Source: an uncultured Bryobacterales bacterium | Lineage (GTDB): Bacteria; Acidobacteriota; Terriglobia; Bryobacterales; UBA6623 | NCBI GenBank assembly: GCA_951813605.1 | Contig: OX638379.1 | Location: 4,600,062-4,664,061, forward strand | DNA: 64,000 bases | Direction: 5' to 3' | In this document: positions 1 to 64,000 of the stretch, one piece after another | Position numbering within the stretch: position 1 is the first letter of the stretch | Layout of the letters: every line of letters begins with the position of its first letter | The notes under the pieces: generated by a model | The model's input: the letters and a program-made list of their open reading frames with translations, nothing else | Told to the model about the DNA's origin: nothing | The model's database searches: none | Position numbers and translations under genes: made by a program

Positions 1-1
1 G

Positions 2-490
2 ACTCTGGGAGGAGCCGAGCACCTGCATCCCCACGCGCCTTTTCGGCGCGTTTACGAGATCGCGCGCGAGGGGGGCCTGCGGACCACCGTCCACGCCGGA
101 GAGGCGCTCGGACCCGAGAGTGTTTGGGACGCGCTGCGGATTCTGAAGGTGGAGCGGGTGGGCCACGGCGTCCGAGCCGCAGAGGACCCAGCGCTTGTGC
201 AGTTCCTAGCCGAACGAGGCATTCCACTGGAAATCTGTCCGACGAGCAACATCCGGACGGGCGTGTACGCCTCCCTCGGCGAGCATCCAGTTCGGTACCT
301 GTTCGAGTCTGGGGTACCGATCACCATCAACACCGACGATCCAACGTTCTTCGGTGTCACCCTGGCCGGGGAACTGGCCGGCTTGCGAAAGCTCGGGTTC
401 TCTTGGCAGGAGATCGGCGGGCTCGCCGACAATGCGTTTCGGTGGGCCTTCGACGCTGCGGCCGCGACGCGTTGTCGCAATCAGCGCTGA
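2..490 (+). CDS. Adenosine deaminase family protein, C-terminal part
   Basis: The gene enters from the left edge in frame 2; 162 residues are visible before TGA. It belongs to the adenosine/AMP deaminase metal-dependent hydrolases, which hydrolyse the amino group of adenosine (or adenine in a subfamily) in purine salvage. Visible active-site motifs are HAGE at residues 31-34 (metal ligand region and catalytic Glu), VGHG at 53-56, EICPTSN shortly after, and NTDDP at 110-114, whose aspartates bind the metal and substrate. The C-terminal tail after the last helix is short and arginine-rich. Substrate (adenosine versus adenine) cannot be decided without the N terminus. It faces pyrD convergently across 170 bases. 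Confidence 0.9.
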   Translation, partial: TLGGAEHLHPHAPFRRVYEIAREGGLRTTVHAGEALGPESVWDALRILKVERVGHGVRAAEDPALVQFLAERGIPLEICPTSNIRTGVYASLGEHPVRYLFESGVPITINTDDPTFFGVTLAGELAGLRKLGFSWQEIGGLADNAFRWAFDAAAATRCRNQR

Positions 491-660
491 ACCGAGACAC
501 CCAACCCCTTGGCCGCGATTCTCACTCGGCATATGCGAACGCCGACAGCGCCCCAGGGCCAGTCTCCGTTACGTTCGAATGCACACCGGCGCAAGGGACA
601 GGCCATGATCGGAGTCAACCCCCGGCAAGACGTCTAGGCCTAAGCGGACTCGACGCGTCT

Positions 661-1578
661 TTACGGCATTTCCAGCGCGCCCCGCAGCTCTCCTGCACTC
701 GCGACGCTCTGGGCGTCCAGAAAGGAGTTCAGTTCCGCCGCCAACGCCGCGGTGCGGCCCGGGTCCCAGAAGCTGGCTGTTCCCACCTGCACAGCCGTCG
801 CGCCGCAAAGCAGGAACTCGGCGACGTCTTCGCCTGTCGCCACTCCGCCCGCACCGATGATCGGGAGGTCCACTGCCTGAGCGGCCCGATGCACCATGTA
901 GAGCGCTACCGGCTTGATGGCGGGCCCGGACAGGCCGCCGTAGCCCGTGCTCAGCAGCGGTGTCCTTGATCTCGCATCGACGGCGAGTCCGCGCAAGGTG
1001 TTGATCAGTGTCAAGCCGTCCGCCCCAGCCTCGGCAGCAGCGCGGGCGATCTCGGCGATGTCAGTCACATTCGGCGACAACTTGACCAGCAGGGGGCGTC
1101 GGCGGGCGACCGAACGGGCCGCCGATACGGCCGCGCCAAGGGTTGTCGCGTCGGCCCCGAATTCCAAGCCTCCGCGATGCGTGTTCGGACAGGAAACGTT
1201 CAGTTCGTAGGCGGACAGGCCGTCGGCGTCTTCGAGAACTCGCAGAACCTCCACATAGTCCTCGATGCTGAACCCGAAGACATTTGCCACGATAGGCACT
1301 CCGAGGCGCGCCAGCCCAGGCAGCTTTTCCTTCGCGAACGCCCGGGCCCCCACGTTCTGGAGGCCGATCGAATTGAGCATTCCGGAGGGCGTCTCCGTCA
1401 GCCTCGGAGAAGGGTTTCCGTCAATCGGCCCGCGCGACAGCCCTTTCACGACAATCGCGCCCAGCCGCCCGAAATCGACTTGCCCGGCGAATTCCAAGCC
1501 GTAGCCGAAGGTGCCGCTAGCGGCGATTACCGGATTCTTCAATCCAATGCCGCAGAAAGTGGTGCGAAGGTCCGCCAC
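661..1578 (-). CDS. pyrD: Dihydroorotate dehydrogenase, class 1B catalytic subunit type
   Basis: The product is 305 residues, a normal class 1 length, and oxidises dihydroorotate to orotate in pyrimidine synthesis using FMN. The N terminus carries the NPVIAASGTFGYG flavin segment, K45 lies in VVKGLS, and the NVSCPN motif places the catalytic base at C130. A cysteine base marks the cytosolic class 1 enzymes; serine is used in the membrane class 2. The overall form fits the NAD-linked 1B type. The C-terminal phosphate-binding segment (GAGGVATGEDV, then a GATAVQVGT turn) is intact. The start is GTG at 1578. The partner subunit gene pyrK, expected for 1B enzymes, is not adjacent and not in the window. 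It is divergent from glpD across 74 bases. Confidence 0.93.
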   Translation of the reverse strand: MADLRTTFCGIGLKNPVIAASGTFGYGLEFAGQVDFGRLGAIVVKGLSRGPIDGNPSPRLTETPSGMLNSIGLQNVGARAFAKEKLPGLARLGVPIVANVFGFSIEDYVEVLRVLEDADGLSAYELNVSCPNTHRGGLEFGADATTLGAAVSAARSVARRRPLLVKLSPNVTDIAEIARAAAEAGADGLTLINTLRGLAVDARSRTPLLSTGYGGLSGPAIKPVALYMVHRAAQAVDLPIIGAGGVATGEDVAEFLLCGATAVQVGTASFWDPGRTAALAAELNSFLDAQSVASAGELRGALEMP

Positions 1579-1652
1579 AAGCCAGTCCGTCGTCTTGGAA
1601 GCCGTTACGACCGGTGGGACTAGGGCACCGACAACGGCTGCTAGATTGATGT

Positions 1653-3233
1653 TTGGACAACCATTATGACTTGGTCGTCGTGGGCGGAGGGATCAACGGC
1701 TGCGCTCTCGCCCGCGCGGCGGCCGTTCGGGGGGTACGGACAGCGCTTGTCGAGAAGCACGATTTCGGCGCGGGTGTCACGAGCCGTTCGACCCGATTGA
1801 TCCACGGCGGCCTCCGCTACCTCGAGAGTTTCCAGCTCGCCTTGGTGCGCCAATCCCTCCGGGATCGCGAGGCGTTGCTGCGCGACCATCCGGGCCAGGT
1901 GGTGCCGACAGCGTTCATATTGCCGGTGTACCGCAGGGACTCCCGACCTCCGTGGTACCTAGCTGCCGGCTTGGCCTTGTACCGCCTCTTGGCCTTGGGG
2001 AGCGAATTGCCGCCGCATCGGCAGCTCAGCGCGAACGAGACACTTGCGCTGGTGCCGGGACTGGATCCTCAGGGCTTGGTGGGCGGCTTCGAGTACTACG
2101 ATTGCCAAGCCGTCTACCCGGAACGGCTCGCTCTGGAGATGGCTCTGCAAGCTGAGGAATCTGGCGCTCGCGTCCGGAACCATTCTAGGGTCACGGGGTT
2201 TCTCGCCAGCGGTTCCCGCGTCGAGGGAGTGCGGCTATCCACCTCCAGGGGCTCGGAAGAGTTGTCCAGCCGCTTGGTCGTCAACGCCGCCGGTGCGTGG
2301 GTTGACGAGATCCTGGGCCTTCTTCCTCGACCGCCGGCGCGCCGACTGCTGACGCTTGTTAACGGGGCACACATCGCGGTGCAGGACTTCCCTGGCTCCC
2401 CGCGCCATGCGGTCTACCACGAAGCGCGATCCGATCGCCGCCCCTTCTTCATCGTGCCTTGGCGGGGCCTTTACCTGATCGGCACGACCGAGACGCCCTT
2501 TGACGGGAATCCGGACCGCGCTCTCCCCGCGGACGAGGAGGTCCGCTACCTGATCGATGAGACCAACGATCTTTTTCCGGAGGCGGACATCGGGCCCGAG
2601 TCTGTGCTCTACGCATACTGCGGTTCGCGGCCCCTCCTCAGGGCGGACACTGTCAAATTGAATAGCGCTTCGCGCGGCCACGCGGTGGTCGATCACGACC
2701 GAACAGACGGCGTTCAAGGATTGCTGACGATGGCGGGAGGCAAGCTCACGACAGCCCCTTCGTTCGCCACGGAGGCTCTTAGGAATGTCGAGCGCAAGCT
2801 GGGATTGCAACCGAGGCGCGGCCGCCTGCAAAGACGTTCGCGCGACCTGGAGGCAGTCCCTGCGAGGCTGGCGAGGACCTACGGCCCGCGCGCGGCGGAG
2901 GTGGTCCGTTCTCTGAATGCATCTCCGGAGCTAGCGCGGACTGTCGCGGAGAATTGCGATACGACACTCGGGGAGGTCCTTTTTGCGGTCGAGCGCGAGA
3001 AAGCTTGCACGCTCGGAGACATCCTGCTGCGCCGGACGGGGCTCGCGTTCGATCCCAGCTACGAGCGCTCTTGGGCGGAACGGGTCGCGGAAACGGTGGC
3101 TCCGGTTCTTGGTTGGGACGGGGCTCGTGGCGAGGAAGCGGTTGGCGAGTTCGAGACAGAGCTGGCCGTTACCCTCGCTCGCGAGTGGCGGCCCATTGCG
3201 CACACCGCGAGTCGGATACCATTAGCGTCATGA
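1653..3233 (+). CDS. glpD: Glycerol-3-phosphate dehydrogenase, FAD-dependent
   Basis: The protein is 526 residues and matches the aerobic FAD-linked family that oxidises glycerol-3-phosphate to dihydroxyacetone phosphate at the membrane and feeds electrons to quinone. The N terminus has the dinucleotide-binding signature VVVGGGINGCALA followed by the family block TSRSTRLIHGGLRYLE. The DAO fold runs to about residue 370, and the GlpD-type C-terminal helical domain fills the rest. The start is a TTG at 1653; the nearby ATG at 1649 runs into a stop within seven codons and is not used. Its stop overlaps the nth start (ATGA), so the two are probably translationally coupled, although their functions are unrelated. 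Confidence 0.93.
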   Translation: MDNHYDLVVVGGGINGCALARAAAVRGVRTALVEKHDFGAGVTSRSTRLIHGGLRYLESFQLALVRQSLRDREALLRDHPGQVVPTAFILPVYRRDSRPPWYLAAGLALYRLLALGSELPPHRQLSANETLALVPGLDPQGLVGGFEYYDCQAVYPERLALEMALQAEESGARVRNHSRVTGFLASGSRVEGVRLSTSRGSEELSSRLVVNAAGAWVDEILGLLPRPPARRLLTLVNGAHIAVQDFPGSPRHAVYHEARSDRRPFFIVPWRGLYLIGTTETPFDGNPDRALPADEEVRYLIDETNDLFPEADIGPESVLYAYCGSRPLLRADTVKLNSASRGHAVVDHDRTDGVQGLLTMAGGKLTTAPSFATEALRNVERKLGLQPRRGRLQRRSRDLEAVPARLARTYGPRAAEVVRSLNASPELARTVAENCDTTLGEVLFAVEREKACTLGDILLRRTGLAFDPSYERSWAERVAETVAPVLGWDGARGEEAVGEFETELAVTLAREWRPIAHTASRIPLAS

Positions 3234-3901
3234 GCGCTGAGGATGCGGTGCCCGAATCGCCGGCGGCGCGCAAGCGGCGGGCGAGAAGGATCCTGAAGCA
3301 ACTCGATCTCGACTATCCGGACGCCGAGTGCGCGTTGCGCCACAGCAGCGCTTGGGAATTGCTGGCGGCAACGATCCTTTCGGCCCAATGCACCGACGTG
3401 CGCGTGAACAAGGTGACTCCTGACCTTTTCGCGGCCTATCCTACGGTTGCGGACGTCGCCGAGGCGCCCCTCGAGCACCTCGAGGACTTGGTGCGCACGA
3501 CCGGATTCTTCCGGAACAAGGCCAAGTCGCTCAAGGGCTCGGCCCATCGAATCGTTACCCAATACGGCGGTCGGGTGCCATCGCGGATGGATCAGCTGGT
3601 CACATTGCCCGGTGTCGCTCGCAAGACCGCGAACGTAGTGACAGGAACTTGGTTTGGAAAGTCGACCGGCGTTGTGGTCGACACGCACGTGCAGCGGGTT
3701 TCGAGGCGCCTGGCGCTCACCGAGGAGAAGGCCCCAAAGCAGATCGAGCGGAACCTTATGGACCTGCTGCCACGCACTCGGTGGGTGCGCTATGCTCACC
3801 AGATCATTCACCACGGACGCCAGGTGTGCAACGCGCGCCGGCCAAGATGCGACCAGTGCGGTCTGACGGCCCTTTGCCCGTCGGTGCACAAAGCGCCGTG
3901 A
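3230..3901 (+). CDS. nth: Endonuclease III (DNA glycosylase/AP lyase)
   Basis: This 223-residue protein is the base-excision repair glycosylase that removes oxidised pyrimidines and cleaves AP sites. The helix-hairpin-helix LPGVARKTANVV holds the catalytic lysine, and VVDTHVQRVSRRL holds the catalytic aspartate. The C terminus has the four-cysteine [4Fe-4S] loop with spacing C-x6-C-x2-C-x5-C. The start is the ATG at 3230, which overlaps the glpD stop; a reading frame that stays open further upstream lies entirely inside glpD and is a shadow. The gene ends 13 bases before the convergent 3915-5375 gene. Confidence 0.95.
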   Translation: MSAEDAVPESPAARKRRARRILKQLDLDYPDAECALRHSSAWELLAATILSAQCTDVRVNKVTPDLFAAYPTVADVAEAPLEHLEDLVRTTGFFRNKAKSLKGSAHRIVTQYGGRVPSRMDQLVTLPGVARKTANVVTGTWFGKSTGVVVDTHVQRVSRRLALTEEKAPKQIERNLMDLLPRTRWVRYAHQIIHHGRQVCNARRPRCDQCGLTALCPSVHKAP

Positions 3902-3914
3902 GACTGTTGAACGG

Positions 3915-5375
3915 CTAGCGCCCCAGCGTGGGCCGCGGCCGTCGCGGGTCAGTGGGTTTGAGCGTCGGCCGCAAGTCCAGTCGGACCTTCTTTCGAAAGT
4001 CGATGCGGTCGCGCTTCTGCGAGTTGGGATCGCTGTGGAGGACGATGACGCCGCCGGCACCGGCATCGACCAAGCGGGCTTGGCGGCCACCCACCTTCAG
4101 CGCATACGTCTCGAACGCCCTCAAGCCCACTAGGAAAATCCTAGCGTTTTCGGGCGGTTTCTCGTGGGCTGGCTGCCAGGTGAGAACGACCTTGGCGGGC
4201 GGTGCCATCGGAACCACGACCGAGTCGGGAAAGTACATGGCAGACAGCCCTTTGAAGCGGTCGCTAACCGAGAGATTCTCCCCCTCAAGCAGTTCCAGCC
4301 GTCCGTCGACGAATCCGATCCAACTGGCGGGGCGCTCCCAACCCAGCCGCCCGTAGAGGCGACCGCGCACCGGATCGTAGGCGAGCATCGGCGCCGACTG
4401 CGGCGTGAGCCCCGGGAGATAGGGGTTGACCCAGAGGAACTCGTATGGAGCGGACATCGGCGATCGCAATTGGTAGTTGTCGTCGCGGATCCACCCTTGC
4501 AGGAACTGAAACTCCCGCAGATTGGATTCGTACGCGACGAGCAGCATTTCGGCGATGCGGTACAGAGGCGCCTGGACCCTTGCCAGCGCTTCGTCCGTGC
4601 CGAAGCGCGATGGCCGGCGCGCGGTCCCTTCCTCGGTCTCCAAGTCGAGCGGGTAGTAGCTCAGCAAGCGGGTGCGCACCAGTGCCGCGAGGGCTTTCGT
4701 CGCCGGACGGAGCAAGTCAATCTCCAAGTTGTGGCGAACGGCCAGACTCGCCTCCAGCACTGCAATCAGAGCCGCGCCGTCGTCGGTAAGTGCGCCTGTC
4801 TCAAGGGCCGGGAGCACTTCAAGATCCCAGTGCATGCGCAGCAGGGTCCGGAGTGCGGATTCCGATTCGTCCCAGTCCCCTGCCAAGGCGATGGAAGCGA
4901 GAATCGCGGCACGGACGAGACCGACATCAACACTCGCCTGCGGGAGCACCGCGCTGACTGCAGCAACGATCGCGTCCTTCGCGACCTCTAGCGAATCGCG
5001 ATCAAATCTGCTGCGACACCAGTCAAAGACGAGGGCCGCTTGACGCAACTCGGCCGCGGTTCGAATCCCGTCCCCAGCTGCTCGCAGGCTCCATTCCACC
5101 GCCCGGTCCGCCGCGTCCTCGGCACCTTCAACCTGAAATCGAAGGGCGTCGACCAGAGGCTGCTCCGGGAATGCAGTTCCGGAGTTGACTAGGTCGCGGA
5201 GGGCTATCCAGCGGAGGGACTGCCGGTCGACATCCTTGCGGAGCCGAGCCAGCCTGGCCGGCTCCAGAAAGATCCTCGGGTGCTCGTGGTACACCCGGAA
5301 CTCGGCTTGGCCGAACGCCTGTCCGCAACAGACTATTAGCGCGCTAGCGAGCGGCGCGGCGCGGAACGCGTGCAT
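3915..5375 (-). CDS. Secreted protein with heparinase II/III-like N-terminal region, function unknown
   Basis: The product is 486 residues with a signal peptide (MHAFRAAPLASALIVCCGQA, then a likely Gly-Gln-Ala cleavage site). The first mature segment, HPRIFLEPARLARLRKDV, resembles the opening of heparinase II/III and alginate-lyase-like proteins, which begin with 'HPR-l-l-t-p-e-rl-a-rlr'. A long helical middle (about residues 60-300) would fit an alpha-toroid. The C-terminal third is rich in beta strands and ends in a basic, proline-rich tail. I cannot see the catalytic His/Tyr set of the lyases, so enzymatic activity is unproven. The start at ATG 5375 is supported by GGAGG four bases upstream. 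Confidence 0.6.
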   Translation of the reverse strand: MHAFRAAPLASALIVCCGQAFGQAEFRVYHEHPRIFLEPARLARLRKDVDRQSLRWIALRDLVNSGTAFPEQPLVDALRFQVEGAEDAADRAVEWSLRAAGDGIRTAAELRQAALVFDWCRSRFDRDSLEVAKDAIVAAVSAVLPQASVDVGLVRAAILASIALAGDWDESESALRTLLRMHWDLEVLPALETGALTDDGAALIAVLEASLAVRHNLEIDLLRPATKALAALVRTRLLSYYPLDLETEEGTARRPSRFGTDEALARVQAPLYRIAEMLLVAYESNLREFQFLQGWIRDDNYQLRSPMSAPYEFLWVNPYLPGLTPQSAPMLAYDPVRGRLYGRLGWERPASWIGFVDGRLELLEGENLSVSDRFKGLSAMYFPDSVVVPMAPPAKVVLTWQPAHEKPPENARIFLVGLRAFETYALKVGGRQARLVDAGAGGVIVLHSDPNSQKRDRIDFRKKVRLDLRPTLKPTDPRRPRPTLGR

Positions 5376-5494
5376 CGAGCCTCCATTGTACGGAGCCAAG
5401 CGCCGCAAGACCTCGCGGTCCCTGCCGAGTGCGATCCGCCGGCACCGGCATTCACGGCGCCGAAACCCCGACCGCCGTCGATCAGTCTCATTAA

Positions 5495-8400
5495 ATGCGG
5501 AGGAGACCGTTGACGCGATCCAAGCGGCCCAGGGCGTTGCGAGCGCTTGCGCTCTCGGCCATGGGCTGCGTCGCGGCGCTCTCGGCCGCCGGGGCCGGCA
5601 TCGCCAGCTTCACAGTCGTCCTTGAGTCGCCGTCGGCCGGCAAGCGCCTCTCGATGTCGCGGGCGCAGGGTCCCCGGCGCGCTCCGGGCCGGGTGGCGGC
5701 CGCCAGCTTCGCGCACATGGCGCGCGCTGTCGAGCGGACCCAAGAACCCGTGGTCTCGGCTCTTGAGGCTTCCGGAGTCGAGGTACTCGGCTCCGTTCGC
5801 AACGTGCTCAACGCCGTGTTCGTCCGAGCGACCTCGCGACAGGCCGAGCACATCGCATCCATTGCAGGGGTCAGCACCGTCACCCGCAGTCGCCAACTCG
5901 ACCTGAACCTCGACCAAGTCGCGGACGTCGTGGGGCTCGGCGCCTGGAGGCTGCGCTCCGGCGGTGTCCGGGCGACGGGCGCAGGCGTAAAGATCGCAAT
6001 CATCGACTCGGGCCTCGATTTCGGCCACGAGGCCTTCCATGACGATTCCTTGAGTGCGATGCCGGGCTACCCCAAGGGACGCCCGGAACATCTCAGTTTC
6101 TCGAACAGCAAGGTCGTCGCTGTCAGGAGCTACATGCACCTCCAGAATTCCGGCCTGCCTTCCACCTCGACCCCGGACGACGACACTCCCCGGGATTCCA
6201 GCGGGCACGGCACGGCCGTAGCGATGATCGCCGCTGGCAAACGAATCGATTCGCCCGTTGGACCGCTGGAAGGCGTGGCGCCGCGGGCCTATCTCGGCAT
6301 TTACAAGGTCTCGGGAACCCCCGGCATCAATTCCCGACCCAGCTCGCAAGCCGTGATCGCCGCCATCGACGACGCTGTCGCGGACGGGATGGACATACTG
6401 AATCTGAGCCTCGGGGCTCCTTCGGTCTATCCATGGAATGCCTATGGCATCGTCTGCGGGAACGGGAACAGTTCCTTGGATTGCGACCCGCTCGCGGTCG
6501 CCGCGCAGAGCGCGGTGACGGACTTCGGACGGGTGGTCGCCGCCGCCGCGGGAAACGCCGCGGCGGACGGCATCCAAGGGTATCCGTCACTGAACACCGT
6601 GTCGACGCCTGCCATAGCCCCGGACGTGATCGCGGTGGCCGCGACGGTTAACAAGAGGCGGCTGGTGCAGGGAGTGCGCGCAGGCTCGCTGAGCTTGCGA
6701 GCCAAGAGCGGATCGGGCCCGGACGTCGATGGCTCGCTGACCGCGCCCATGGCGCGAGCCAGCGACTCCGGCAACCCCCTCGCTTGCGACCCGTTCCTTG
6801 CCGAATCCCTTCTCGGGAAGATCCTCGTCGCGCAGCGCGGGGGGTGCTGGTTCTTGGACAAGATCGAGAACGCGGACCAAGCAGGTGCCGTCGGCGTGGT
6901 CGTGTACAACGACACGGGAACAGACGAACTATTGGAAATGTCCTCGATCGAGGACACCGATATTCCAGCCTATTTCCTAACAGCGCAGGACGGCATGGCC
7001 TTGACTGCACTGGCAACTCCTGTTTCGGTAACGCTCGACGCCGCCCCTTCCGCTTGGCCGTCGGAACGGATGACTGTGGGCGAGTACAGCTCGCGGGGGC
7101 CCACGCCCGGCCTGAATCTCAAGCCGGACCTCGCAGCCCCCGGTATCTGGGTTTACAGCGCGGCGGCACGGCCTGCCGCCAGGCTCGGGTCGTTTCGCCC
7201 GAGTGGATTCCGGGAAGTCAGCGGGACCAGCTTCGCCGCGCCGGTGGTGGCCGGAGGGGCCGCGCTAGTCTGGCAGGAGCATCCCGACCTGACTGCCCGG
7301 GAGGTGGCCTCAGCCCTGATCAACACCGCGAGCCAAGATGTCTTCGAGGGCAGGGCGGCCGCTCGCGTGACATCGGTAGGCACCGGCTTGCTCGACCTCG
7401 AGCGGGCTTTGGCCCCCATTGCGACCGTTGAGCCCCCGACGGTCGGCTTCGGCAGCTTCAGCGCGATCGAACTCCCGGTTTGGCAGGAAATTCTCGTAAC
7501 GAACCGGTCTCGAGCGACGCATGCGTACCGGATCACCGTGGAGCCCCGCGACGCCGACCCGCGGGCTGCCGTGACTCTCGGCGGGTTTCGCGAAGCCGAA
7601 TTCCAGCTCGAACCTAGCGAATACGTGACCGTGCGTGTCACGCTCGAGGGGCTGTTCCCCGAGCCAGGATCGTACGAGGGGTACCTCAAGGTAACCCGAT
7701 CCGGCGAGGAATCACAGCTCAGGGTGCCCTACCTGTATGTCGTGGGCGACAACCAGCCGCACAACTCGCACGCCATTACCGACAGTTACCTGCGCGGATT
7801 GGCGGGAGAAGGCGCTCGCGAGTACCTGGCAGGTAAGTTTGTCGATGTCCACGGCGCACCGGTGGCAGGCATGCCGGTGCAGTTCTCCGTACGGGAAGGC
7901 GACGCGCGGGTCCTCTTGGCAACCTCGACGACCGACGACTTCGGCGTGGCACGCGCGCAAGTCGACTTCGGCGCCACGCCCGACGAGCAGGTGGTCGTCA
8001 TGTCCGGGCGCGGGTTCGAAATTCCGTTCCTATTCGAAGCGGTCGTCGAGAAACCGCGGATCGACGAGATCGCGAACGCGGCCAGCCTGGAAGTCGGCCG
8101 CCCAGTCGCGCCGGGGTCGATCATCACTGTCTTCGGCGGCGGCTTGTCTGAATTCGAAGGGGACGCGCCGCTTTCGCCGCTGCCTCTATCGCTAAAGTCC
8201 GTCAGCGCGAGCTTCGACTTTCCCGAACTGGGCCTGAGCGTGCCCGCGCGCGTGTTCCACGTCGAGCCAAGCCAAGTCGGCTTGCAAGTGCCTTGGGAAC
8301 TCGCCGGGCTGAATTTCGCGTATCTGAAACTTCGCGTCAACGACAGGTTCGGGAACGACTTCGCGAGCGAGCCACGCACGCTCGAACTAGCCGACGTCGC

Positions 8401-8779
8401 TCCTGGCATCTACCTTTTCGTCAGCGATTCCGGGGAAACGGCTCCCGCTCTCCTGCACCCTGACGGCTACTTGATAACCGCGGACGACCCCACTCGACCC
8501 GGCGGCGCGGTGACGGTCTTGATGACCGGGAACGGAGCCCTCGCCAGCCCCGTGCCGACCGGCACGGCGGCGGCCGAGCCTAATCCAACGGTGCATCAAG
8601 CGGAGGTGACCGTCGCGAACACCCCGGCGAAGGTCGCGTATTCCGGATCGATTCCCGGCGTAGCGGGCATGTACAACATCGACTTCCTCGTTCCGCAGCA
8701 CGCTCCGACCGGCGCCTTGGAACTGCGTGTCACGATCGATGGCGCGCGCAGCAATGCCGTGACGCTGCCGGTGCGCTGA
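5495..8779 (+). CDS. Secreted subtilisin-like (S8) serine protease with PA insert and Solibacter-type C-terminal domain
   Basis: This 1094-residue exported protease has the complete S8 triad: D171 (IAIIDSG), H238 (SGHGTAV) and S579 (SGTSFAAP). A protease-associated (PA) insertion lies between His and Ser, about residues 380-510, including VGVVVYND. Fibronectin-like strands follow the catalytic domain, then an Ig-like stretch (about 775-850). The last 230 residues form the domain described from Solibacter proteins (NAAS...PGSIITVFGGGL, ending with LPVR). An N-terminal signal segment covers about residues 15-37. ATG 5495 lies just upstream of a GGAGGAG that would suit TTG 5510, so translation may begin at 5510 instead. 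Likely role: extracellular protein degradation. Confidence 0.92.
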   Translation: MRRRPLTRSKRPRALRALALSAMGCVAALSAAGAGIASFTVVLESPSAGKRLSMSRAQGPRRAPGRVAAASFAHMARAVERTQEPVVSALEASGVEVLGSVRNVLNAVFVRATSRQAEHIASIAGVSTVTRSRQLDLNLDQVADVVGLGAWRLRSGGVRATGAGVKIAIIDSGLDFGHEAFHDDSLSAMPGYPKGRPEHLSFSNSKVVAVRSYMHLQNSGLPSTSTPDDDTPRDSSGHGTAVAMIAAGKRIDSPVGPLEGVAPRAYLGIYKVSGTPGINSRPSSQAVIAAIDDAVADGMDILNLSLGAPSVYPWNAYGIVCGNGNSSLDCDPLAVAAQSAVTDFGRVVAAAAGNAAADGIQGYPSLNTVSTPAIAPDVIAVAATVNKRRLVQGVRAGSLSLRAKSGSGPDVDGSLTAPMARASDSGNPLACDPFLAESLLGKILVAQRGGCWFLDKIENADQAGAVGVVVYNDTGTDELLEMSSIEDTDIPAYFLTAQDGMALTALATPVSVTLDAAPSAWPSERMTVGEYSSRGPTPGLNLKPDLAAPGIWVYSAAARPAARLGSFRPSGFREVSGTSFAAPVVAGGAALVWQEHPDLTAREVASALINTASQDVFEGRAAARVTSVGTGLLDLERALAPIATVEPPTVGFGSFSAIELPVWQEILVTNRSRATHAYRITVEPRDADPRAAVTLGGFREAEFQLEPSEYVTVRVTLEGLFPEPGSYEGYLKVTRSGEESQLRVPYLYVVGDNQPHNSHAITDSYLRGLAGEGAREYLAGKFVDVHGAPVAGMPVQFSVREGDARVLLATSTTDDFGVARAQVDFGATPDEQVVVMSGRGFEIPFLFEAVVEKPRIDEIANAASLEVGRPVAPGSIITVFGGGLSEFEGDAPLSPLPLSLKSVSASFDFPELGLSVPARVFHVEPSQVGLQVPWELAGLNFAYLKLRVNDRFGNDFASEPRTLELADVAPGIYLFVSDSGETAPALLHPDGYLITADDPTRPGGAVTVLMTGNGALASPVPTGTAAAEPNPTVHQAEVTVANTPAKVAYSGSIPGVAGMYNIDFLVPQHAPTGALELRVTIDGARSNAVTLPVR

Positions 8780-8791
8780 CATCCGCCTGCG

Positions 8792-9448
8792 CTACTTGCC
8801 GCCAACCTTCTCGCCCGGCCGGAGGAGGGTGGGACGCTTGCGCTGCCGCTCGGAGGTAGCGTCCTCTTCCTGCGCGCGCACCCGCTCGACTTCCTTTCTG
8901 CGCTCGGGAGCCATGCTCTCCTTCTGCCGTCGCTTCGCAGCCTCCTCTTCCAGCAGGACCGCACGCTTCCGGTCGCCTAGGTCTTCCGCCAGCAGTTCCA
9001 TGCTGTCCCGGGTAATGCTGAGCGCGTCTTCCAAGACGAACTCGTAGCGCCAAGCGTCCGCCGCCGGCTCGGCCGCAATGGCTCCAAGCCGAGCCGAAAA
9101 CCGCGCTTCGGCTGCTAGCAAGTCTCCCAGCGCGCCGTCCATCTTCCGGTTGCGGACCAGCGCGTCGTCAATCACATCGTCCACCGCCTGGATGATCGAA
9201 CCGTACTCTTTCAGCGATCGATGGACCTTGGCGCCCCGCCCGGCTTCCTCCACCTCCAGCGACTGCTCGATCAACTCCAAGCGCAAAGCGGCGAACTTGA
9301 CGTACGCCTCGATCCGCTCCTCGAATCCCTGGTTATCCCGCAGGACATCGACCTCGTAGTCGGTCAGGAAGTCCCGGCCGCTCGGAAACTCCTGCGCGAC
9401 CGCCGGAATGCACAGGAAAAGGACTAGCGCCAAGCAACGTGTCGACAT
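8792..9448 (-). CDS. Exported helical protein of unknown function
   Basis: The 218-residue product starts with a clear signal peptide (MSTRCLALVLFLCIPAVAQ). The mature part is almost entirely helical and charged. A coiled-coil-like stretch around residues 150-200 is rich in Glu, Arg and Lys, and the tail is very basic. No catalytic motif is visible and I do not recognise the family. It is the last gene of a three-gene minus-strand operon behind the TPR gene at 9911-11146 and the small exported helical gene at 9465-9914. That suggests a periplasmic scaffold or assembly role, but this is inference only. Confidence 0.7.
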   Translation of the reverse strand: MSTRCLALVLFLCIPAVAQEFPSGRDFLTDYEVDVLRDNQGFEERIEAYVKFAALRLELIEQSLEVEEAGRGAKVHRSLKEYGSIIQAVDDVIDDALVRNRKMDGALGDLLAAEARFSARLGAIAAEPAADAWRYEFVLEDALSITRDSMELLAEDLGDRKRAVLLEEEAAKRRQKESMAPERRKEVERVRAQEEDATSERQRKRPTLLRPGEKVGGK

Positions 9449-9464
9449 GATTCGCCTACTCACT

Positions 9465-9914
9465 CTAATCCCTCCGGCTCATGATGCCCAGCAGAAGGAC
9501 TCCATTCGCCTTCTCCACTCGCTGAATTGCTGCCTCGAAGTCGCCTTGGTCCTGCAAGTGGGCCCGGCTCTGCGCCTGCTTCATCTGCCCGAGCAGCTTC
9601 CTAGTGCGGATTTCCGCGCGCTTGAAGTGCCTGGGGTGCCGCCTAGGGTGCTTTCCCGTCGAATGCAGGGCCTCGACGGCTATCTCCACGGCCTTGCCGA
9701 CTGTCTCCAAGGCACTCCTTCCCCGGTCCGGATCGCCTGCGCCGTAGGCGGTGACCGCCGCTTCGAACTCGCCTAGAGCGAATTCCAAGGACTCTCGAGA
9801 GCGCCGTTCCAGGTCCGCTATGGCTTCGATTCGCGCCAGTCCGGGATGCTCGGCTCCCAAGCCAGCAAAGGCCATTGCGCAAAACGCGAGCAGGGGGCCG
9901 GCGCAGCGTGTCAT
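9465..9914 (-). CDS. Small exported helical protein of unknown function
   Basis: The 149-residue protein begins with MTRCAGPLLAFCAMAFAG, a signal peptide, followed by a predicted all-helical body containing a basic patch (TGKHPRRHPRHFKRAE). The arrangement of paired amphipathic helices resembles a degenerate TPR-like hairpin, but no repeat can be aligned with confidence. The ATG at 9914 overlaps the TGA of the upstream TPR gene (ATGA), so translation is probably coupled. It shares its operon and its export signal with both neighbours. I do not recognise the family. Confidence 0.7.
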   Translation of the reverse strand: MTRCAGPLLAFCAMAFAGLGAEHPGLARIEAIADLERRSRESLEFALGEFEAAVTAYGAGDPDRGRSALETVGKAVEIAVEALHSTGKHPRRHPRHFKRAEIRTRKLLGQMKQAQSRAHLQDQGDFEAAIQRVEKANGVLLLGIMSRRD

Positions 9915-11146
9915 CGCTTCGACAGAACCCTTTGGATCGTCTTCAGCCTCTGGTCGGCCTTCCATCGTTCGTCCGCCATGCCGGACTCAAGCGACAGGAA
10001 GGCGCGGTAGGCGGCTGCGGCTTGCTCGTACTGCTGGAGCTTGTCCAGCGAAAGGGCCTTCAAGTACGCGCTGGCGGCCTGCGGCGGGCCCAGCGACTCG
10101 GACTCCCGCAGAGCGCGCAGGCTGCCCGGAAAGTTCCCTAGCTGAAACAGGGCGAAAGCCAGTCCGTTCCAAGCGTCGCGGCTGCGGGCGTCAGCCTCGC
10201 AAGCGCCTAGGTACTCTCTTGCGGCGAGCTCGTAGTCCTGAATCTGCAGCAGGGAGTTCGCGTACCGGACGCGAGCCTCGGCGCTCGCCGGTGATGCATG
10301 CGCCGCGAGCCTGAGCTGTTCCCGTGCCGAGTCGGCGTCCCCGGCCCGGCGATACGCCTCGGCTAGCGCCGCATGCCGTTCCGATCGCGGCTCGATCGAC
10401 ACCGCCCGCTCCAACGCCTTCACCGCGGCCCGGAGATTGCCGTCTTCCAGCAGCAGGATGCCGATCTGCTCTTGCGCGGCCGCGTCGTTCGGTCGGCTGC
10501 GGGCATGTCGACGATACAGCTCCAGCGCGTCTTGCTTTGCTCCCAAGCGCTCGAGCCGTTCGGCAATTCCCATCAAGGTCCCTTCGAACCTCGGGTCGAT
10601 CGCGGCTGCCCGCATGTAGTAAGGCACCGATTCATGAAGCCGGCCCGCATCGGAAAGGGCGTTCGCCAGGCCCACGAGGGCGTCGAGCGAGGAACGGTCC
10701 AGCTCGAGCGCCTTCTTGTACGCGTCCGCCGCGGCCTCCGCGTCTCCGGCTTCGCGACGGGCCGCGGCCAGCAGCAACAGATCGGGAGCCGCGGCCGGGC
10801 GCAGCCGTCCGAGAGCCTCGTACTCGTCGGCGGCTTCCTCGAATCGACCCGCCCGCATCAGGAGCGTGGCGAGATTCTGCCTCGCATGAACTAGATCCGG
10901 CTGTTGCTCGGTGATTGTCCGGTACTGCCGGATCGCGCTGTCGCCGTCTCCCGTCGACTGGAACGCGTAAGCTAGGTTGAACCGGGCGTTCACATTGTCC
11001 GGATCCTCCCCCAGCGCCGCCTCAAGGTGCGGAATCGCGCTCTCGTAGTCGTTCGTTTCTAGGGCTTCCGCAGCTTCCCTCAGCGCATCGGCCCCCAGCG
11101 TGCCCGCTGCGCAGAGAAATACGGCGACTCCGATAAGCCGCGTCAC
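9911..11146 (-). CDS. Exported tetratricopeptide repeat protein
   Basis: The protein has 411 residues with a short signal peptide (VTRLIGVAVFLCAAGTLGA) and then TPR units to the end. Many follow the A-x2-Y/W-x3-G/L-x6-A pattern, for example NVNARFNLAYAFQSTGDGD and DLVHARQNLATLLMRAGR. About ten 34-residue repeats can be counted. TPR solenoids bind partner proteins or peptides, here in the periplasm or at the outer membrane. I chose GTG 11146 because it precedes the signal peptide; the frame stays open upstream only through the neighbouring isomerase gene. It is first in an operon with two small exported helical proteins. Confidence 0.85.
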   Translation of the reverse strand: MTRLIGVAVFLCAAGTLGADALREAAEALETNDYESAIPHLEAALGEDPDNVNARFNLAYAFQSTGDGDSAIRQYRTITEQQPDLVHARQNLATLLMRAGRFEEAADEYEALGRLRPAAAPDLLLLAAARREAGDAEAAADAYKKALELDRSSLDALVGLANALSDAGRLHESVPYYMRAAAIDPRFEGTLMGIAERLERLGAKQDALELYRRHARSRPNDAAAQEQIGILLLEDGNLRAAVKALERAVSIEPRSERHAALAEAYRRAGDADSAREQLRLAAHASPASAEARVRYANSLLQIQDYELAAREYLGACEADARSRDAWNGLAFALFQLGNFPGSLRALRESESLGPPQAASAYLKALSLDKLQQYEQAAAAYRAFLSLESGMADERWKADQRLKTIQRVLSKR

Positions 11147-11208
11147 ACGTCCTTTGCAGTGTACCAGCGGACAGCTAGCCTTCGGCGCTTCGTCCGCAGC
11201 CCGGCGCG

Positions 11209-12069
11209 CTAGGCGCGGAGGCCGTTCAGGAGCGCTATGGCGCGCCGGATGTCCTCGCGCTGCTCCCTCCCGACAATCTCGCGCTCGATCGTCAAGGGAC
11301 CGCTGTAGCCGATGCCCTTCAACGCCGCCACGTACTCCTGCATGCCAACATCCCCCTCGCCCAGCGGCGTCTCGCTGCCCCACTCGCCCGGCGTCTCGGG
11401 CCAGGTGCCGTCCTTGCAATGCACGGTGAGGATATGGTCCTTGAGGTCATCCAAAGCCTCCAGCGGCTCGCCGGAGCCGTACAGGATCATGTTGGCCGGA
11501 TCGAAGTTGATGCCGAGGTTCGGGCGGTCCACGGCGCGCAGGAATTCAAGCAGCGCGGGGGCTGGCTCCTGGCCCGTTTCGAGCGCGAATGTCTGGCCGT
11601 TCTCGGCGCATCGGTCGCACACCCTGCGAACGAGCTCGAGCACCGCGACGTAGTCCGAATCCGCGGGATCGTGCGGAAGGCAGCCGATATGCGTTGCCAG
11701 TCCTGGAATCGCCAGCTCTCGCGCAAAATCCGAGACCGCGTAGGTCCGCCGCTCGCGCTCTTCCCGGCTGGCTCGCGGCACGTAGCCTACTGTCTGCGCG
11801 CAGATTGGAATGCTCGCGTAGCTCTCGCCGTGGAATCCCGTGAAGGCGGTGACAACGCGCAAGCCGCCTCGCTCCAGCGCGGACCGCCATGACCGGGCGG
11901 ACGGCTCGCTCAGGTCAGCGTCACCATGCACCCCGATTTGGCCGCACGAGACACCCAATGAACGGACCGACTCGACTATTTCACCGGGAGCGGCCTCGAA
12001 TCCTAGGTCGCCGCCCGTCCAAAACATCAGGCCGACCTGCAGTGGCTCAAGATCTGTCACGATGGCCAT
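11209..12069 (-). CDS. Sugar phosphate isomerase/epimerase family TIM-barrel protein
   Basis: The 286-residue cytosolic protein belongs to the xylose isomerase-like (AP endonuclease 2) TIM-barrel family. Metal-binding positions are visible in the strand ends: LETGQE (Glu), NFDPANM (Asp), TVHCKD (His, Asp) and TIERE (Glu). A PLGEGDV loop sits before the last strands, as in this family's sugar isomerases and keto-sugar enzymes. It has no signal peptide, unlike the second family member at 22672-23589. It lies 54 bases downstream of a Gfo/Idh/MocA oxidoreductase on the same strand. Such pairs usually act together on a keto-sugar or inositol-type substrate; the exact substrate is unknown. Confidence 0.85.
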   Translation of the reverse strand: MAIVTDLEPLQVGLMFWTGGDLGFEAAPGEIVESVRSLGVSCGQIGVHGDADLSEPSARSWRSALERGGLRVVTAFTGFHGESYASIPICAQTVGYVPRASREERERRTYAVSDFARELAIPGLATHIGCLPHDPADSDYVAVLELVRRVCDRCAENGQTFALETGQEPAPALLEFLRAVDRPNLGINFDPANMILYGSGEPLEALDDLKDHILTVHCKDGTWPETPGEWGSETPLGEGDVGMQEYVAALKGIGYSGPLTIEREIVGREQREDIRRAIALLNGLRA

Positions 12070-12124
12070 TGTAAGGCAGGTCCGGGGATTGCGCCACAGT
12101 CGGCAGCCGGCCGGGCGGGATATA

Positions 12125-13270
12125 TCAGTCGACTTCCACCCAGCCCCCTTCGGCGTCGCTGCGGAGCACCGCCTCGACCAGCTCCAGCTGGCGCAGGCCG
12201 GCGTCGAACCCCGGCAGATCGCCGGCTAGGGAGTGATCGCGGCAGGCGGCGTAGAATCGCCGAAAGAACTGCTTAAAGGTGTCCGCGTACCCCTCGGAAT
12301 GACCGCCCGGCAAGTCGGCGAACCCGCGGGCGCCTCGCTCCAGCAAGGATGGGTCCTTGACCAGAAGCTGGTTCTTGCCGTCGCGGCGGCCAACCCAGAG
12401 CTCGTTCGGCCTCTCGCCGTCCCAGGTCAGGCCGCAACGGGTGCCGTATATTTCCATAAGCAACCGGTTCTTGCGGCCAGCCGCCACCTGGTTGACCGTG
12501 AAGGAGCCGCGGGCCCGTCCGTCGAAGCGCAGCAGGACGGCGGCAAAGTCTTCCGTGCCGATGGGACGATCTTCGTAGTCCTCCGGCGCGAGCATCTTGC
12601 CCGCATAGGTCTCGAGCGGCTTCTTCGGCTTCTTGCGGATCGGATGAAAAGTCGCCAGTTCGGCGCACACCGCCCTGATCCGCCTGCCCGTCACGTGCTC
12701 GAGAAGGTCGCACCAATGCGATCCTATGTCCGCCATGGCCCGCGAGGCGCCGCCCACCTCCGGCTCGAGTCGCCAGTTGTAGTCCGTGTCATAGAAGAGC
12801 CAATCCTGAACGTAGCTCCCTTGCACCGCCAGGATTTCGCCCACCTGGCCCGTTTCGACCATGCGTCGCATTTGGGCGACGTTCGGGTAAAACCGCAGGT
12901 TGTAGCTCGTGGCATGCACCACGCTCTTCGCTCGCGCCAGCTCGACCAGCCGCGCGGCCTCAGCAGCGGTCATCGCCAAGGGCTTCTCGCAGATCACGTT
13001 CTTCCCCGCTTCGATGGCGTCCCTTGCAATCGGGAAATGCGTCTTGTTCGGCGTGCAGATATGAACCGCGTCGATCGACGGATCGTCCAGCAGGTCGCGG
13101 TACTCGCCGGTGGTTCGCGCCACTCCCAGCGCCCGCCCGAAGCCCGCCGCGATTTCCGCGGTCTGGTCCGCGATCGCAACGACCTCGGCGTCGGTCTGCC
13201 GGCGGATGTTCTCGACATGCACGCGGCCCACAAACCCCGTGCCAATCACCGCAACGCGCAACTTCTCCAT
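12125..13270 (-). CDS. Gfo/Idh/MocA family NAD(P)-dependent oxidoreductase
   Basis: The 381-residue enzyme has the N-terminal Rossmann motif VAVIGTGFVGRVH, then the family landmarks HICTPNKTHFPIA and the lysine-containing VICEKPLAMT. The substrate-side motif with the histidine region ADIGSHWCDLLEHVTG follows. Members interconvert hydroxyl and keto groups on sugars or inositols. The C-terminal alpha/beta sheet domain is complete and there is no signal peptide. GGAGGG nine bases ahead of ATG 13270 supports the start. Transcription runs into the TIM-barrel isomerase at 11209-12069, making a plausible two-step oxidation/isomerisation (or lyase) unit. Confidence 0.92.
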   Translation of the reverse strand: MEKLRVAVIGTGFVGRVHVENIRRQTDAEVVAIADQTAEIAAGFGRALGVARTTGEYRDLLDDPSIDAVHICTPNKTHFPIARDAIEAGKNVICEKPLAMTAAEAARLVELARAKSVVHATSYNLRFYPNVAQMRRMVETGQVGEILAVQGSYVQDWLFYDTDYNWRLEPEVGGASRAMADIGSHWCDLLEHVTGRRIRAVCAELATFHPIRKKPKKPLETYAGKMLAPEDYEDRPIGTEDFAAVLLRFDGRARGSFTVNQVAAGRKNRLLMEIYGTRCGLTWDGERPNELWVGRRDGKNQLLVKDPSLLERGARGFADLPGGHSEGYADTFKQFFRRFYAACRDHSLAGDLPGFDAGLRQLELVEAVLRSDAEGGWVEVD

Positions 13271-13714
13271 CTAGCAATCCCTCCACTCGGCCGGCAGCTC
13301 AGCGGCAGGCAAATTCCCGCCGGCCCGATCCCAGTGTATAGAATTGCTGCCGGAGAGGCGGGTCAAGCACGGTCGGGCATCGGCCGGGCCTGCCTGCCGC
13401 GCCGCACCACTGCACTCTTCCGAGGGCGCGCTTGCATGGTACGGCTGGCTTGCTCGGCCGATTTCCGCGGACTCGGGGAAGCGGCGGTGAATGTCTGGCG
13501 GAACCCGCTTCCGGTTGCGGGAATGCACAAACGGAGCGCGCTTCGGATGCATTCCCGGCAGTGCCGGAGCGGAGCGAATTCGCAGCCGGTCGGCAAAGCG
13601 CCGAAACTGCCTGCGGCATCGCCAGGGCTGCGCCGGAAGCTGCCGGCCCGGCCAAGCAGCTGGCCCGGGGCGGCGCGTGCCGGACGGTCAGGAACGAGAG
13701 GGACTGACGAGACG
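13271..13714. other. Non-coding stretch upstream of the Gfo/Idh/MocA gene
   Basis: No convincing gene is visible here. Frames that stay open on either strand have unbiased codon positions and arginine/serine-rich translations typical of GC-rich shadow frames. The 5' leader and ribosome binding site of the oxidoreductase occupy its left end. Confidence 0.5.
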
Positions 13715-14015
13715 GTGCCCCGTACCAATAACGACGGGATTCGGATCAAGCTGGCCCGCCCCGCGCCGAACCGCCCGGACGTCTCGGACGCGGCGCTGGC
13801 GACCACAATGCTCGGCACGCTGGAGAACCTGCCTGAATCGATCAACGGTCGGCGAGACCGGGTGCCGACAGCAATCGCAGCGGCCAAGGGCGCGGAGAGG
13901 GATACCGAGGCCGCCTCGATCAGGCACTAACAACACGATCCTCCTCACGCGATGCCTCGATGACCTCGAAAAGCGTGTCGAGCGGGGCGTCACGGACCCG
14001 GAAACTCTTACGTGA
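13715..14015 (+). pseudogene. Possible small decayed gene of unknown function
   Basis: From GTG 13715 a 71-codon frame runs to TAA at 13930 with nearly every third base G or C, the codon bias of real genes here. Immediately after, a shifted frame (13932-14015) continues with the same bias and reads NTILLTRCLDDLEKRV... to TGA. Joining the two by one frameshift would give a protein of about 100 residues with no family I recognise. It could be a frameshifted relic or two unrelated open stretches. The evidence is compositional only. Confidence 0.3.
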
Positions 14016-14286
14016 CGTTCCGCAGTCCGGTCGATTCGCCCTGGATCACTGCAAGCTGCCGAACACGCTGGTGCCATGACTTCGGGCGCCATCTCCCGCC
14101 CGCTCGAGCAATGCAGAAATGCGCTAAACTGTTTTACGAGCGGATGCGGATGCTTGGAAAGCGTAGCTCCAGCGAAGAACTTGGATTCCTGGGCCTTGGT
14201 TGGTGCTCGGCCGGGGACAGACGCGGCTCGCGACTGCGCGGTCCGATCGCGCGGTCGATTCGCGCAACTACTGTCGACAAGAGACG
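14016..14286. other. Leader region of the mre operon
   Basis: This 271-base stretch before mreB shows no coding signal. It must hold the promoter of the rod-shape operon. A TAAACT near 14124 is a possible -10 element, but no good -35 box lies at the right distance, so I do not call a promoter. Confidence 0.4.
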
Positions 14287-15312
14287 ATGACGTTCCGCTC
14301 TCTCCTTTCACTCTTCTCGCACGATCTGGCAATCGACCTAGGCACCGCCAACACACTTGTATTTATCGCCGAAAGCGGCGTGGTGATCGACGAGCCGTCC
14401 ATCGTGGCGCTCAACACCGTCTCGGGCGACGTCGAAGCGATCGGCTTCGAAGCCAAGCGCATGGTCGGGCGCACGCCTGGCAACATCGTCGCAATTCGCC
14501 CGATGAAAGACGGTGTCATCGCGGACTTCAAGGTCGCCGAGAAGATGCTCACGTTCTTCATCAACAAGGCGCACAATCGCAGGATGCTCGTGCATCCCCG
14601 GATCATCATCGGTGTGCCGAGCCAGATCACGATGGTGGAGCGCAGGGCGGTCGTCGACTCCGCGCTGCGAGCGAGCGCGAGCGAGGTTCACCTTGTCGAG
14701 CAGCCGATGATGGCCGCGATCGGGGCCGGCCTCCCCGTGACCGAGCCCGCAGGCAATATGGTCGTGGACATCGGCGGCGGAACGACGGACATCGCGGTGA
14801 TTTCCCTGTCCGGAATTGTCTACTCCCGGTCGGTCAATGTCGCGGGCCATTCGCTGGACGAGGCGATCATCCAGTTCCTGAAGCGCAAATACAACTTCAT
14901 GATCGGAGAGCGCACCGCGGAAAGGATCAAGATCGAACTGGCTTCGGCAAGCAAGCTAGACCAGCCCAAGACCATGGAAGTCAAGGGTCGCTGCCTGTCC
15001 CAGGGAGTCCCGAGCGCGCTCACCATTTCCGACGCGGAGGTTCGCGAGGCGATCGCCGATTGCGTGCGCCGCATCTTGCTGACGATCCGCGATGCCTTGG
15101 AGAACACTCCGCCCGAACTGAGCGGCGACATATGCGACCGCGGAATCGTGCTCACTGGCGGCGGCGCCTACCTGCGCAACCTCGACCAGCGCATTCGCGA
15201 CGACGTCGGCGTGCCGGTGTCGATCGCGGAAAACCCCCTCCAGTGCGTCGTGCTGGGCACGGGCACGATTCTGGACGATATCGAGTTGCTGCGGAGAGTG
15301 TCGATCCAGTAG
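14287..15312 (+). CDS. mreB: Rod shape-determining actin homologue MreB
   Basis: The 341-residue product is bacterial actin, which forms membrane-bound filaments that organise lateral cell-wall synthesis. It shows the phosphate-1 loop LAIDLGTANTLVF, the family block RMVGRTPGNIVAIRPMKDGVIADF, the phosphate-2 loop NMVVDIGGGTTDIAVISLSG, and the adenosine-site glycine run GIVLTGGGAYLRNLD. The N terminus MTFRSLLSLFSHD is a likely amphipathic membrane-binding helix and fixes ATG 14287 as the start. It heads the cluster mreB-mreC-mreD-mrdA-rodA, all on the plus strand with short gaps or overlaps, which implies a rod-shaped cell. Confidence 0.98.
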   Translation: MTFRSLLSLFSHDLAIDLGTANTLVFIAESGVVIDEPSIVALNTVSGDVEAIGFEAKRMVGRTPGNIVAIRPMKDGVIADFKVAEKMLTFFINKAHNRRMLVHPRIIIGVPSQITMVERRAVVDSALRASASEVHLVEQPMMAAIGAGLPVTEPAGNMVVDIGGGTTDIAVISLSGIVYSRSVNVAGHSLDEAIIQFLKRKYNFMIGERTAERIKIELASASKLDQPKTMEVKGRCLSQGVPSALTISDAEVREAIADCVRRILLTIRDALENTPPELSGDICDRGIVLTGGGAYLRNLDQRIRDDVGVPVSIAENPLQCVVLGTGTILDDIELLRRVSIQ

Positions 15313-15347
15313 TCGACGCGGTCAGGCCGCCCTTTCGCTGAAATGCC

Positions 15348-16421
15348 ATGCAGTCGTTGGTCAAGCGCAACATCAACGGGATCGTGTTGACCTGTCTGCT
15401 GTTCGGCCAATTGCTGATGGTCGGCCTGCAGGCGCGTACGATGGGCAAGACGCGCCTGAGCTACTGGACAGGCACCCTCCTGCTGCCATTGCAGGGGGGA
15501 ACGCAAGCCATTTCGCAGTTCTTCACGCGCTCGTTGAGCCGCTACGTCTGGCTGGTGGAAACAGAGGAGGAAAACCGGCGGCTTGACGCGGCAGCGGACC
15601 GGCTGCAAATCGAGAATTACTTCCTGCGGCAAGAGCTGCTTCGATTCAAGAGCCGGACCGAGCTAGACGCTTACGTGGCCAGCAGGGAAGCCGAGACACT
15701 GCTCGCCTCGGTAGTGGCCTCCAGTCCCAGCCGGTCAGCCAGGGAGATCTACCTCGATCGCGGATTGAGCGACGGCGTGGCGCCCGGCATGGCGGTCGCA
15801 ACTGCGAACGGCATAGTCGGCAAAGTAGCCGCTGCCTTCGGATCGTCGAGCATGGTTCTCCTGATTACCGACTCGGAGGCCGGAGCAGGTGTGGTGCTCG
15901 GGCGCAGCGGCGAGCCCGCCGTGCTGCGGGGAACCGGCAGCGGGACATGCCGCCTCGACCATGTAGAACCGCAGGTGCGGGCGGAGCCGGGCGAATTCGT
16001 CTACACTTCAGGCTTGGACGGCGTCTTTCCTCTAGGCCTGCCGGTCGGCCGAGTGGTTCATGCCGAACCGGGTGTCGACGGGCAGACCATAACGGTTAGA
16101 CCGCTTGCCGCGCTGGATCGTCTAAGCGAGGTGCTGGTGTTCCTGAAGCCAAAGTACGAGCTTCTTCCGGAAGAGCTGAGACAGTCGTTCGCACGCGTGA
16201 CGAGAAGTCACTCGGACGGTGCGGATGCGGCAACGCTCCAACTGCAGTCCTTGAGGATCGACGCCGACCGGATCAAGCAGACTTACAGGCGTGCCGTGGA
16301 GTCGCAAGGGAAGACCGTGGGGGAACTCACCTATAGGGGCCCGCCGGACTTCAGCGATGCCTACGACGCTTCGCGCGCAGCAAGCGCAGCGCAGTCCCAG
16401 GAAAGCGTTCAGGAACATTGA
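15348..16421 (+). CDS. mreC: Rod shape-determining protein MreC
   Basis: The 357-residue membrane protein has one N-terminal transmembrane segment (about residues 8-28) and a coiled coil (about 65-105, including WLVETEEENRRLD). The MreC beta-barrel periplasmic domain then runs to about residue 270, with the conserved ...YLDRGLSDGVAPGMAV... turn. A helical, alanine-rich tail of about 85 residues extends past the usual end of the domain. MreC links MreB to PBP2 in the elongasome. Its TGA overlaps the mreD ATG (ATGA). Confidence 0.95.
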   Translation: MQSLVKRNINGIVLTCLLFGQLLMVGLQARTMGKTRLSYWTGTLLLPLQGGTQAISQFFTRSLSRYVWLVETEEENRRLDAAADRLQIENYFLRQELLRFKSRTELDAYVASREAETLLASVVASSPSRSAREIYLDRGLSDGVAPGMAVATANGIVGKVAAAFGSSSMVLLITDSEAGAGVVLGRSGEPAVLRGTGSGTCRLDHVEPQVRAEPGEFVYTSGLDGVFPLGLPVGRVVHAEPGVDGQTITVRPLAALDRLSEVLVFLKPKYELLPEELRQSFARVTRSHSDGADAATLQLQSLRIDADRIKQTYRRAVESQGKTVGELTYRGPPDFSDAYDASRAASAAQSQESVQEH

Positions 16422-16948
16422 TCTCCAGTCCGGCCATCGGCGCTTCAGCCGCCAGCTTGAGGCGGAAATCTCAGGCCTCGCTGAAGGCCGCGTCCCTGAT
16501 AGCACTCGCGACTCTCGGCGTTCAGGCCCTGCTGCCGATCCTGCTGCCGGCCTTGACCGTGTTCAACTTGCCTCTGCTCACGGTCATTTTCGCGGCATTG
16601 GCGATTCGCACGGTCGTTCCCGCAATGCTGGGGGCGATGCTCATCGGCTGGGCGCAAGACGGCCTGACTCACGATCCCGTTGGCATGCTCGGGATCGTCT
16701 ACTCGATTCTCAGCTACCTAGTCACCACCGTTAGTCTTTACGTCAAGGTGAGCCCCGCATTCGTGCTCGGCCTTGGCGTCGCCGCAGCGTACTTGCTGCA
16801 CGAGATCCTGCTCTTTGCGATGCGCCTCTCCTTGCTTGGACAGGACCCCCGTTTTGATCTCGGCCTTTGGGGCGCGCTCACGGTGCTTCACGCGGGTCTC
16901 GGCTTGTTGGCCTATCCCGTGTATCGCAAATTGGTAGGCAACGCATGA
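16418..16948 (+). CDS. mreD: Rod shape-determining membrane protein MreD
   Basis: The 176-residue protein is hydrophobic with five or six predicted membrane helices from residue 25 to 165. Length, hydropathy and position directly after mreC identify it, since MreD sequences are weakly conserved. The conserved inner stretch IGWAQDGLTHDPVGMLGI, typical of MreD, is present at about residues 76-93. It overlaps mreC at its start and mrdA at its end, both by four bases (ATGA), so the elongasome genes are translationally coupled. Confidence 0.92.
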   Translation: MISSPAIGASAASLRRKSQASLKAASLIALATLGVQALLPILLPALTVFNLPLLTVIFAALAIRTVVPAMLGAMLIGWAQDGLTHDPVGMLGIVYSILSYLVTTVSLYVKVSPAFVLGLGVAAAYLLHEILLFAMRLSLLGQDPRFDLGLWGALTVLHAGLGLLAYPVYRKLVGNA

Positions 16949-18810
16949 ACTGGGGTCGGAATCCGCAGGCTAACGCGCAAAACAACCGCATCGCGTGCTT
17001 CCAAGCGGTCGCGACCGTCGTGTTCGCATTACTGCTGCTGGCCTTCTTGGAAATCCAGGTCGTCAACGGTGACTACTACCGCGCGCAAGCCGAGCAGAAC
17101 CGCATCAAGTCCCTTCCCGTCCCGGCTCCGCGAGGCCTTGTCCTTGACCGCTACGGGCGCGCGCTAGCACAGAGCAGTGTGGTTCTGGGGGCGATGATCA
17201 ACCCCCGCGCCGCCAAGCCCGAGAATCTGGAGCGGATCGCCGCCGGGCTGGGCTTGGACCCCGCTCACGTTCTGGAACGGCTGCAAGACGCCGCTGAGTT
17301 CGGCAAGTCCGAGCACATTGCGTTGAAGGACAGCCTGACTGGCGCTGACATTGCATTCATCCAGGCCCACCGCAGAGAATTCCAGGAGATCGCCCTCATT
17401 GAGGGCATGAGCAGAAAGTACCCCGAAACAGGTGTAGCGGTGCACGCTGTCGGATATGTCGGCGAGGCCTCCAGGAGCGAACTGAACATGCGGGAATTCC
17501 TGCTCTATGGCTATGGTGCGGAGATAGGCAAGAGCGGCATAGAGAGGCAGTACAACGAATGGCTCGGCGGCGAAGACGGGAAAGTGCTCTTCCTGGTGGA
17601 CAGCAATGGTCATCGCTTGGAAACTCTAGGCATGATGGACTCGGTGCCCGGCAAGAACCTCCAGCTTACGATTGACTTGGATTTGCAGGCGGTTTCCGAG
17701 CTTGGGATCGAGGGACGCAAGGGTGCCGTTGTGGCCCTCGACCCGCGAAACGGCGAGATTCTGGCAATGGCTAGCTCTCCGGTCTTCGATCCGAACAAAT
17801 TCGTAGCCGGGCTGAGCAGCCGCGAATGGCGAGCTATCACGAGCGACCGGAATGCTCCTTTGCTCAACCGGTCGATCCAAGGGACTTGGGCGATGGGCTC
17901 TGTGTTCAAGCCGATCCACGGCTTGGCGGGCCTGGAGGAGGGGCTCGCGGCACGTGATTTCCAGGCGCATTGCACCGGAGGCATGCCATTCGGCGGCAGC
18001 TACTTTCGCTGCCACAAGCCCGATGGCCACGGGACTGTGGGCCTGGTTCAGGCGATCGCCATCTCGTGTGACGTGTACTTCTACCGCCTCGGCAACAAGC
18101 TTGGAATCGACACGCTTGCGCGCTACGCGCGGCTAGCGGGATTGGGCCAGAAGACTCTCGTGGACTTGCCGGACGAGGTGCCTGGGCTCGTGCCTTCCAT
18201 CCGGTGGAAGATTCGCCACACGCTGCAGCCCTGGCAGCCCGGCGAGACCATTGTCGTGGCAATCGGCCAGGGGGCCATGTCAGTCACGCCGATTCAAGCG
18301 GCACACGCCATCGGGGGCTTGGCGATGGGCGGGGTCTGGCACCGACCGCACATCGTTTCGACGCGGCAGCGCGCCGAGATCGATCCGCAAAGCCGCCCCG
18401 CCCCGCCCCGCCGGACGGACATCGACCCCCAGCACATGGAGGTGCTGCGCCAAGGAATGTGGACAGCGGTGAACGGCGCTGGAACGGGCAGGCAGGCGCG
18501 CCTGTCTGGGATAGACGTCTGCGGGAAGACCGGAACCTCGCAGCGCGTGTCTAACGAACTGCGCCTGAGGGCCAAGCGCGAGGACTTCGAGGATGACGCA
18601 TGGTTTGTCGGCTTCGCGCCCTGCAGCAGCCCCGAAATCGTGGTGGCCGTTCTGCTTGAGAACGGCAAGCACAGCTACTACGCGGCTGCCGTGGCAAGGG
18701 ATGTGCTGCAGGCCTGGCTGGTCAACCGCAGCCCCGGGATGTTGACAGACCTCGACCCAACACTCGCGGCGTCGAACGCGGGGCCGCAGCCAACGGTCAG
18801 CGAGGAGTGA
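16945..18810 (+). CDS. mrdA: Penicillin-binding protein 2, elongasome transpeptidase
   Basis: The 621-residue class B PBP has one N-terminal membrane helix (about residues 18-40), the non-catalytic pedestal domain (PAPRGLVLDRYGRALAQ near residue 54), and the transpeptidase domain. Active-site motifs are SVFK at 319-322 (acylated serine S319), SCD at 374-376 and KTG at 528-530. It crosslinks peptidoglycan during cylinder growth with its glycosyltransferase partner RodA, encoded next. ATG 16945 overlaps the mreD stop and is preferred over longer frames that lie inside mreD. Confidence 0.97.
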   Translation: MNWGRNPQANAQNNRIACFQAVATVVFALLLLAFLEIQVVNGDYYRAQAEQNRIKSLPVPAPRGLVLDRYGRALAQSSVVLGAMINPRAAKPENLERIAAGLGLDPAHVLERLQDAAEFGKSEHIALKDSLTGADIAFIQAHRREFQEIALIEGMSRKYPETGVAVHAVGYVGEASRSELNMREFLLYGYGAEIGKSGIERQYNEWLGGEDGKVLFLVDSNGHRLETLGMMDSVPGKNLQLTIDLDLQAVSELGIEGRKGAVVALDPRNGEILAMASSPVFDPNKFVAGLSSREWRAITSDRNAPLLNRSIQGTWAMGSVFKPIHGLAGLEEGLAARDFQAHCTGGMPFGGSYFRCHKPDGHGTVGLVQAIAISCDVYFYRLGNKLGIDTLARYARLAGLGQKTLVDLPDEVPGLVPSIRWKIRHTLQPWQPGETIVVAIGQGAMSVTPIQAAHAIGGLAMGGVWHRPHIVSTRQRAEIDPQSRPAPPRRTDIDPQHMEVLRQGMWTAVNGAGTGRQARLSGIDVCGKTGTSQRVSNELRLRAKREDFEDDAWFVGFAPCSSPEIVVAVLLENGKHSYYAAAVARDVLQAWLVNRSPGMLTDLDPTLAASNAGPQPTVSEE

Positions 18811-18812
18811 GC

Positions 18813-19916
18813 ATGAGATCGGCGTCGGCCCGAGGCAGCTGGCTGAGGGATTTCGACTGGACCTTGACCGGCCTTGTCGTCATGATCTCCCTGACCGGCC
18901 TGTTTCAGATATACAGCAGCACGATCAATACGCCGTTCCATCAGGCTTACGCCCAGCATGCCGTCTGGCTGGTCCTCGGATTGGCCCTGTTCCTGGTTGC
19001 GTCGTACGTGGACTACCACCGCGGCATCGCCGTGTCGCTCGTTTTCTGGGCCGGCGGCATCCTGCTTCTGATCGCCGTGCTAGTCTTCACCGAGCCCGTG
19101 AACGGGGCCCGGCGATGGCTGCCGACGCCGCTAGGTTTCTCGATACAGGTTTCCGAGTGCATGAAGGTAGTGCTAGTCTTGATTGTAGCGAAGCACTGCA
19201 GCAAGTACGCGACCATGACGTCGCGACTTCGCGACTTCGCGACGATTGGACTGCTGTTCTTCGCGCCGTTCCTCCTAGTGGCCATGCAGCCGGACTTGAG
19301 CACGGCGCTCAGCTTGGTCCCGCTGCTCGGCATGGCGTTGCTCCTGTCCACGATCCGCATGAAGCACATTCTGGGGGCATTCCTCGTGGTCGTCCTGTTG
19401 ATGCCGCTCGGCTGGGCAAACCTCAAGCCGTACCAGAAGGACCGGATAACCGGTTTCATGGATCCAGGCGGCGCGCCGCGGAGCACCGGTTACCAGATTT
19501 TGCAGTCGAGAATCGCAGTTGGGTCCGGTGGCATCTCGGGCCAAGGGTTCGTTCAAGGCTCGCAAACGCAGTTGCGCTTCCTGCCCACCCCCCACACGGA
19601 CTTTATCCTAGCCTCGTTCGCGGAGGAACGAGGCTTCATCGGCATCGCAATCGTGCTAGGGCTGTACTACGCCTTGCTCATGCGAATTGTGCAGGCCGGA
19701 CAATCGGCGGCTGACGCGGAAGGGACATTGATCGCGATGAGTGTCGCGGCTTTGCTGCTGTTCCATATCGTGGTCAATGTCGGGATGGTGGCCAACAAGG
19801 TGCCAGTCACGGGCCTGCCGTTGCCCCTGATGAGTTACGGAGGGTCCAGTTTGCTTGCGTTCATGACAATGCTAGGACTCGTCAACAACGTGCGGCTCAG
19901 CCGCTTCGTGAATTGA
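18813..19916 (+). CDS. rodA: Rod shape-determining glycosyltransferase RodA
   Basis: The 367-residue SEDS-family protein has about ten membrane helices and polymerises lipid II into glycan strands with PBP2. Family motifs seen are NGARRWLPTPLGFSIQVSE, the loop with LQPDLSTALSL-like sequence (here MQPDLSTALSLVP), the FLPTPHTDFILASFAEERGF block, and the final TGLPLPLMSYGGSSLLAF. GTG 18807 would overlap the mrdA stop, but GAGGAG sits six bases before ATG 18813, so I take the latter. It is the last gene of the mre cluster before a 301-base gap. Confidence 0.96.
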   Translation: MRSASARGSWLRDFDWTLTGLVVMISLTGLFQIYSSTINTPFHQAYAQHAVWLVLGLALFLVASYVDYHRGIAVSLVFWAGGILLLIAVLVFTEPVNGARRWLPTPLGFSIQVSECMKVVLVLIVAKHCSKYATMTSRLRDFATIGLLFFAPFLLVAMQPDLSTALSLVPLLGMALLLSTIRMKHILGAFLVVVLLMPLGWANLKPYQKDRITGFMDPGGAPRSTGYQILQSRIAVGSGGISGQGFVQGSQTQLRFLPTPHTDFILASFAEERGFIGIAIVLGLYYALLMRIVQAGQSAADAEGTLIAMSVAALLLFHIVVNVGMVANKVPVTGLPLPLMSYGGSSLLAFMTMLGLVNNVRLSRFVN

Positions 19917-20217
19917 ATCTCACTTGTCGGCTCGGGCAGCAGTGCCGGCAAGAACAAAGAAAGGATTGAAGGGAAGATTCCAACCCGCGGACCAAAGTAC
20001 CGGGTCGTTTCAAACTGGCGCGAGCGTTCGAGCCCCGCCCGAGACGAGGCGCTCCGCTTGCGCGAGCAAGGCTTGCCGGCCACGTGCCGACCCTACTCGG
20101 CCGCCGCGCTGCATTCAAGCGAATCCTGCCAGCAAGGTGATGCAATGGAACTGAGGTTTCCAGCAGCAGCCGGCACGGCGCAGCGTCGCGAGTTGATCTT
20201 CCCGGGGACAAAATGCC
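19917..20217. other. Intergenic leader before rng
   Basis: No gene is visible in these 301 bases. Three-frame translation lacks codon bias. The stretch probably carries the promoter and the untranslated leader of rng, which in RNase E/G genes is often the site of autoregulation. I see no clear sigma70 boxes or strong hairpin. Confidence 0.4.
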
Positions 20218-22617
20218 ATGTCTCAGGAATTAGTCATCTCATCGAATCCGATCGAGACGACAGTGGCGATACTCGAGGATGATCGCCTAGTCGAAATCTA
20301 CGTTGAGCATCACGCCAAGAAAGCGATAAACGGAAGCATCTACAAGGGGCGCGTGACACGCGTGCTACCAGGCATGCAATCCGCTTTCGTGGACTTGGGC
20401 TTGAAGCGCGATGCGTTCCTATACGTCACCGACATCGTCGATCCCGCAGAGAGCGCAGGCGGTGAGGTGGACGCGCCCCTTATTGAAGCCGAGCCCCCTA
20501 AGCCGGTGCCGTCGACCGCCCTGGATTCGAAGTCGAATGGGACGGTCAAAGACGGGTCCGCCGAATCGGTGCCTCCGGCTAGGACGGAGCAGTCGGGGGA
20601 AGCCGGCAACTCCGACGGACGCGCAGTGAAACGCTCCCGGCGCCGAGGCCGGAGGCGCCGCCGAGGCCGGAGGCCCGGGGCGCGAGCCAAGGCCGCCGAA
20701 GCGGAGCCCGAAGCCCGGTCGCAAGAGGCGCCCGCGGAGACGCAGGGCGACGATTCCACAGACGGGCATCCGGTGCTGCTGCCGGGCGAATCCATCGCCA
20801 AGTACCGCAATGCCGCCCGCGTGAAACGCGTGAGCCGCAAGCAGGCGAAGACCGCCAAGCCGAGCTCGGTCGAGACGGAAGGCGGGCTTGACGAGACGCG
20901 CTCGGCGGACGCATCGGTGCCACGCGAAGAAAGCAGGCTTGACTCAGAGGCGGCCGCGGTATCGACCCCGCTGACCGGCACCGAAGAGTCGAGCAGTGCG
21001 GAGAGCGCGCCGCCCGGGACAAGCACGGAACCGCGGCGGAGCCGCGCGGAAGTTTCCGCGCCGCCTGCGGTGGCCGAGCTTCGACTGGGCATCGTGCACT
21101 GGCTCAAGCGCAAGGCCGGCGGCACTGGGAGCCCCGCTGCGAAAGCAGAGCCGAAGCCACCGGCACGTTCCGCAAAGAGGACTCGGCCGGCCAAGGCGTC
21201 GGCTAAGGCCAAACGCGGCCGCAAGACAGAGCCCCGGTTTGCTGCGGGCGGCCCGGCAGCGGGCCGCAAGCGGCGTTCCGGGCGCAGGAGGCCCCCACCC
21301 GCCAAACGTGGGTCGGGCGTCCGAGCGAAGGCGAGTCCAAAGAGCGCCGAATCGAAGCGCGCCAAGCGCCATGGCGGCCCGAAGCAGGTCGGCCCGGAGG
21401 CGAAGATCAAGGACCTGCTCAAGAGCGGCCAGGAGCTGATCGTTCAGGTGAGCAGGGAGCCGGTTGGGGCCAAGGGCGCTCGCATCACGTCGCATGTCTC
21501 GCTGCCGGGCCGCTACATGGTTTACATGACCACGGCCAAGCACAACGGTGTTGCACGAAATATCCAGCCAGAATCCGAACGGAACCGTCTGCGCAAGATC
21601 GTCAAGAAGCATTCCCATGCGAAGCCGGGTGGATTCGTCGTGCGAACGGCAGGGCGAGGCGTCGCCGAAGAGGCGCTCGTGGCCGACATGGAGTTCTTGC
21701 ACGGGCTCTGGACGTCCATCCTAGAGAAGTCCGAGAAGCGCAAAGCCCCCGCCAAGCTTCATAGCGATCTCGATATCGTCGAACGCGTTCTGCGCGACCA
21801 TCTGGGACAGAACTACAAGGCCGTATGGGTTGACTCCGAAGACACGTACGAAACGATTGTGAAATTCGCGGAGCGCTTCCACCCCAATCTAGTCAAGCGG
21901 ATCAAGCTCTATACGAAGCGCAAGCCGATTCACGACACGTTCGGCATATCAAAAGATCTGAGCAAGGCTCTCAAGCCCAAGGTATGGCTCAAGTCGGGCG
22001 GCTACCTGGTGATCAACCAGACCGAGGCACTCGTCGCAATCGATGTCAACACCGGAAGGTACGTCGGCAAGTCCGATCGCCTCGAGGACACAGTGCTGAA
22101 AACGAATCTCGAAGCAGCGGATGAGATCGTGCGGCAACTGCGCCTTCGCGACCTTGGCGGTATTATCGTCATCGACTTCATCGACATGGAGGACCGCAAG
22201 AACCGGCAGAAGGTGCATCAAGTGCTTCAGGACGCGCTGCGGAAGACTCGGTCGCCCTCGAGGCTGCTTCCGTTCAATGACTTCGGTCTGGTCGTGATTA
22301 CACGGAAAGCCGTCCGTCAGTCGTTGGAGCGGGCCTTGTGCATGCCGTGCCCGGCCTGTTCAGGGGCCGGCAAGGTCAAGTCCTCGGCCACGGTCCTGTC
22401 TGAGATCTTCTCGGCCGCGGGGCGCATAGCCGCAGACAAGAAGAAGAAGACCCCCAAGCGCGGAAAGGAGCTTACCCTGCGGGTTCATCCGGAAATCGCG
22501 AGATCGCTCAAGAAGAAGTCCAATTCGCACCACGAGGATCTGGAAGAAACTGCCGGGACCAGCGTGCTCGTGCGGGGCGACTCGTCATTGCATCCAGAGC
22601 ATTTCACTCTGGCCTAG
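20218..22617 (+). CDS. rng: Ribonuclease E/G family protein with large low-complexity insertion in the S1 domain
   Basis: The 799-residue endoribonuclease processes and degrades RNA. The S1 domain begins normally (SIYKGRVTRVLPGMQSAFVDLG, residues 40-61) but is interrupted at about residue 77 by roughly 310 residues of Arg/Lys/Ala/Pro/Glu-rich sequence, resuming near 390 (AKIKDLLKSGQELIVQV). The 5'-sensor/RNase H region and DNase I-like catalytic domain follow, with the metal aspartates in VAIDVNTGR and IIVIDFIDM. The zinc link is CPAC near residue 706. Typical RNase G has about 490 residues, so the excess lies almost wholly in the insertion, not in a C-terminal degradosome scaffold. Confidence 0.95.
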   Translation: MSQELVISSNPIETTVAILEDDRLVEIYVEHHAKKAINGSIYKGRVTRVLPGMQSAFVDLGLKRDAFLYVTDIVDPAESAGGEVDAPLIEAEPPKPVPSTALDSKSNGTVKDGSAESVPPARTEQSGEAGNSDGRAVKRSRRRGRRRRRGRRPGARAKAAEAEPEARSQEAPAETQGDDSTDGHPVLLPGESIAKYRNAARVKRVSRKQAKTAKPSSVETEGGLDETRSADASVPREESRLDSEAAAVSTPLTGTEESSSAESAPPGTSTEPRRSRAEVSAPPAVAELRLGIVHWLKRKAGGTGSPAAKAEPKPPARSAKRTRPAKASAKAKRGRKTEPRFAAGGPAAGRKRRSGRRRPPPAKRGSGVRAKASPKSAESKRAKRHGGPKQVGPEAKIKDLLKSGQELIVQVSREPVGAKGARITSHVSLPGRYMVYMTTAKHNGVARNIQPESERNRLRKIVKKHSHAKPGGFVVRTAGRGVAEEALVADMEFLHGLWTSILEKSEKRKAPAKLHSDLDIVERVLRDHLGQNYKAVWVDSEDTYETIVKFAERFHPNLVKRIKLYTKRKPIHDTFGISKDLSKALKPKVWLKSGGYLVINQTEALVAIDVNTGRYVGKSDRLEDTVLKTNLEAADEIVRQLRLRDLGGIIVIDFIDMEDRKNRQKVHQVLQDALRKTRSPSRLLPFNDFGLVVITRKAVRQSLERALCMPCPACSGAGKVKSSATVLSEIFSAAGRIAADKKKKTPKRGKELTLRVHPEIARSLKKKSNSHHEDLEETAGTSVLVRGDSSLHPEHFTLA

Positions 22618-22671
22618 CGCCGCCGGCACGGACCAGCGCTGGTGGGAAATGCGCGGGGCTCGCGGGAGCAG

Positions 22672-23589
22672 CTAGGTTCCGAAGGCCGACGCGTACTGTG
22701 ACTTCAGATACTTGAAGTCCGTTTCGATTGCCTGCATTTCCTTGTCGATCCGCTGTGCCTCCGTAGGTGCCTCGATCCCGTACTCCACATGCAGGGAGAT
22801 CGGCCCGGAGAAGCCGCTAGCTGCGAGTGCTTCGAAGAACCTCGGGTAGTCCACCATGCCCTGCCCGAGCGGGCACATCTGAGCCTTCCACTCGCCCTGT
22901 CGCTTGTCCCAGTAGAAATCCTTGCAGGCCACCATCTTGAGACGCGGAACAAGCCGGTGAAACCCGATCTCCCAGCCCGCAGCGCCTCCTTCGATTGTTG
23001 CGTGACAGGGGTCGAAGTAGAAGCCGATGTGCTGCGGGTCGGTATGACGCAGAATCCACCAGTGGTCCCAAAGGGCGCTGCCGACGAACGTGCCCGAATG
23101 ATTATGGAAGCCGCCCGTGATCCCCGCGTGACCCGCGATCGCGGCCAAGCCCTCTACATCGGCCTTGACGCGTGCAAGGTAGCCGTCGAGATCCGCGAAG
23201 TGTCGATAGCGGTAATAGCCCAGCTTGAAATAGGGGACGCCAAGTTTCGCCGCAGTGTAGAGAGTGGGGCGGGCAGCGGAGTCGTTGCGCGAGAGCAGGC
23301 CGGTGGTGATCATCGGCAATTCGATGCCTTCCGCAGCCAGGGCATCGTGGGCGCGCGGCAAGTCGCGCTCGACATTCTCCGGAAGGACGTGGCCACGCGG
23401 CCGGACGGTCAAGTCGGCGCCCTCGAAGCCGAATGAGCGGAGCGTGCTTGCCAGGTCCTTGTAGCCAAGATGCGGAAGGTGCTTTGTAAACAGGCAGAGC
23501 GTTGGTTTCCTCGCCGGGCCGTCTCCCGCCGCCGAGGCGGTCGCCACCGCGGAGCCGGCTAGCAGCTCTCGACGTGTCAGGCATCGCAT
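22672..23589 (-). CDS. Exported sugar isomerase/epimerase-like TIM-barrel protein
   Basis: The 305-residue protein starts with MRCLTRRELLAGSAVATASA, a Tat-like signal with twin arginines. The body is an AP endonuclease 2-type TIM barrel with metal-ligand positions GGFHNHSG (His), IGFYFDPCHA (Asp, His), VACKDF (Asp) and SLHVEYG (Glu). Proteins of this kind isomerise, epimerise or eliminate keto-sugars; export implies a periplasmic substrate. I start at ATG 23589 because upstream codons form no signal peptide. It is the last gene of a minus-strand run of four exported proteins (DUF1080, SelA-like, DctP, this one). Confidence 0.85.
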   Translation of the reverse strand: MRCLTRRELLAGSAVATASAAGDGPARKPTLCLFTKHLPHLGYKDLASTLRSFGFEGADLTVRPRGHVLPENVERDLPRAHDALAAEGIELPMITTGLLSRNDSAARPTLYTAAKLGVPYFKLGYYRYRHFADLDGYLARVKADVEGLAAIAGHAGITGGFHNHSGTFVGSALWDHWWILRHTDPQHIGFYFDPCHATIEGGAAGWEIGFHRLVPRLKMVACKDFYWDKRQGEWKAQMCPLGQGMVDYPRFFEALAASGFSGPISLHVEYGIEAPTEAQRIDKEMQAIETDFKYLKSQYASAFGT

Positions 23590-23624
23590 TTCAATTCCCC
23601 CTTGGCGGCCTCTTCGGAGCGAGG

Positions 23625-24647
23625 TCACGGCGCCCGGAATTCATCTCTCCAGCGGAGTGCTTCGTCCAGCAGTTCCGCAGGAGCGTAGCGGCCCCTGAGA
23701 CCCGGATAGGCCTCCTCGACTTCGCGGCTCCATTCCGCTATGAGGGTGTCGTCCGTCTCTATCACCCGCAGGCCGTACTTCTGCATTGCGCTAACCGCGT
23801 CGCGTTCCTGTCGTCGCACCGCGGCCTCGATCTCGCTGGCAGCGTCGATCGCGGCCTCTCGCATCAAGGTCCGCTGATTCGAGGGGATCCGTTCCCACAC
23901 GCCGTTGTCGATCAGCACGGAGCCGATGATCGGTATGAACCGAAGGTCGAGCATGTTGGGAGCGGAAGCGAACCACTGGTATCCCGCGGCGACGAGCGGA
24001 GGGACGGCGAAGACCTCGACCAGCCCGGTTTCAAGGTTCGCTTGCAACTCGGTCAAGTCAAGCGGCACGGCGCGGAAGCCGAACTCGGAGAACAGCCTCA
24101 GCATTTCGTCGTCGCCCTTGGATGTGTAGAGCTTCATCGCCCTGAGCTCGGCGGGGGTCCGGAATTCCCTGACGGCGAAGAAATAGGCCCAGCCGGCGTC
24201 GCCCCACGCCAGGACTGTGAATCCCTTCTCTTTGAGACGCCGTTCCAGGACGGGGGCCATCTTTCCGCGAACATAGTCGAACTCCTCGATCGACTCGAAC
24301 ATCAAAGGAACCTGCAGGGCGCTGATGCCCTCGTCCAGGAACGACATGCCGCTGCCGGAAATCAGCGCGGCCTGCATCTGGCCCGCGCGCATCTTGCGCA
24401 GCATCGTCACTTCGTCGCCCGCGACGCCGCCTGGGTAGACGGTCAGATCCACGGCGCCCCCAGAGATTTCCCTCCAAGATTGCCGCATGCGCATGAGCAC
24501 TTCGTGGTAAATGCTGTTCTTCGGCGCGATGGTGCCGAGCTTGACCTTGTTGGGGCGGCGTCTCTGCGCCGACGCGGCGTCGAAGGCCCCCGACATCGCC
24601 AGAATCGCCGCTACAGCGATGATCAAGGGGAACCCAAGTCTCTTCAT
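23625..24647 (-). CDS. TRAP transporter solute-binding protein (DctP family)
   Basis: The 340-residue protein has a signal peptide (MKRLGFPLIIAVAAILAMSG, cleaved near Ala-Ser-Ala-Gln) and the DctP fold. The first strand is KLGTIAPKNSIYHE, followed by MLRKMRAGQMQAALISG and the hinge region with the family AMKLYTSKG segment, whose Arg/Lys usually contacts a carboxylate. TRAP binding proteins capture organic acids for DctQM permeases. No dctQ or dctM gene is next to it or in this window, so the protein is an orphan or supplies a distant permease. It lies 35 bases upstream of the exported isomerase on the same strand. Confidence 0.9.
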   Translation of the reverse strand: MKRLGFPLIIAVAAILAMSGAFDAASAQRRRPNKVKLGTIAPKNSIYHEVLMRMRQSWREISGGAVDLTVYPGGVAGDEVTMLRKMRAGQMQAALISGSGMSFLDEGISALQVPLMFESIEEFDYVRGKMAPVLERRLKEKGFTVLAWGDAGWAYFFAVREFRTPAELRAMKLYTSKGDDEMLRLFSEFGFRAVPLDLTELQANLETGLVEVFAVPPLVAAGYQWFASAPNMLDLRFIPIIGSVLIDNGVWERIPSNQRTLMREAAIDAASEIEAAVRRQERDAVSAMQKYGLRVIETDDTLIAEWSREVEEAYPGLRGRYAPAELLDEALRWRDEFRAP

Positions 24648-24937
24648 GTCGATCCTAGACCTGCAGTTCGGCCGCCCTGCGAATCCCAGCCAAGCCTTGC
24701 CGCCTCCTAAAGCCGTTGCGGTTGCGTCCTGTCGCAAGCCCTGCCTCGCGGGGGCTTTACATAGTATATGCGCGGCCCACCGGTATCCTCGGCGGCCGAC
24801 TGGAACGGGGCCGGGCGGTGAGCCGCGCGCGTGACTAGACGCCAAGCGCGAACCGCGCGCGCATCATTCATTTTGCGAAGGACCGCCGTACGAAGTTGAA
24901 TGGCAGTTCCGGGTTGCTTCGCACGGCACAGCCCCAG

Positions 24938-26176
24938 TCAGGAGGAGGCGCCTATTGCCTCCGCTAGCACGCCGCGAACCTGGCGGCCCACGACGCGCTC
25001 CTCGCCGGGTTCCATCATCCAGACGGCGATCACGAGCCCGTCCTCATAGCCGGGGCGAACTTCGACGCCCGGGTCTCTATCGCGCAGGCGTGCCGCCGCT
25101 TGCTCCGGGACGAGAGCGGCGCGGCGGTAGTCCCATCGGACCCTCAAGTGCGGGACGGCGTTGGCGATCTCGGGCACGAAGATCTCGGTCGAGACGCCGC
25201 TGAGACTGGCCAGCGCCTGCTCGATTCGCTTGCATCGCCGTGTCCACTCCTTCCATACCTGTTCGTGATCTCGCTCAATGAACAGCTCTAGCGCAACGAG
25301 CATGCCCACGATCTCTTCCTTGTTCACCTTGTTGGTCCGCCCCACGGAATCGGAGTGCGGGCTGTTGTTCAGCCGAGCGGCCTCGATGAGGTCGCGACGC
25401 CCGAGCAGCAGCCCCGCGGACTGAGGGCCCAGCAAGCCCTTGCCTCCGGAGAAGGCCACCAAGTCGTAACCCATCTTCGTGAAGCGGAAAAGATTGTCCG
25501 CGGGCGGAAGGTCGGCAGCCGCGTCGTTCAGAGTCGGTATGCCGTGCGCCTTGCCGACACCCACGAACTCCTCGTGGCCGATGCGTCCGGCGCGCTCGGC
25601 ATGATTGAGGAAGAACATCATCGCGGTCCGCTCGCCTATCGCGGCTTCCATTTCCCGCAGGGTCTCGACTTCGACCAGGCGCACGCCGCAGTTCCGGACC
25701 GCGTGGTCGTAAGCGTTGCGGTGCGCCTTCTGCATCACAACTTCGTCCTTCATGCCCGCGGTGTCCGGCAATCTCTTGATGCGCTCGACATTGTCACCCG
25801 CGACGCACGCGGCAGTAGCAAGCGTTAGCGCAGATGCGCAACCCGCGGTGACCAGCGCAGCCTCGCAATCCAGTAGCTGCGCGATGCGGTCGCCCGCCTT
25901 CTCGTGCAGCTCGCCCAAGTCGACGTAGCGGGTCGAGGCCCCCTGCATGGCGCTCAACACTTCCGGCGGCATTTTCGAAGCTGTCAGCCGCGTGTAGGTG
26001 CCGGCGGCGTTGACAAACGTTCGGACGCCTAGTTCGCCGAGGACGTCGCGCGCGGAACGCAAGCGCTTTGCCTGCTTCGCGGCACTCGAAGGCCCTGCGG
26101 CGAAGGCACCTGCCAGAGGCCCGCCTACGGCCAAGCGCATGAAGGCGCGTCGGTCGCGCGATAGCCAGCCAAACAT
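24938..26176 (-). CDS. Exported SelA-like PLP-dependent enzyme
   Basis: The 412-residue protein has a Tat signal (SRDRRAFMRLAVGGPLAGAF) followed by a fold-type I PLP domain of the SelA/aminotransferase V type. Landmarks are FVNAAGTYTRLTASKM, the cofactor segment ALVTAGCASALTLAT, the aspartate loop TLNDAAADLPP and the Schiff-base lysine in AFSGGKGLLGPQSAG. It is unlikely to make selenocysteinyl-tRNA, because it is exported and has no selA-selB context; relatives act on amino sugar acids or amino acids. Tat export fits a protein folded around PLP in the cytosol. It sits between the DUF1080 and DctP genes. Confidence 0.85.
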   Translation of the reverse strand: MFGWLSRDRRAFMRLAVGGPLAGAFAAGPSSAAKQAKRLRSARDVLGELGVRTFVNAAGTYTRLTASKMPPEVLSAMQGASTRYVDLGELHEKAGDRIAQLLDCEAALVTAGCASALTLATAACVAGDNVERIKRLPDTAGMKDEVVMQKAHRNAYDHAVRNCGVRLVEVETLREMEAAIGERTAMMFFLNHAERAGRIGHEEFVGVGKAHGIPTLNDAAADLPPADNLFRFTKMGYDLVAFSGGKGLLGPQSAGLLLGRRDLIEAARLNNSPHSDSVGRTNKVNKEEIVGMLVALELFIERDHEQVWKEWTRRCKRIEQALASLSGVSTEIFVPEIANAVPHLRVRWDYRRAALVPEQAAARLRDRDPGVEVRPGYEDGLVIAVWMMEPGEERVVGRQVRGVLAEAIGASS

Positions 26177-26257
26177 GGAACCCTCCACCAAGAATCGATC
26201 ACAGGACACGGCATCTTCCCGCCAACAGGACTCGCCTGCGCCTGCCGGACAGGAACC

Positions 26258-26905
26258 TCATTGCAGTGGCTTGATGCGAATGCTGCGGAACTCGACAGGC
26301 TCGTTGTGACCGAGAAAGCCCACATGACCCCGGGCGCGCCGCAGTCCCGGATGCCTCGCCAATGTAGGGCGGTCGCGCACCTCCCGGGTGTCAAAGTCAA
26401 GAATCGTCTTCCCGTTCAGCACGACGCGGATCTCCGATCCTCGGACAGTCACTTCCTGACTGTTCCATTCGCCAGCCGGCTTGAGGGCCCCCGTCTTGGC
26501 CGGAGCCACGTTGTACAGCGAGCCGTGCTTCTGCCACGGCTTGATCTGCGCGTAGCGCGAAGCGCTGTTGTCGATGATCTGGAGTTCGTTCCCGTCGTAA
26601 GCCAAGTTGCGCCATGCTAGCGGACAGCGGATGCAAAGGCCGTTGTTGGAGCCCGATTCCAGCTTGAATTCGAACCGCAATACGAAATCGGAGTATTCCG
26701 AAGCCGAAAGCAAATTCCCTCCGCTTCCGCGAGGGCAGACGATCTTCCCGTCCCGGACCACGTAGCCGTCACCGTGCTGCCCGAGCAGGACCCAGCCATC
26801 AAGCGAGACGCCATCGAACAGCGGCTCGAAGCCTTCCTCCGCGGACGCAGCGGAAAGCGTCGCTGCGTGCAGTGTCGACATCAGGATGAGGCTCGCCCAG
26901 CGCAT
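26258..26905 (-). CDS. Exported DUF1080 (3-keto-disaccharide hydrolase type) protein
   Basis: The 215-residue protein has a signal peptide (MRWASLILMSTLHAATLSA) and one DUF1080 domain, a concanavalin-like beta sandwich. Hallmarks are the opening FEPLFDGVSLDGWVLLG, the middle FVLRFEFKLESGSNNGLCIR, NELQIIDN with a KHGSLYNV block, and the closing HVGFLGHNEPVEFRSIRIKPL. The family is linked to keto-glycoside cleavage and carbohydrate binding in soil and planctomycete-type bacteria. It is the first gene of the minus-strand exported cluster, 81 bases before the SelA-like gene. Confidence 0.9.
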   Translation of the reverse strand: MRWASLILMSTLHAATLSAASAEEGFEPLFDGVSLDGWVLLGQHGDGYVVRDGKIVCPRGSGGNLLSASEYSDFVLRFEFKLESGSNNGLCIRCPLAWRNLAYDGNELQIIDNSASRYAQIKPWQKHGSLYNVAPAKTGALKPAGEWNSQEVTVRGSEIRVVLNGKTILDFDTREVRDRPTLARHPGLRRARGHVGFLGHNEPVEFRSIRIKPLQ

Positions 26906-27020
26906 AAGCGTGCCTGCATGGTAGCAGTGCGCGTGCCGTTCCGCCTAGCCAATGACCCAGGATCGGCTGAAACTGCGGACTGCTTGCATCTCTGCCCCGC
27001 GCGCCGCAAGATAGGTAAAT

Positions 27021-27398
27021 GTGGGACCCACGCTGTACGACATCGTCGGGGAGGACGGGTTCGATCGGCTCACGCGGGCTTTCTACGCGCAAGTGCCCGA
27101 GGACGAACTGCTTGGACCCATGTATCCGCCGGAGCAATTGGAAGCGGCGCAAGTTCGCCTGCGCGACTTCCTCGTCGGGCGGTTCGGGGGGCCGCAGCGC
27201 TATATCGAGCAGCGAGGCCATCCGCGGCTGCGCATGCGCCACATGCCGTTTCCGATCGACGGCCGGGCACGCGACCGCTGGATGGCGCTGATGGCCAATG
27301 CGCTGAAGAAAGCCCGCTTTCCGGCGGCGGTAACACAATCCCTGTACCGCTACTTCGCGCAGACGGCCACGTTCATGATCAATCGCGCACGAGGCTAG
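27021..27398 (+). CDS. Truncated hemoglobin, group II-like
   Basis: The 125-residue globin has the 2-on-2 fold pattern: opening LYDIVGEDGFDRLTRAFYAQV, the F-helix region GHPRLRMRHMPF with the proximal heme-ligating H74, and the G8 tryptophan W87 in DRWMALM. The E-to-F stretch and Trp G8 fit group II (trHbO), which handle oxygen, NO or peroxide. The start is GTG 27021. The last 20 bases overlap the convergent tesA homologue. No other stress gene is adjacent to suggest its use. Confidence 0.92.
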   Translation: MGPTLYDIVGEDGFDRLTRAFYAQVPEDELLGPMYPPEQLEAAQVRLRDFLVGRFGGPQRYIEQRGHPRLRMRHMPFPIDGRARDRWMALMANALKKARFPAAVTQSLYRYFAQTATFMINRARG

Positions 27399-28107
27399 CC
27401 GTGTCCGCGACAAGGCGTTCGAAGGCGTCTGCCACGTGGCGGGCGATGATCTCGTTGCCCGCCGAGTTGGGATGGATTCCGTCGCTGTTGTTCAATTCAC
27501 GCACCATCGCGACGTCCTGGAGCAAGAATGGAATGAGAGGCAAGCCCAGCTGCTCCGCCAGCCGAGGGTAAACGGCCTCGAAATCGCCCACGTACTCGGG
27601 CCCGTAGTTGCGGGGCAGCTTCATCCCCGCCAGCAGGACCCGCGCCCCGCCTCCCGCGAACCGTCGCACCATCTCCGCGAGGTTCCGTTCCATGGCGTCG
27701 AGCGGCAGGCCGCGCAAGCCGTCGTTGGCCCCGAGCGCCAGGATCACCCACTGCGGCCCGTACGCGAGCGCGGTGCCGACGCGGCTCAGAGCCTTGGCGG
27801 TGGTATCGCCGCTCACGCCTTCGTTGACAACCCGGAATGCCAGGCGGCGGCTGTCGATCTCCCGCTGAAGGTAGGCTGGAAACGTCTCGTCTCGATCAAC
27901 GCCTTGGCCAGCCGTGAGACTGTCCCCGAACGCGACGATTACCGGTCTGGCGTCCTGCGCGATCTCGACCGCGGGCTCGGCCCGCTCCGGGGCGCTCGCT
28001 TCGCTGCCCGCGGTCCGCTCCTGCGACCCGCAGCCTGCCAGCAGCAAGAGTGCTGCGAGCAGTGTCCGTTCGCGACCGCGGCGTAACGCGCAGGGGCTTC
28101 CAACCAC
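27379..28107 (-). CDS. tesA: GDSL-family arylesterase/lysophospholipase lipoprotein (TesA-like)
   Basis: The 242-residue protein is an SGNH hydrolase: VIVAFGDSLTAGQG gives the nucleophile serine (block I), LGANDG the block III asparagine, and NSDGIHPN the Asp and His of block V. The N terminus ends in the lipobox LLAGC with C26 as the lipidated residue, so it is a lipoprotein rather than the soluble periplasmic form of E. coli TesA. The start is GTG 28107. As in E. coli, it is divergent from a YbbA-type ABC ATPase, with only 30 bases between them. Confidence 0.9.
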   Translation of the reverse strand: MVGSPCALRRGRERTLLAALLLLAGCGSQERTAGSEASAPERAEPAVEIAQDARPVIVAFGDSLTAGQGVDRDETFPAYLQREIDSRRLAFRVVNEGVSGDTTAKALSRVGTALAYGPQWVILALGANDGLRGLPLDAMERNLAEMVRRFAGGGARVLLAGMKLPRNYGPEYVGDFEAVYPRLAEQLGLPLIPFLLQDVAMVRELNNSDGIHPNSAGNEIIARHVADAFERLVADTASLVRD

Positions 28108-28137
28108 CCTGTCATAATAGGAGATCTACTTCCGCTC

Positions 28138-28860
28138 ATGCCGAACTCAGGCCCCGTGCTCGAGGCGCGAGGCCTCGCGAAGTCCATCCGCAGCGGTTCG
28201 CGCGTGGTGGAAATCCTGCGGGGCATCGACTTCGCTATCCCCCGTGGCACTTTCGCAGTCATACAAGGGCCGTCCGGAAGCGGCAAGAGCACGCTCCTCG
28301 GCTTGCTAGCGGGCCTGGACAAGCCCTCGTCCGGGGAAATCTTCTTGGACGGCCAGCCCCTTTCCGGCTTGGCGGAGGACGAGATGGCGCTGCTGCGGGG
28401 GCGGAAAATCGGCTTCGTCTTTCAGGCCTACCAACTCGTCCCCACGCTGACCGCCTTGGAGAACGTGATGCTGCCGCTGGACCTGACCGGCTGCGTGGGC
28501 GCCGAGTCGAGGAGTCGGGCGATGGGATTGCTCGGGCAGGCTGGCCTCGCCGAAAGGACGGATCACTACCCGGTCCAGCTCTCGGGCGGCGAGCAGCAGC
28601 GGGTTGCGCTGGCCCGCGCCTTCGTGACGCGGCCGCCCATCGTGCTGGCGGACGAGCCGACCGGCAACCTGGACAGCAGGAACGGCGCGTTAGTGCTCGA
28701 CATGCTGCTCAGCTTGAACCGCGAAGCGGGCACAACCCTCGTGATGGTCACCCACGACGAACAGATCGCGTCCAAGGCAGACCGCCGCATTTCGTTGATG
28801 GACGGACAGATCGTCGCGGACAATGCGCGCGCGTCCTCGCTCGAAGCCGTGGCGCTGTGA
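28138..28860 (+). CDS. ABC transporter ATP-binding protein, YbbA/LolD type
   Basis: The 240-residue ATPase has Walker [11 protein letters not shown]-loop [10 protein letters not shown], signature [14 protein letters not shown], Walker [10 protein letters not shown] and H-loop MVTHD. The sequence groups with MacB/LolD-type ATPases that power mechanotransmission or lipoprotein extraction rather than small-molecule transport. In E. coli ybbA is followed by the large permease ybbP. Here no permease follows; the SRP RNA gene comes 30 bases later, so the partner must be encoded elsewhere or is lost. A TesA homologue lies divergently upstream. Confidence 0.92.
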
Positions 28861-28890
28861 CCCGGAATCCTGGCGGGATGTTATTCTGAC

Positions 28891-28998
28891 GGTGGGCTTC
28901 GGACCCGTGCAGCGGGAAGCTGCGAACCCCGCCAGGTCCGGGAGGAAGCAACGGTAGTGGCCTCTGCCGCGTGCCGCGGTAGTATCCGGAGCCCAACT
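28891..28998 (+). ncRNA. ffs: Signal recognition particle RNA, small bacterial (4.5S) type
   Basis: The conserved SRP domain is present: AGGTCCGGGAGGAAGCA at about 28942-28958, with the GGGA version of the GNRA tetraloop where GGAA is usual, and the asymmetric loop that binds Ffh. The ends pair in a long stem, 28891-28903 (GGTGGGCTTCGGA) with 28985-28997 (TCCGGAGCCCAAC), with one G-U pair and one mismatch, giving the hairpin shape and a length of about 108 bases. Its position just before dnaX-ybaB-recR is a known arrangement. The RNA pairs with Ffh to target membrane proteins to the Sec translocon. Confidence 0.93.
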
Positions 28999-29020
28999 TC
29001 CCCCGGCCCGGACCTCTCGC

Positions 29021-30769
29021 ATGTACCAGGTCATCGCGCGCAAGTACCGGCCTCAGACTTTCGAAGAGGTGGTCGGGCAAGCTCACGTCAAGCAGACCCT
29101 GCGCAACGCGATCGACCAAGGGCGGATCGCCCACGGCTATGTTTTCTCGGGTCCGCGCGGGACCGGCAAGACAACCTTGGCGCGCATCCTCGCAATGGCG
29201 CTGAACTGCGAGGGAGGGCCGAGCTCGTCGGCCGACCCGCAATCTCCCGCCTGCAGGGAGATCGCAGCGGGAGGCTCGCTGGATGTCATTGAGATTGACG
29301 CCGCGTCGAATCGCCGGATCGACGATATCCGCGAACTCCGCGAAAGCGTCAGGTTCCGCCCGGTACGCGACCGCTACAAGGTGTTCATCATCGACGAGGC
29401 GCACCAGATCACCAGCGACGCCTTCAACGCCCTGCTGAAGACCTTGGAAGAGCCCCCTGAATGGGCGGTTTTCGTGCTGTGCACCACGGAGCCCCAAGCG
29501 ATTCCGCCTACGATCGCGTCGCGCTGCCAGAGCTTTGCATTCCGCTCCGTGGACTTGCCGCTGGTGATCGAGCACCTGGCCAGGATCTGTCGCAGCGAGG
29601 GGGTGGAGGCAGAGAACGACGCACTGACCGCTCTGGCATTGGCAGGCGACGGCTCGATACGCGACTCGCTCTCCGCGCTAGACCAATCGATCGCTGCCTT
29701 CGGCAAGAGTCTCGACGCAAAGCAGGTAAGGGATCTTCTCGGTGCGATCCCTAGCGAAGTGACCGTGCAAATTCTCGTCGCAATTCGCGACGGCGATCCA
29801 GGGGCCATGCTGGCGATTGTCGACGACCTCTTCCAGCAGGGCCGGCATCCCCAGCACTTCTGCGGCGAGCTGACGCGCCAATTCCGCAATTTGATGGTGA
29901 TGAAATTCGCCGGAGCGGATTCGCACCTAGTGGTCGCCGGGGAACGCGAGCGCGAAGCGGCCCGCGCTTGGACCGAGGAATTCTCGAACGAGGATCTCAC
30001 TCGCTACGTCCAGATCCTGCTAGCGCTGTACCAAGACCTTCAGCAAGCCACGCAGCAGCGGTTTCGCCTGGAGATCGGACTGCTCAAGCTGGTGTTCGCC
30101 GGGCGGCTGAGGCCAATCGAGGAACTCTTGTCGGGGCTCGCGCCGGGCGAATCGGCAACACCGCCGCAGCCGGCGTCCCGCAAGGTCCGGCGAAGGCCCT
30201 CGACGGCGCGCCCGCCCGTCGCTACGCCGGCTCGGCCCGAGCCCGCCCCTGTCGCGTCAGCGGCCCCCGCCGCCGAAAGCCGAGCCAGCAAGCGCGTGAA
30301 GGAACGCGCTCCGAGGCCCCCTCAACCCGCTCCCGTTCCGGAGCTGGCGCCGCCTCCGCCCGCCGTGACTGAGTTCAAGCAGCGGCTGATCGAATCGATC
30401 GAGCAGTCGGAGGCAGCTTTCTTGGCGGACGCGATTCGATCCAGCGAGCTGGAACGGCAAGGCCGCGTCGTGACCTTTCGCGTGCCCGACGAGTGGACCG
30501 CCATGATGGAACTGCAAAAGCCGCTACTAGAGGCAGCGCTGATGGGGCTCGTGGGCGGCAAACCTGATGTTAGACTCGTAGGCGGCAACGCTGGTTCGTC
30601 CGGGCAAGACCAGTCGTCCCCCGCCCCGTCCCCTGCACGTGCCGCGGAGGCCCGGGATTCGGGCCACGTTGACCAGCGCGCGCTGGCAAATCCCGCGTTT
30701 CTCGAGTTCAAGAAGCGATTCGAGGGCCGTGTGGCGGACGTGATGGACCTGAGAAAGAAGGCGCAGTGA
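29021..30769 (+). CDS. dnaX: DNA polymerase III subunit tau/gamma
   Basis: The 582-residue clamp-loader ATPase has Walker A GPRGTGKTT (residues 44-52), Walker B FIIDEAH, sensor 1 CTTEP and sensor 2 GSIRDSLSALDQ. Domain III ends near residue 370. The alanine/proline-rich linker that follows leads to a C-terminal domain (about 440-520) and tail, as in tau. The zinc module is incomplete: C63 and C78 remain, but the central CxxC pair found in E. coli DnaX is replaced by SSSADPQSPA. I see no clear slippery heptamer for a gamma product. Its TGA overlaps the ybaB GTG. Confidence 0.96.
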   Translation: MYQVIARKYRPQTFEEVVGQAHVKQTLRNAIDQGRIAHGYVFSGPRGTGKTTLARILAMALNCEGGPSSSADPQSPACREIAAGGSLDVIEIDAASNRRIDDIRELRESVRFRPVRDRYKVFIIDEAHQITSDAFNALLKTLEEPPEWAVFVLCTTEPQAIPPTIASRCQSFAFRSVDLPLVIEHLARICRSEGVEAENDALTALALAGDGSIRDSLSALDQSIAAFGKSLDAKQVRDLLGAIPSEVTVQILVAIRDGDPGAMLAIVDDLFQQGRHPQHFCGELTRQFRNLMVMKFAGADSHLVVAGEREREAARAWTEEFSNEDLTRYVQILLALYQDLQQATQQRFRLEIGLLKLVFAGRLRPIEELLSGLAPGESATPPQPASRKVRRRPSTARPPVATPARPEPAPVASAAPAAESRASKRVKERAPRPPQPAPVPELAPPPPAVTEFKQRLIESIEQSEAAFLADAIRSSELERQGRVVTFRVPDEWTAMMELQKPLLEAALMGLVGGKPDVRLVGGNAGSSGQDQSSPAPSPARAAEARDSGHVDQRALANPAFLEFKKRFEGRVADVMDLRKKAQ

Positions 30770-31089
30770 GACTTCAAGGCAGCCCGCAAGAGATGCTCAA
30801 GCAAGCCAAGGCCATGCAGGAGCGGCTCGAGAGCGAGATTTCGTCGATTCGAGTGGAAGCCTCCACCGGCGGGGGTATGGTGACAGTCACGATGGACGGA
30901 CACAAGAACGTGACCGGGATGGTGATCGAAAAGGAAGCGGCCGAGGATATCGAGATGCTTCAAGACATGGTCCGCGGGGCTGTCAACGAGGCGTCACGGC
31001 GCGTCGACGAGCGGGCGCAGGAGAAGCTCGGAAGCATGATGGGCGGGGTGATGGGGGGCTTAGGCCTGCCTCCGGGACTGCTTCGCTGA
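30766..31089 (+). CDS. ybaB: YbaB/EbfC family nucleoid-associated protein
   Basis: The 107-residue dimeric DNA-binding protein has the family arrangement: an N-terminal helix (PQEMLKQAKAMQERLES), a central three-stranded sheet with STGGGMVTVTMDG, and a long C-terminal helix, ending in a Gly/Met-rich tail (MMGGVMGGLGLPPGL). The start is GTG 30766, overlapping the dnaX stop (GTGA). The order dnaX-ybaB-recR is widely conserved, and the protein is thought to coat DNA. Confidence 0.96.
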   Translation: MRLQGSPQEMLKQAKAMQERLESEISSIRVEASTGGGMVTVTMDGHKNVTGMVIEKEAAEDIEMLQDMVRGAVNEASRRVDERAQEKLGSMMGGVMGGLGLPPGLLR

Positions 31090-31128
31090 CTGTCAGCATT
31101 CCGCCGAACTAGAACTTAGAACTGAGCC

Positions 31129-31734
31129 ATGCCAGCGGATGATCTCGCAGCGCCCATGTCGCGCTTGGTGGACGAACTGAAGCGCCTGCCTGGGATCGGC
31201 GCCAAGTCGGCGCAGCGCTTGGCGTTCCACCTGCTTGGGATCGAGCGGGAGAAGGCCGAGCGACTGGCAACAGCGATTGTCGAGATGCGCGAGCGAATCC
31301 AGCTCTGCACCCGCTGCAACAACATTGCGGAAGGGGAACTGTGCCCGATCTGCCGCGACCCTAATCGCGACGAGGGCTTGGTGTGCGTTCTGGAACAGCC
31401 GAACAACATCATGGTCGTGGAGCGGACACGCGCCTACAACGGCGTGTACCACATTCTTCACGGCGCGCTGTCGCCATTGCGCAGCGTAAGTCCAGAGGAC
31501 CTGAAGATAAGGAACTTGCTGGAGCGAATGCGCACGCAGGCGATCAGGGAGATCATCCTCGCGACAAGCCCGACCACCGAAGGGCAAGCGACATCGTCCT
31601 ACCTCAGCAGGCTGCTTAAGCCGCTCGAAGTCAAAGTCAGCAGGATCGGCATCGGGATTCCGATCGGGAGCGAACTGGAGTTTATTGACGAGGCGACGAT
31701 GATCGAGTCGATCGAGGGCCGGCGCGAACTCTGA
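31129..31734 (+). CDS. recR: Recombination mediator RecR
   Basis: The 201-residue protein starts with the helix-hairpin-helix LKRLPGIGAKSAQRLAFHLL. The zinc finger uses C60, C63, C72 and C75. The Toprim domain begins at VCVLEQPNNIMVVERT, and the C-terminal ATSPTTEGQATSSYL and VSRIGIGIPIGSELEF blocks complete the family pattern. RecR acts with RecO/RecF in loading RecA at gaps. It ends the ffs-dnaX-ybaB-recR unit 39 bases after ybaB. No terminator with a U-tract is visible downstream. Confidence 0.97.
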   Translation: MPADDLAAPMSRLVDELKRLPGIGAKSAQRLAFHLLGIEREKAERLATAIVEMRERIQLCTRCNNIAEGELCPICRDPNRDEGLVCVLEQPNNIMVVERTRAYNGVYHILHGALSPLRSVSPEDLKIRNLLERMRTQAIREIILATSPTTEGQATSSYLSRLLKPLEVKVSRIGIGIPIGSELEFIDEATMIESIEGRREL

Positions 31735-31760
31735 CCCGGATCGAATCCGCCCGGCGGATG

Positions 31761-32407
31761 CTATGCCATCTGAATGAAGAGCTGAATTAGCGCGATCAGT
31801 TCGGAGGTGGCGTGTTCCTGACGGAAACGAGCCGCGGTTTCCAGCTTGACAATCGGCCCGCCCGGAAAAAGCGCTTGGAAGTCGGCGAGCGCAAGCGCCG
31901 GCGGAATGGCCTTGTCCAGTATGCCCTCGGCGAGGATAGCGGGCTTGGAGCGCAACGCGGGCACTCCTGCTGCACCGGCCTTGACGTACCCGCCAATCCG
32001 ATTCAGGGCAACGTCGAGCGGGAATTCAATCGCCCCCTTGCATTCTGCGGGAAACTGAAAGGGGCGGCGCAAGCGCGCGGCTCGGTCTCGCCGAGCCCTG
32101 ATTCCGTGCCCGGTCTCGCCATCAGACCGCCGATACGGTCTCCCAGGCCCCGCATCGTTTCGAAGTACGAACCATCTCGCAACGAGGCGGTCACCCACCT
32201 GAACCAAGCCGACTCGCGGAGCTTCGGAGGCTTGGGAGGCTCTCTCGAGGCTACCGTCGCACCGTAGCCCCACGGGGGCTCGCTGTGCGAGACGACTACA
32301 GGCTCTGCCCGGCCTTCGTCAACATAATGCATGCGGGAGCCCGGGGCTGTGCTGAACCGTGGCGGGAACGGTAAAATGGCGTCGAACGTCTCCTCTGCGT
32401 GGACCAT
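31761..32407 (-). pseudogene. Decayed alpha/beta hydrolase, haloalkane dehalogenase-like
   Basis: Reading from ATG 32407, one minus frame gives an N terminus typical of haloalkane dehalogenase-like hydrolases: ETFDAILPFPPRF, then RMHYVDEG and SEPPWGYG, a mutated form of the oxyanion motif H-G-E-P-T-W. A different frame, ending at 31761, gives the matching C terminus: KPAILAEGILDKAIPPAL, ALFPGGPIVKLE and SELIALIQLFIQ. The two halves are out of frame, the join lies near 32050, the nucleophile elbow is missing, and about 200 bases are lost compared with a normal 290-residue gene. It cannot encode an active enzyme. Confidence 0.72.
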
Positions 32408-33076
32408 GGTTGCACCATCGCATGCGCGTTTCTTGAAGGCTGCAAGAGCTGGCACTGTAGGCAGTGCTTGCGGGGCCCCGCCGCTGTTGCGATGGAGATC
32501 CGCGACCTCGACCTTGCTCCGGGCAGAATCGAGATACCCTCGATTGCACACCCGGCTGATTCGCGACCCATAGGCAGGTCTGTTGGGAGTCGTATCGACC
32601 GATCGCAGCGGCAAGGCGGGGCGCCGCGATCTCTATGGCCGTGGCCTGGCTCGGTGGCAGGGGCGCTTCGGTTGCCAAGCCGGAGACCCGCGCGTGGAGA
32701 TCTAAGATGCCGAACAGGGTGCCCATCAACTTGAGAGTGGATTCCAGCTTGGCGTTCTACGCGTCGATCTGGCCGGCGGACCTCCGCCTCGTGAGACTCC
32801 AACGCGGCTACGCTACTCGCTCCTGCCCTGCTTCGAATGCCCTGAATCCCGTTGAACAAATCCTCCGAACCGAGGCCGTTACCAGACAGAGCCCGGAACA
32901 CGGCGAGTCCGCCGGGGTCCGTTACCGGGCAACCAGGCACGGTCTCACTCGAAAAGTGACTTTGATCGGTAATCCGCAAGAATGCGGCGCGCGCTGGTGC
33001 ACTGTTCACCTCGACCGAGCTGGCCGTGGGGCGGGCGATCATTGCGGGTGATACACTCGGTCGAATCACCGTCGAG
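32408..33076. other. Gene-poor stretch with possible further minus-strand relic
   Basis: No intact gene is visible. On the minus strand, between about 32590 and 32790, one frame reads NAKLESTLKLMGTLFGILD and then APLPPSQATAIEIAA. This looks coding-like (an alternating heptad-style hydrophobic pattern), but it is cut by stops on both sides. I cannot assign a family. The right end carries the leader of the sulfatase gene. Confidence 0.35.
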
Positions 33077-34519
33077 ATGCCCCGAATTCTTCCCATTCTG
33101 CTCCTGCTTGCGCTGCCCGCCGCGTCAATCGCTCAAGGCCCAGCCAATCCGAACTTCATCGTCCTGTTCGCCGACGACCAAGGATGGGGCGATCTCGGCG
33201 CGTACGGGCACCCTGACATCCGCACCCCGCATATCGACCGGATGGCCTACGAGGGCATGCGCCTCACCAGCTTCTACGCCGCTCCCTTTTGCGGCCCATC
33301 CCGGGCCGCGCTCATGACGGGGTCCTATCCTCCCCGCCTCAGTCTTGACTTCAACCATGGCCCGAAGGCGACGACGGGAATCCATCCGGCCGAGGTCACC
33401 GTCGCCGAGTTGCTCAGCGAGCATGGATATGCCACGCGGATGATCGGCAAGTGGCACTTGGGCGACGCGCCCGAGTTCTTGCCTCACCGCCACGGCTTCG
33501 ACAGCTGGTTCGGGATTCCGTTTTCGAACGACATGTGGCGGTACCACCCGGTCATGCCGGTCCGCGAGCCCGAGGACGAACGGATGATCTCGGCGCGCGA
33601 GCGTGCCGACCTGACCGGCTTCGCTGGGCAAGGGACCTATTACGACCTCGCGAAAGGCCAAGGCTTCCCGCATCCCCTGCCTCTGATGCGGGACGACGAA
33701 GTGGTGGAACTGGACTCGGACCAGCGCAAGCTCACCACGGTCTATACCGAGCTGGCACTCGAATTCATCGAAGCGAACAGGAGCCGTCCGTTCTTCCTGT
33801 ACCTCCCCTACGCGATGCCGCACGTACCGCTGTTCGTTTCCAACGAGCGCTGGGGAAAGTCGCTGCGCGGGCGCTACGGCGACGTCATCGAGGAACTCGA
33901 CTGGTCCGTAGGGCAGATTCTGGGGAAGCTGCGAAACCTAGGCCTGGACCGGAACACGCTGGTGGTCTACACCTCGGACAACGGGCCTTGGCTGCAGTAC
34001 GGCATCGACGCGGGGTCCGCGGGTCCCTTCAAGCTCGGCAAGGCCACGACCTGGGAAGGAGGAATGCGCGTGCCTGGGGTCTTCTGGATGCCCGGCTCGA
34101 TCCCCGCCGGACGGGTAAGTTCGGCGGTCGCCGCCAACATGGACCTGCTTCCGACACTCGCCTCGTTGGCGGGTGCGGGCCTCCCTGAGGACCGCGTGCT
34201 GGACGGTCGCGACCTCTGGCCGCTGCTCAGCGGCGAGACGGAGGAGTCGCCGCACGAGTATTTTTATTTCTTCGCCGGAAGTCGGCCCGGCGCGCCCGCA
34301 CGTCTGGAGGGCATTCGGAAAGGACGCCACAAGCTTCGCCTGCATACGAACCGGCTGGGGCAGCTGGAAGTGTCCGCGCTATACGACCTGCTCGCTGACG
34401 CCGGGGAGAAGTTCGACATTCGAGAACGCCATCCAGAACTCGCGATGGAATTGCTAGGGCAGGCAAAGGAATTCGCGGCCGAACTAGAGAGCGGCGCTCG
34501 CCCCCTAGGCGGAAGCTGA
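33077..34519 (+). CDS. Secreted type I sulfatase
   Basis: The 480-residue protein has a signal peptide (MPRILPILLLLALPAASIAQ) and the formylglycine sulfatase fold. The modification site CGPSR places the catalytic formylglycine at C72, and calcium ligands include D33 and D34 (FADDQGWGDLG). TGSYPPRL, IGKWHLGD and VYTSDNGPWLQYG give the other active-site Lys, His, Asp and Asn. It probably desulfates a sulfated glycan or ester outside the cytoplasm. A maturase (anSME or FGE) is required and is not in this window. The signal peptide sets the start at ATG 33077. Confidence 0.95.
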   Translation: MPRILPILLLLALPAASIAQGPANPNFIVLFADDQGWGDLGAYGHPDIRTPHIDRMAYEGMRLTSFYAAPFCGPSRAALMTGSYPPRLSLDFNHGPKATTGIHPAEVTVAELLSEHGYATRMIGKWHLGDAPEFLPHRHGFDSWFGIPFSNDMWRYHPVMPVREPEDERMISARERADLTGFAGQGTYYDLAKGQGFPHPLPLMRDDEVVELDSDQRKLTTVYTELALEFIEANRSRPFFLYLPYAMPHVPLFVSNERWGKSLRGRYGDVIEELDWSVGQILGKLRNLGLDRNTLVVYTSDNGPWLQYGIDAGSAGPFKLGKATTWEGGMRVPGVFWMPGSIPAGRVSSAVAANMDLLPTLASLAGAGLPEDRVLDGRDLWPLLSGETEESPHEYFYFFAGSRPGAPARLEGIRKGRHKLRLHTNRLGQLEVSALYDLLADAGEKFDIRERHPELAMELLGQAKEFAAELESGARPLGGS

Positions 34520-34612
34520 GCCAAGCTGCGGCGAGGCCGCGCTAGATTGGATGGCCAGCTTGCCTCTGCCATTCGCTGGGGGTGTTGGCGCTGGCTGAAC
34601 CCGCATCACCGC

Positions 34613-36181
34613 CTACCAGTGTTGCTGCCGAACCGCCATCAGTTCGGGGTACCTGTCGTCCGTGTCGCCGATCTCAGCCTTGAGCCGTAGCAATTCCGCC
34701 TTCAACTCCTCCGCGACCCTTGCGTAGGTCGGTTGGCCGTACACGTTGCGCATCTCTTCGGGATCGTTCCGCAAGTCGAACAGCTCCCACCCAGGCTTGG
34801 TGGGGGCCTCCTTGGCTCCGGGCGCATCCAACGGGAGCCCGTAGAAGAAGATCAGCTTGAAGTCCTTGGTCCGCACGCCGTAGTGAGCCGGGACGTCGTG
34901 ATGCGCGTAGTTCATCCAGTAGCGGTAGTAGGTTGACTGCCGCCAGTCCGCGGGCGTGCGGCCTTTGAGAATCGGCAGGAGGCTTCGTCCTTGCATGAAG
35001 TCCGGCGGGTCCAATCCCGCTATCTCGAGGAGTGTCGGCGCCAAGTCCGTGTTGTTCGCGAGCGCGTCAGTGCGCGAGCCTTTAGCGACCGTACCTGGGT
35101 AGCGCACCAAGAGCGGGATGCGGAGGGACTCCTCGTACATCCAGCGCTTGTCGATGTAGTCGTGCTCGCCGAGCATGAAGCCTTGGTCGGATGTGTACAG
35201 GATGACCGTTTTACTCAATTCGCCCTCTCGCTCCAAGTACGAGAGCAACTGCCGCACTCCGTCGTCGACGCCACGCACGGTGCGCAGATACTTCTTCAGA
35301 TAGCGCTGGTAAGCGGTCTGCTTGTACAGATCGTCGTCCAGTCCAGGGTCCACGAACATGTGGTGGCCCATGTTTCGCCTCGCGTTGCGCTTGCCAACCG
35401 ACGTGCCCGCCCCGCGTGTCGCTGCCGAGCCGTGGTTGGGGATCTTCCAAAGGCTGGCTGGCTCCGGGATCGTGGTCTGGTCATACAGGAAGTCATAGCG
35501 TTCCGCGTTCTCGAAGTTGTCGTGGGGCGCCTTGAAGTGGTGCATCAGGAAGAACGGACGGCCCCTGTCCCGCCGCTCCAACCAATCGATGGACGCCTTG
35601 ACAATCGCGTCGGTCGAATGCGAGGAATCGTATCCCGAGAACCGCCTCAGGTTGTTCGGCCAAGGCTTCCCGGACTCGCGCATCACCGGATTGAAATACG
35701 ACCCCTGGCCGGGAAGCACGCAGTAGTAGTCGAACGCCGGCTCGCGCTTCAAGTGCCATTTCCCGACCATTGCCGTCTGGTAGCCGGCCTCCCGGATCAG
35801 GTTGGCGACGTGTTGCCGGTCACCCTCTAGGTGACCGTTCAAGGTGGTCACCCTGTTGACATGGCTGTACTGGCCGGTCAGCAGCGTGGCGCGGCTGGGC
35901 GTGCAGATCGAATTCGTGCAGAAGGCGTTCTCGAAGAGCATTCCGTCAGCGGCCAGCAGGTCCAGAGCCGGTGTCGGGTCGAGACTTGCCAGCCGCCCTT
36001 GGTATGCGCCCAAAGCATGCGCGGCGTGATCGTCCGACATGAGAAAGAGGATGTTCGGCCGGTCCGCCAACAGAGCGGGCGGTGGCACACAGGCCAAGAT
36101 CAGGCCAAGGGCAAAAATGTGTCGGCTATCGCTCACAATCGTACGAGTATACTGGCCTGCGCCGCGCCCAAGGATCGCCAC
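34613..36181 (-). CDS. Secreted type I sulfatase
   Basis: The 522-residue protein is a second formylglycine sulfatase: CTPSR at residues 93-97 holds the catalytic C93, NILFLMSDDHAAHALG holds the metal aspartates, and MVGKWHLKREPAFDYY and YTSDQGFMLGEHDYIDKRW are typical of the iduronate/heparan-type S1 group. The signal peptide is ILACVPPPALLA around residues 28-39. I list ATG 36181, but GTG 36136, right before SDSRHIFALGLIL, would give a more normal signal peptide and is a real alternative. It is convergent with the 33077-34519 sulfatase, 93 bases apart. Confidence 0.94.
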   Translation of the reverse strand: MAILGRGAGQYTRTIVSDSRHIFALGLILACVPPPALLADRPNILFLMSDDHAAHALGAYQGRLASLDPTPALDLLAADGMLFENAFCTNSICTPSRATLLTGQYSHVNRVTTLNGHLEGDRQHVANLIREAGYQTAMVGKWHLKREPAFDYYCVLPGQGSYFNPVMRESGKPWPNNLRRFSGYDSSHSTDAIVKASIDWLERRDRGRPFFLMHHFKAPHDNFENAERYDFLYDQTTIPEPASLWKIPNHGSAATRGAGTSVGKRNARRNMGHHMFVDPGLDDDLYKQTAYQRYLKKYLRTVRGVDDGVRQLLSYLEREGELSKTVILYTSDQGFMLGEHDYIDKRWMYEESLRIPLLVRYPGTVAKGSRTDALANNTDLAPTLLEIAGLDPPDFMQGRSLLPILKGRTPADWRQSTYYRYWMNYAHHDVPAHYGVRTKDFKLIFFYGLPLDAPGAKEAPTKPGWELFDLRNDPEEMRNVYGQPTYARVAEELKAELLRLKAEIGDTDDRYPELMAVRQQHW

Positions 36182-36739
36182 TCAGGCGTGAGCAAGCCAT
36201 CGCGCGGTCTCAATCTGGGCGCCTTCTACTGATTGTGCGACCGCAAATGCCGAGCGAGCCGACATCTTGCAGACTGTCACCCAAACTATCGTTCCGGCAC
36301 GGTAACGGAAGGGACCGTGTCGCGGCAGGCAAGGGAAGTTTAGCCTGGTTCCGTTCAGTTCAGAGGGCGCGATGCCGAGTGACTTAGTCACCTTGAGATA
36401 AGCCGGAGATCCGTTCCGCAATCCGTGGATGCGCTCTCCAAACACTTGCGGGACATTGGGTTACAGGCTGAATCCGCCAGATGGAACCTGCCGCTGTGGC
36501 ACCCGAGTGCAGGCGGAGCCGGACCGCCTCCGATGTTGAAGCCCTGCCGATTTTCGAATAATAGGCTGTTCTTCGACCTGTCTGACCCAGAATCTAGTCG
36601 GCTCGCCTTTCGCATTCTTCAGCAAGTCCTGCAATTGCAGGAGCCTAGGGTAGTCCGTCCTACATGGCCGTCCCTTAGAATCGAATGAGTAGCTACGAGT
36701 TGCAACGACTCTAGCTGGACCCGCCCCTTCAGATTGTCC
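36182..36739. other. Intergenic region between sulfatase and gntR
   Basis: These 558 bases hold no recognisable gene; the longest frames have unbiased codon positions. The region must contain the divergent promoters of the 34613-36181 sulfatase and the GntR regulator. A 16-base perfect palindrome at 36627-36642 lies inside it. Confidence 0.5.
36627..36642. promoter_or_regulatory. 16-bp perfect palindrome, candidate operator
   Basis: TCCTGCAATTGCAGGA is its own reverse complement. It lies 97 bases upstream of the gntR ATG in a gene-free region. A dimeric regulator would fit such a site; the adjacent GntR/FCD protein, which often autoregulates, is the natural candidate. The link is inferred from position only. 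Confidence 0.35.
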
Positions 36740-37486
36740 ATGGCGAAAAGCAAGAAATCGATTCTCGCACTACGGGGAAAGACGCTCACCGAGAAAGCGT
36801 ATGACACTCTGCGCCGAGCCATCATCCAGGGCGAATTCGAGGAAGGTTCCTTTCTTTCGGTGCCCGACGTGATGAAGAAGTACGGCATCGGGCGAACGCC
36901 GTTCCGAGAGGCTTGCAATCGATTGCACCACGAGCAGATCCTCGAGGTCGTCTCCAGGCGCGGTTATCTCGTACCTGAGATCAGCTTCCGGACTGTCCGT
37001 GAATGGCTTGAGGTTCGCGTCTTGCTAGAAGGCGTCATCGCCGGACTAGCTGCGCTGAGGGCGAAGCCTGAGCAAATCGGTGAGTTTGAGGTGCTTGGCG
37101 AATGGTCTTGGTCGGAAATCTCTTCGCAAGCCGAGTACGTTGACATGGTCGAGTCCAACACCGAGTTCCACCTGCATCTGGCAAGAATGACGCAGAACCG
37201 AGAGCTGGTCCGGCTAGCTCAGGAAATACTGGAACGAACGGAGCGCCTTTCGTATATCGAGTTGCGCTCCTCGTCCGTGCAGCCCGCTGAGATCCACGCG
37301 CTTCATGCACCCATGGTCGACGCGATTCGAAGGCGGGACCCCGTCGCCGCGCGCCGCGCCGTCATCGCGGACATCCGAAATGGTGAACGCCACCTATTCG
37401 GACGCGATGTGAGCGAGCACGACGAGGAGATTTGGGGGCCCAGCAAAGAGGAAGAGGCCGAGGCGGATGCATCGCCATCAAGCTGA
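36740..37486 (+). CDS. GntR family transcriptional regulator, FCD (FadR) subfamily
   Basis: The 248-residue protein has an N-terminal winged helix (about residues 15-80: LTEKAYDTLRRAIIQGEFEEG, then IGRTPFREACNRLHHEQIL and the wing VVSRRGYLVP). A C-terminal FCD helical ligand-binding domain (about 85-225) follows, with metal-type residues in NTEFHLHLA and IHALHAPMVDAI. FCD regulators usually respond to organic or sugar acids. The tail is acidic. It overlaps the convergent MFS transporter by nine bases. Start at ATG 36740, which lacks a strong Shine-Dalgarno; TTG 36734 is an alternative two codons upstream. Confidence 0.93.
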   Translation: MAKSKKSILALRGKTLTEKAYDTLRRAIIQGEFEEGSFLSVPDVMKKYGIGRTPFREACNRLHHEQILEVVSRRGYLVPEISFRTVREWLEVRVLLEGVIAGLAALRAKPEQIGEFEVLGEWSWSEISSQAEYVDMVESNTEFHLHLARMTQNRELVRLAQEILERTERLSYIELRSSSVQPAEIHALHAPMVDAIRRRDPVAARRAVIADIRNGERHLFGRDVSEHDEEIWGPSKEEEAEADASPSS

Positions 37487-38800
37487 CGGTACCGACGATC
37501 TTTTCCCGGAATTGAACGGACGGTTGCCGGTGCTCTTCGTCGGATCGACCAGAAACCACGCAAATACCCCGAGATACAGGACAAAGACAGCGAAATAGAG
37601 CCCTATTGACCAGCTCGACCGAGCGGCGATCCAAGGTGTGACGACGGGTGCGATGCCGCCCACGTTTCCACCCGCGTTCAAGATGCCGCAAGAGGCCCCT
37701 GCGTGCTGGCCTCCGATGTCGATACCAGCGGCCCAATAAGGGCCATCGGAGCAAGCCGCGAGTCCGAATGAAAATGCGAGAAGAGCTACTCCGGCAACCG
37801 GGTTGGCTACATTGATGCCGACGCAAAGCGTGATGCCGCTCAGCAGCAAGCACGCTACTGGAATGATGCGCCGACCCGCCTTGCGTCCGTAGCGAGCGAC
37901 GAGGCAGTCGGAGGCCCATCCTCCAAGCGGGGACATCACCATCCAGCTAAGGAAGACGATTGTGGTCGCAATGGCGGTTTCGTGTGCTGCGAGGCCTCGA
38001 ATCTCGCCCAGATAGTAGTAGAGCCAAAAGAAAAAAATGTACTCGAAGTAGCAAACGCAGAAATAAGACAGCGTCAGCATCAGTAGGTTCGGACTGCGTA
38101 CCAACTTGGCCCATTCTGAGAGCGAGTTTTCCACTGGCCTTCCCGACAGGCGGCCGTCGAGAGGCAAGACGCCTTGGCCCGCGAGTCGCGGATGCTCGGC
38201 GGGGGTGTTTCGCACGTAGCCGAGCCACACCAACGCAAGGGCGGCCGTGGCGAGAGCGGCCCATACGAAGGAGACTCGCCATCCGAATGCCGCAATCAGC
38301 GAGGAAAAAAGAAGCGGCGAGACTGCGCCACCAAGACCGGCTCCGCTCGCCACGTACCCATGCACGCGAGCGCGATACCTTGGCGGAATCCAACTCGCAT
38401 ACAGCCTCGCGCACGATGGGTACAGAGGACCAGTCACAAGACCGAGGACGAATCGGATCACGATGAACGATCCTGCAATTCCCAGGGATCGACTCCAGAC
38501 AGAGGCGCCTCCCGAGGCCGTAAGCGCTGTGAGCAACGCTGCCCCCACTCCCGTGAGCGTCACAACCGACCGCGGCCCAAAGCGGTCCGCCCAGCGCCCT
38601 CCTGGAATCATCGTCAGGGTATAGCCGAACAGAAACGCGCTGTACACCGCTCCCATCTCAGTTTCCGTGAGCGAAAACTCGCGGATGATCTCAGGGCCAG
38701 CGATTGAGATGATGATGCGGTCGAAGTAGCTCATCACGCTGAAGCTGACCATCAACGCGATGATCTTCGACCGAACTGCATCGGCGGATGCCTTGCTCAC
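37478..38800 (-). CDS. MFS transporter, anion:cation symporter (sugar-acid) type
   Basis: The 440-residue protein has twelve predicted membrane helices. MFS signatures are SYFDRIIISIAGPEI in helix 1, GGRWADRFGPR between helices 2 and 3, and GGWASDCLVARYGRKAGRR between 8 and 9. The pattern FDR...AGPEIIREFSLT and LGLVTGPLYPSC fits the ACS family that imports hexuronates, galactonate and similar acids. The start is GTG 38800, with GGGGGGAG eight bases upstream. Together with the FCD-GntR regulator and the enolase-superfamily enzyme at 49773 it points to sugar-acid use; substrate unknown. Confidence 0.9.
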   Translation of the reverse strand: MSKASADAVRSKIIALMVSFSVMSYFDRIIISIAGPEIIREFSLTETEMGAVYSAFLFGYTLTMIPGGRWADRFGPRSVVTLTGVGAALLTALTASGGASVWSRSLGIAGSFIVIRFVLGLVTGPLYPSCARLYASWIPPRYRARVHGYVASGAGLGGAVSPLLFSSLIAAFGWRVSFVWAALATAALALVWLGYVRNTPAEHPRLAGQGVLPLDGRLSGRPVENSLSEWAKLVRSPNLLMLTLSYFCVCYFEYIFFFWLYYYLGEIRGLAAHETAIATTIVFLSWMVMSPLGGWASDCLVARYGRKAGRRIIPVACLLLSGITLCVGINVANPVAGVALLAFSFGLAACSDGPYWAAGIDIGGQHAGASCGILNAGGNVGGIAPVVTPWIAARSSWSIGLYFAVFVLYLGVFAWFLVDPTKSTGNRPFNSGKRSSVPSA

Positions 38801-39023
38801 GACACGTTCTCCCCCCGTCTTGCCAAGTGGGTCATGGTAGCACCCCTTTCTTGCGATTCGATTGGAAACAAAGGATTTACGTGAGTATCAACTACATAGG
38901 AGCCTCGCCTTTGATGATGAATCGGAGCCCCGCGAGTGGGAACGACTCAGGATGCTGCCCCAGGCTCCAAAGATCTAGGGTCGCGTCCGCCACGCCGTCT
39001 TGACAAAGACTACGCAGACTTCG

Positions 39024-40763
39024 TCATTGTTTGGCCGATCGAAGCTTGGACGTTCCGGCACCGGACCCTGAGTGCTCTTCAACCGTGAGGATCCGGTCCA
39101 CGGCGAGGTCGGTGAACCGATCAGTTCGCCCACTTGGCCACTGAATCTCCAAGAGATCAACGACTGTCGCCGCCCCGACGCCAAAATGGACCCGAAGGTC
39201 GTTTTGCGAGTAGTAGCTTCCTCCGCTGCGCACTTCACGGACCTGTCGATCCCCCCCCGTGACGCAGATCACTCGCGCGCCGATGGCACTGCGGTTCGAG
39301 CGAGATCCGCGGAGCTTGATCATGGTCCAGTGGTTCCCACTTGCGGAGTTGCATCGGAGTAGCTGAGGGAGATCGTTAATGGGGTTGACCAAGATGTCGA
39401 TGTCACCGTCATTGTCGAAGTCGCCGAAGGCGGCACCGCGGGCGGCGAGAGAGCGAACAATCGATTCGCCCCCGAGTCTGGAAACGTCTTCAAACCGCCC
39501 GTTCCCGAGATTGTGATAAAGGACCTTCGGTTGTCGGTAGCCTACTGGGGTCTTCAAACGATCGACTTCGGGATAAACGTGTCCACTGACGTAGAGGATT
39601 TCCACCCACCCGTCATTGTCGGCATCGAAAAGCCCGCAGCCCCAGCCGAGCATTCTCGAGTTGACTCCGAGGCCGGCACGGGTTGTCGCTTCGTCGAAGA
39701 ACCGGTCGCCTAGATTCCGGTAAAGGTTCGGAAGGTCATCGGAGAAATTCGTCTTGAAGATATCTAGGTGCCCATCCCGGTCAAAGTCGCCTGCCGCGAC
39801 CCCCATGCCGGACTGCGTGCGGCCATCATGACTCGTCGCGACTCCTGCGATCAAACCCGCTTCGGAGAATGTCCCATCCGCGCCGTTCCAGAACAGGTGG
39901 CTCGGCTCGCCGTCGTTCGCGACATAAATGTCGATCCAACCATCCGCGTCGAAATCGGCTGTCAAGACACCGAGACCGTAGCTGAGCGGAGCCTGACCGA
40001 TTCCAGCGGGGTCGCTGACGTCGACGAATCGGCCGTCCCCTTGATTTCGGAAGAGCGTTCTTCCGGCCTTCGGGAGACCCTTGGGCCCGCAAGCGATCTT
40101 CAGTCCCTTGTAGACGCAGTTTCCGGCAACTGGCGATGGGACCTTTTTCGGGTCAAAGTCAATGTAGTTCGTATGAAAGAGGTCCAACAGGCCGTCGCGG
40201 TCGAAGTCCAAGAACGCACAACCCGAGCCCCAAGACTGTTCTTCCACCTCCAGGCCCGCCCTCCGGGTCACATCCGTGAAGGTGCCATCCCCATTATTGC
40301 GATAGAGGACGTTCTGACCCCAGTAGGTGACGAACAGATCCTCGAAGCCGTTATTGTCGAAGTCACCCGCGCAGACTCCCTGGCCCCAGCCCGAACGCGC
40401 AAGACCTGCTCGAAGCGTGACGTCTCGGAATCCGAGGCCGCCGTTGTTGCGAAGCAGTCGGTTCGTGGGCGCCGGGTCCTGACCCCCATCAAGCGTGGTG
40501 CCGTTCACGAGGAAGATATCCAGCAGGCCGTCTTGGTCGTAGTCGAGAAATGCGGCGCCGGACCCGGTGGTTTCGAGAATGTACTCGTTTCCCGTCTGAC
40601 CACCATAAATGGTCGGTGACGTGAGGCCCATGTCACCGGCAACGTCGTCGTAGGTAACAAGGAATGGCTTCGGGGTGACCGGCGCCTGGGCCGAAAGCCC
40701 GGCGCACGCGTACGCAGCGATCAGAGCCACCGAACACGTTGGAATACAGGCCGGTCTAGTCAC
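39024..40763 (-). CDS. Secreted CRTAC1-like protein (FG-GAP repeats plus ASPIC/UnbV domain)
   Basis: The 579-residue protein has a signal peptide (ending CAGLSAQA) and seven FG-GAP/VCBS calcium-type blades, each with a D-x-D-x-D-G core, such as DYDQDGLLDIFLVNG, DFDADGWIDIYVAND and DFDNDGDIDILVN. Together they should form a beta propeller. The C-terminal ASPIC/UnbV domain is clear (SNRSAIGARV, DLRVHFGVG, IQWPSG). Family members are extracellular and of unknown function. The start is GTG 40763, overlapping the TGA of the upstream TPR gene (GTGA), so production is coupled to that protein. Confidence 0.92.
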   Translation of the reverse strand: MTRPACIPTCSVALIAAYACAGLSAQAPVTPKPFLVTYDDVAGDMGLTSPTIYGGQTGNEYILETTGSGAAFLDYDQDGLLDIFLVNGTTLDGGQDPAPTNRLLRNNGGLGFRDVTLRAGLARSGWGQGVCAGDFDNNGFEDLFVTYWGQNVLYRNNGDGTFTDVTRRAGLEVEEQSWGSGCAFLDFDRDGLLDLFHTNYIDFDPKKVPSPVAGNCVYKGLKIACGPKGLPKAGRTLFRNQGDGRFVDVSDPAGIGQAPLSYGLGVLTADFDADGWIDIYVANDGEPSHLFWNGADGTFSEAGLIAGVATSHDGRTQSGMGVAAGDFDRDGHLDIFKTNFSDDLPNLYRNLGDRFFDEATTRAGLGVNSRMLGWGCGLFDADNDGWVEILYVSGHVYPEVDRLKTPVGYRQPKVLYHNLGNGRFEDVSRLGGESIVRSLAARGAAFGDFDNDGDIDILVNPINDLPQLLRCNSASGNHWTMIKLRGSRSNRSAIGARVICVTGGDRQVREVRSGGSYYSQNDLRVHFGVGAATVVDLLEIQWPSGRTDRFTDLAVDRILTVEEHSGSGAGTSKLRSAKQ

Positions 40764-42436
40764 GGGCTGGTGATCGGTTTGCAGGTGCCGAGGTCGGTCG
40801 CACGGCGGAACTCGATTCTCGAGCGCCTTTGCCGGCCAAGCCTTGCCAGCGATTCAGCCAGCAAGCAACGAGCCTCGACATGGGCGGAATCCAACGCGAT
40901 GATTGCTTCGAGTTCAGGAATCGATCCGAGCAAATCGCCTTGAGTGATTAAGGCCCTTCCGAAATTCAACCGTATCTGCGGGTCTTCGGGTCGTTGCTTG
41001 AGAGCGGCAATGAAGGCCTCGTTCGCTTGCGTCCATTGCCCTCGGGCAGCATGTGCCGTAGCCAACATGTGAAGGGCTTCAGGAAACTCTGGCGCGAGCA
41101 CCAGGCAGCGATGGAAAGACTGAATCGCTTCGGCCGTGGCTCCTTCATTCAGTTGCTCGATTCCACGGTTCAGGAGGACCACAGACTGAGCGCGAGAGTG
41201 CTCCAATGACCGGAGCCCTTCGGCACGTCGAAAGTGGCGGTCGGCTTCCAGTTGGTCGCCTAGCCTCAGGAGCACGGTTCCTAGCGCGTAGTGAGCACTG
41301 ACGAGAGGATCCGGATGGGTACCAAGCCGGGAGGCTTCGTTGCCGGAATACAACTTGACCGCCCCACGCAGTTCGACCAATGCGGCTTGCGGATCGACGC
41401 GGGCGAGAGCCGACCCATATTGCAATCGATAGTCGGGATTCTCCGGGCTCAGGCCAGACGTGACGCCATATTCCTTCAGGGCCGCGACGGAATCGCCGCT
41501 CAACGACAGGGAGCGTGCCAGCAAGTAATGGGGCCGAGCCGATAACGGCGACAAGTTGATCGCCTTTCGCAGATTCTCCGTGGCTTGGATCAAGCGGTCA
41601 CTCCGCAGCAGCACGTAACCGAGGTCCGCGAAGTGTTCCGCGGAAGGCCGAATGGAAACAAGCTCGCGTAAGTGGCGAGTCGCACCCTCAAGGTCCCCTC
41701 GATCCTGGAGTGTGAGCGCAAGGGTTCGAAGGGCCAGAGGGGAGCTGCGATCCAGAGACACTGCGCGACGCAAGACTTCGCTCGCCTCCGCCGATTCGCC
41801 GCTCGTCCGCAGGGCAATCCCGAGGCTGGTGGCGAATTCCGCGGAGCTTGGTGCAAGCTCCGCGGCCCTCCGAGCATGGAATACGGCCAGCGGTTCGTTG
41901 CCTTGCTGCAGGTAGAGGGTCCCCAACTGGTTGTGTGCAGTCGCCATTGCCGGCCAGGCCGTCACGGCCGTTTGAAGCACCTCGGTGGCCGCCGGGATGT
42001 CCCCCTCCGCAGAGAGCGCCACTGCTAGCGCTTGGAGGGCTTCGGGGAAGTCGGGCTTAATTGCCAGGGCGGAACGAAGCGAGCCGATTGCCGCGGAATG
42101 CTGGCCTAAAGAGGAGAGAGTAATCCCAAGGTTGTACAGAGCTGCCGGGAATCGCGGGGCGAGCCGGACCGCCGTCCTGAACTCCTCCGCCGCAAGCGCC
42201 AGCGCGCCCGTCCGGCTCAGGGCGATGCCAAGTGAATTGTGGGCCTTTGAAGATGACGGCTGCTGCTCCACGGCCGTCCGGAGGTGAGTTCGGGCCGTCG
42301 TGGCGTCACCCGCTTCGAGAGCTTTGAGACCTTGCTGCAACGCTGTCTGGCCCGCAAGGTGGTGGGCCGTGCATAGCATCACGAACACGGGCGCCGCGAG
42401 CTTCACGGAATCTGGAGCACCCGAGAGGAATCCCAT
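40760..42436 (-). CDS. Exported tetratricopeptide repeat protein coupled to a CRTAC1 gene
   Basis: The 558-residue protein has a signal peptide (MGFLSGAPDSVKLAAPVFVM...LAGQ) followed by about fourteen TPR units with A-x3-L-G-x-A...P spacing, for example AHNSLGIALSRTGALALAA, ALYNLGITLSSLGQHSAAI and ALHMLATAHAARGQWTQA. The start at ATG 42436 is set by the signal peptide. TPR/CRTAC1 pairs recur in acidobacteria and related groups, and a scaffold-cargo relation is likely but unproven. It is divergent from the TonB receptor gene, sharing a 383-base region. Confidence 0.9.
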   Translation of the reverse strand: MGFLSGAPDSVKLAAPVFVMLCTAHHLAGQTALQQGLKALEAGDATTARTHLRTAVEQQPSSSKAHNSLGIALSRTGALALAAEEFRTAVRLAPRFPAALYNLGITLSSLGQHSAAIGSLRSALAIKPDFPEALQALAVALSAEGDIPAATEVLQTAVTAWPAMATAHNQLGTLYLQQGNEPLAVFHARRAAELAPSSAEFATSLGIALRTSGESAEASEVLRRAVSLDRSSPLALRTLALTLQDRGDLEGATRHLRELVSIRPSAEHFADLGYVLLRSDRLIQATENLRKAINLSPLSARPHYLLARSLSLSGDSVAALKEYGVTSGLSPENPDYRLQYGSALARVDPQAALVELRGAVKLYSGNEASRLGTHPDPLVSAHYALGTVLLRLGDQLEADRHFRRAEGLRSLEHSRAQSVVLLNRGIEQLNEGATAEAIQSFHRCLVLAPEFPEALHMLATAHAARGQWTQANEAFIAALKQRPEDPQIRLNFGRALITQGDLLGSIPELEAIIALDSAHVEARCLLAESLARLGRQRRSRIEFRRATDLGTCKPITSP

Positions 42437-42763
42437 GAGAGTCCAATCCGTCGCTTCGCTAAAGCGACACCCGAATGCCGACGGTCTACCCATCCGCGAA
42501 GACAATCGGCGTCAACTTTGCATCGAATCAAGATCGGGTCCCACGCTAGCACACGACTGCGCACCCGCCCAGCGACGCTCCCGCACGACAGCTCCGCGGC
42601 CGGAGCCACCAAGATAGATCGAAACGGAGCCGATTGCGCAGAAACGCACGTCCCGGATATGTGTCGCTAACGCAGCATTTCCCAGCGCGAAGCACGGACG
42701 GGAGACCAAGGGGACGCTGCCCCGAGACCGGTCGCTCAGAAATATATCACTGGTATTTTCTCC

Positions 42764-42792
42764 TTGACAATCACTGTTTCCACTGTTATCGT
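42764..42792 (+). promoter_or_regulatory. Sigma70-type promoter of the TonB receptor gene
   Basis: TTGACA at 42764-42769 is a perfect -35 box. After a 17-base spacer, TATCGT at 42787-42792 matches four of six -10 positions. Transcription would begin near 42799, followed by AAGAGGAGG (42805-42813) and ATG 42820. It is the best promoter in the window. Confidence 0.7.
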
Positions 42793-42819
42793 CGCAGCAG
42801 TTTCAAGAGGAGGTTCACC

Positions 42820-45800
42820 ATGCAGTCTTCGAGGATAGACGCCATTCCGGCAGGCTTGTCCTTACAACCAGGTGCCGTTCCGTGCTGTTTGGTGCTCGCC
42901 GCCGTCTTATGGTCGGCGCCCCTGTCGGCCCAAACGACTCACGCTCAAATTACCGGGCTGGTCACCGACAGCACGGGCGCTTCGATTCCCGGCGCATCCA
43001 TAAGGACCCTCAATACCGACACCCAGGTCGAGTCTCTAACGGAGACGAACCTGGCGGGCGTGTACGTGATTCCGCAGTTGGTTGCCGGCCCTTACGAAGT
43101 GACCGCCTCAAGCGAAGGATTCGACACGGTGATCCAGCGCGGGATCACATTGCGATCCGGGGACCGACAATCGCTCAATTTCGTGATGACGGTCGGCACC
43201 CTCGCCGAGTCAATCGAGGTGGTCGCTTCGGCCCAGCTGCTTACGCTCGACGATGCGAGCCACTCCAGTGTGATCGACAATACGATCATCACGAGCATGC
43301 CTCAGGTGCAACGCGACACGCTTGCCGCAATCGCGCAGCTCAATCCGGCGGTTCAGGGCAATGACCCGCAGCTGCTGGGCGAGGGCTGGGACGTGGCAAT
43401 CGCCGTGAACGGAGTGGGTTATTCGCTTGCCGGCGGCCAAGCGAACGGGACGGCTATCAGCGTCGATGGAGCAATGGTCCAAGACGCCGAGGTCAACGTC
43501 GTGAACCGCGCGATCCCATCGCCGGACTCGGTCCAGGAGTTTCGGGTCCAAACGGGAGTCCTTCCCGCGGATGTCGGGCGTTACTCGGGGGGTGTGATCA
43601 CCATCTCGAGCCAAAGCGGCACGAACGCACTCCACGGTCGACTCTTTTACTATCACCGCAACGAGAAGTTCAATTCCAACGGCTTCATGAACAACGCACT
43701 GGGCAATGAGCGTCAACCTTTCCGGCAGCACAACTATGGCTTCTCGGTCGGAGGCCCCGTAATGTTGCCCAAGGCCTATGACGGTAGAAACCGGACGTTT
43801 TTCTTCCTCGGTTGGGAGGACCAGCGATTTAGGAGTTCGAGTTCCCAGCGAGCTTCCGTGCCGACTGCTACCGAGCGCGGAGGGGATTTCTCGCAGAGCA
43901 TCATCAACTTCCAGGACGGACGACCGGTCTTCGCCAGAATCTTCGACCCGTACAGTGGGTACGAGGGTGCCGGCGGCACCTGGATCCGGCCCGAATTACC
44001 CAATGCCATCGTGCCCGAGGCCCAGCGAAGCGGGGTCGGGCGCAACATCCTCGCTTCGATGTGGCCGCAATCGAATCGGTCACCCGATGCCAACACCAGC
44101 AGCGGAAACAATTTCGAGGGCATCGCCGGCCAAGTAAGACCCGTAGCCAGACTGAATCTTCGCATCGACCAGAGCATTACACCGAACCAACGAATTTACG
44201 GCCGCTTCTCTCGGTATCTCGGCGTCAATGAGAACACGCCCCTGTTCCCGACCCGGTCCCACGGCTCAACCAATGACAACAACTGGCAGAGCAGTCTTAA
44301 CTACACCTGGTCGATTTCCCCGACGACGATCATTCAATTCACGGGCGGGGCTAGCGTCTCGAAGATGACGAACTTCTCCGGCATGGATTTCGGGACGGGA
44401 ATCAATACCGACGAATGGGGATTCGATCCATTCATCTTCAGTCCGGGCTATCGCCGCAGCCCCGAGATTGCACCCAGCGTCGGAGGCGCGGGCTATTCTA
44501 GTGCCGGTGGCGGGACGCAATTCAAGATCACGAGTCAAAACCTCAATGGGGACCTCTCGCTGAGCAAGATCGTCGGACGACATTCGCTGAAGGCTGGCTA
44601 CCAGTATTTCTGGTCGATGAGCGTCGACGAAGGTAGCAATCTCTCCGGCATGACGCGGTTAAGCGCCGGGGGCGGCTCCAACCAGTTTTGGGACAACAAC
44701 GACGGCCTGAGCGGAAACGCCTTGGCAGAGTACCTGCTGGGATCCACCGTGGCGTCCAGTTGGGGCATCTGGAATATCACTCCCGTCACGCAGTCGCATG
44801 CCGTCTACGTAATGGACGATTGGAAGGTCTCCAATGACCTCACACTACAGCTAGGTGTCCGCTGGGACTACGAAACCGGACGGACTCCTCGGTATCAACA
44901 CACGGGGACTTTTCTCGACCTGGACGCGAAAAACGTTGTCACTCCCAATGCCGAGTGGAACTGGGGCCAGGTGCAGGCAGCGGTGCCAGCAGTGGGTAGC
45001 TTCCCCGATCCCGTGTGGTTGAGCCAGGGCGCGAATGGCCGGATGGGACTGATGGGTACTCCGGAGTACCCGCGCAAGTCGCTCTACGATACCGAGTGGG
45101 CCAACTTCACGCCTCGCATCGGAGTTTCGTATGCGTTCAATCCTGAAACCGTCATCCATGCGGGCTTCGGCGTGGTGTACCAGGGCTTCAACGGCCTGAA
45201 CAGCGAAGGCCTGGGAAGTTACTTCTACAACAGCGTCGGATTCGACCAGATACCAACTCTCGACGGTCGGCGCTGGATTAGCGAGATCGGTACGGAGCGC
45301 GGGTTGGGCGCCTTTCCCCGCCTGCCAGACGGTACTAACCTAGGGTGGCAACTGCCAGCGGCGAACAACGACGATTACCTGCGAGCGACATTGGGCTCTT
45401 GCATCTCGGTTACGTTCGGCATTTGCACGGGGATTCCCAGTCCGCTTCCGAGTCCATTCGAGACCGTCTTTAGCGCGTCGATTCAACGCGAGCTCTCGCG
45501 GGACTGGGTGGCCTCATTTGAATACAACGGGATTCGCAGCAGCAGCGTGCTGAACCCGGTTGCTCCGGGAGGGTCAGCATACTACAGGTACACAAACATC
45601 GACCCGAGCTACTACTCGCTTGGCACCGATCTGCTGAGGTCGGTTCCGAATCCGTTCTACGGGCAGTCGTCGAGGTTCGACATCCAGCCAACGGTTCCGC
45701 TGCACCAGCTTCTCTCGCCGTGGCCGCATTACACCTCAGCCGGCCCAGCGTACCTCACGAACGGGCGGTTGAATTCGAATTTCTACAACTTCAAGATCCA

Positions 45801-46563
45801 GACCCGGCATTTCGCGGGACTGCTGCTGGACGCTTCGTACTCCTTCCGCCAGTCGAAGACGAACGCCGGGGCGAAAGACATGCGCCTGATGCGAACGTTC
45901 TTGCAAAGGTCCTTGCACAACCCACAGGACCTGAACGAGTCCTACGGTTGGGCCCTCCACGAAAGGCCGCACACAGTTCTTCTCAACTACCACTACGAAC
46001 TGCCTATTGGGAGGGGTCGGCGATTTCTCGGTTCGCCGTCCACCACGGGAGCGAAGGTCCTCGATGCGATAGTCGGGGGCTGGGGTCTGGCGGGCGTCAC
46101 AACCTGGTGGTCGAAGGGCACGCCTGTCCTCGCGCCTGTAGTGTCCGGTGCAGTGACCGCTCCCGGCGCGGCAGTTCGTTGGTCGTCGAATGGCGACTAC
46201 AAGAACGCCAATCGCAATGATGCCAGCACGCTGGTCGTCCAAGGCTCCTTCACCGAGCCCAATCCGCAGGGGGCATTCAATCGGGGCGCCTACGTCCGCA
46301 CGGGCGACTATCAGTACGGGAACCTGCCCTACATCTACGAGGACGTGCGGCATCCAGGGGCATTCGAGACGGATGCGACCGTCATGAAGGATTTCCATAT
46401 CACCGAGGATGTCTACTTCAATCTGCGACTGGAAGCACTCAACTTCTTCAATCATGCGAACTTCGGACGTCTGATCACAGATCCTGACTCACCGTTGTTC
46501 GGCGGAGTCAACGGCAAGAACGGACAGCGCATCATGCAGGTCGGATTGAGGCTTTTCTTCTAG
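42820..46563 (+). CDS. TonB-dependent receptor, Oar-like, with carboxypeptidase-regulatory domain
   Basis: The 1247-residue outer membrane protein has a signal peptide (ending WSAPLSAQ), a carboxypeptidase-regulatory-like beta sandwich at about residues 40-130 (ITGLVTDSTGASIPGASI), a plug domain (MPQVQRDTLAAIAQLNP, SVQEFRVQTG, GGVITISSQSGTN) and a long beta barrel to the end. The last residues, VGLRLFF, form the expected aromatic-terminated strand. Such receptors import large substrates, often glycans or peptides, in Bacteroidota and acidobacteria. A strong promoter and AGGAGG precede ATG 42820. A TPR gene follows. Confidence 0.95.
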   Translation: MQSSRIDAIPAGLSLQPGAVPCCLVLAAVLWSAPLSAQTTHAQITGLVTDSTGASIPGASIRTLNTDTQVESLTETNLAGVYVIPQLVAGPYEVTASSEGFDTVIQRGITLRSGDRQSLNFVMTVGTLAESIEVVASAQLLTLDDASHSSVIDNTIITSMPQVQRDTLAAIAQLNPAVQGNDPQLLGEGWDVAIAVNGVGYSLAGGQANGTAISVDGAMVQDAEVNVVNRAIPSPDSVQEFRVQTGVLPADVGRYSGGVITISSQSGTNALHGRLFYYHRNEKFNSNGFMNNALGNERQPFRQHNYGFSVGGPVMLPKAYDGRNRTFFFLGWEDQRFRSSSSQRASVPTATERGGDFSQSIINFQDGRPVFARIFDPYSGYEGAGGTWIRPELPNAIVPEAQRSGVGRNILASMWPQSNRSPDANTSSGNNFEGIAGQVRPVARLNLRIDQSITPNQRIYGRFSRYLGVNENTPLFPTRSHGSTNDNNWQSSLNYTWSISPTTIIQFTGGASVSKMTNFSGMDFGTGINTDEWGFDPFIFSPGYRRSPEIAPSVGGAGYSSAGGGTQFKITSQNLNGDLSLSKIVGRHSLKAGYQYFWSMSVDEGSNLSGMTRLSAGGGSNQFWDNNDGLSGNALAEYLLGSTVASSWGIWNITPVTQSHAVYVMDDWKVSNDLTLQLGVRWDYETGRTPRYQHTGTFLDLDAKNVVTPNAEWNWGQVQAAVPAVGSFPDPVWLSQGANGRMGLMGTPEYPRKSLYDTEWANFTPRIGVSYAFNPETVIHAGFGVVYQGFNGLNSEGLGSYFYNSVGFDQIPTLDGRRWISEIGTERGLGAFPRLPDGTNLGWQLPAANNDDYLRATLGSCISVTFGICTGIPSPLPSPFETVFSASIQRELSRDWVASFEYNGIRSSSVLNPVAPGGSAYYRYTNIDPSYYSLGTDLLRSVPNPFYGQSSRFDIQPTVPLHQLLSPWPHYTSAGPAYLTNGRLNSNFYNFKIQTRHFAGLLLDASYSFRQSKTNAGAKDMRLMRTFLQRSLHNPQDLNESYGWALHERPHTVLLNYHYELPIGRGRRFLGSPSTTGAKVLDAIVGGWGLAGVTTWWSKGTPVLAPVVSGAVTAPGAAVRWSSNGDYKNANRNDASTLVVQGSFTEPNPQGAFNRGAYVRTGDYQYGNLPYIYEDVRHPGAFETDATVMKDFHITEDVYFNLRLEALNFFNHANFGRLITDPDSPLFGGVNGKNGQRIMQVGLRLFF

Positions 46564-46589
46564 TCCAAGGCTGCGGCTGGCAGTCAGCG

Positions 46590-46617
46590 TGCCGGACCTG
46601 TGCGAACGGGTCCGGCA
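46590..46617 (+). terminator. Hairpin after the TonB receptor gene
   Basis: TGCCGGACC (46590-46598) pairs perfectly with GGTCCGGCA (46609-46617) around a ten-base loop, 27 bases after the receptor stop. There is no T-run after it, so it may be a weak terminator, a 3'-end stabiliser or a partial attenuator before the downstream TPR gene. Confidence 0.5.
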
Positions 46618-46724
46618 TGTGTCCGGATTGACAGGGAGCACCCCCTCAAGAATGGGCCTGCCATCGCTCGGCGCGGCGGGCCGTAAGGCGGACTTTCGCG
46701 CCCCGGCGGTTCGTGGCAAATATA

Positions 46725-48500
46725 ATGAGGCGGATTCCTCGACGCGAGCTGCCATATAGTCTTGCAGCCGCCGCGATTTCCATGCCGCCGACGAGTTCGA
46801 TCGTGTGCGTGGCCTGCTTGGCCATGCTGTTCCAGCCCGCGACGGCGGAAGAACGTTTTGACGCCCTGCTGCGACAGGGCTTCGAGCTGCACCAAAAGCG
46901 TCTCTATTTCCAAGCGATAGAACCTCTAGAGCGCGCTCACCGCCTGCGGCCGGACGAGTACTACGTGAATCTCTTGCTGGGGATCGACCATCTCCGCTCT
47001 GGCAGTGCCGAGAAGGCGTTGCCTTTTCTCGACGCGGCGAGCAAAGCAAACCCAACTGACGCGACGGCCTTGGGCTATGCGACGGAAGCTCATTCGGTGC
47101 TGGGTCGATTGGACCTGGCTGTCAGGGCGTTGCATGCCGCCAAACGACGGGATCCGTCTCCTTCGTGGCGAGCCAAGCTTGTTCGTTTCTATCTTGTCCG
47201 GTTTCGGAGAGTCGCCGAGGAACTCCGGAGGACGCGGTTGGGGTTGGCGCGATCCTACCTTCTCCAAGCGCACGCGACGGCAGATCAGAGCTCTGCCCGG
47301 CAGAGAGACGCGCTCTTGCGCGCATATTCCCTCGCGCCCGACCTGACAGACGTCTCGACCGCGTTGGCCCATGCAGAGATCCGCCATGGCCGGTTCCAAC
47401 TAGCCCGTCAGATTCTGCGGGACACGCACACACGCCTGGGGGATCCTCGCAACCTTGAACTAGCCGCGGCGGAAGCCTATCTCGCGGCGCACTACGAGGA
47501 CTGGCCGGTTGCGCTAGCTATGCTCCGCGAATTGGGCAGCCGCTCGCCCAAGCGTATGCAAGTCGCAATCGAAGAATGGCCGCTTACGATTCATCTTCCC
47601 GAGGCGATGCGGCAGTCTTTGGAACAAATGTCTTCTTCGAATCCTTCCGGGGCACATCCGTCCTACAGCCCGAGACAGCTCTTCAAGTCGCAACACTGGG
47701 AAGCCGTGACTACTCGAATCTCCGCAAGCGACGCAACGCCGGAACAGCTCCTTTGGCTTGGAACCGCGCATGCTCGACTCGGGAACTTCGAGGCCGCCGT
47801 TGGGCCGCTCGAGAAGGTCCGCACAGTCTCTCGCTACCAAGGAGAAGCCCACTACTGGCTGGCCAGTTCGTATGTGCGCCTCATCGAGGGAGAAACCGCG
47901 GCCTTGAGGCGCGATCCAGCGGCCCTGCCCATCCTCCACGCAGTTCGAGGCGAGATAGAGCTTCGACTAGCAGGTAACGCTGTCGCAGCGGCGAGGCACT
48001 ACGAGAAGGCCCTTGCTCTGACTCCCGGGGATCCCGCCCTCTGGACTGGCCTCGCGGCTGCCGAGCTGTCTGCTGGTGAATGGGAGAATTCCCGTCGATC
48101 CGCCCTCAAGGCACTCGAGCTTGATCCTGAGCGAGGTCTCGCTTCCCGCACCTTTGCCGAGGCTTGCATGCAGGAGCGTGACTATGAAGCCGCGATTCCG
48201 GCTCTCGAAAAAGTATTGCGACTCGAGCCCGACGACATCGGCGCTAAGTTCCTCCTGGGCACTGCCTACTCGCAGGTCGGCAAAAGCAAGAAGGCGTTGA
48301 TGCTCCTTCAGGCTGTCGAAGATTCGGATTTTCCAGACGAGAAAGGTCGCTTGCAGTATCTTCTCGGCACCGTTCTGCGCAAGCTAGGCCTCCTCGGCGA
48401 AGCTCAAATCGCCTTTCAGCGCTCTCAGGAGCTTGCTGACGCGTTCGCAAGAACGAGTCATAGCCTCGCATCCCCTGCCGAAGACCTTCCCCGAGACTAG
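46725..48500 (+). CDS. Exported tetratricopeptide repeat protein
   Basis: The 591-residue protein has an N-terminal export segment (MPPTSSIVCVACLAMLFQ...ATA; ATG 46782 is an alternative start just before it) and about twelve TPR units. Those near residues 440-580 are clear (ALWTGLAAAELSAGEWENS, AKFLLGTAYSQVGKSKKAL). The middle, about 300-370, is divergent and may be a spacer. It follows the TonB receptor by 162 bases and may share its transcript. It resembles the TPR partner of the CRTAC1 protein in style but not closely in sequence. A periplasmic partner-binding role is the reasonable guess. Confidence 0.85.
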   Translation: MRRIPRRELPYSLAAAAISMPPTSSIVCVACLAMLFQPATAEERFDALLRQGFELHQKRLYFQAIEPLERAHRLRPDEYYVNLLLGIDHLRSGSAEKALPFLDAASKANPTDATALGYATEAHSVLGRLDLAVRALHAAKRRDPSPSWRAKLVRFYLVRFRRVAEELRRTRLGLARSYLLQAHATADQSSARQRDALLRAYSLAPDLTDVSTALAHAEIRHGRFQLARQILRDTHTRLGDPRNLELAAAEAYLAAHYEDWPVALAMLRELGSRSPKRMQVAIEEWPLTIHLPEAMRQSLEQMSSSNPSGAHPSYSPRQLFKSQHWEAVTTRISASDATPEQLLWLGTAHARLGNFEAAVGPLEKVRTVSRYQGEAHYWLASSYVRLIEGETAALRRDPAALPILHAVRGEIELRLAGNAVAAARHYEKALALTPGDPALWTGLAAAELSAGEWENSRRSALKALELDPERGLASRTFAEACMQERDYEAAIPALEKVLRLEPDDIGAKFLLGTAYSQVGKSKKALMLLQAVEDSDFPDEKGRLQYLLGTVLRKLGLLGEAQIAFQRSQELADAFARTSHSLASPAEDLPRD

Positions 48501-49740
48501 GAGTAGGGAGCGTATTGAGGTGCGGTCGAGAGGTTGCTAATGCCTACCATGGCCCATCCCGACTCGGCGAAGCCTTCGATTCCCTCCAGTCATCGAGCTG
48601 GCGTGTCGGCATCCGTGATGAGCTTGCCGGCCGTGTACGCCGCCAGAATATTCCCGCCTCGGCAGAGGCGCTTTTGGATTGAGGCCTAGAAAGAGTGCCG
48701 GATCGAACTGCGGTTGGTGGGCGTCGCCACGTCAATCGATGTGAACTGAGGGCGGGGACGCGGCAATTGGTGTCGGGGGACCGTAGCAAGGACAGCGCCC
48801 TTGGCCGCGGATGTTCCGAAGAACGGGTTCGGTCCCGGCTCGTTGAGTTTCTCTCCCAACCAGAGGTGCGTCCCGGGGAGCTGATTGACCTGCTGCGTGT
48901 TCACCGAGATGCTCGTGCCGTTGGAACCGGCATACGTCAAATCCACCAGGGTCCCATCCCCGAAACTAATGCTGGATATTGACGTTCCGCTGCTGCATGT
49001 AGCCAATCGGATTCTTTGCGTAAGGGGCAAGAATCCCCGTCCCGCCGATGAGCGTGTTCAAGAATTCCGGATCCCGTCGCGGCGGCTGCAATATGCCGGC
49101 CGGGCAGGGATCGCTGAACATTCGGAAGGGCGTCACTCCACCGTCGAGGGAAGATCCTCTAGGTGTGCCAATTGAGTTGACGATTCTAATTGCCGGAGAC
49201 GTGGCAAACGACACGAAGCTCAATAGCCAAGACAGACCCTATCCGGTGCGGACTACGGTCGAGTTGGAGAGCCGGTACGCGATGCCAAGCCGGGGTGACC
49301 ACTGGTTTCTGGCGTCAGGTCGCAGCGGAATCGCGTCCACCCCAGCCGAAGGTCCAGGATCGTCGTTGGAGAGAAGAGGTAGATGCCCGCCGGGACCAAC
49401 TGGTTGGTCGTGAAGGTCTCCGGGCCAGAGTCAATGTGCGCTCCGGTGTCGTTCGGGTCGGCACCGACGCTGAGATCATCCCAGCAGGTTCAGTGCAAAA
49501 TCATCCTGTGCTTGGCGCTGGAGTTCCGGCCCACGCGGCTATTGGTCTGATCGTTGTCTCCACCGGAACTCGCGTGCATTGCAAAGTTCAAAGCCAAGCC
49601 GGACCGGTCGGGCTCCGCCCAACATCAGCTCCGCGAATTCGAGTCTGGTGCGATCATCTTGGGTGGAATGCGATCGCCGAGAAACGCCGTCCGAGGCAGA
49701 TCGTCCGTGCTGATGATGGGGAAGGGATCGTGATTTGGAG
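48497..49740 (-). pseudogene. Decayed TonB-dependent (Oar-like) receptor fragment
   Basis: Minus-strand frames give pieces of an Oar-like barrel in correct order: GIYLFSPTTILDLRLGWTR, then SPRLGIAYRLSNSTVVRTG followed by an in-frame TAG, then ILQPPRRD, NPIGYMQQRNVNIQ, a frameshift, GDGTLVDLTYAGSNGTSISV, LPGTHLWLG and PNPFFG. A TAG at 48688-48686 follows, then in the same frame IQKRLCRGGNILAAYTAGKLITDADTP, a TGA, and LEGIEGFAESGW. At least three stop codons and one frameshift make it non-functional. Both the N-terminal domains and the last third of the barrel are missing. It abuts the stop of the plus-strand TPR gene. Confidence 0.85.
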
Positions 49741-49772
49741 AGTCCATTCCTAGTAGCGATGTTGCGCTGCTA

Positions 49773-51008
49773 TCAGCCGATTGCAGTTAATCCCTGGGTC
49801 GCTTCGAAATCGTTCTCCGTCGCTCCACCGACCCTCGCGAAATGAGCAAAGCGCTCGAATGCAGTCATATTGAGCTTGACACCTAGGCCTGGCAGGCTCG
49901 GAGCGGGCAGTTGGCCATCGACCGGAACAGGGTCGTTCTCAACGAGGTCTCTTCGAAGTGTGGATTCCGAAGTGACGGCAGGCAGGAACTCGAAGTACGG
50001 GCAGTTCGGAGAAACCATCGCGAGGTGAGTGGATGCTGCGATGCCGATGCCGCTCTTCCAGCAATGTGGCACGACTAGCTTCCCTCGCTGGCGAGCCATC
50101 TTGGCGACTCGCACTGCCTCGGTGATCCCGCCGACGCGGCCGACGTCCGGTTGGACTACAGCCACGTTTCCCCGGTCCATGAGCTCGGCAAACTCGAACC
50201 GGGTTTGCAATAGCTCTCCGGCTGCAATCGGAATTGCCGTCGCCTCCGCGAGTTTGGCGTAGCCATCGAGGTCGTCTGGCATCAAAGGAGTCTCGATGAA
50301 GAACAGGTGGTGCTTCTCCAGCCTTCGCATCACCTGAGCGGCCTCTTGCCAGTCCGTCCAACAGTAGCCCACATCTACGATTAGATCGATATCGGGCCCA
50401 ACTGCCGCGCGGCCTGCGGCGACGAGGTCCACGATGGCGTCGTTGCTTTGCTGCAATCCATACTGAGCGAAAGGCCCTCGGATGAGGATTTCGAGCTTGA
50501 CAGCTCGGAATCCAGCTTCAACAGCCCAATGAGCTTTCGCGAGGAGGCTGTCCCTGTACGCGTCGAGCGTGCGCCCCGTGGGCAATAGACTTGCGTAAGG
50601 GACAACGGTCGACTTCCCGGCTTGGCTGTCCAATAGCCGCCAAATCGGCTGAGCTGAAGCCTGTCCGAAAACGTCCCAAACTGCCATGTCCAACGCGCCT
50701 AGCGCGCAGATGCCCGCCCCGCGTCGGCCGACCAGAAAACTCTCGCGATACAAGCGTTCCCAGATCGCTTCCGGATCCGTGGGGTCCTCGTTCAGAAGTA
50801 GTTCTCCCAAGCTACGGGTGTAGGCGCTCGAACTAGGCGATTCTATGAGTGCTTTGATGACCCACGGATTCGACTCTACTTCACCTATCCCAACCAATCC
50901 AGTGTTCGTGGCGATACGAACGACTGCGTTATCTTGTGCCGTGTCGCAGTAATCTCTGTCGCAATCCGGGACGACCAACACGTCGCAGTGCACACGGTCG
51001 ATGTACAT
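49773..51008 (-). CDS. Mandelate racemase/muconate lactonizing enzyme family protein (enolase superfamily)
   Basis: The 411-residue protein has the capping domain (VVRIATNTGLVGIGEVES) and the barrel with superfamily catalytic positions. These are AVKLE (Lys base region), the metal ligands VDVGYCW (Asp), FIETPL (Glu) and AAGEL (Glu), then QPDVGRVGGITE, and the histidine in VPHCWKSGIG, typical of sugar-acid dehydratases and of the mandelate racemase group. It is most likely an acid-sugar dehydratase (galactonate, fuconate, talarate or similar), which suits the sugar-acid transporter and GntR regulator 9-14 kb away. AGGA upstream supports ATG 51008. Confidence 0.92.
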   Translation of the reverse strand: MYIDRVHCDVLVVPDCDRDYCDTAQDNAVVRIATNTGLVGIGEVESNPWVIKALIESPSSSAYTRSLGELLLNEDPTDPEAIWERLYRESFLVGRRGAGICALGALDMAVWDVFGQASAQPIWRLLDSQAGKSTVVPYASLLPTGRTLDAYRDSLLAKAHWAVEAGFRAVKLEILIRGPFAQYGLQQSNDAIVDLVAAGRAAVGPDIDLIVDVGYCWTDWQEAAQVMRRLEKHHLFFIETPLMPDDLDGYAKLAEATAIPIAAGELLQTRFEFAELMDRGNVAVVQPDVGRVGGITEAVRVAKMARQRGKLVVPHCWKSGIGIAASTHLAMVSPNCPYFEFLPAVTSESTLRRDLVENDPVPVDGQLPAPSLPGLGVKLNMTAFERFAHFARVGGATENDFEATQGLTAIG

Positions 51009-51285
51009 GTAAGTCCTGTTTCAGCGAGTCCATGGAGTCGCTCGGCCGAGCCGCAAGGAGCCTCCTTCGATGGTATGGCAACAGCGAGGCTCTGTCAAAA
51101 GGAAATACCGCCAATATATTCGGTTTTCGGAAGTTGCGTGGGAGAACGTGCTTGAGACGTAAACAGTTGCTGACGACGGCCTCAAGTGAATTGAAAAGAT
51201 AAACGCATTCAAGTGTGAGTGATCGTGGTGCAGACAACAGCGAGTAGTATATTGAGGAGCGCCCTTTCGAGGGAACGGAGCCCGC

Positions 51286-53841
51286 TTGTCAGGCAGTTGG
51301 AATCGTGTCGCGGCCCGCCTCATTGCGAGGTACTCGTTCGCGCTAGCCTGTCTCTTCGTTCCTCGCGCCGTTTGGGCGCAAGTTGACTTCGTCCGGGATG
51401 TCCGGCCGATTCTCTCGAATCACTGTTGGAAGTGCCACGGGAACGCGACACGCATGTCCGACTTGCGCTTGGACGTTCGCGAAGCAGCTCTTCAGGGAGG
51501 GGCGTCCGGCGCCCCCGCGATCGTACCCGGGGACCCGGATGGGAGCGTCTTGCTGGCTCGGATCACTCATGTCCAACCGAGCGAGCGAATGCCGCCCACG
51601 GGACAGCCCTTGAGCGAGGAACAGGTCGCGCTGATCCGCCGGTGGATCGAGACCGGCGCCGAGTGGGCGAACAACCCTGTTCTCGGACAAGGTACCCCGG
51701 ACGAGCAATCTTCGCGGCACTGGGCCTTTCGACGCCTGCGGGAGATCTCTTTGCCGAGGGTTTCGAACGAGGGCTGGATTAGAACACCAGTGGACCGATT
51801 CATCCTGGCACGCCTCGAATCGAAGCGCCTGAATCCCAACGATGCGGCTGCTAAGAGCAAGCTCATCCGCAGGTTGTACTTTGATTTGATCGGGCTCCCG
51901 CCGTCTGCCGACCAAGTCGAATCATTCGCACGCGACCCTTCTCCCCAAGCGTATGCCCGGTTGACCGAAAAGCTTCTCAAGAACCGGCATTTCGGGGAGC
52001 GCTGGGCACGGCATTGGCTGGATGTGGCACGATACGCCGACAGCGCCGGATACGAGGAAGACAGGCCCCGCCCCGACGCTTACCACTACCGCGACTTCTT
52101 GATTCGCGCACTAAACGGCGACATGCCGTTCGACGAACTGCTCAAGCTCCAGCTGGCGGGTGACTTGCTCGAGCCGAACAGTCCTCGACGTGTCGCCGCA
52201 ACGGGATTCCTTACGGCCGGACCTGATGTCAGACCGGATTTCGTCAACTTTCGCAAGAAGGACCGCTACGACGAGCTGGACGATATCGTTGCCACGATTG
52301 GTACTGCCATGCTTGGACTGACGCTGGGCTGTGCTCGGTGCCACGACCACAAGCACGATCCGATTCCCACGCGCGAGTACTATCAACTCTTAGCGTTCTT
52401 CGACCAGACCGAGCGATACGGGCATCCCATCGATCCATCTGAGTCTGCCCGATACGAGAACCTGCTGGCGGCATTCGAAAGTCAATTCGAACGCGCGAAG
52501 CGTGAGCTGGATGACTGGGTCAAGGCCCGCACCGAGCCCATTAAGCTCGAACGAATTTCTAGCCTTGAGCTTCCGGCGCGCCAGAAGGAACTGCTGCGGG
52601 CACCCGAAGACAAGACGAACGCACTGCAGGCTTCGCTGCTGGTGCAGTTTTCCGAGGAGCTCAAGGTTACGGACGAAGAGCTTCGAAAGAGACTGAATGA
52701 AGGGGAGCGCGCCGAGTGGGACTTGCTGGCGACCAGGTTTAGAGCGGTCCAAGCTGCCAAGCCACGCGATATTCCGAGGGTGCTCGGGATTCGCGACGGG
52801 GAAGCCAAACAGACTCGAATGCTCGTACGTGGTGACCCGCATCATCAAGCGGACCCAGTTCAGCCGCAAGTCCCAGGGGTGCTGACGTGCGAGTCCGGGC
52901 GCGAACAGGCCTTCGATTCGAGGATCGACCTAGCGATGTGGATGACGGACGTGGATTGTGGCGCCGGGGCACTCGCCGCCCGGGTGATGGTCAATCGGCT
53001 GTGGCAGCACCACTTCGGACGGGGCTTGGTCGGAACCCCAGGCGACTTCGGTACCCGCGGCGATCCCCCGTCGCACCCTGATCTGCTTGAGTGGCTTGCT
53101 GGAGAGGTCGTGCGCGGCGGCTGGAAGTTAAAGCCAATCCACAAGCTCATCGTGACGAGCGCTACGTACCGTCAATCCGGGGCTTGGGACAGATCGCGTG
53201 CGGAGATTGACCCGGAAAACGGACTTTGGTGGCGACGAGACGCGAGAAGGCTTGAGGCCGAGGCCATCCGCGACACGATCCTTGCGGTGAGCGGCACATT
53301 GAATCGGACTTCGTTCGGCCCGTCCGTAAAGCCTCGAATTTCCATCGAGTCCATCTACAATCCGGTCGAAAGCTATGACCAATGGCCCGAAAACGTTCGC
53401 GACGGTCCCGCGACTTGGCGTCGCAGTGTCTACGTCTTCGCGAAGCGGGCCAACCTGTTCCCATTCCTGCAGTCGTTCGGCGCGCCTCGCACGTTGGAGA
53501 GCTGTGCCAGGCGGGACGTCTCGATGGGGCCAATCCAGGCACTCGCTTTCTTGAACGACGAATTCGTGCGAGAGCAAAGCCGGTATTTCGCTGAGCGGGT
53601 CCTCGTGGAAACTGCGGCAGAGGCAGAGGCGCGAGTCCGAGCCGCGTATCGCCTGAGCCTCGGTCGATTCCCGACCAAGGTCGAGCTTTCCAGTGCCCTG
53701 TCGTTCCTAGATGCTCAGACTGCTCAGTACAGTAAGGACCTAGGGGAACAGGCGGCGAGTCATTCGTATCATCGGATGCAAGCACTCGTGGATTTCTGCC
53801 AAAGCTTGTTCGCCTCCAACGAGTTCCTATACGTTGATTGA
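51286..53841 (+). CDS. Planctomycete-type cytochrome c / DUF1549 / PSD1 (DUF1553) protein
   Basis: The 851-residue exported protein has a signal peptide (to about residue 31, VWAQ) and an N-terminal PSCyt1 heme domain with CWKCH (C47, C50, H51). The DUF1549 domain (about residues 165-370) contains [15 protein letters not shown] and a second heme-like motif [11 protein letters not shown]. The DUF1553 domain (about 570-835) includes [17 protein letters not shown] and ATYRQSG. Function is unknown; members occur with DUF1501 proteins, as here. The start is TTG 51286 with GGAACGGAG upstream. The stop touches the next gene, forming an operon with DUF1501 and CRTAC1. Confidence 0.92.
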
Positions 53842-53849
53842 GCAGTCCG

Positions 53850-55286
53850 ATGAACTGGCAAGACCCCACGGAACACACCAAGCGATTCTGGAGTCGTCGC
53901 GATTACCTGGTCCGAAGCGGCAGCGGGTTCGGATTGCTTGGCCTGTCCGCCCTGCTCGGAGATGCGGATGCGCTTGCCGCTCAGGACAGCGATGATCTGT
54001 CAGCTGTGCCTCGCGCTCGGCCAGTCGCTCGAGCGAAGTCCGTGATCTGGTGCTTCATGTACGGTGGCCCGAGCGGCATCGACCTGTTCGATCACAAACC
54101 GGATCTGGTGAAGCATCACGGCAAGCTCTTTGCCGGCGCAGCGGAGTTGCAGACATTTTCGGGAAAGGTCGGCCCGCTTATGCGACCGCCGTTCACGTTT
54201 CAAAGGTACGGCCAGAGCGGGCAGTCGGTTTCCGAGCTGTATCCAAACATTGCACGACATGTGGACAGCATCGCCTTCGTGAAGTCGTGCTTCGTCGAAA
54301 CGAACGTCCACGATCAAGCTTTATTTCAAGTCAATACCGGCATGACGCGGCTCGGATTCCCGAGCGCCGGTTCATGGATCACGTACGGGCTGGGCAGTGA
54401 AAGCCGGAACCTCCCCGGTTACATCGTCATGTACGATCCGCGTGGAATCCCGGTCGGCGGGGCTCCGCTGTGGTCGTCGGGATTCTTGCCGAGTATTCAC
54501 GGAGGAACGGTGTTTCGCTCCGGCGCCAGCCCGATCCTCAATTTGCAGCGGCCGGCACAGGTGAGTGCGGCCGCCCAGCGCCGCCAGCTTGACTTGCTGG
54601 CGGCAATGAACAGTGATCACCGCCGCGCGCGGCCGGGAGAGGAAGCGCTCGAAGCGCGGATCCAGAGTTTCGAACTCGCGTTTCGCATGCAAGCGGAAGC
54701 GCCCTCGGCCGTCGACCTGTCGGACGAAACGGACGAAACGAAGAGGCTATACGGGATCCATGAACCCGCGAGCCGGTCCTACGGAACCCAGTTGCTCATG
54801 GCTCGACGCCTCGTTGAACGAGGGTGTCGGATGGTTCAGGTCTACAGCGGAGGCACCGACTCGGACTGGGACTCGCACTCGAATCTCGAGGTCAACCACC
54901 GCCTTCGCGCTCGCGAGACCGACGCACCCATCGCAGGGCTGCTGGCGGACTTGAAGCGTCGGGGGTTGCTTGACGAGACACTGGTAGTCTGGGGCGGCGA
55001 GTTCGGCCGGCTGCCGATGTCAGAAGGCGGCGGCGGACGTGATCACAACCCCCACGGCTTCCTGATGTGGATGGCTGGCGGAGGGGTTCGTGGGGGCACG
55101 AGTTACGGCGCAACCGACGAAATTGGATTCCGTGCCGCTGAGAATCCAGTTTCGGTCCATGATGTCCACGCGACGATCTTACATCTCCTTGGTCTCGACC
55201 ATACGAGACTGACGTACCGCCACAACGGTCGGGATTTCCGCCTTACCGACGTGTCGGGAAATGTGATCCAGGAGATCCTGTCCTGA
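53850..55286 (+). CDS. DUF1501 (sulfatase-like fold) protein, Tat-exported
   Basis: The 478-residue protein starts with a Tat signal (FWSRRDYLVRSGSGFGLLGL). The body is DUF1501, an alkaline phosphatase/sulfatase-superfamily fold without the formylglycine site. Markers are MYGGPSGIDLFDHKP, PNIARHVDSIAFVKS, GYIVMYDP, LVVWGGEFGRLPMSEGGGG and RDHNPHGFLMWMAGGGVRGG. The Asp, His and Gly-rich pattern near the end suggests a metal site. It always tends to follow a PSD1 protein, and here starts eight bases after one. ATG 53850 is chosen; TTG 53838 would overlap the previous stop. Confidence 0.92.
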   Translation: MNWQDPTEHTKRFWSRRDYLVRSGSGFGLLGLSALLGDADALAAQDSDDLSAVPRARPVARAKSVIWCFMYGGPSGIDLFDHKPDLVKHHGKLFAGAAELQTFSGKVGPLMRPPFTFQRYGQSGQSVSELYPNIARHVDSIAFVKSCFVETNVHDQALFQVNTGMTRLGFPSAGSWITYGLGSESRNLPGYIVMYDPRGIPVGGAPLWSSGFLPSIHGGTVFRSGASPILNLQRPAQVSAAAQRRQLDLLAAMNSDHRRARPGEEALEARIQSFELAFRMQAEAPSAVDLSDETDETKRLYGIHEPASRSYGTQLLMARRLVERGCRMVQVYSGGTDSDWDSHSNLEVNHRLRARETDAPIAGLLADLKRRGLLDETLVVWGGEFGRLPMSEGGGGRDHNPHGFLMWMAGGGVRGGTSYGATDEIGFRAAENPVSVHDVHATILHLLGLDHTRLTYRHNGRDFRLTDVSGNVIQEILS

Positions 55287-55308
55287 GGCTGCACTTGACG
55301 AACGTCCG

Positions 55309-57021
55309 ATGAGTCCCGTGCCACCCGAGTCTCCAGCCGTTGAGGGTGCCACATATCCGAAACTGTTGCGCAAGCTAGGCCGGGCTGCCCTTGTGCCCGC
55401 CGTGATCGGGGGCCTTCATCTTCCGTCGCTTCCCTCGAGCGACGGAATCCGGTTTCGCGACGTCGCGAAGCAAGCGGGCATCACGGTGGTGACCCGCAAC
55501 GACGCCCAAGGCCGCAAGTACCAGGCTGAAACGATGCTAGGAGGCATCGCGGTCCTCGATTTCGACAGTGATGGCTGGATGGACATTTACGTGGCGAACG
55601 GCGCCTCCTTGCCATCGCTGGCGAAGAATGACGCGGTGTACTGGAACGCCCTTTATCGGAACAACGGTGACGGGACGTTTCGCGACGTTACGAGGTCGGC
55701 CGGCGTAAAGGGAGAAGGATTCTCAATCGGTGTCGCGGTCGGTGACTTTGACAACGACGGCTGGGAAGACCTCTACGTCTGTGGTGTCAACAAGAACACT
55801 CTGTACCACAACAATGGCGATGGCACGTTTACGGATGTCACAGAGCAAGCCGGAGTTACGGGTCGCGACCCGAATGGAAAGAAGCTCTGGGCGGTCGCCG
55901 CTGCTTGGCTCGACTACGACAACGACGGTTTCCTGGACCTCTTCGTTTCAAACTATTGCGACTGGTCGCCGCGAACCGAGCTGGTCTGCGGCGGCATTGA
56001 CAGCGAGGCCAGGACCTATTGCCATCCAGACTCGTATCGCGGACAGCCTCCGCAGCTGTACCGCAATCAAGGCGACGGCACATTCCGGGATGTGTCCACG
56101 GAGACAGGAATCGGCCAAGTCATCGGAAAAGGGATGGGTCTTGCCGTTTCTGACTTCGACGTCGATGGCCATCCGGACGTCTTCATCGCCAATGACAATT
56201 CCCGAAACTTCCTCTTCCACAACCAGGGGAACGGACAGTTTCGAGAGGCGGGGATCCCGCTCGGCGTCGCATTCAACGGCGATGGCCGCTACATCTCGGG
56301 GATGGGCGCTGATTTCCGCGATTTCGACGGTGACGGCCTGGCGGATATCGTCATGACCGGCCTGAAGCGCGAGACGTTCGAGATCTTCCGCAACCTAGGC
56401 GGACAGTATTTCGAAGACGTCAGTGCCACGACCAACATTCTGGCCTTGAGCAGGCGCTGGAGCGGTTGGAGTTGCGGAATCGCCGACTTCGACAACGACG
56501 GGAACCGTGATTTCTTCACTGCGAACGGCGACCTCGACATCGATGGCAGCCAGCTCAATCGTGTTTTCCGAAACAGCGGTGAAGGGCATTTCGCGGATGT
56601 TTCGGATTCGGAGGATGCAGGTCTCGCTGAGGCGCGCTTGCACCGCGGTGCCGGCATTGCGGACTTCAACAACGACGGACGGCTCGACATCGCCGTGACA
56701 GCCCTGAATGAAGGCCCGGCACTACTGATGAACGAGACGACGGCCGGGCACTGGCTGGAACTGAAACTGGAAGGCCGGACAAGCAATCGCTCTGCGCTCG
56801 GAGCGCGAGTCACCTCCCGCGCTGGAGGTCGCCCCCAAGTGGCCTGGGTTGCCAACAGCGTTGGATATGCGTCGGCAAGCGATTTGCGCGTTCATTACGG
56901 GTTGGGGGAAGTGAGCCGGGTGGAGGAGATTGAAATCGTGTGGCCGTCGGGGCACGTGCAGAGAATACGGAACGTTGCCGCCGACCAGATCCTCCGCATT
57001 GTGGAATCACCGATGCGCTGA
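55309..57021 (+). CDS. CRTAC1-like protein (FG-GAP repeats plus ASPIC/UnbV domain)
   Basis: The 570-residue protein has a hydrophobic N-terminal stretch (AALVPAVIGGLHLP), seven FG-GAP blades with D-x-D-x-D-G loops (DFDSDGWMDIYVANG, DYDNDGFLDLFVSNY, DFDVDGHPDVFIAND, DFNNDGRLDIAVTA among them), and a C-terminal ASPIC/UnbV domain (SNRSALGARV, DLRVHYGLG, IVWPSG). It parallels the 39024-40763 protein domain for domain, but here it is attached to a PSD1-DUF1501 operon, 22 bases after DUF1501, instead of a TPR gene. It is probably surface exposed and calcium dependent. Confidence 0.92.
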   Translation: MSPVPPESPAVEGATYPKLLRKLGRAALVPAVIGGLHLPSLPSSDGIRFRDVAKQAGITVVTRNDAQGRKYQAETMLGGIAVLDFDSDGWMDIYVANGASLPSLAKNDAVYWNALYRNNGDGTFRDVTRSAGVKGEGFSIGVAVGDFDNDGWEDLYVCGVNKNTLYHNNGDGTFTDVTEQAGVTGRDPNGKKLWAVAAAWLDYDNDGFLDLFVSNYCDWSPRTELVCGGIDSEARTYCHPDSYRGQPPQLYRNQGDGTFRDVSTETGIGQVIGKGMGLAVSDFDVDGHPDVFIANDNSRNFLFHNQGNGQFREAGIPLGVAFNGDGRYISGMGADFRDFDGDGLADIVMTGLKRETFEIFRNLGGQYFEDVSATTNILALSRRWSGWSCGIADFDNDGNRDFFTANGDLDIDGSQLNRVFRNSGEGHFADVSDSEDAGLAEARLHRGAGIADFNNDGRLDIAVTALNEGPALLMNETTAGHWLELKLEGRTSNRSALGARVTSRAGGRPQVAWVANSVGYASASDLRVHYGLGEVSRVEEIEIVWPSGHVQRIRNVAADQILRIVESPMR

Positions 57022-57183
57022 TTCCACAGCGCGGCCTCCATGAAGCTTCCAATCCGAGCCCTGTGTTCAGGTTCCCGGGCCGCAGCGGAAGATCGCCGGG
57101 GGCGAACGATGCCTTGTCTCGCGCCGGCTTACTCGGAAGCGACCGGGCCTGCCGACTGAGTCCAGGGTAGCTAGCAATTCCGA

Positions 57184-58650
57184 TCAGGCGAGGATGTCCT
57201 GCACTACACGTGCCGGGTATTGATCGGTAAGACGTTCCTCAAGGCCGTGACGCTCAAAAGTGAGCTTCTGGAAATCCAGCCCCAGCAGATGCAACAGCGT
57301 GGCGTGAAAATCCTGCACGCTGACACGGCCCTCCACGGCCTTGTGTCCGATTTCGTCCGTTGCGCCATGGACGTGACCGCGCTTGACTCCACCGCCGGCC
57401 ATCCACATCGAGAATCCATCGGGCCCGTGGTCACGTCCCGCGGATCCCTCCCTGCCCACCTGGGAGAGCGGCATCCTCCCAAACTCGCCGCCCCAGATGA
57501 CCAGCGTGTCTTCAAGCAAACCGCGTCGTTTGAGGTCGTTTATCAAGGCTGCTACGGGCTGGTCCGTCTTTCCGCAGCTGTACCGCAAACTTTCCTCGAG
57601 GTTCGAATGGTTGTCCCAAATTTGGTACTCGATGAAGATCTGAACGAAGCGCACGCCCCGCTCGACAAGCCGTCGAGCCATCAAGCAGCGCGTACCGTAA
57701 GATGCGGTTTCCTCGCGATTGAGGCCGTACATCTGCTTCGTCTCTTCCGTCTCCTGCGAGATGTCGAGGGCATCCGGGGCGGCAAGCTGCATGCGAGCCG
57801 CCAGTTCGTAGCTCGCGATACGCGCTTGCAGATCCCGTTCCCAGGGACGTTGCTCGGAATGGGTGTGGTTCAACCTGCGCAGCAGGTCTCGCTCGGCATT
57901 GACCAGCGGCGATGCAAGCTCCTCGCCGGGGTGAAGGTTGAGAACCGGCGGGCCGGCGGAACGGACTCTTGTCCCTTGGAAGACTGGTGGTAGCCAGCCC
58001 GATTGCCAGTTTTGAATGCCGTTGACAGGCAATTTCTTCGGATCGTCCAGCACCACGTAACCGGGCAGGTTCTGGTTCTCGCTGCCAAGCCCGTACACAA
58101 CCCAAGACCCTAGAGAGGGCCGGCCCGGCATCCTGCGGCCGGAGTGCATCAGGAAAAGGGAAGGCTCGTGATTGAAGGACTCGCCCCACATTGAGCGAAT
58201 CATCGTCACATCGTCGACGACACCGGCGAAATGCGGTAGCAATTCGGAAACCTCCATGCTGCATTCGCCGTGGCGCTTGAATTCGAACGGTGACGGCAGT
58301 AAGCCGCCGACCTCGTCGGCGAACTCGATCTTGGTGAGGATATCCCGGGGTGCTTGCTTGCCCTCGTATTTTTTCAGCTCGGGCTTGGGATCAAACAGGT
58401 CGACCTGGCTTGGCCCGCCATTCATGAAGAGGTGGATCACGGACTTGGCGCGGGGCTCGAAGTGGGGAGCCCGAGTGCGCAAGTCGGTTGCGACGGTCGG
58501 GTGAGGTGCCTGGCTTGCCGCGAAGAGTTCATCGGATAGGAGCGTGGCCAAGGCTGCGCCGTGCACCCCGTCCGAAATCCTCGAAAAGAAACCCCGCCGT
58601 GTCACTCGAGCCGACAGTGGGCGGCCAGCATCTCGAACGAACTTTCGCAC
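57184..58650 (-). CDS. DUF1501 (sulfatase-like fold) protein, Tat-like signal
   Basis: The 488-residue protein is the partner of the PSD1 protein encoded 11 bases upstream. Its N terminus has a twin-arginine signal (SARVTRRGFFSRISDGVHGA). DUF1501 markers are MNGGPSQVDLFDPKPELKK, FAGVVDDVTMIRSMW, GYVVLDDPKKLP, LVIWGGEFGRMPLSQ, RDHGPDGFSMWMAGGGVKRG and HGATDEIGH. AGGAGG seven bases before GTG 58650 fixes the start; a longer frame enters the upstream gene and is rejected. It faces the 55309-57021 CRTAC1 gene convergently. Confidence 0.92.
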   Translation of the reverse strand: MRKFVRDAGRPLSARVTRRGFFSRISDGVHGAALATLLSDELFAASQAPHPTVATDLRTRAPHFEPRAKSVIHLFMNGGPSQVDLFDPKPELKKYEGKQAPRDILTKIEFADEVGGLLPSPFEFKRHGECSMEVSELLPHFAGVVDDVTMIRSMWGESFNHEPSLFLMHSGRRMPGRPSLGSWVVYGLGSENQNLPGYVVLDDPKKLPVNGIQNWQSGWLPPVFQGTRVRSAGPPVLNLHPGEELASPLVNAERDLLRRLNHTHSEQRPWERDLQARIASYELAARMQLAAPDALDISQETEETKQMYGLNREETASYGTRCLMARRLVERGVRFVQIFIEYQIWDNHSNLEESLRYSCGKTDQPVAALINDLKRRGLLEDTLVIWGGEFGRMPLSQVGREGSAGRDHGPDGFSMWMAGGGVKRGHVHGATDEIGHKAVEGRVSVQDFHATLLHLLGLDFQKLTFERHGLEERLTDQYPARVVQDILA

Positions 58651-58661
58651 AGTCAATCCTC

Positions 58662-61595
58662 CTAGTCGGTATAAACGAATTCGTTGGAATTCAGCATCGC
58701 ATGGGCGAGTGAACCTAGGGCGCGCCATCGGGCCGTTGGCTTCCGCGGGGCCGCGTCCCGCTGCTCTTCAAGCTGCGAGCCCCATTGATTCTCGAGCTCT
58801 GCCAGATCGCGCAACGCGACGGATGCCTCTTCCGGGGTCGGAGGTCGGGAGTAGACGCGCAGATAGAGCTGCCGAATCTGCTCGCCCCTGTCGCGTGGAT
58901 GCTCGTCGAGTAGCCGGCCCGCCAGGTATCGCGCGTGGTTACGAGTGCTAGCCCCGTTCATCAGCTGCAGGGCTTGCGTAGCGACAATCGACTGCCCTCG
59001 CTCCGTGCAATTGGGGCTGAGCTGGGGAAGATCGTAGGCATCCATCAGCGTTACCGGAGTGGATCGGCGGCGCTGGGTGTAGACCGCGCGACGCCATCCT
59101 TCCCGGGAGCCCTTGGCAACCGCTTCGCCACTGTCCTGAACTTCGACCTCGGCGGGCGGCCCGAAGCGCTTCGGGTCGAGTCTGCCAGTGACGCTGAGGA
59201 TGGAATCGTAGAGCATTTCGGCGGTCATGCGCCTCATGGGCATGCGTGAAATGAGCTTGTTGTCCGGATCCTTTTCGCGAGAGTTTTTCGCGCCGCTCGA
59301 CGACTGGCGATAGGCCTGCGAAGTCACCATGAGGCGGTGCATTGCCTTCAGGCTCCAGCCGGAACGGACGAATTCTGTCGCGAGCCAGTCGAGCAACTCC
59401 GGATGCGTGGGCTCGTCGCCCAGCTTCCCGAAGTTTGCAGGTGTCGAGACAAGTCCCCGGCCGAAATGCTCCGCCCAAAGCCGATTGACCATGACGCGGG
59501 AGGTCAATGGATGATCCGGCTGGCTGAGCCAGCGAGCTAGGGCCAAGCGGTTGCCGCTCGTGTCACCTGGGAGCGGGGAGACCACTTGCAGAGGCTCGAT
59601 CACGCCGTCAAGGACCTCCGGCGTGCCGGGAAAGACTCGTTGGCCGACCAGCCGGGGATCGCCTCGCCGCAGGAGAAACACGGCTGAAGGTTCGCCTCCC
59701 ATGTCATAGAGCGCCCGGATCTTCGGTTCAGGCAGGAGGGTCTTTTGCAATGCCGCGATCGATTGCCTGAGGCCCTCGGCCCCTTCCTTGTAGTCGGGAT
59801 ACAGCGATGCAAGGTCTCCTTCCGAGATCTTGAAAACCTCGCGGAACTTTCTCGCGAGATATTTCTCGTTTGAGTCGCGTTCCTCGTCGCGGGTCTTGTA
59901 AAGGGCTACCAGTTCTTGTTGCAGCTTGTCCGGCAGATCGCCAATCCGCGTCTTGACTGCTTTGAGGCGGAAGCTCTCCGTCTTCTCTTTCAGCTTGGCT
60001 TCGAACGCCTCGATCTTCGATTTGATCGGACCGTTGTGTTTGGACGCGATTTCGCGTTCCTCCTTGATGGAGATGTCCAGGAGGCGCTCAGTCGGGTCAA
60101 TCCACTCATAGGGATCATAGGCGCTTTGCAGAATTGCGCTCAGGCGGTAGTAGTCTCTCTGCGATATGGGGTCGTACTTGTGATCGTGGCATTTCGCACA
60201 ACCCATCGTGAGTCCGAGCACCGCTGATGAAATAACCTCGATCTCGTCCGAGACAACAGTCAGCTTTTCTTCCAGCGATGCGTTGGCGAACGAGTAGGTG
60301 GGGTCCGACGCCATCCGCAGAAACCCTGTCGCCGCCAGTCGGTCCACTGTGTCCTGCGTAATTTCGTTGAGTCCCTTGTATTCTTCGAGTTCGTCGCCGG
60401 CGATCTGTTCGGTCAAAAAGCGAGTGTATGCCTTGTCGTTGTTCAGTGCGCGAATCACATAGTCGCGATATCGCCATGCATTCGGCCGAACGCGGTCTTC
60501 GTCGATGATGCCTTCGGAATCAGCATAACCAGCCAGGTCCAGCCAGACTTGAGCCCAGCGCGCCCCGTAGTGCTCGGAGTCGAGCAGGCGGTCGACCAGC
60601 CGCTCAAAAGCGTCGGATCGTCGGTCCTGAAAAAAGGCTTCGGTCTCGCCGGGGGTGGGGGGCAACCCAATCAGGTCAAGGTAGACTCTTCGGATCAGCT
60701 TGGTGCGCGCGGCTTCAGGCGCGTACGTGAGGCCACTCCGCTCCAATGCTGATAGCAGGAACGAATCGATCGGGTTATGCACGAGTTGCACTGCGCCGAC
60801 CTCGGGAATTGCAGGTCTCCTGGGTTTCCGGAACGACCAGAACGAGCGGTCGGCATCAGTGACATGGGAGGTGCTCAAAGGGGACGCCTCTGGTGCCGGA
60901 GCGGCACCCATGGCAATCCATTGCCGAAGGAGTTCGACTTCGCTGTTATCCGGCGGTCGGATGTTATTCTCCATCAGCAGTTCGGGAGGCGGCATTTCGC
61001 CGGAGAGCACCCGCTGCAATAGCAGGCTCTCGCCAGGTTTCCCCGCAATAACTGCTGGTCCGGTGTTCCCTCCCTTTAGGCGGCTTTCTCTAGTTCGCAA
61101 GTCGAGGCCGGCCTCCTGACGACGCTTGCCGTGGCAGGTCACGCAACGCATTTGGAAGACGGGCAGGACATCGTGCTCGGTAACGAGACGAGTTGGCTCC
61201 GCACTTGCTTCTCCTAGCTCGCCGTCGATCCATCTGCGGATCAAGTCGATTTGATGCTTCTCGAGCTGCTCCCCCGACGGAGGCATGGCTCCCGAGACGA
61301 CCTTGGCTACCAAAAGGCTGCTTTCGGACGCACCGGCTACTACGGCTGGGCCCGAAACACCCCCCCGCGACAGACCCTCTTTCGTTCGGAGATCGAGGCC
61401 GGCTTGCGGGGATTCCTGCCCATGGCAAACGAGGCAGTGGCTCTCGAACACCGGAAGAACGTCGGACTCGAATCGGGGCGGCTCCGTGGCGCGGGCCGCT
61501 GTCGTCGCGCAACCGACGAAAGCAAGGGAAGCCGCGATCCTAGCGAGCTTGTGCTGAGAGCAATTGGCCGATTCGGGTAATGCCAACCGTCTCAT
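58662..61595 (-). CDS. Planctomycete-type double cytochrome c / DUF1549 / PSD1 protein
   Basis: The 977-residue exported protein has two N-terminal heme motifs in tandem PSCyt1 modules: CLVCH (C54, C57, H58) and CVTCH (C151, C154, H155). The DUF1549 domain includes RVYLDLIGLPPTPGE and CAKCHDHKYDP. A lysine/glutamate-rich helical spacer and DUF1553 follow ([30 protein letters not shown]). Compared with the 51286 protein it has an extra heme module and spacer. A TTGACA promoter upstream and the signal peptide (...LAFVGCATTAARA) favour ATG 61595, though ATG 61610 is possible. It forms an operon with the 57184-58650 DUF1501 gene. Confidence 0.92.
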   Translation of the reverse strand: MRRLALPESANCSQHKLARIAASLAFVGCATTAARATEPPRFESDVLPVFESHCLVCHGQESPQAGLDLRTKEGLSRGGVSGPAVVAGASESSLLVAKVVSGAMPPSGEQLEKHQIDLIRRWIDGELGEASAEPTRLVTEHDVLPVFQMRCVTCHGKRRQEAGLDLRTRESRLKGGNTGPAVIAGKPGESLLLQRVLSGEMPPPELLMENNIRPPDNSEVELLRQWIAMGAAPAPEASPLSTSHVTDADRSFWSFRKPRRPAIPEVGAVQLVHNPIDSFLLSALERSGLTYAPEAARTKLIRRVYLDLIGLPPTPGETEAFFQDRRSDAFERLVDRLLDSEHYGARWAQVWLDLAGYADSEGIIDEDRVRPNAWRYRDYVIRALNNDKAYTRFLTEQIAGDELEEYKGLNEITQDTVDRLAATGFLRMASDPTYSFANASLEEKLTVVSDEIEVISSAVLGLTMGCAKCHDHKYDPISQRDYYRLSAILQSAYDPYEWIDPTERLLDISIKEEREIASKHNGPIKSKIEAFEAKLKEKTESFRLKAVKTRIGDLPDKLQQELVALYKTRDEERDSNEKYLARKFREVFKISEGDLASLYPDYKEGAEGLRQSIAALQKTLLPEPKIRALYDMGGEPSAVFLLRRGDPRLVGQRVFPGTPEVLDGVIEPLQVVSPLPGDTSGNRLALARWLSQPDHPLTSRVMVNRLWAEHFGRGLVSTPANFGKLGDEPTHPELLDWLATEFVRSGWSLKAMHRLMVTSQAYRQSSSGAKNSREKDPDNKLISRMPMRRMTAEMLYDSILSVTGRLDPKRFGPPAEVEVQDSGEAVAKGSREGWRRAVYTQRRRSTPVTLMDAYDLPQLSPNCTERGQSIVATQALQLMNGASTRNHARYLAGRLLDEHPRDRGEQIRQLYLRVYSRPPTPEEASVALRDLAELENQWGSQLEEQRDAAPRKPTARWRALGSLAHAMLNSNEFVYTD

Positions 61596-61616
61596 CCCGT
61601 ACTGTAACATACCACA

Positions 61617-61643
61617 GGTATACCGCTCCCTAAAGCCTGTCAA
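61617..61643 (-). promoter_or_regulatory. Candidate promoter of the PSD1-DUF1501 operon
   Basis: On the minus strand, TTGACA (61643-61638) is followed by a 15-base spacer and TATACC (61622-61617). The start of transcription would be near 61610, about 15 bases before ATG 61595. The spacer is two bases short of ideal, so this is tentative. Confidence 0.4.
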
Positions 61644-61910
61644 TGGCACGCAGGTTCGTGGATTCCTGCGCCGCCGGCAGCATCGCTCGGATCTCCCCGC
61701 TCCCAGAGTCCACCTCAAGCGCTATCGAGTTCCCCGACTGGCCGGCGACGAGGCCTGCCAATTGCGGTGCCAATCGAACGTGCTCGGCCACCAGTACGGC
61801 GATCGCGATCGCCTGCTTGTTCGATCACGCCCCCGCCAATGCGTTCGTCGCGAAGTCGTGCCCCCCTGCAAGTCGCTGTGGCAATTCACGATGATCCGCG
61901 ATCTCTCTAT
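61630..61910 (-). pseudogene. C-terminal fragment of a decayed gene, family unknown
   Basis: A minus frame ending at TAG 61632-61630 has strong G/C bias at third positions. It reads RELPQRLAGGHDFATNALAGA, then an in-frame TGA, then NKQAIAIAVLVAEHVRLAP, AGLVAGQSGNSIALEVDSG and EIRAMLPAAQESTNLRA. This is a protein-like alternation of helix and strand and cannot be a shadow frame, since no gene lies opposite. I do not recognise the family. The nonsense codon and the loss of everything upstream mark it as a relic. Confidence 0.5.
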
Positions 61911-62119
61911 TTGAATCCGACTCCAGACAGCGGCCCATGCACTCTAACGCGATGGGCAACTGAAGAATCAAGCGCGATACAGTGGCGGGCTACTTCCACG
62001 CTTGCGAGAGACGCTTTGCCGCCGTGCGACATTTCACCGAGCAGCTACCGAGTTGGAGCGTGCCCGGTGAGGGGAACAAGAAGTCGACTCCCTAGAGAAC
62101 GTTTGGAAGAGCCTCGGCT
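61911..62119. other. Non-coding stretch
   Basis: Nothing recognisable is visible on either strand. In particular, no ribbon-helix-helix or RelB-like antitoxin frame precedes the RelE-like relic. Confidence 0.4.
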
Positions 62120-62368
62120 CGGGCGATTCAGCTCAGGCAGTCAGCCAATCGTCAAATCGAAAGGCTCGACCGACAAACATCTCAATCCTTGCTCCAATGC
62201 ATGAGAGATCGAATTGCAAGCGATGAAGAGGCTCGCGAACGCGGCGCTGGACTGAACACGCCGTATTCGCGTCTGTGGAACTATCGAGCAGGGCGACACC
62301 TCTTAATCTGGAACTTCCTAGACCGGCAGAACTGTATCCTGGTCGCAGAAGCAGACAAGAGGGATTGA
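62120..62368 (+). pseudogene. RelE/ParE-type toxin relic
   Basis: The frame reads AIQLRQSANRQIERLDRQTSQ, then LLQCMRDRIASDEEARERGAGL, SRLWNYRAGRHLLIWNF and ILVAEADKRD. This follows the RelE/ParE pattern of a K-Q-L-K-K-L-D helix, a second helix ending before a Gly-x-x-Leu loop, then L-W-R-Y-R-V-G-D-Y-R and I-L-V strands. RelE toxins cut mRNA on the ribosome. There is no start codon at the proper place (the first ATG is 62201, in the second helix), a stop (62093-62095) closes the frame just upstream, the GHR end motif is altered, and no antitoxin is visible. I treat it as non-functional. Confidence 0.6.
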
Positions 62369-62534
62369 TTGTACCGAGTTCACTGGGACGTCTCTTCCCG
62401 TTGATTCCGTTCTAGGCCGAGCGCTCAGCTTGATGTAGGCGAGGGTCGCTGCCTAGACGTTGCGTGGTTTGCAATTCACACTTGGGCGGTCTAAGGGACG
62501 AATGCGTGGCGCGAGTATGCTGGCCGAAAGGCAA

Positions 62535-64000
62535 ATGAAGTACTGGGCTCCGATCCTTGTCTTGCTAGTGGCTTCGGCCTTGCAAGCCAAGCAACCCCAA
62601 CCCAACGTCCTGCTTTTGTTCGCCGACGACCAGCGGCCCGACACCATCGGCGCCCACGGCAACCCCTACATACAGACACCTAATCTCGACCGACTAGCAG
62701 GTGAGGGCTTCAGCTTCCGGCGGGCGTATTGCCTAGGGGCCCAGGGCGGGGCCGTCTGCGTTCCGAGCCGCGCCATGCTCAACACAGGCAAGAGCTTCTT
62801 TCGGATTCCAATGGACATGGCGGGTGAGACCACGCTGGGCCAGCTGCTCGGCCGCAGCGGATTCGCCACGTTCGCAACCGGCAAGTGGCACAACGGACGG
62901 GAATCCTGGCTGAAGAGCTTCCAGCTGGGGCGAAACATCATGTTCGGGGGCATGTCGAACCACATGAAGGTGCCGCTGGCGGACCTGGGACCCGACGGGA
63001 AGCTGTACCGCGAGCGCGAAGGCGTTCGCTTCTCTAGCACGCTCTTCGCGGATGCGGCAATCGAATTCCTGCGCAACTACAGGGACGAGCAGCCGTTTCT
63101 TGCGTACGTTGCCTTCACCGCTCCCCACGACCCCCGCAACCCGCCGCCCAAGTACCGGCGCATGTATTACCGGAACCCGCCGCCGCTGCCACCGAACTTC
63201 GCGCCCCAGCACGCCTTCAACAACGGCCACATGACCGGCCGCGACGAGAGCTTGGGACCTTGGCCGCGTCCGAGGGAGGTCGTGCAGGACCAGCTCTCGG
63301 AGTACTACGGCCTCATCACGCATCTGGACCGCCAGGTGGGCCGCGTCCTGCGCGAGCTCCAAGCAGGCCCGCACGCGGACGACACGATCGTCGTCTACAC
63401 GGCTGATCACGGCCTCGCGGTCGGCAGCCACGGACTGCTGGGCAAGCAGAACCTTTACGAGCACTCGATGGGGGCACCGCTGATCTTCTCGGGACCGGGA
63501 ATTCCCAAGGGCAGGCAGTCCAGCGCCTTCTGCTACCTGCTCGACATCTTCCCCACGCTGTGCTCGATCCTCGGAGTCGAAATGCCTGCAGGGATAGACG
63601 GTCTCGACTTGTCGCCCATATGGCGCGGCGGGGCCCTGTCCGTCCGCAACTCGGTCTTTACGTCGTTCCGCGACTTGATGAAGGCCGTGCGCACCGAACG
63701 CTGGAAGCTGATCCGCTATCCCAGGATCGACCACATCCAATTATTCGATCTCGAAGCAGATCCGCACGAGACGAGAAACCTGGCCGAAGATCCCGAGCAA
63801 GCGGGCCGTGTCGACGAACTAACCGCCGTCATGCGGGAATGGCAGGAAAAGGTCGGGGACAGCCATCCGCTGGCCGTGCCGCATCCCGAGCCGAAAGAAA
63901 TCGATTTGACCGGACACCGGCAGAACCGCGACCGCTGGCAGCCTGACTGGATTTTCGAGAAGTACTTCGAAGAGCCCTACGGGCGCGTTTCTGCCCGCTA
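62535..64000 (+). CDS. Secreted type I sulfatase, reaching the right edge
   Basis: There are 488 uninterrupted codons from ATG 62535; the window ends with TA, probably the first two bases of the stop codon. The signal peptide is MKYWAPILVLLVASALQA. The formylglycine motif CVPSR places the catalytic C75, and VLLLFADDQRPDTIG holds the metal aspartates. ATGKWHNG, APHDPRNPPP and YTADHGLAVGSHGLLGKQN complete a choline-sulfatase-like active site. ATG 62502 is in frame upstream, but the signal peptide supports 62535. It is the third sulfatase in the window and the least similar to the other two. Confidence 0.94.
   Translation, partial: MKYWAPILVLLVASALQAKQPQPNVLLLFADDQRPDTIGAHGNPYIQTPNLDRLAGEGFSFRRAYCLGAQGGAVCVPSRAMLNTGKSFFRIPMDMAGETTLGQLLGRSGFATFATGKWHNGRESWLKSFQLGRNIMFGGMSNHMKVPLADLGPDGKLYREREGVRFSSTLFADAAIEFLRNYRDEQPFLAYVAFTAPHDPRNPPPKYRRMYYRNPPPLPPNFAPQHAFNNGHMTGRDESLGPWPRPREVVQDQLSEYYGLITHLDRQVGRVLRELQAGPHADDTIVVYTADHGLAVGSHGLLGKQNLYEHSMGAPLIFSGPGIPKGRQSSAFCYLLDIFPTLCSILGVEMPAGIDGLDLSPIWRGGALSVRNSVFTSFRDLMKAVRTERWKLIRYPRIDHIQLFDLEADPHETRNLAEDPEQAGRVDELTAVMREWQEKVGDSHPLAVPHPEPKEIDLTGHRQNRDRWQPDWIFEKYFEEPYGRVSAR

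Follow-up and report, generated by a model that had tools for sequence, protein, structure and literature searches.

Genes at the locus

The stretch of DNA analysed here, referred to as the window, comprises 64,000 nucleotides of a genome from the Bryobacterales (Acidobacteriota; G000:C1:4600062-4664061), which is 6.19 Mb in size and assembled as one contig. Four minus-strand ORFs lie where the original prediction had placed them, and all exceed the Pfam gathering scores of their families. The DUF1080 ORF (26258-26905; PF06439, 3keto-disac_hyd, formerly DUF1080) encodes a protein of 215 aa with a Sec leader, and next to it is the ORF of a SelA-like or DgaE-like PLP enzyme (24938-26209, the protein spanning 24938..26176; PF03841/PF00266, SelA/Aminotran_5). 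The remaining two ORFs encode a TRAP solute-binding protein that resembles TatP(T) and has a Sec leader (SBP; 23625-24647; PF03480, DctP) and a TIM barrel (22672-23628; PF01261, AP_endonuc_2), the latter a protein of 305 aa occupying 22672..23589 from an ATG at 23589.

Outside the block, one flank carries a plus-strand RNase E/G gene (20218..22617), whose position beside the TIM barrel-SBP pair is conserved, and the other carries genes for a globin, a GDSL lipase, an ABC ATPase and dnaX (27021..30769), which are conserved neighbours of the DUF1080-SelA-like pair. In the RNase E/G protein, a long basic stretch rich in Ala, Arg and Lys precedes the catalytic domain, with the Pfam match beginning at residue 428.

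Export leaders

Two of the four proteins begin with a twin-arginine leader. For the TIM barrel this is LTRRELLA, read from ATG 23589 with the RR codons near 23574-23569, and the N-terminus from this preferred start is MRCLTRRELLAGSA. The SelA-like protein, 412 aa in length from its preferred start at ATG 26176 (GTG 26209 being a possible alternative), carries the leader DRRAFMRL, with RR at 26152-26147 and the N-terminus MFGWLSRDRRAFMRLAVGG. With a test that looked for RR followed by a hydrophobic stretch downstream of predicted start codons, the motif was found in 36/36 SelA-like homologues and 9/9 TIM-barrel homologues, as compared with 0/10 SBPs, 1/13 DUF1080 proteins, and 31 of 220 unrelated ORF clusters scored identically. 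All 19 additional SelA-like loci from the phylum also have an RR leader as judged by eye, and TatC is encoded in the genome at C1:1250234. A conserved RR-x-hydrophobic leader in a genome with TatC is what would be expected of Tat substrates, and the TIM barrel and the SelA-like protein both have it.

Conservation of this kind is sequence conservation, short of proof of export. Start codons and export are both predicted from sequence, and the RR leaders might be inert N-termini of proteins that stay unexported; given how regularly the leader is kept among homologues relative to the other ORF clusters, and the presence of TatC, this explanation is highly improbable. The earlier observation that enzyme types normally found in the cytosol bear export signals is thus borne out by the conserved leaders, and the description as Tat-exported stands for the TIM barrel and the SelA-like protein as candidate Tat substrates, whereas the leaders of DUF1080 and the SBP are of the Sec type.

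Gene order in related genomes

The original prediction proposed a single pathway for the four genes, with the SBP as importer, and named a gene order unique to this genome with no shared regulation as grounds for its own rejection. Since adjacency of the four genes was found in none of ten congeners and is unique to G000, those grounds largely apply as regards gene order. What is conserved are two separate pairs. DUF1080 lies directly before the SelA-like gene in all 11 genomes of the genus, with a globin gene adjoining the pair in every case but G004, where one gene intervenes, and with the GDSL, ABC and dnaX genes farther along where the contig extends that far; no SBP or TIM gene follows this pair in any of the ten congeners. 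The SBP-TIM barrel pair is intact but located elsewhere in 8/10 congeners, adjoining RNase G and/or tatT, the exceptions being G007, in which the TIM gene is broken, and the draft G001, from which both genes are missing. The broken gene of G007 (L091 8146-8765; G007:C92:23145-23764) has a stop, a frame change and an internal deletion beside an intact SBP gene, and is a pseudogene or a MAG error. In G004, both pairs are present on one contig at a distance of ~510 kb (SelA-like gene, 954881; SBP gene, 444887).

The neighbourhood of the SBP-TIM pair in relatives also locates the junction. The pair faces RNase G in G004, G007 and G008, and TatT precedes the SBP gene in several congeners and in G014, a member of another genus of the family in which TatT, SBP and TIM lie in tandem. 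In most congeners, the SBP gene is preceded by TatT, DUF885 and MoxOx (a molybdopterin-type oxidoreductase). The G000 copies of these three genes are found at C1:5.134-5.139 Mb, ~0.5 Mb from the SBP gene, which places the likely breakpoint just upstream of the SBP gene. The interval 24648..24937, where the two conserved pairs meet, would then be a rearrangement breakpoint specific to the window genome, although the junction is known from one assembly and should be regarded as a candidate rearrangement. A promoter scan returned no promoter-like site, and a terminator scan returned two terminator-like sites, fewer than in shuffled sequences, such that the pairs are not separated by either scan.

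From synteny, the block probably represents two independent exported modules juxtaposed by rearrangement in G000, and a four-gene operon is rejected. One four-gene periplasmic pathway, converting a keto- or amino-sugar that is then imported via the SBP, would fit the common strand, tight spacing and conserved leaders, as well as the link of the DUF1080 family to 3-keto-glycosides (PMC9007349). Set against this are the absence of the order in 10/10 congeners, by which the pathway is largely refuted, and the TatP-like nature of the SBP, whose TatT and TatQM partners are encoded elsewhere; we judge such a pathway very unlikely. The four-gene cluster as first described is, judged by gene order across the genus, a coincidence, and illustrates how gene adjacency in one genome may suggest a pathway that relatives contradict.

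A TatP-like binding protein

The best of 73 PDB matches to the SBP is Tp0957, the TatP(T) protein of the TPAT system (TatT/TatP/TatQM) of Treponema pallidum (E 6e-27; PMC5812351). When the SBP is aligned to three TRAP proteins, the position of the arginine that binds the ligand carboxylate is occupied by Tyr174 (24128-24126), which is invariant in eight SBP orthologues, and the protein consequently lacks the conserved Arg of canonical carboxylate or sugar-acid TRAP SBPs. TatP homologues are reported mostly to lack the carboxylate-binding Arg, with hydrophobic molecules as the presumed cargo of the TPAT system (PMC5812351).

The gene neighbourhood agrees with this assignment. TatT lies directly upstream of the SBP gene in 10/10 distant Acidobacteriota loci, and in the two of these that were inspected further (L164 and L170) a fused DctQM-sized gene follows the SBP gene, with confirmation by Pfam for L164. 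Adjacency to tatT is therefore seen in congeners, in G014 and in all ten distant genomes, but not in G000 itself, where a fused TatQM is present as an open frame at C1:1252421-1254202 (54% identity). Because TatT and the fused TatQM occur elsewhere in the G000 genome, the SBP is an orphan only locally: the earlier description of an orphan TRAP protein is correct for the locus but not for the genome.

The likeness to the treponemal system thus extends to the nearest homologue, the adjacency of TatT across Acidobacteriota, the fused TatQM and the missing ligand Arg. The differences are that the three genes of G000 are at three loci, that a TIM barrel is linked to the SBP here and absent from the treponemal operon, and that the Arg position is Tyr here as opposed to Ala. 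With the Arg absent and TatT linked, identity as a sugar-acid TRAP importer was rejected: a protein of this type does not resemble an importer of sugar acids. In G000, ~1.5 kb separates the twin-arginine tatC from the TatQM-like gene of the TRAP system (C1:1250234-1254202), the shared name Tat being a coincidence of nomenclature.

A TIM barrel with predicted export

The TIM barrel matches PF01261 with 86.1 bits against a gathering score of 31.1, but its nearest characterized relatives are less obvious. A phmmer search against the PDB gave no match at 1e-3, and a profile search gave weak matches, the best with an E value of 0.024. The structural model (pLDDT 89.4) has fold matches with Z up to 26.7, with epimerases, isomerases, hydratases and lyases fitting about equally (Z 22.5-26.7). 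Among these are keto-glycoside TIM barrels, namely the 2-hydroxy-3-keto-glucal hydratase AtHYD (8ro4, Z 25.3) and the 3-keto-beta-glucopyranoside-1,2-lyase AL1 (Z 23.0), and also YcjR (Z 23.1).

The residues H162-N-H164, D193, H196 and E269 are retained, and the protein shares the fold, the H-x-H motif and the beta-8 Glu with the keto-glycoside TIM barrels AtOGE, AtHYD, AL1 and YcjR. It differs from them in its Tat leader and at the beta-7 metal His, which is present in metal-dependent keto-glycoside TIM barrels of the AtOGE/AL1/IolE type and is replaced by Ala221 (22929-22927) in alignment with the His of IolE 3cny and of 8tcs. The exported clade has Ala, Ser or Gly at this position, whereas a paralogue in the window (11209-12069) has His. 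A keto-sugar role is likely for the TIM barrel; epimerases and isomerases score equally well.

At five loci in other Bryobacterales, a Gfo/Idh/MocA protein adjoins the TIM barrel, and those of L177, L178 and L180 have an RR leader at the N-terminus. For the one such protein that was scanned, the best NCBIfam match, which fell short of the cut-off, was to the glycoside 3-dehydrogenase family BT_2158. Within the window, the second TIM barrel, with its beta-7 His intact, also adjoins a Gfo/Idh/MocA oxidoreductase (11209-13270).

The PLP enzyme and its DUF1080 partner

The original prediction was of a SelA-like enzyme; the Pfam match to SelA/Aminotran_5 holds, with DgaE-like ancestry, but the protein is closer to DgaE and Cap15 than to SelA. 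DgaE ranked first by NCBIfam and by phmmer. The best NCBIfam match was to the DgaE-like PLP family TIGR01437, at 176 bits and below the cut-off of 385.3, as compared with 38.4 bits for SelA (TIGR00474, equivalog cut-off 267.9); an NCBIfam profile comparison gave 148.7 bits, and the protein lies far below the NF047797 cut-off. In the case of the AlphaFold2 model (mean pLDDT 88.7), the closest fold is Cap15 (8t7j; Z 40.6, rmsd 2.0, 350 aligned, 29% identity), followed by DgaE (Z 38.4, rmsd 2.7, 354 aligned, 27% identity), with SelA at a Z of about 26. By these comparisons, the protein is a predicted Tat-exported branch of the DgaE/Cap15 family, of which six genes are present in G000 and up to 24 in relatives.

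The PLP lysine K246 (25441-25439) is invariant in 32 homologues and aligns with K213 of DgaE, in the same motif of a fold type I PLP enzyme. Other DgaE residues are less well preserved. The His-162/163 pair is represented here by N188 and H189, and the position of His-163, the DgaE proton donor (PMC9529869), is H, R, N or A among close relatives; the Arg-301 position is His343 and not conserved, position 332 is Arg374 and variable in relatives, and position 346 is beyond the alignment. The family cut-offs and the non-conserved His-163 together rule out a true SelA or DgaE orthologue. DgaE differs in setting too: its substrate is a phosphorylated sugar acid that enters the cell through a PTS (PMC9529869), whereas the enzyme described here has a Tat leader.

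The closest fold raises another explanation, namely that the protein is an O2-using PLP oxidase or oxygenase of the Cap15 kind as opposed to an ammonia lyase. Cap15, a PLP monooxygenase-decarboxylase, is the best fold match, and the DgaE proton donor is not conserved. PvdN, a further PLP enzyme, is Tat-exported. PvdN is likewise oxygen-using (PMC7497351). However, DgaE ranked first in both sequence searches, the identities to the two proteins are close, O2 use is not readable from sequence, and Cap15 serves antibiotic biosynthesis, with a likeness here that is one of fold. An oxygenase is accordingly the less probable assignment, and an unlikely one, relative to a DgaE-like ammonia lyase.

The DUF1080 protein, by its match to PF06439 (143 bits, gathering score 26.8), belongs to the keto-glycoside family, as the original prediction had recognized; the family is tied to 3-keto-glycosides (PMC9007349). 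Like the 3-keto-glycoside hydrolases CCNA_01705 and BT2157 (PMC9007349), it is a single-domain secreted protein, but the window block has no 3-dehydrogenase and the partner is a PLP enzyme. The pair could constitute a glycoside pathway in which a 3-keto amino-sugar glycoside is first split by DUF1080, after which the freed amino-sugar acid loses its amino group to the SelA-like enzyme, as might be argued from the fixation of the pair throughout the genus and from a PIG-L deacetylase and UxaC near relatives. Such a pathway is rather doubtful, as DUF1080 was not seen adjoining SelA-like genes outside the genus, the dehydrogenase is missing from the block, and the 23 DUF1080 domain matches in the G000 genome make a chance pairing easier.

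Predicted exported PLP-RidA neighbourhoods across the phylum

The chemistry of PLP enzymes and RidA normally takes place in the cytosol, where RidA shields enzymes from reactive 2-aminoacrylate. A RidA gene is found within 1.5 kb of the SelA-like gene at 11/19 phylum loci, as compared with 0/24 SBP loci and 0/30 TIM loci (0/54 control loci); six of the eleven are from one genus (g63) and are not independent, the others being from five further genera. An RR leader is present on almost every one of these RidA proteins, so that a predicted Tat-exported RidA adjoins a predicted Tat-exported SelA-like enzyme at L200, L203-L210, L212 and L214, and RR leaders are also present on RidA at L044 and L051-L053. 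An amidohydrolase/deacetylase accompanies four of the 19 SelA-like loci, and also L035 (Bacteroidetes), L037, L045 and L050, with both copies scanned assigned to NF006689. Such neighbours suggest that amino acids or amino-sugar acids are deaminated in the periplasm. An association with RidA is plausible because the DgaE H163A mutant is still active and accumulates intermediate (PMC9529869).

A comparable set of partners is known from the ong chitin-oxidation pathway of marine bacteria, in which a deacylase works together with a PLP deaminase and RidA (OngB/OngC/OngD) on N-acetylglucosaminic acid in the cytoplasm (PMC9537276). The likeness is by partner types only: OngB and OngC are predicted to be cytoplasmic, and the window gene has no adjoining RidA. 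By analogy, the simplest reading of the SelA-like/RidA loci is a periplasmic version of ong-type chemistry, with an amino acid or amino-sugar acid of some kind as substrate. We tentatively propose, as a possibility that falls somewhat short of even, that Acidobacteriota and some Bacteroidota carry out full PLP deamination in the periplasm, with an exported amidohydrolase/deacylase, a Tat-exported DgaE/Cap15-like enzyme preloaded with cofactor, and a Tat-exported RidA hydrolysing the enamine/imine, thereby stripping nitrogen before uptake. The window gene adjoins neither RidA nor an amidohydrolase, and its partner in the genus is DUF1080, which would be a genus-specific one; the function suggested for the window pair is therefore transferred from relatives.

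The chemistry and substrates that we infer from gene content, leaders, synteny, TatP features and fold can be set out as follows. In the first module (DUF1080 and the DgaE-like enzyme), the PLP enzyme, given its leader, would fold with its cofactor in the cytoplasm and then be exported by Tat. In the periplasm, an amino acid or amino-sugar acid would most likely be bound by it as an external aldimine, with beta-elimination and deamination yielding a keto acid and ammonia; these steps are proposed because the fold is like that of DgaE, Lys246 is invariant, and exported RidA and an amidohydrolase/deacetylase recur as neighbours in relatives. DUF1080, in the genus of the window, might perhaps open or supply a keto-glycoside substrate. 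In the second module (the SBP and the Tat-exported TIM barrel, ancestrally adjoining TatT), TatT/TatP/TatQM would form a TPAT TRAP system of the treponemal type, probably for hydrophobic ligands, with the TIM barrel as an accessory sugar or keto-sugar enzyme. Counting against this account are the lack of conservation at the DgaE His-163 and Arg-301 equivalents, the closest fold being an O2-dependent decarboxylating oxygenase (Cap15), by which deamination may be wrong, and the TIM barrel metal site without its beta-7 His.

In the literature searched, which covered few subscription papers, we found no account of an exported PLP enzyme, RidA or SelA-like protein from Acidobacteriota, and the exported PLP-RidA module looks new. 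It is this family that is worth pursuing, the joint pathway being unsupported. If the proposal is correct, a conserved Tat-exported PLP-RidA pair would mean that the periplasm hosts such chemistry together with the need to quench a reactive product, and would provide a testable function for a family that in some Acidobacteriota exceeds 20 copies per genome.

Two further arrangements were seen among SelA-like loci. At L035 (Bacteroidetes contig VGGW01000028.1, ~6990-10471), a RidA-like piece, a SelA-like gene with an RR leader and an amidohydrolase gene are consecutive. SelA-like paralogues at L037:14378-16003, L038, L044:9687-11297 and L045:9185-10801 have an additional C-terminal domain of ~120 aa, of unassigned family.
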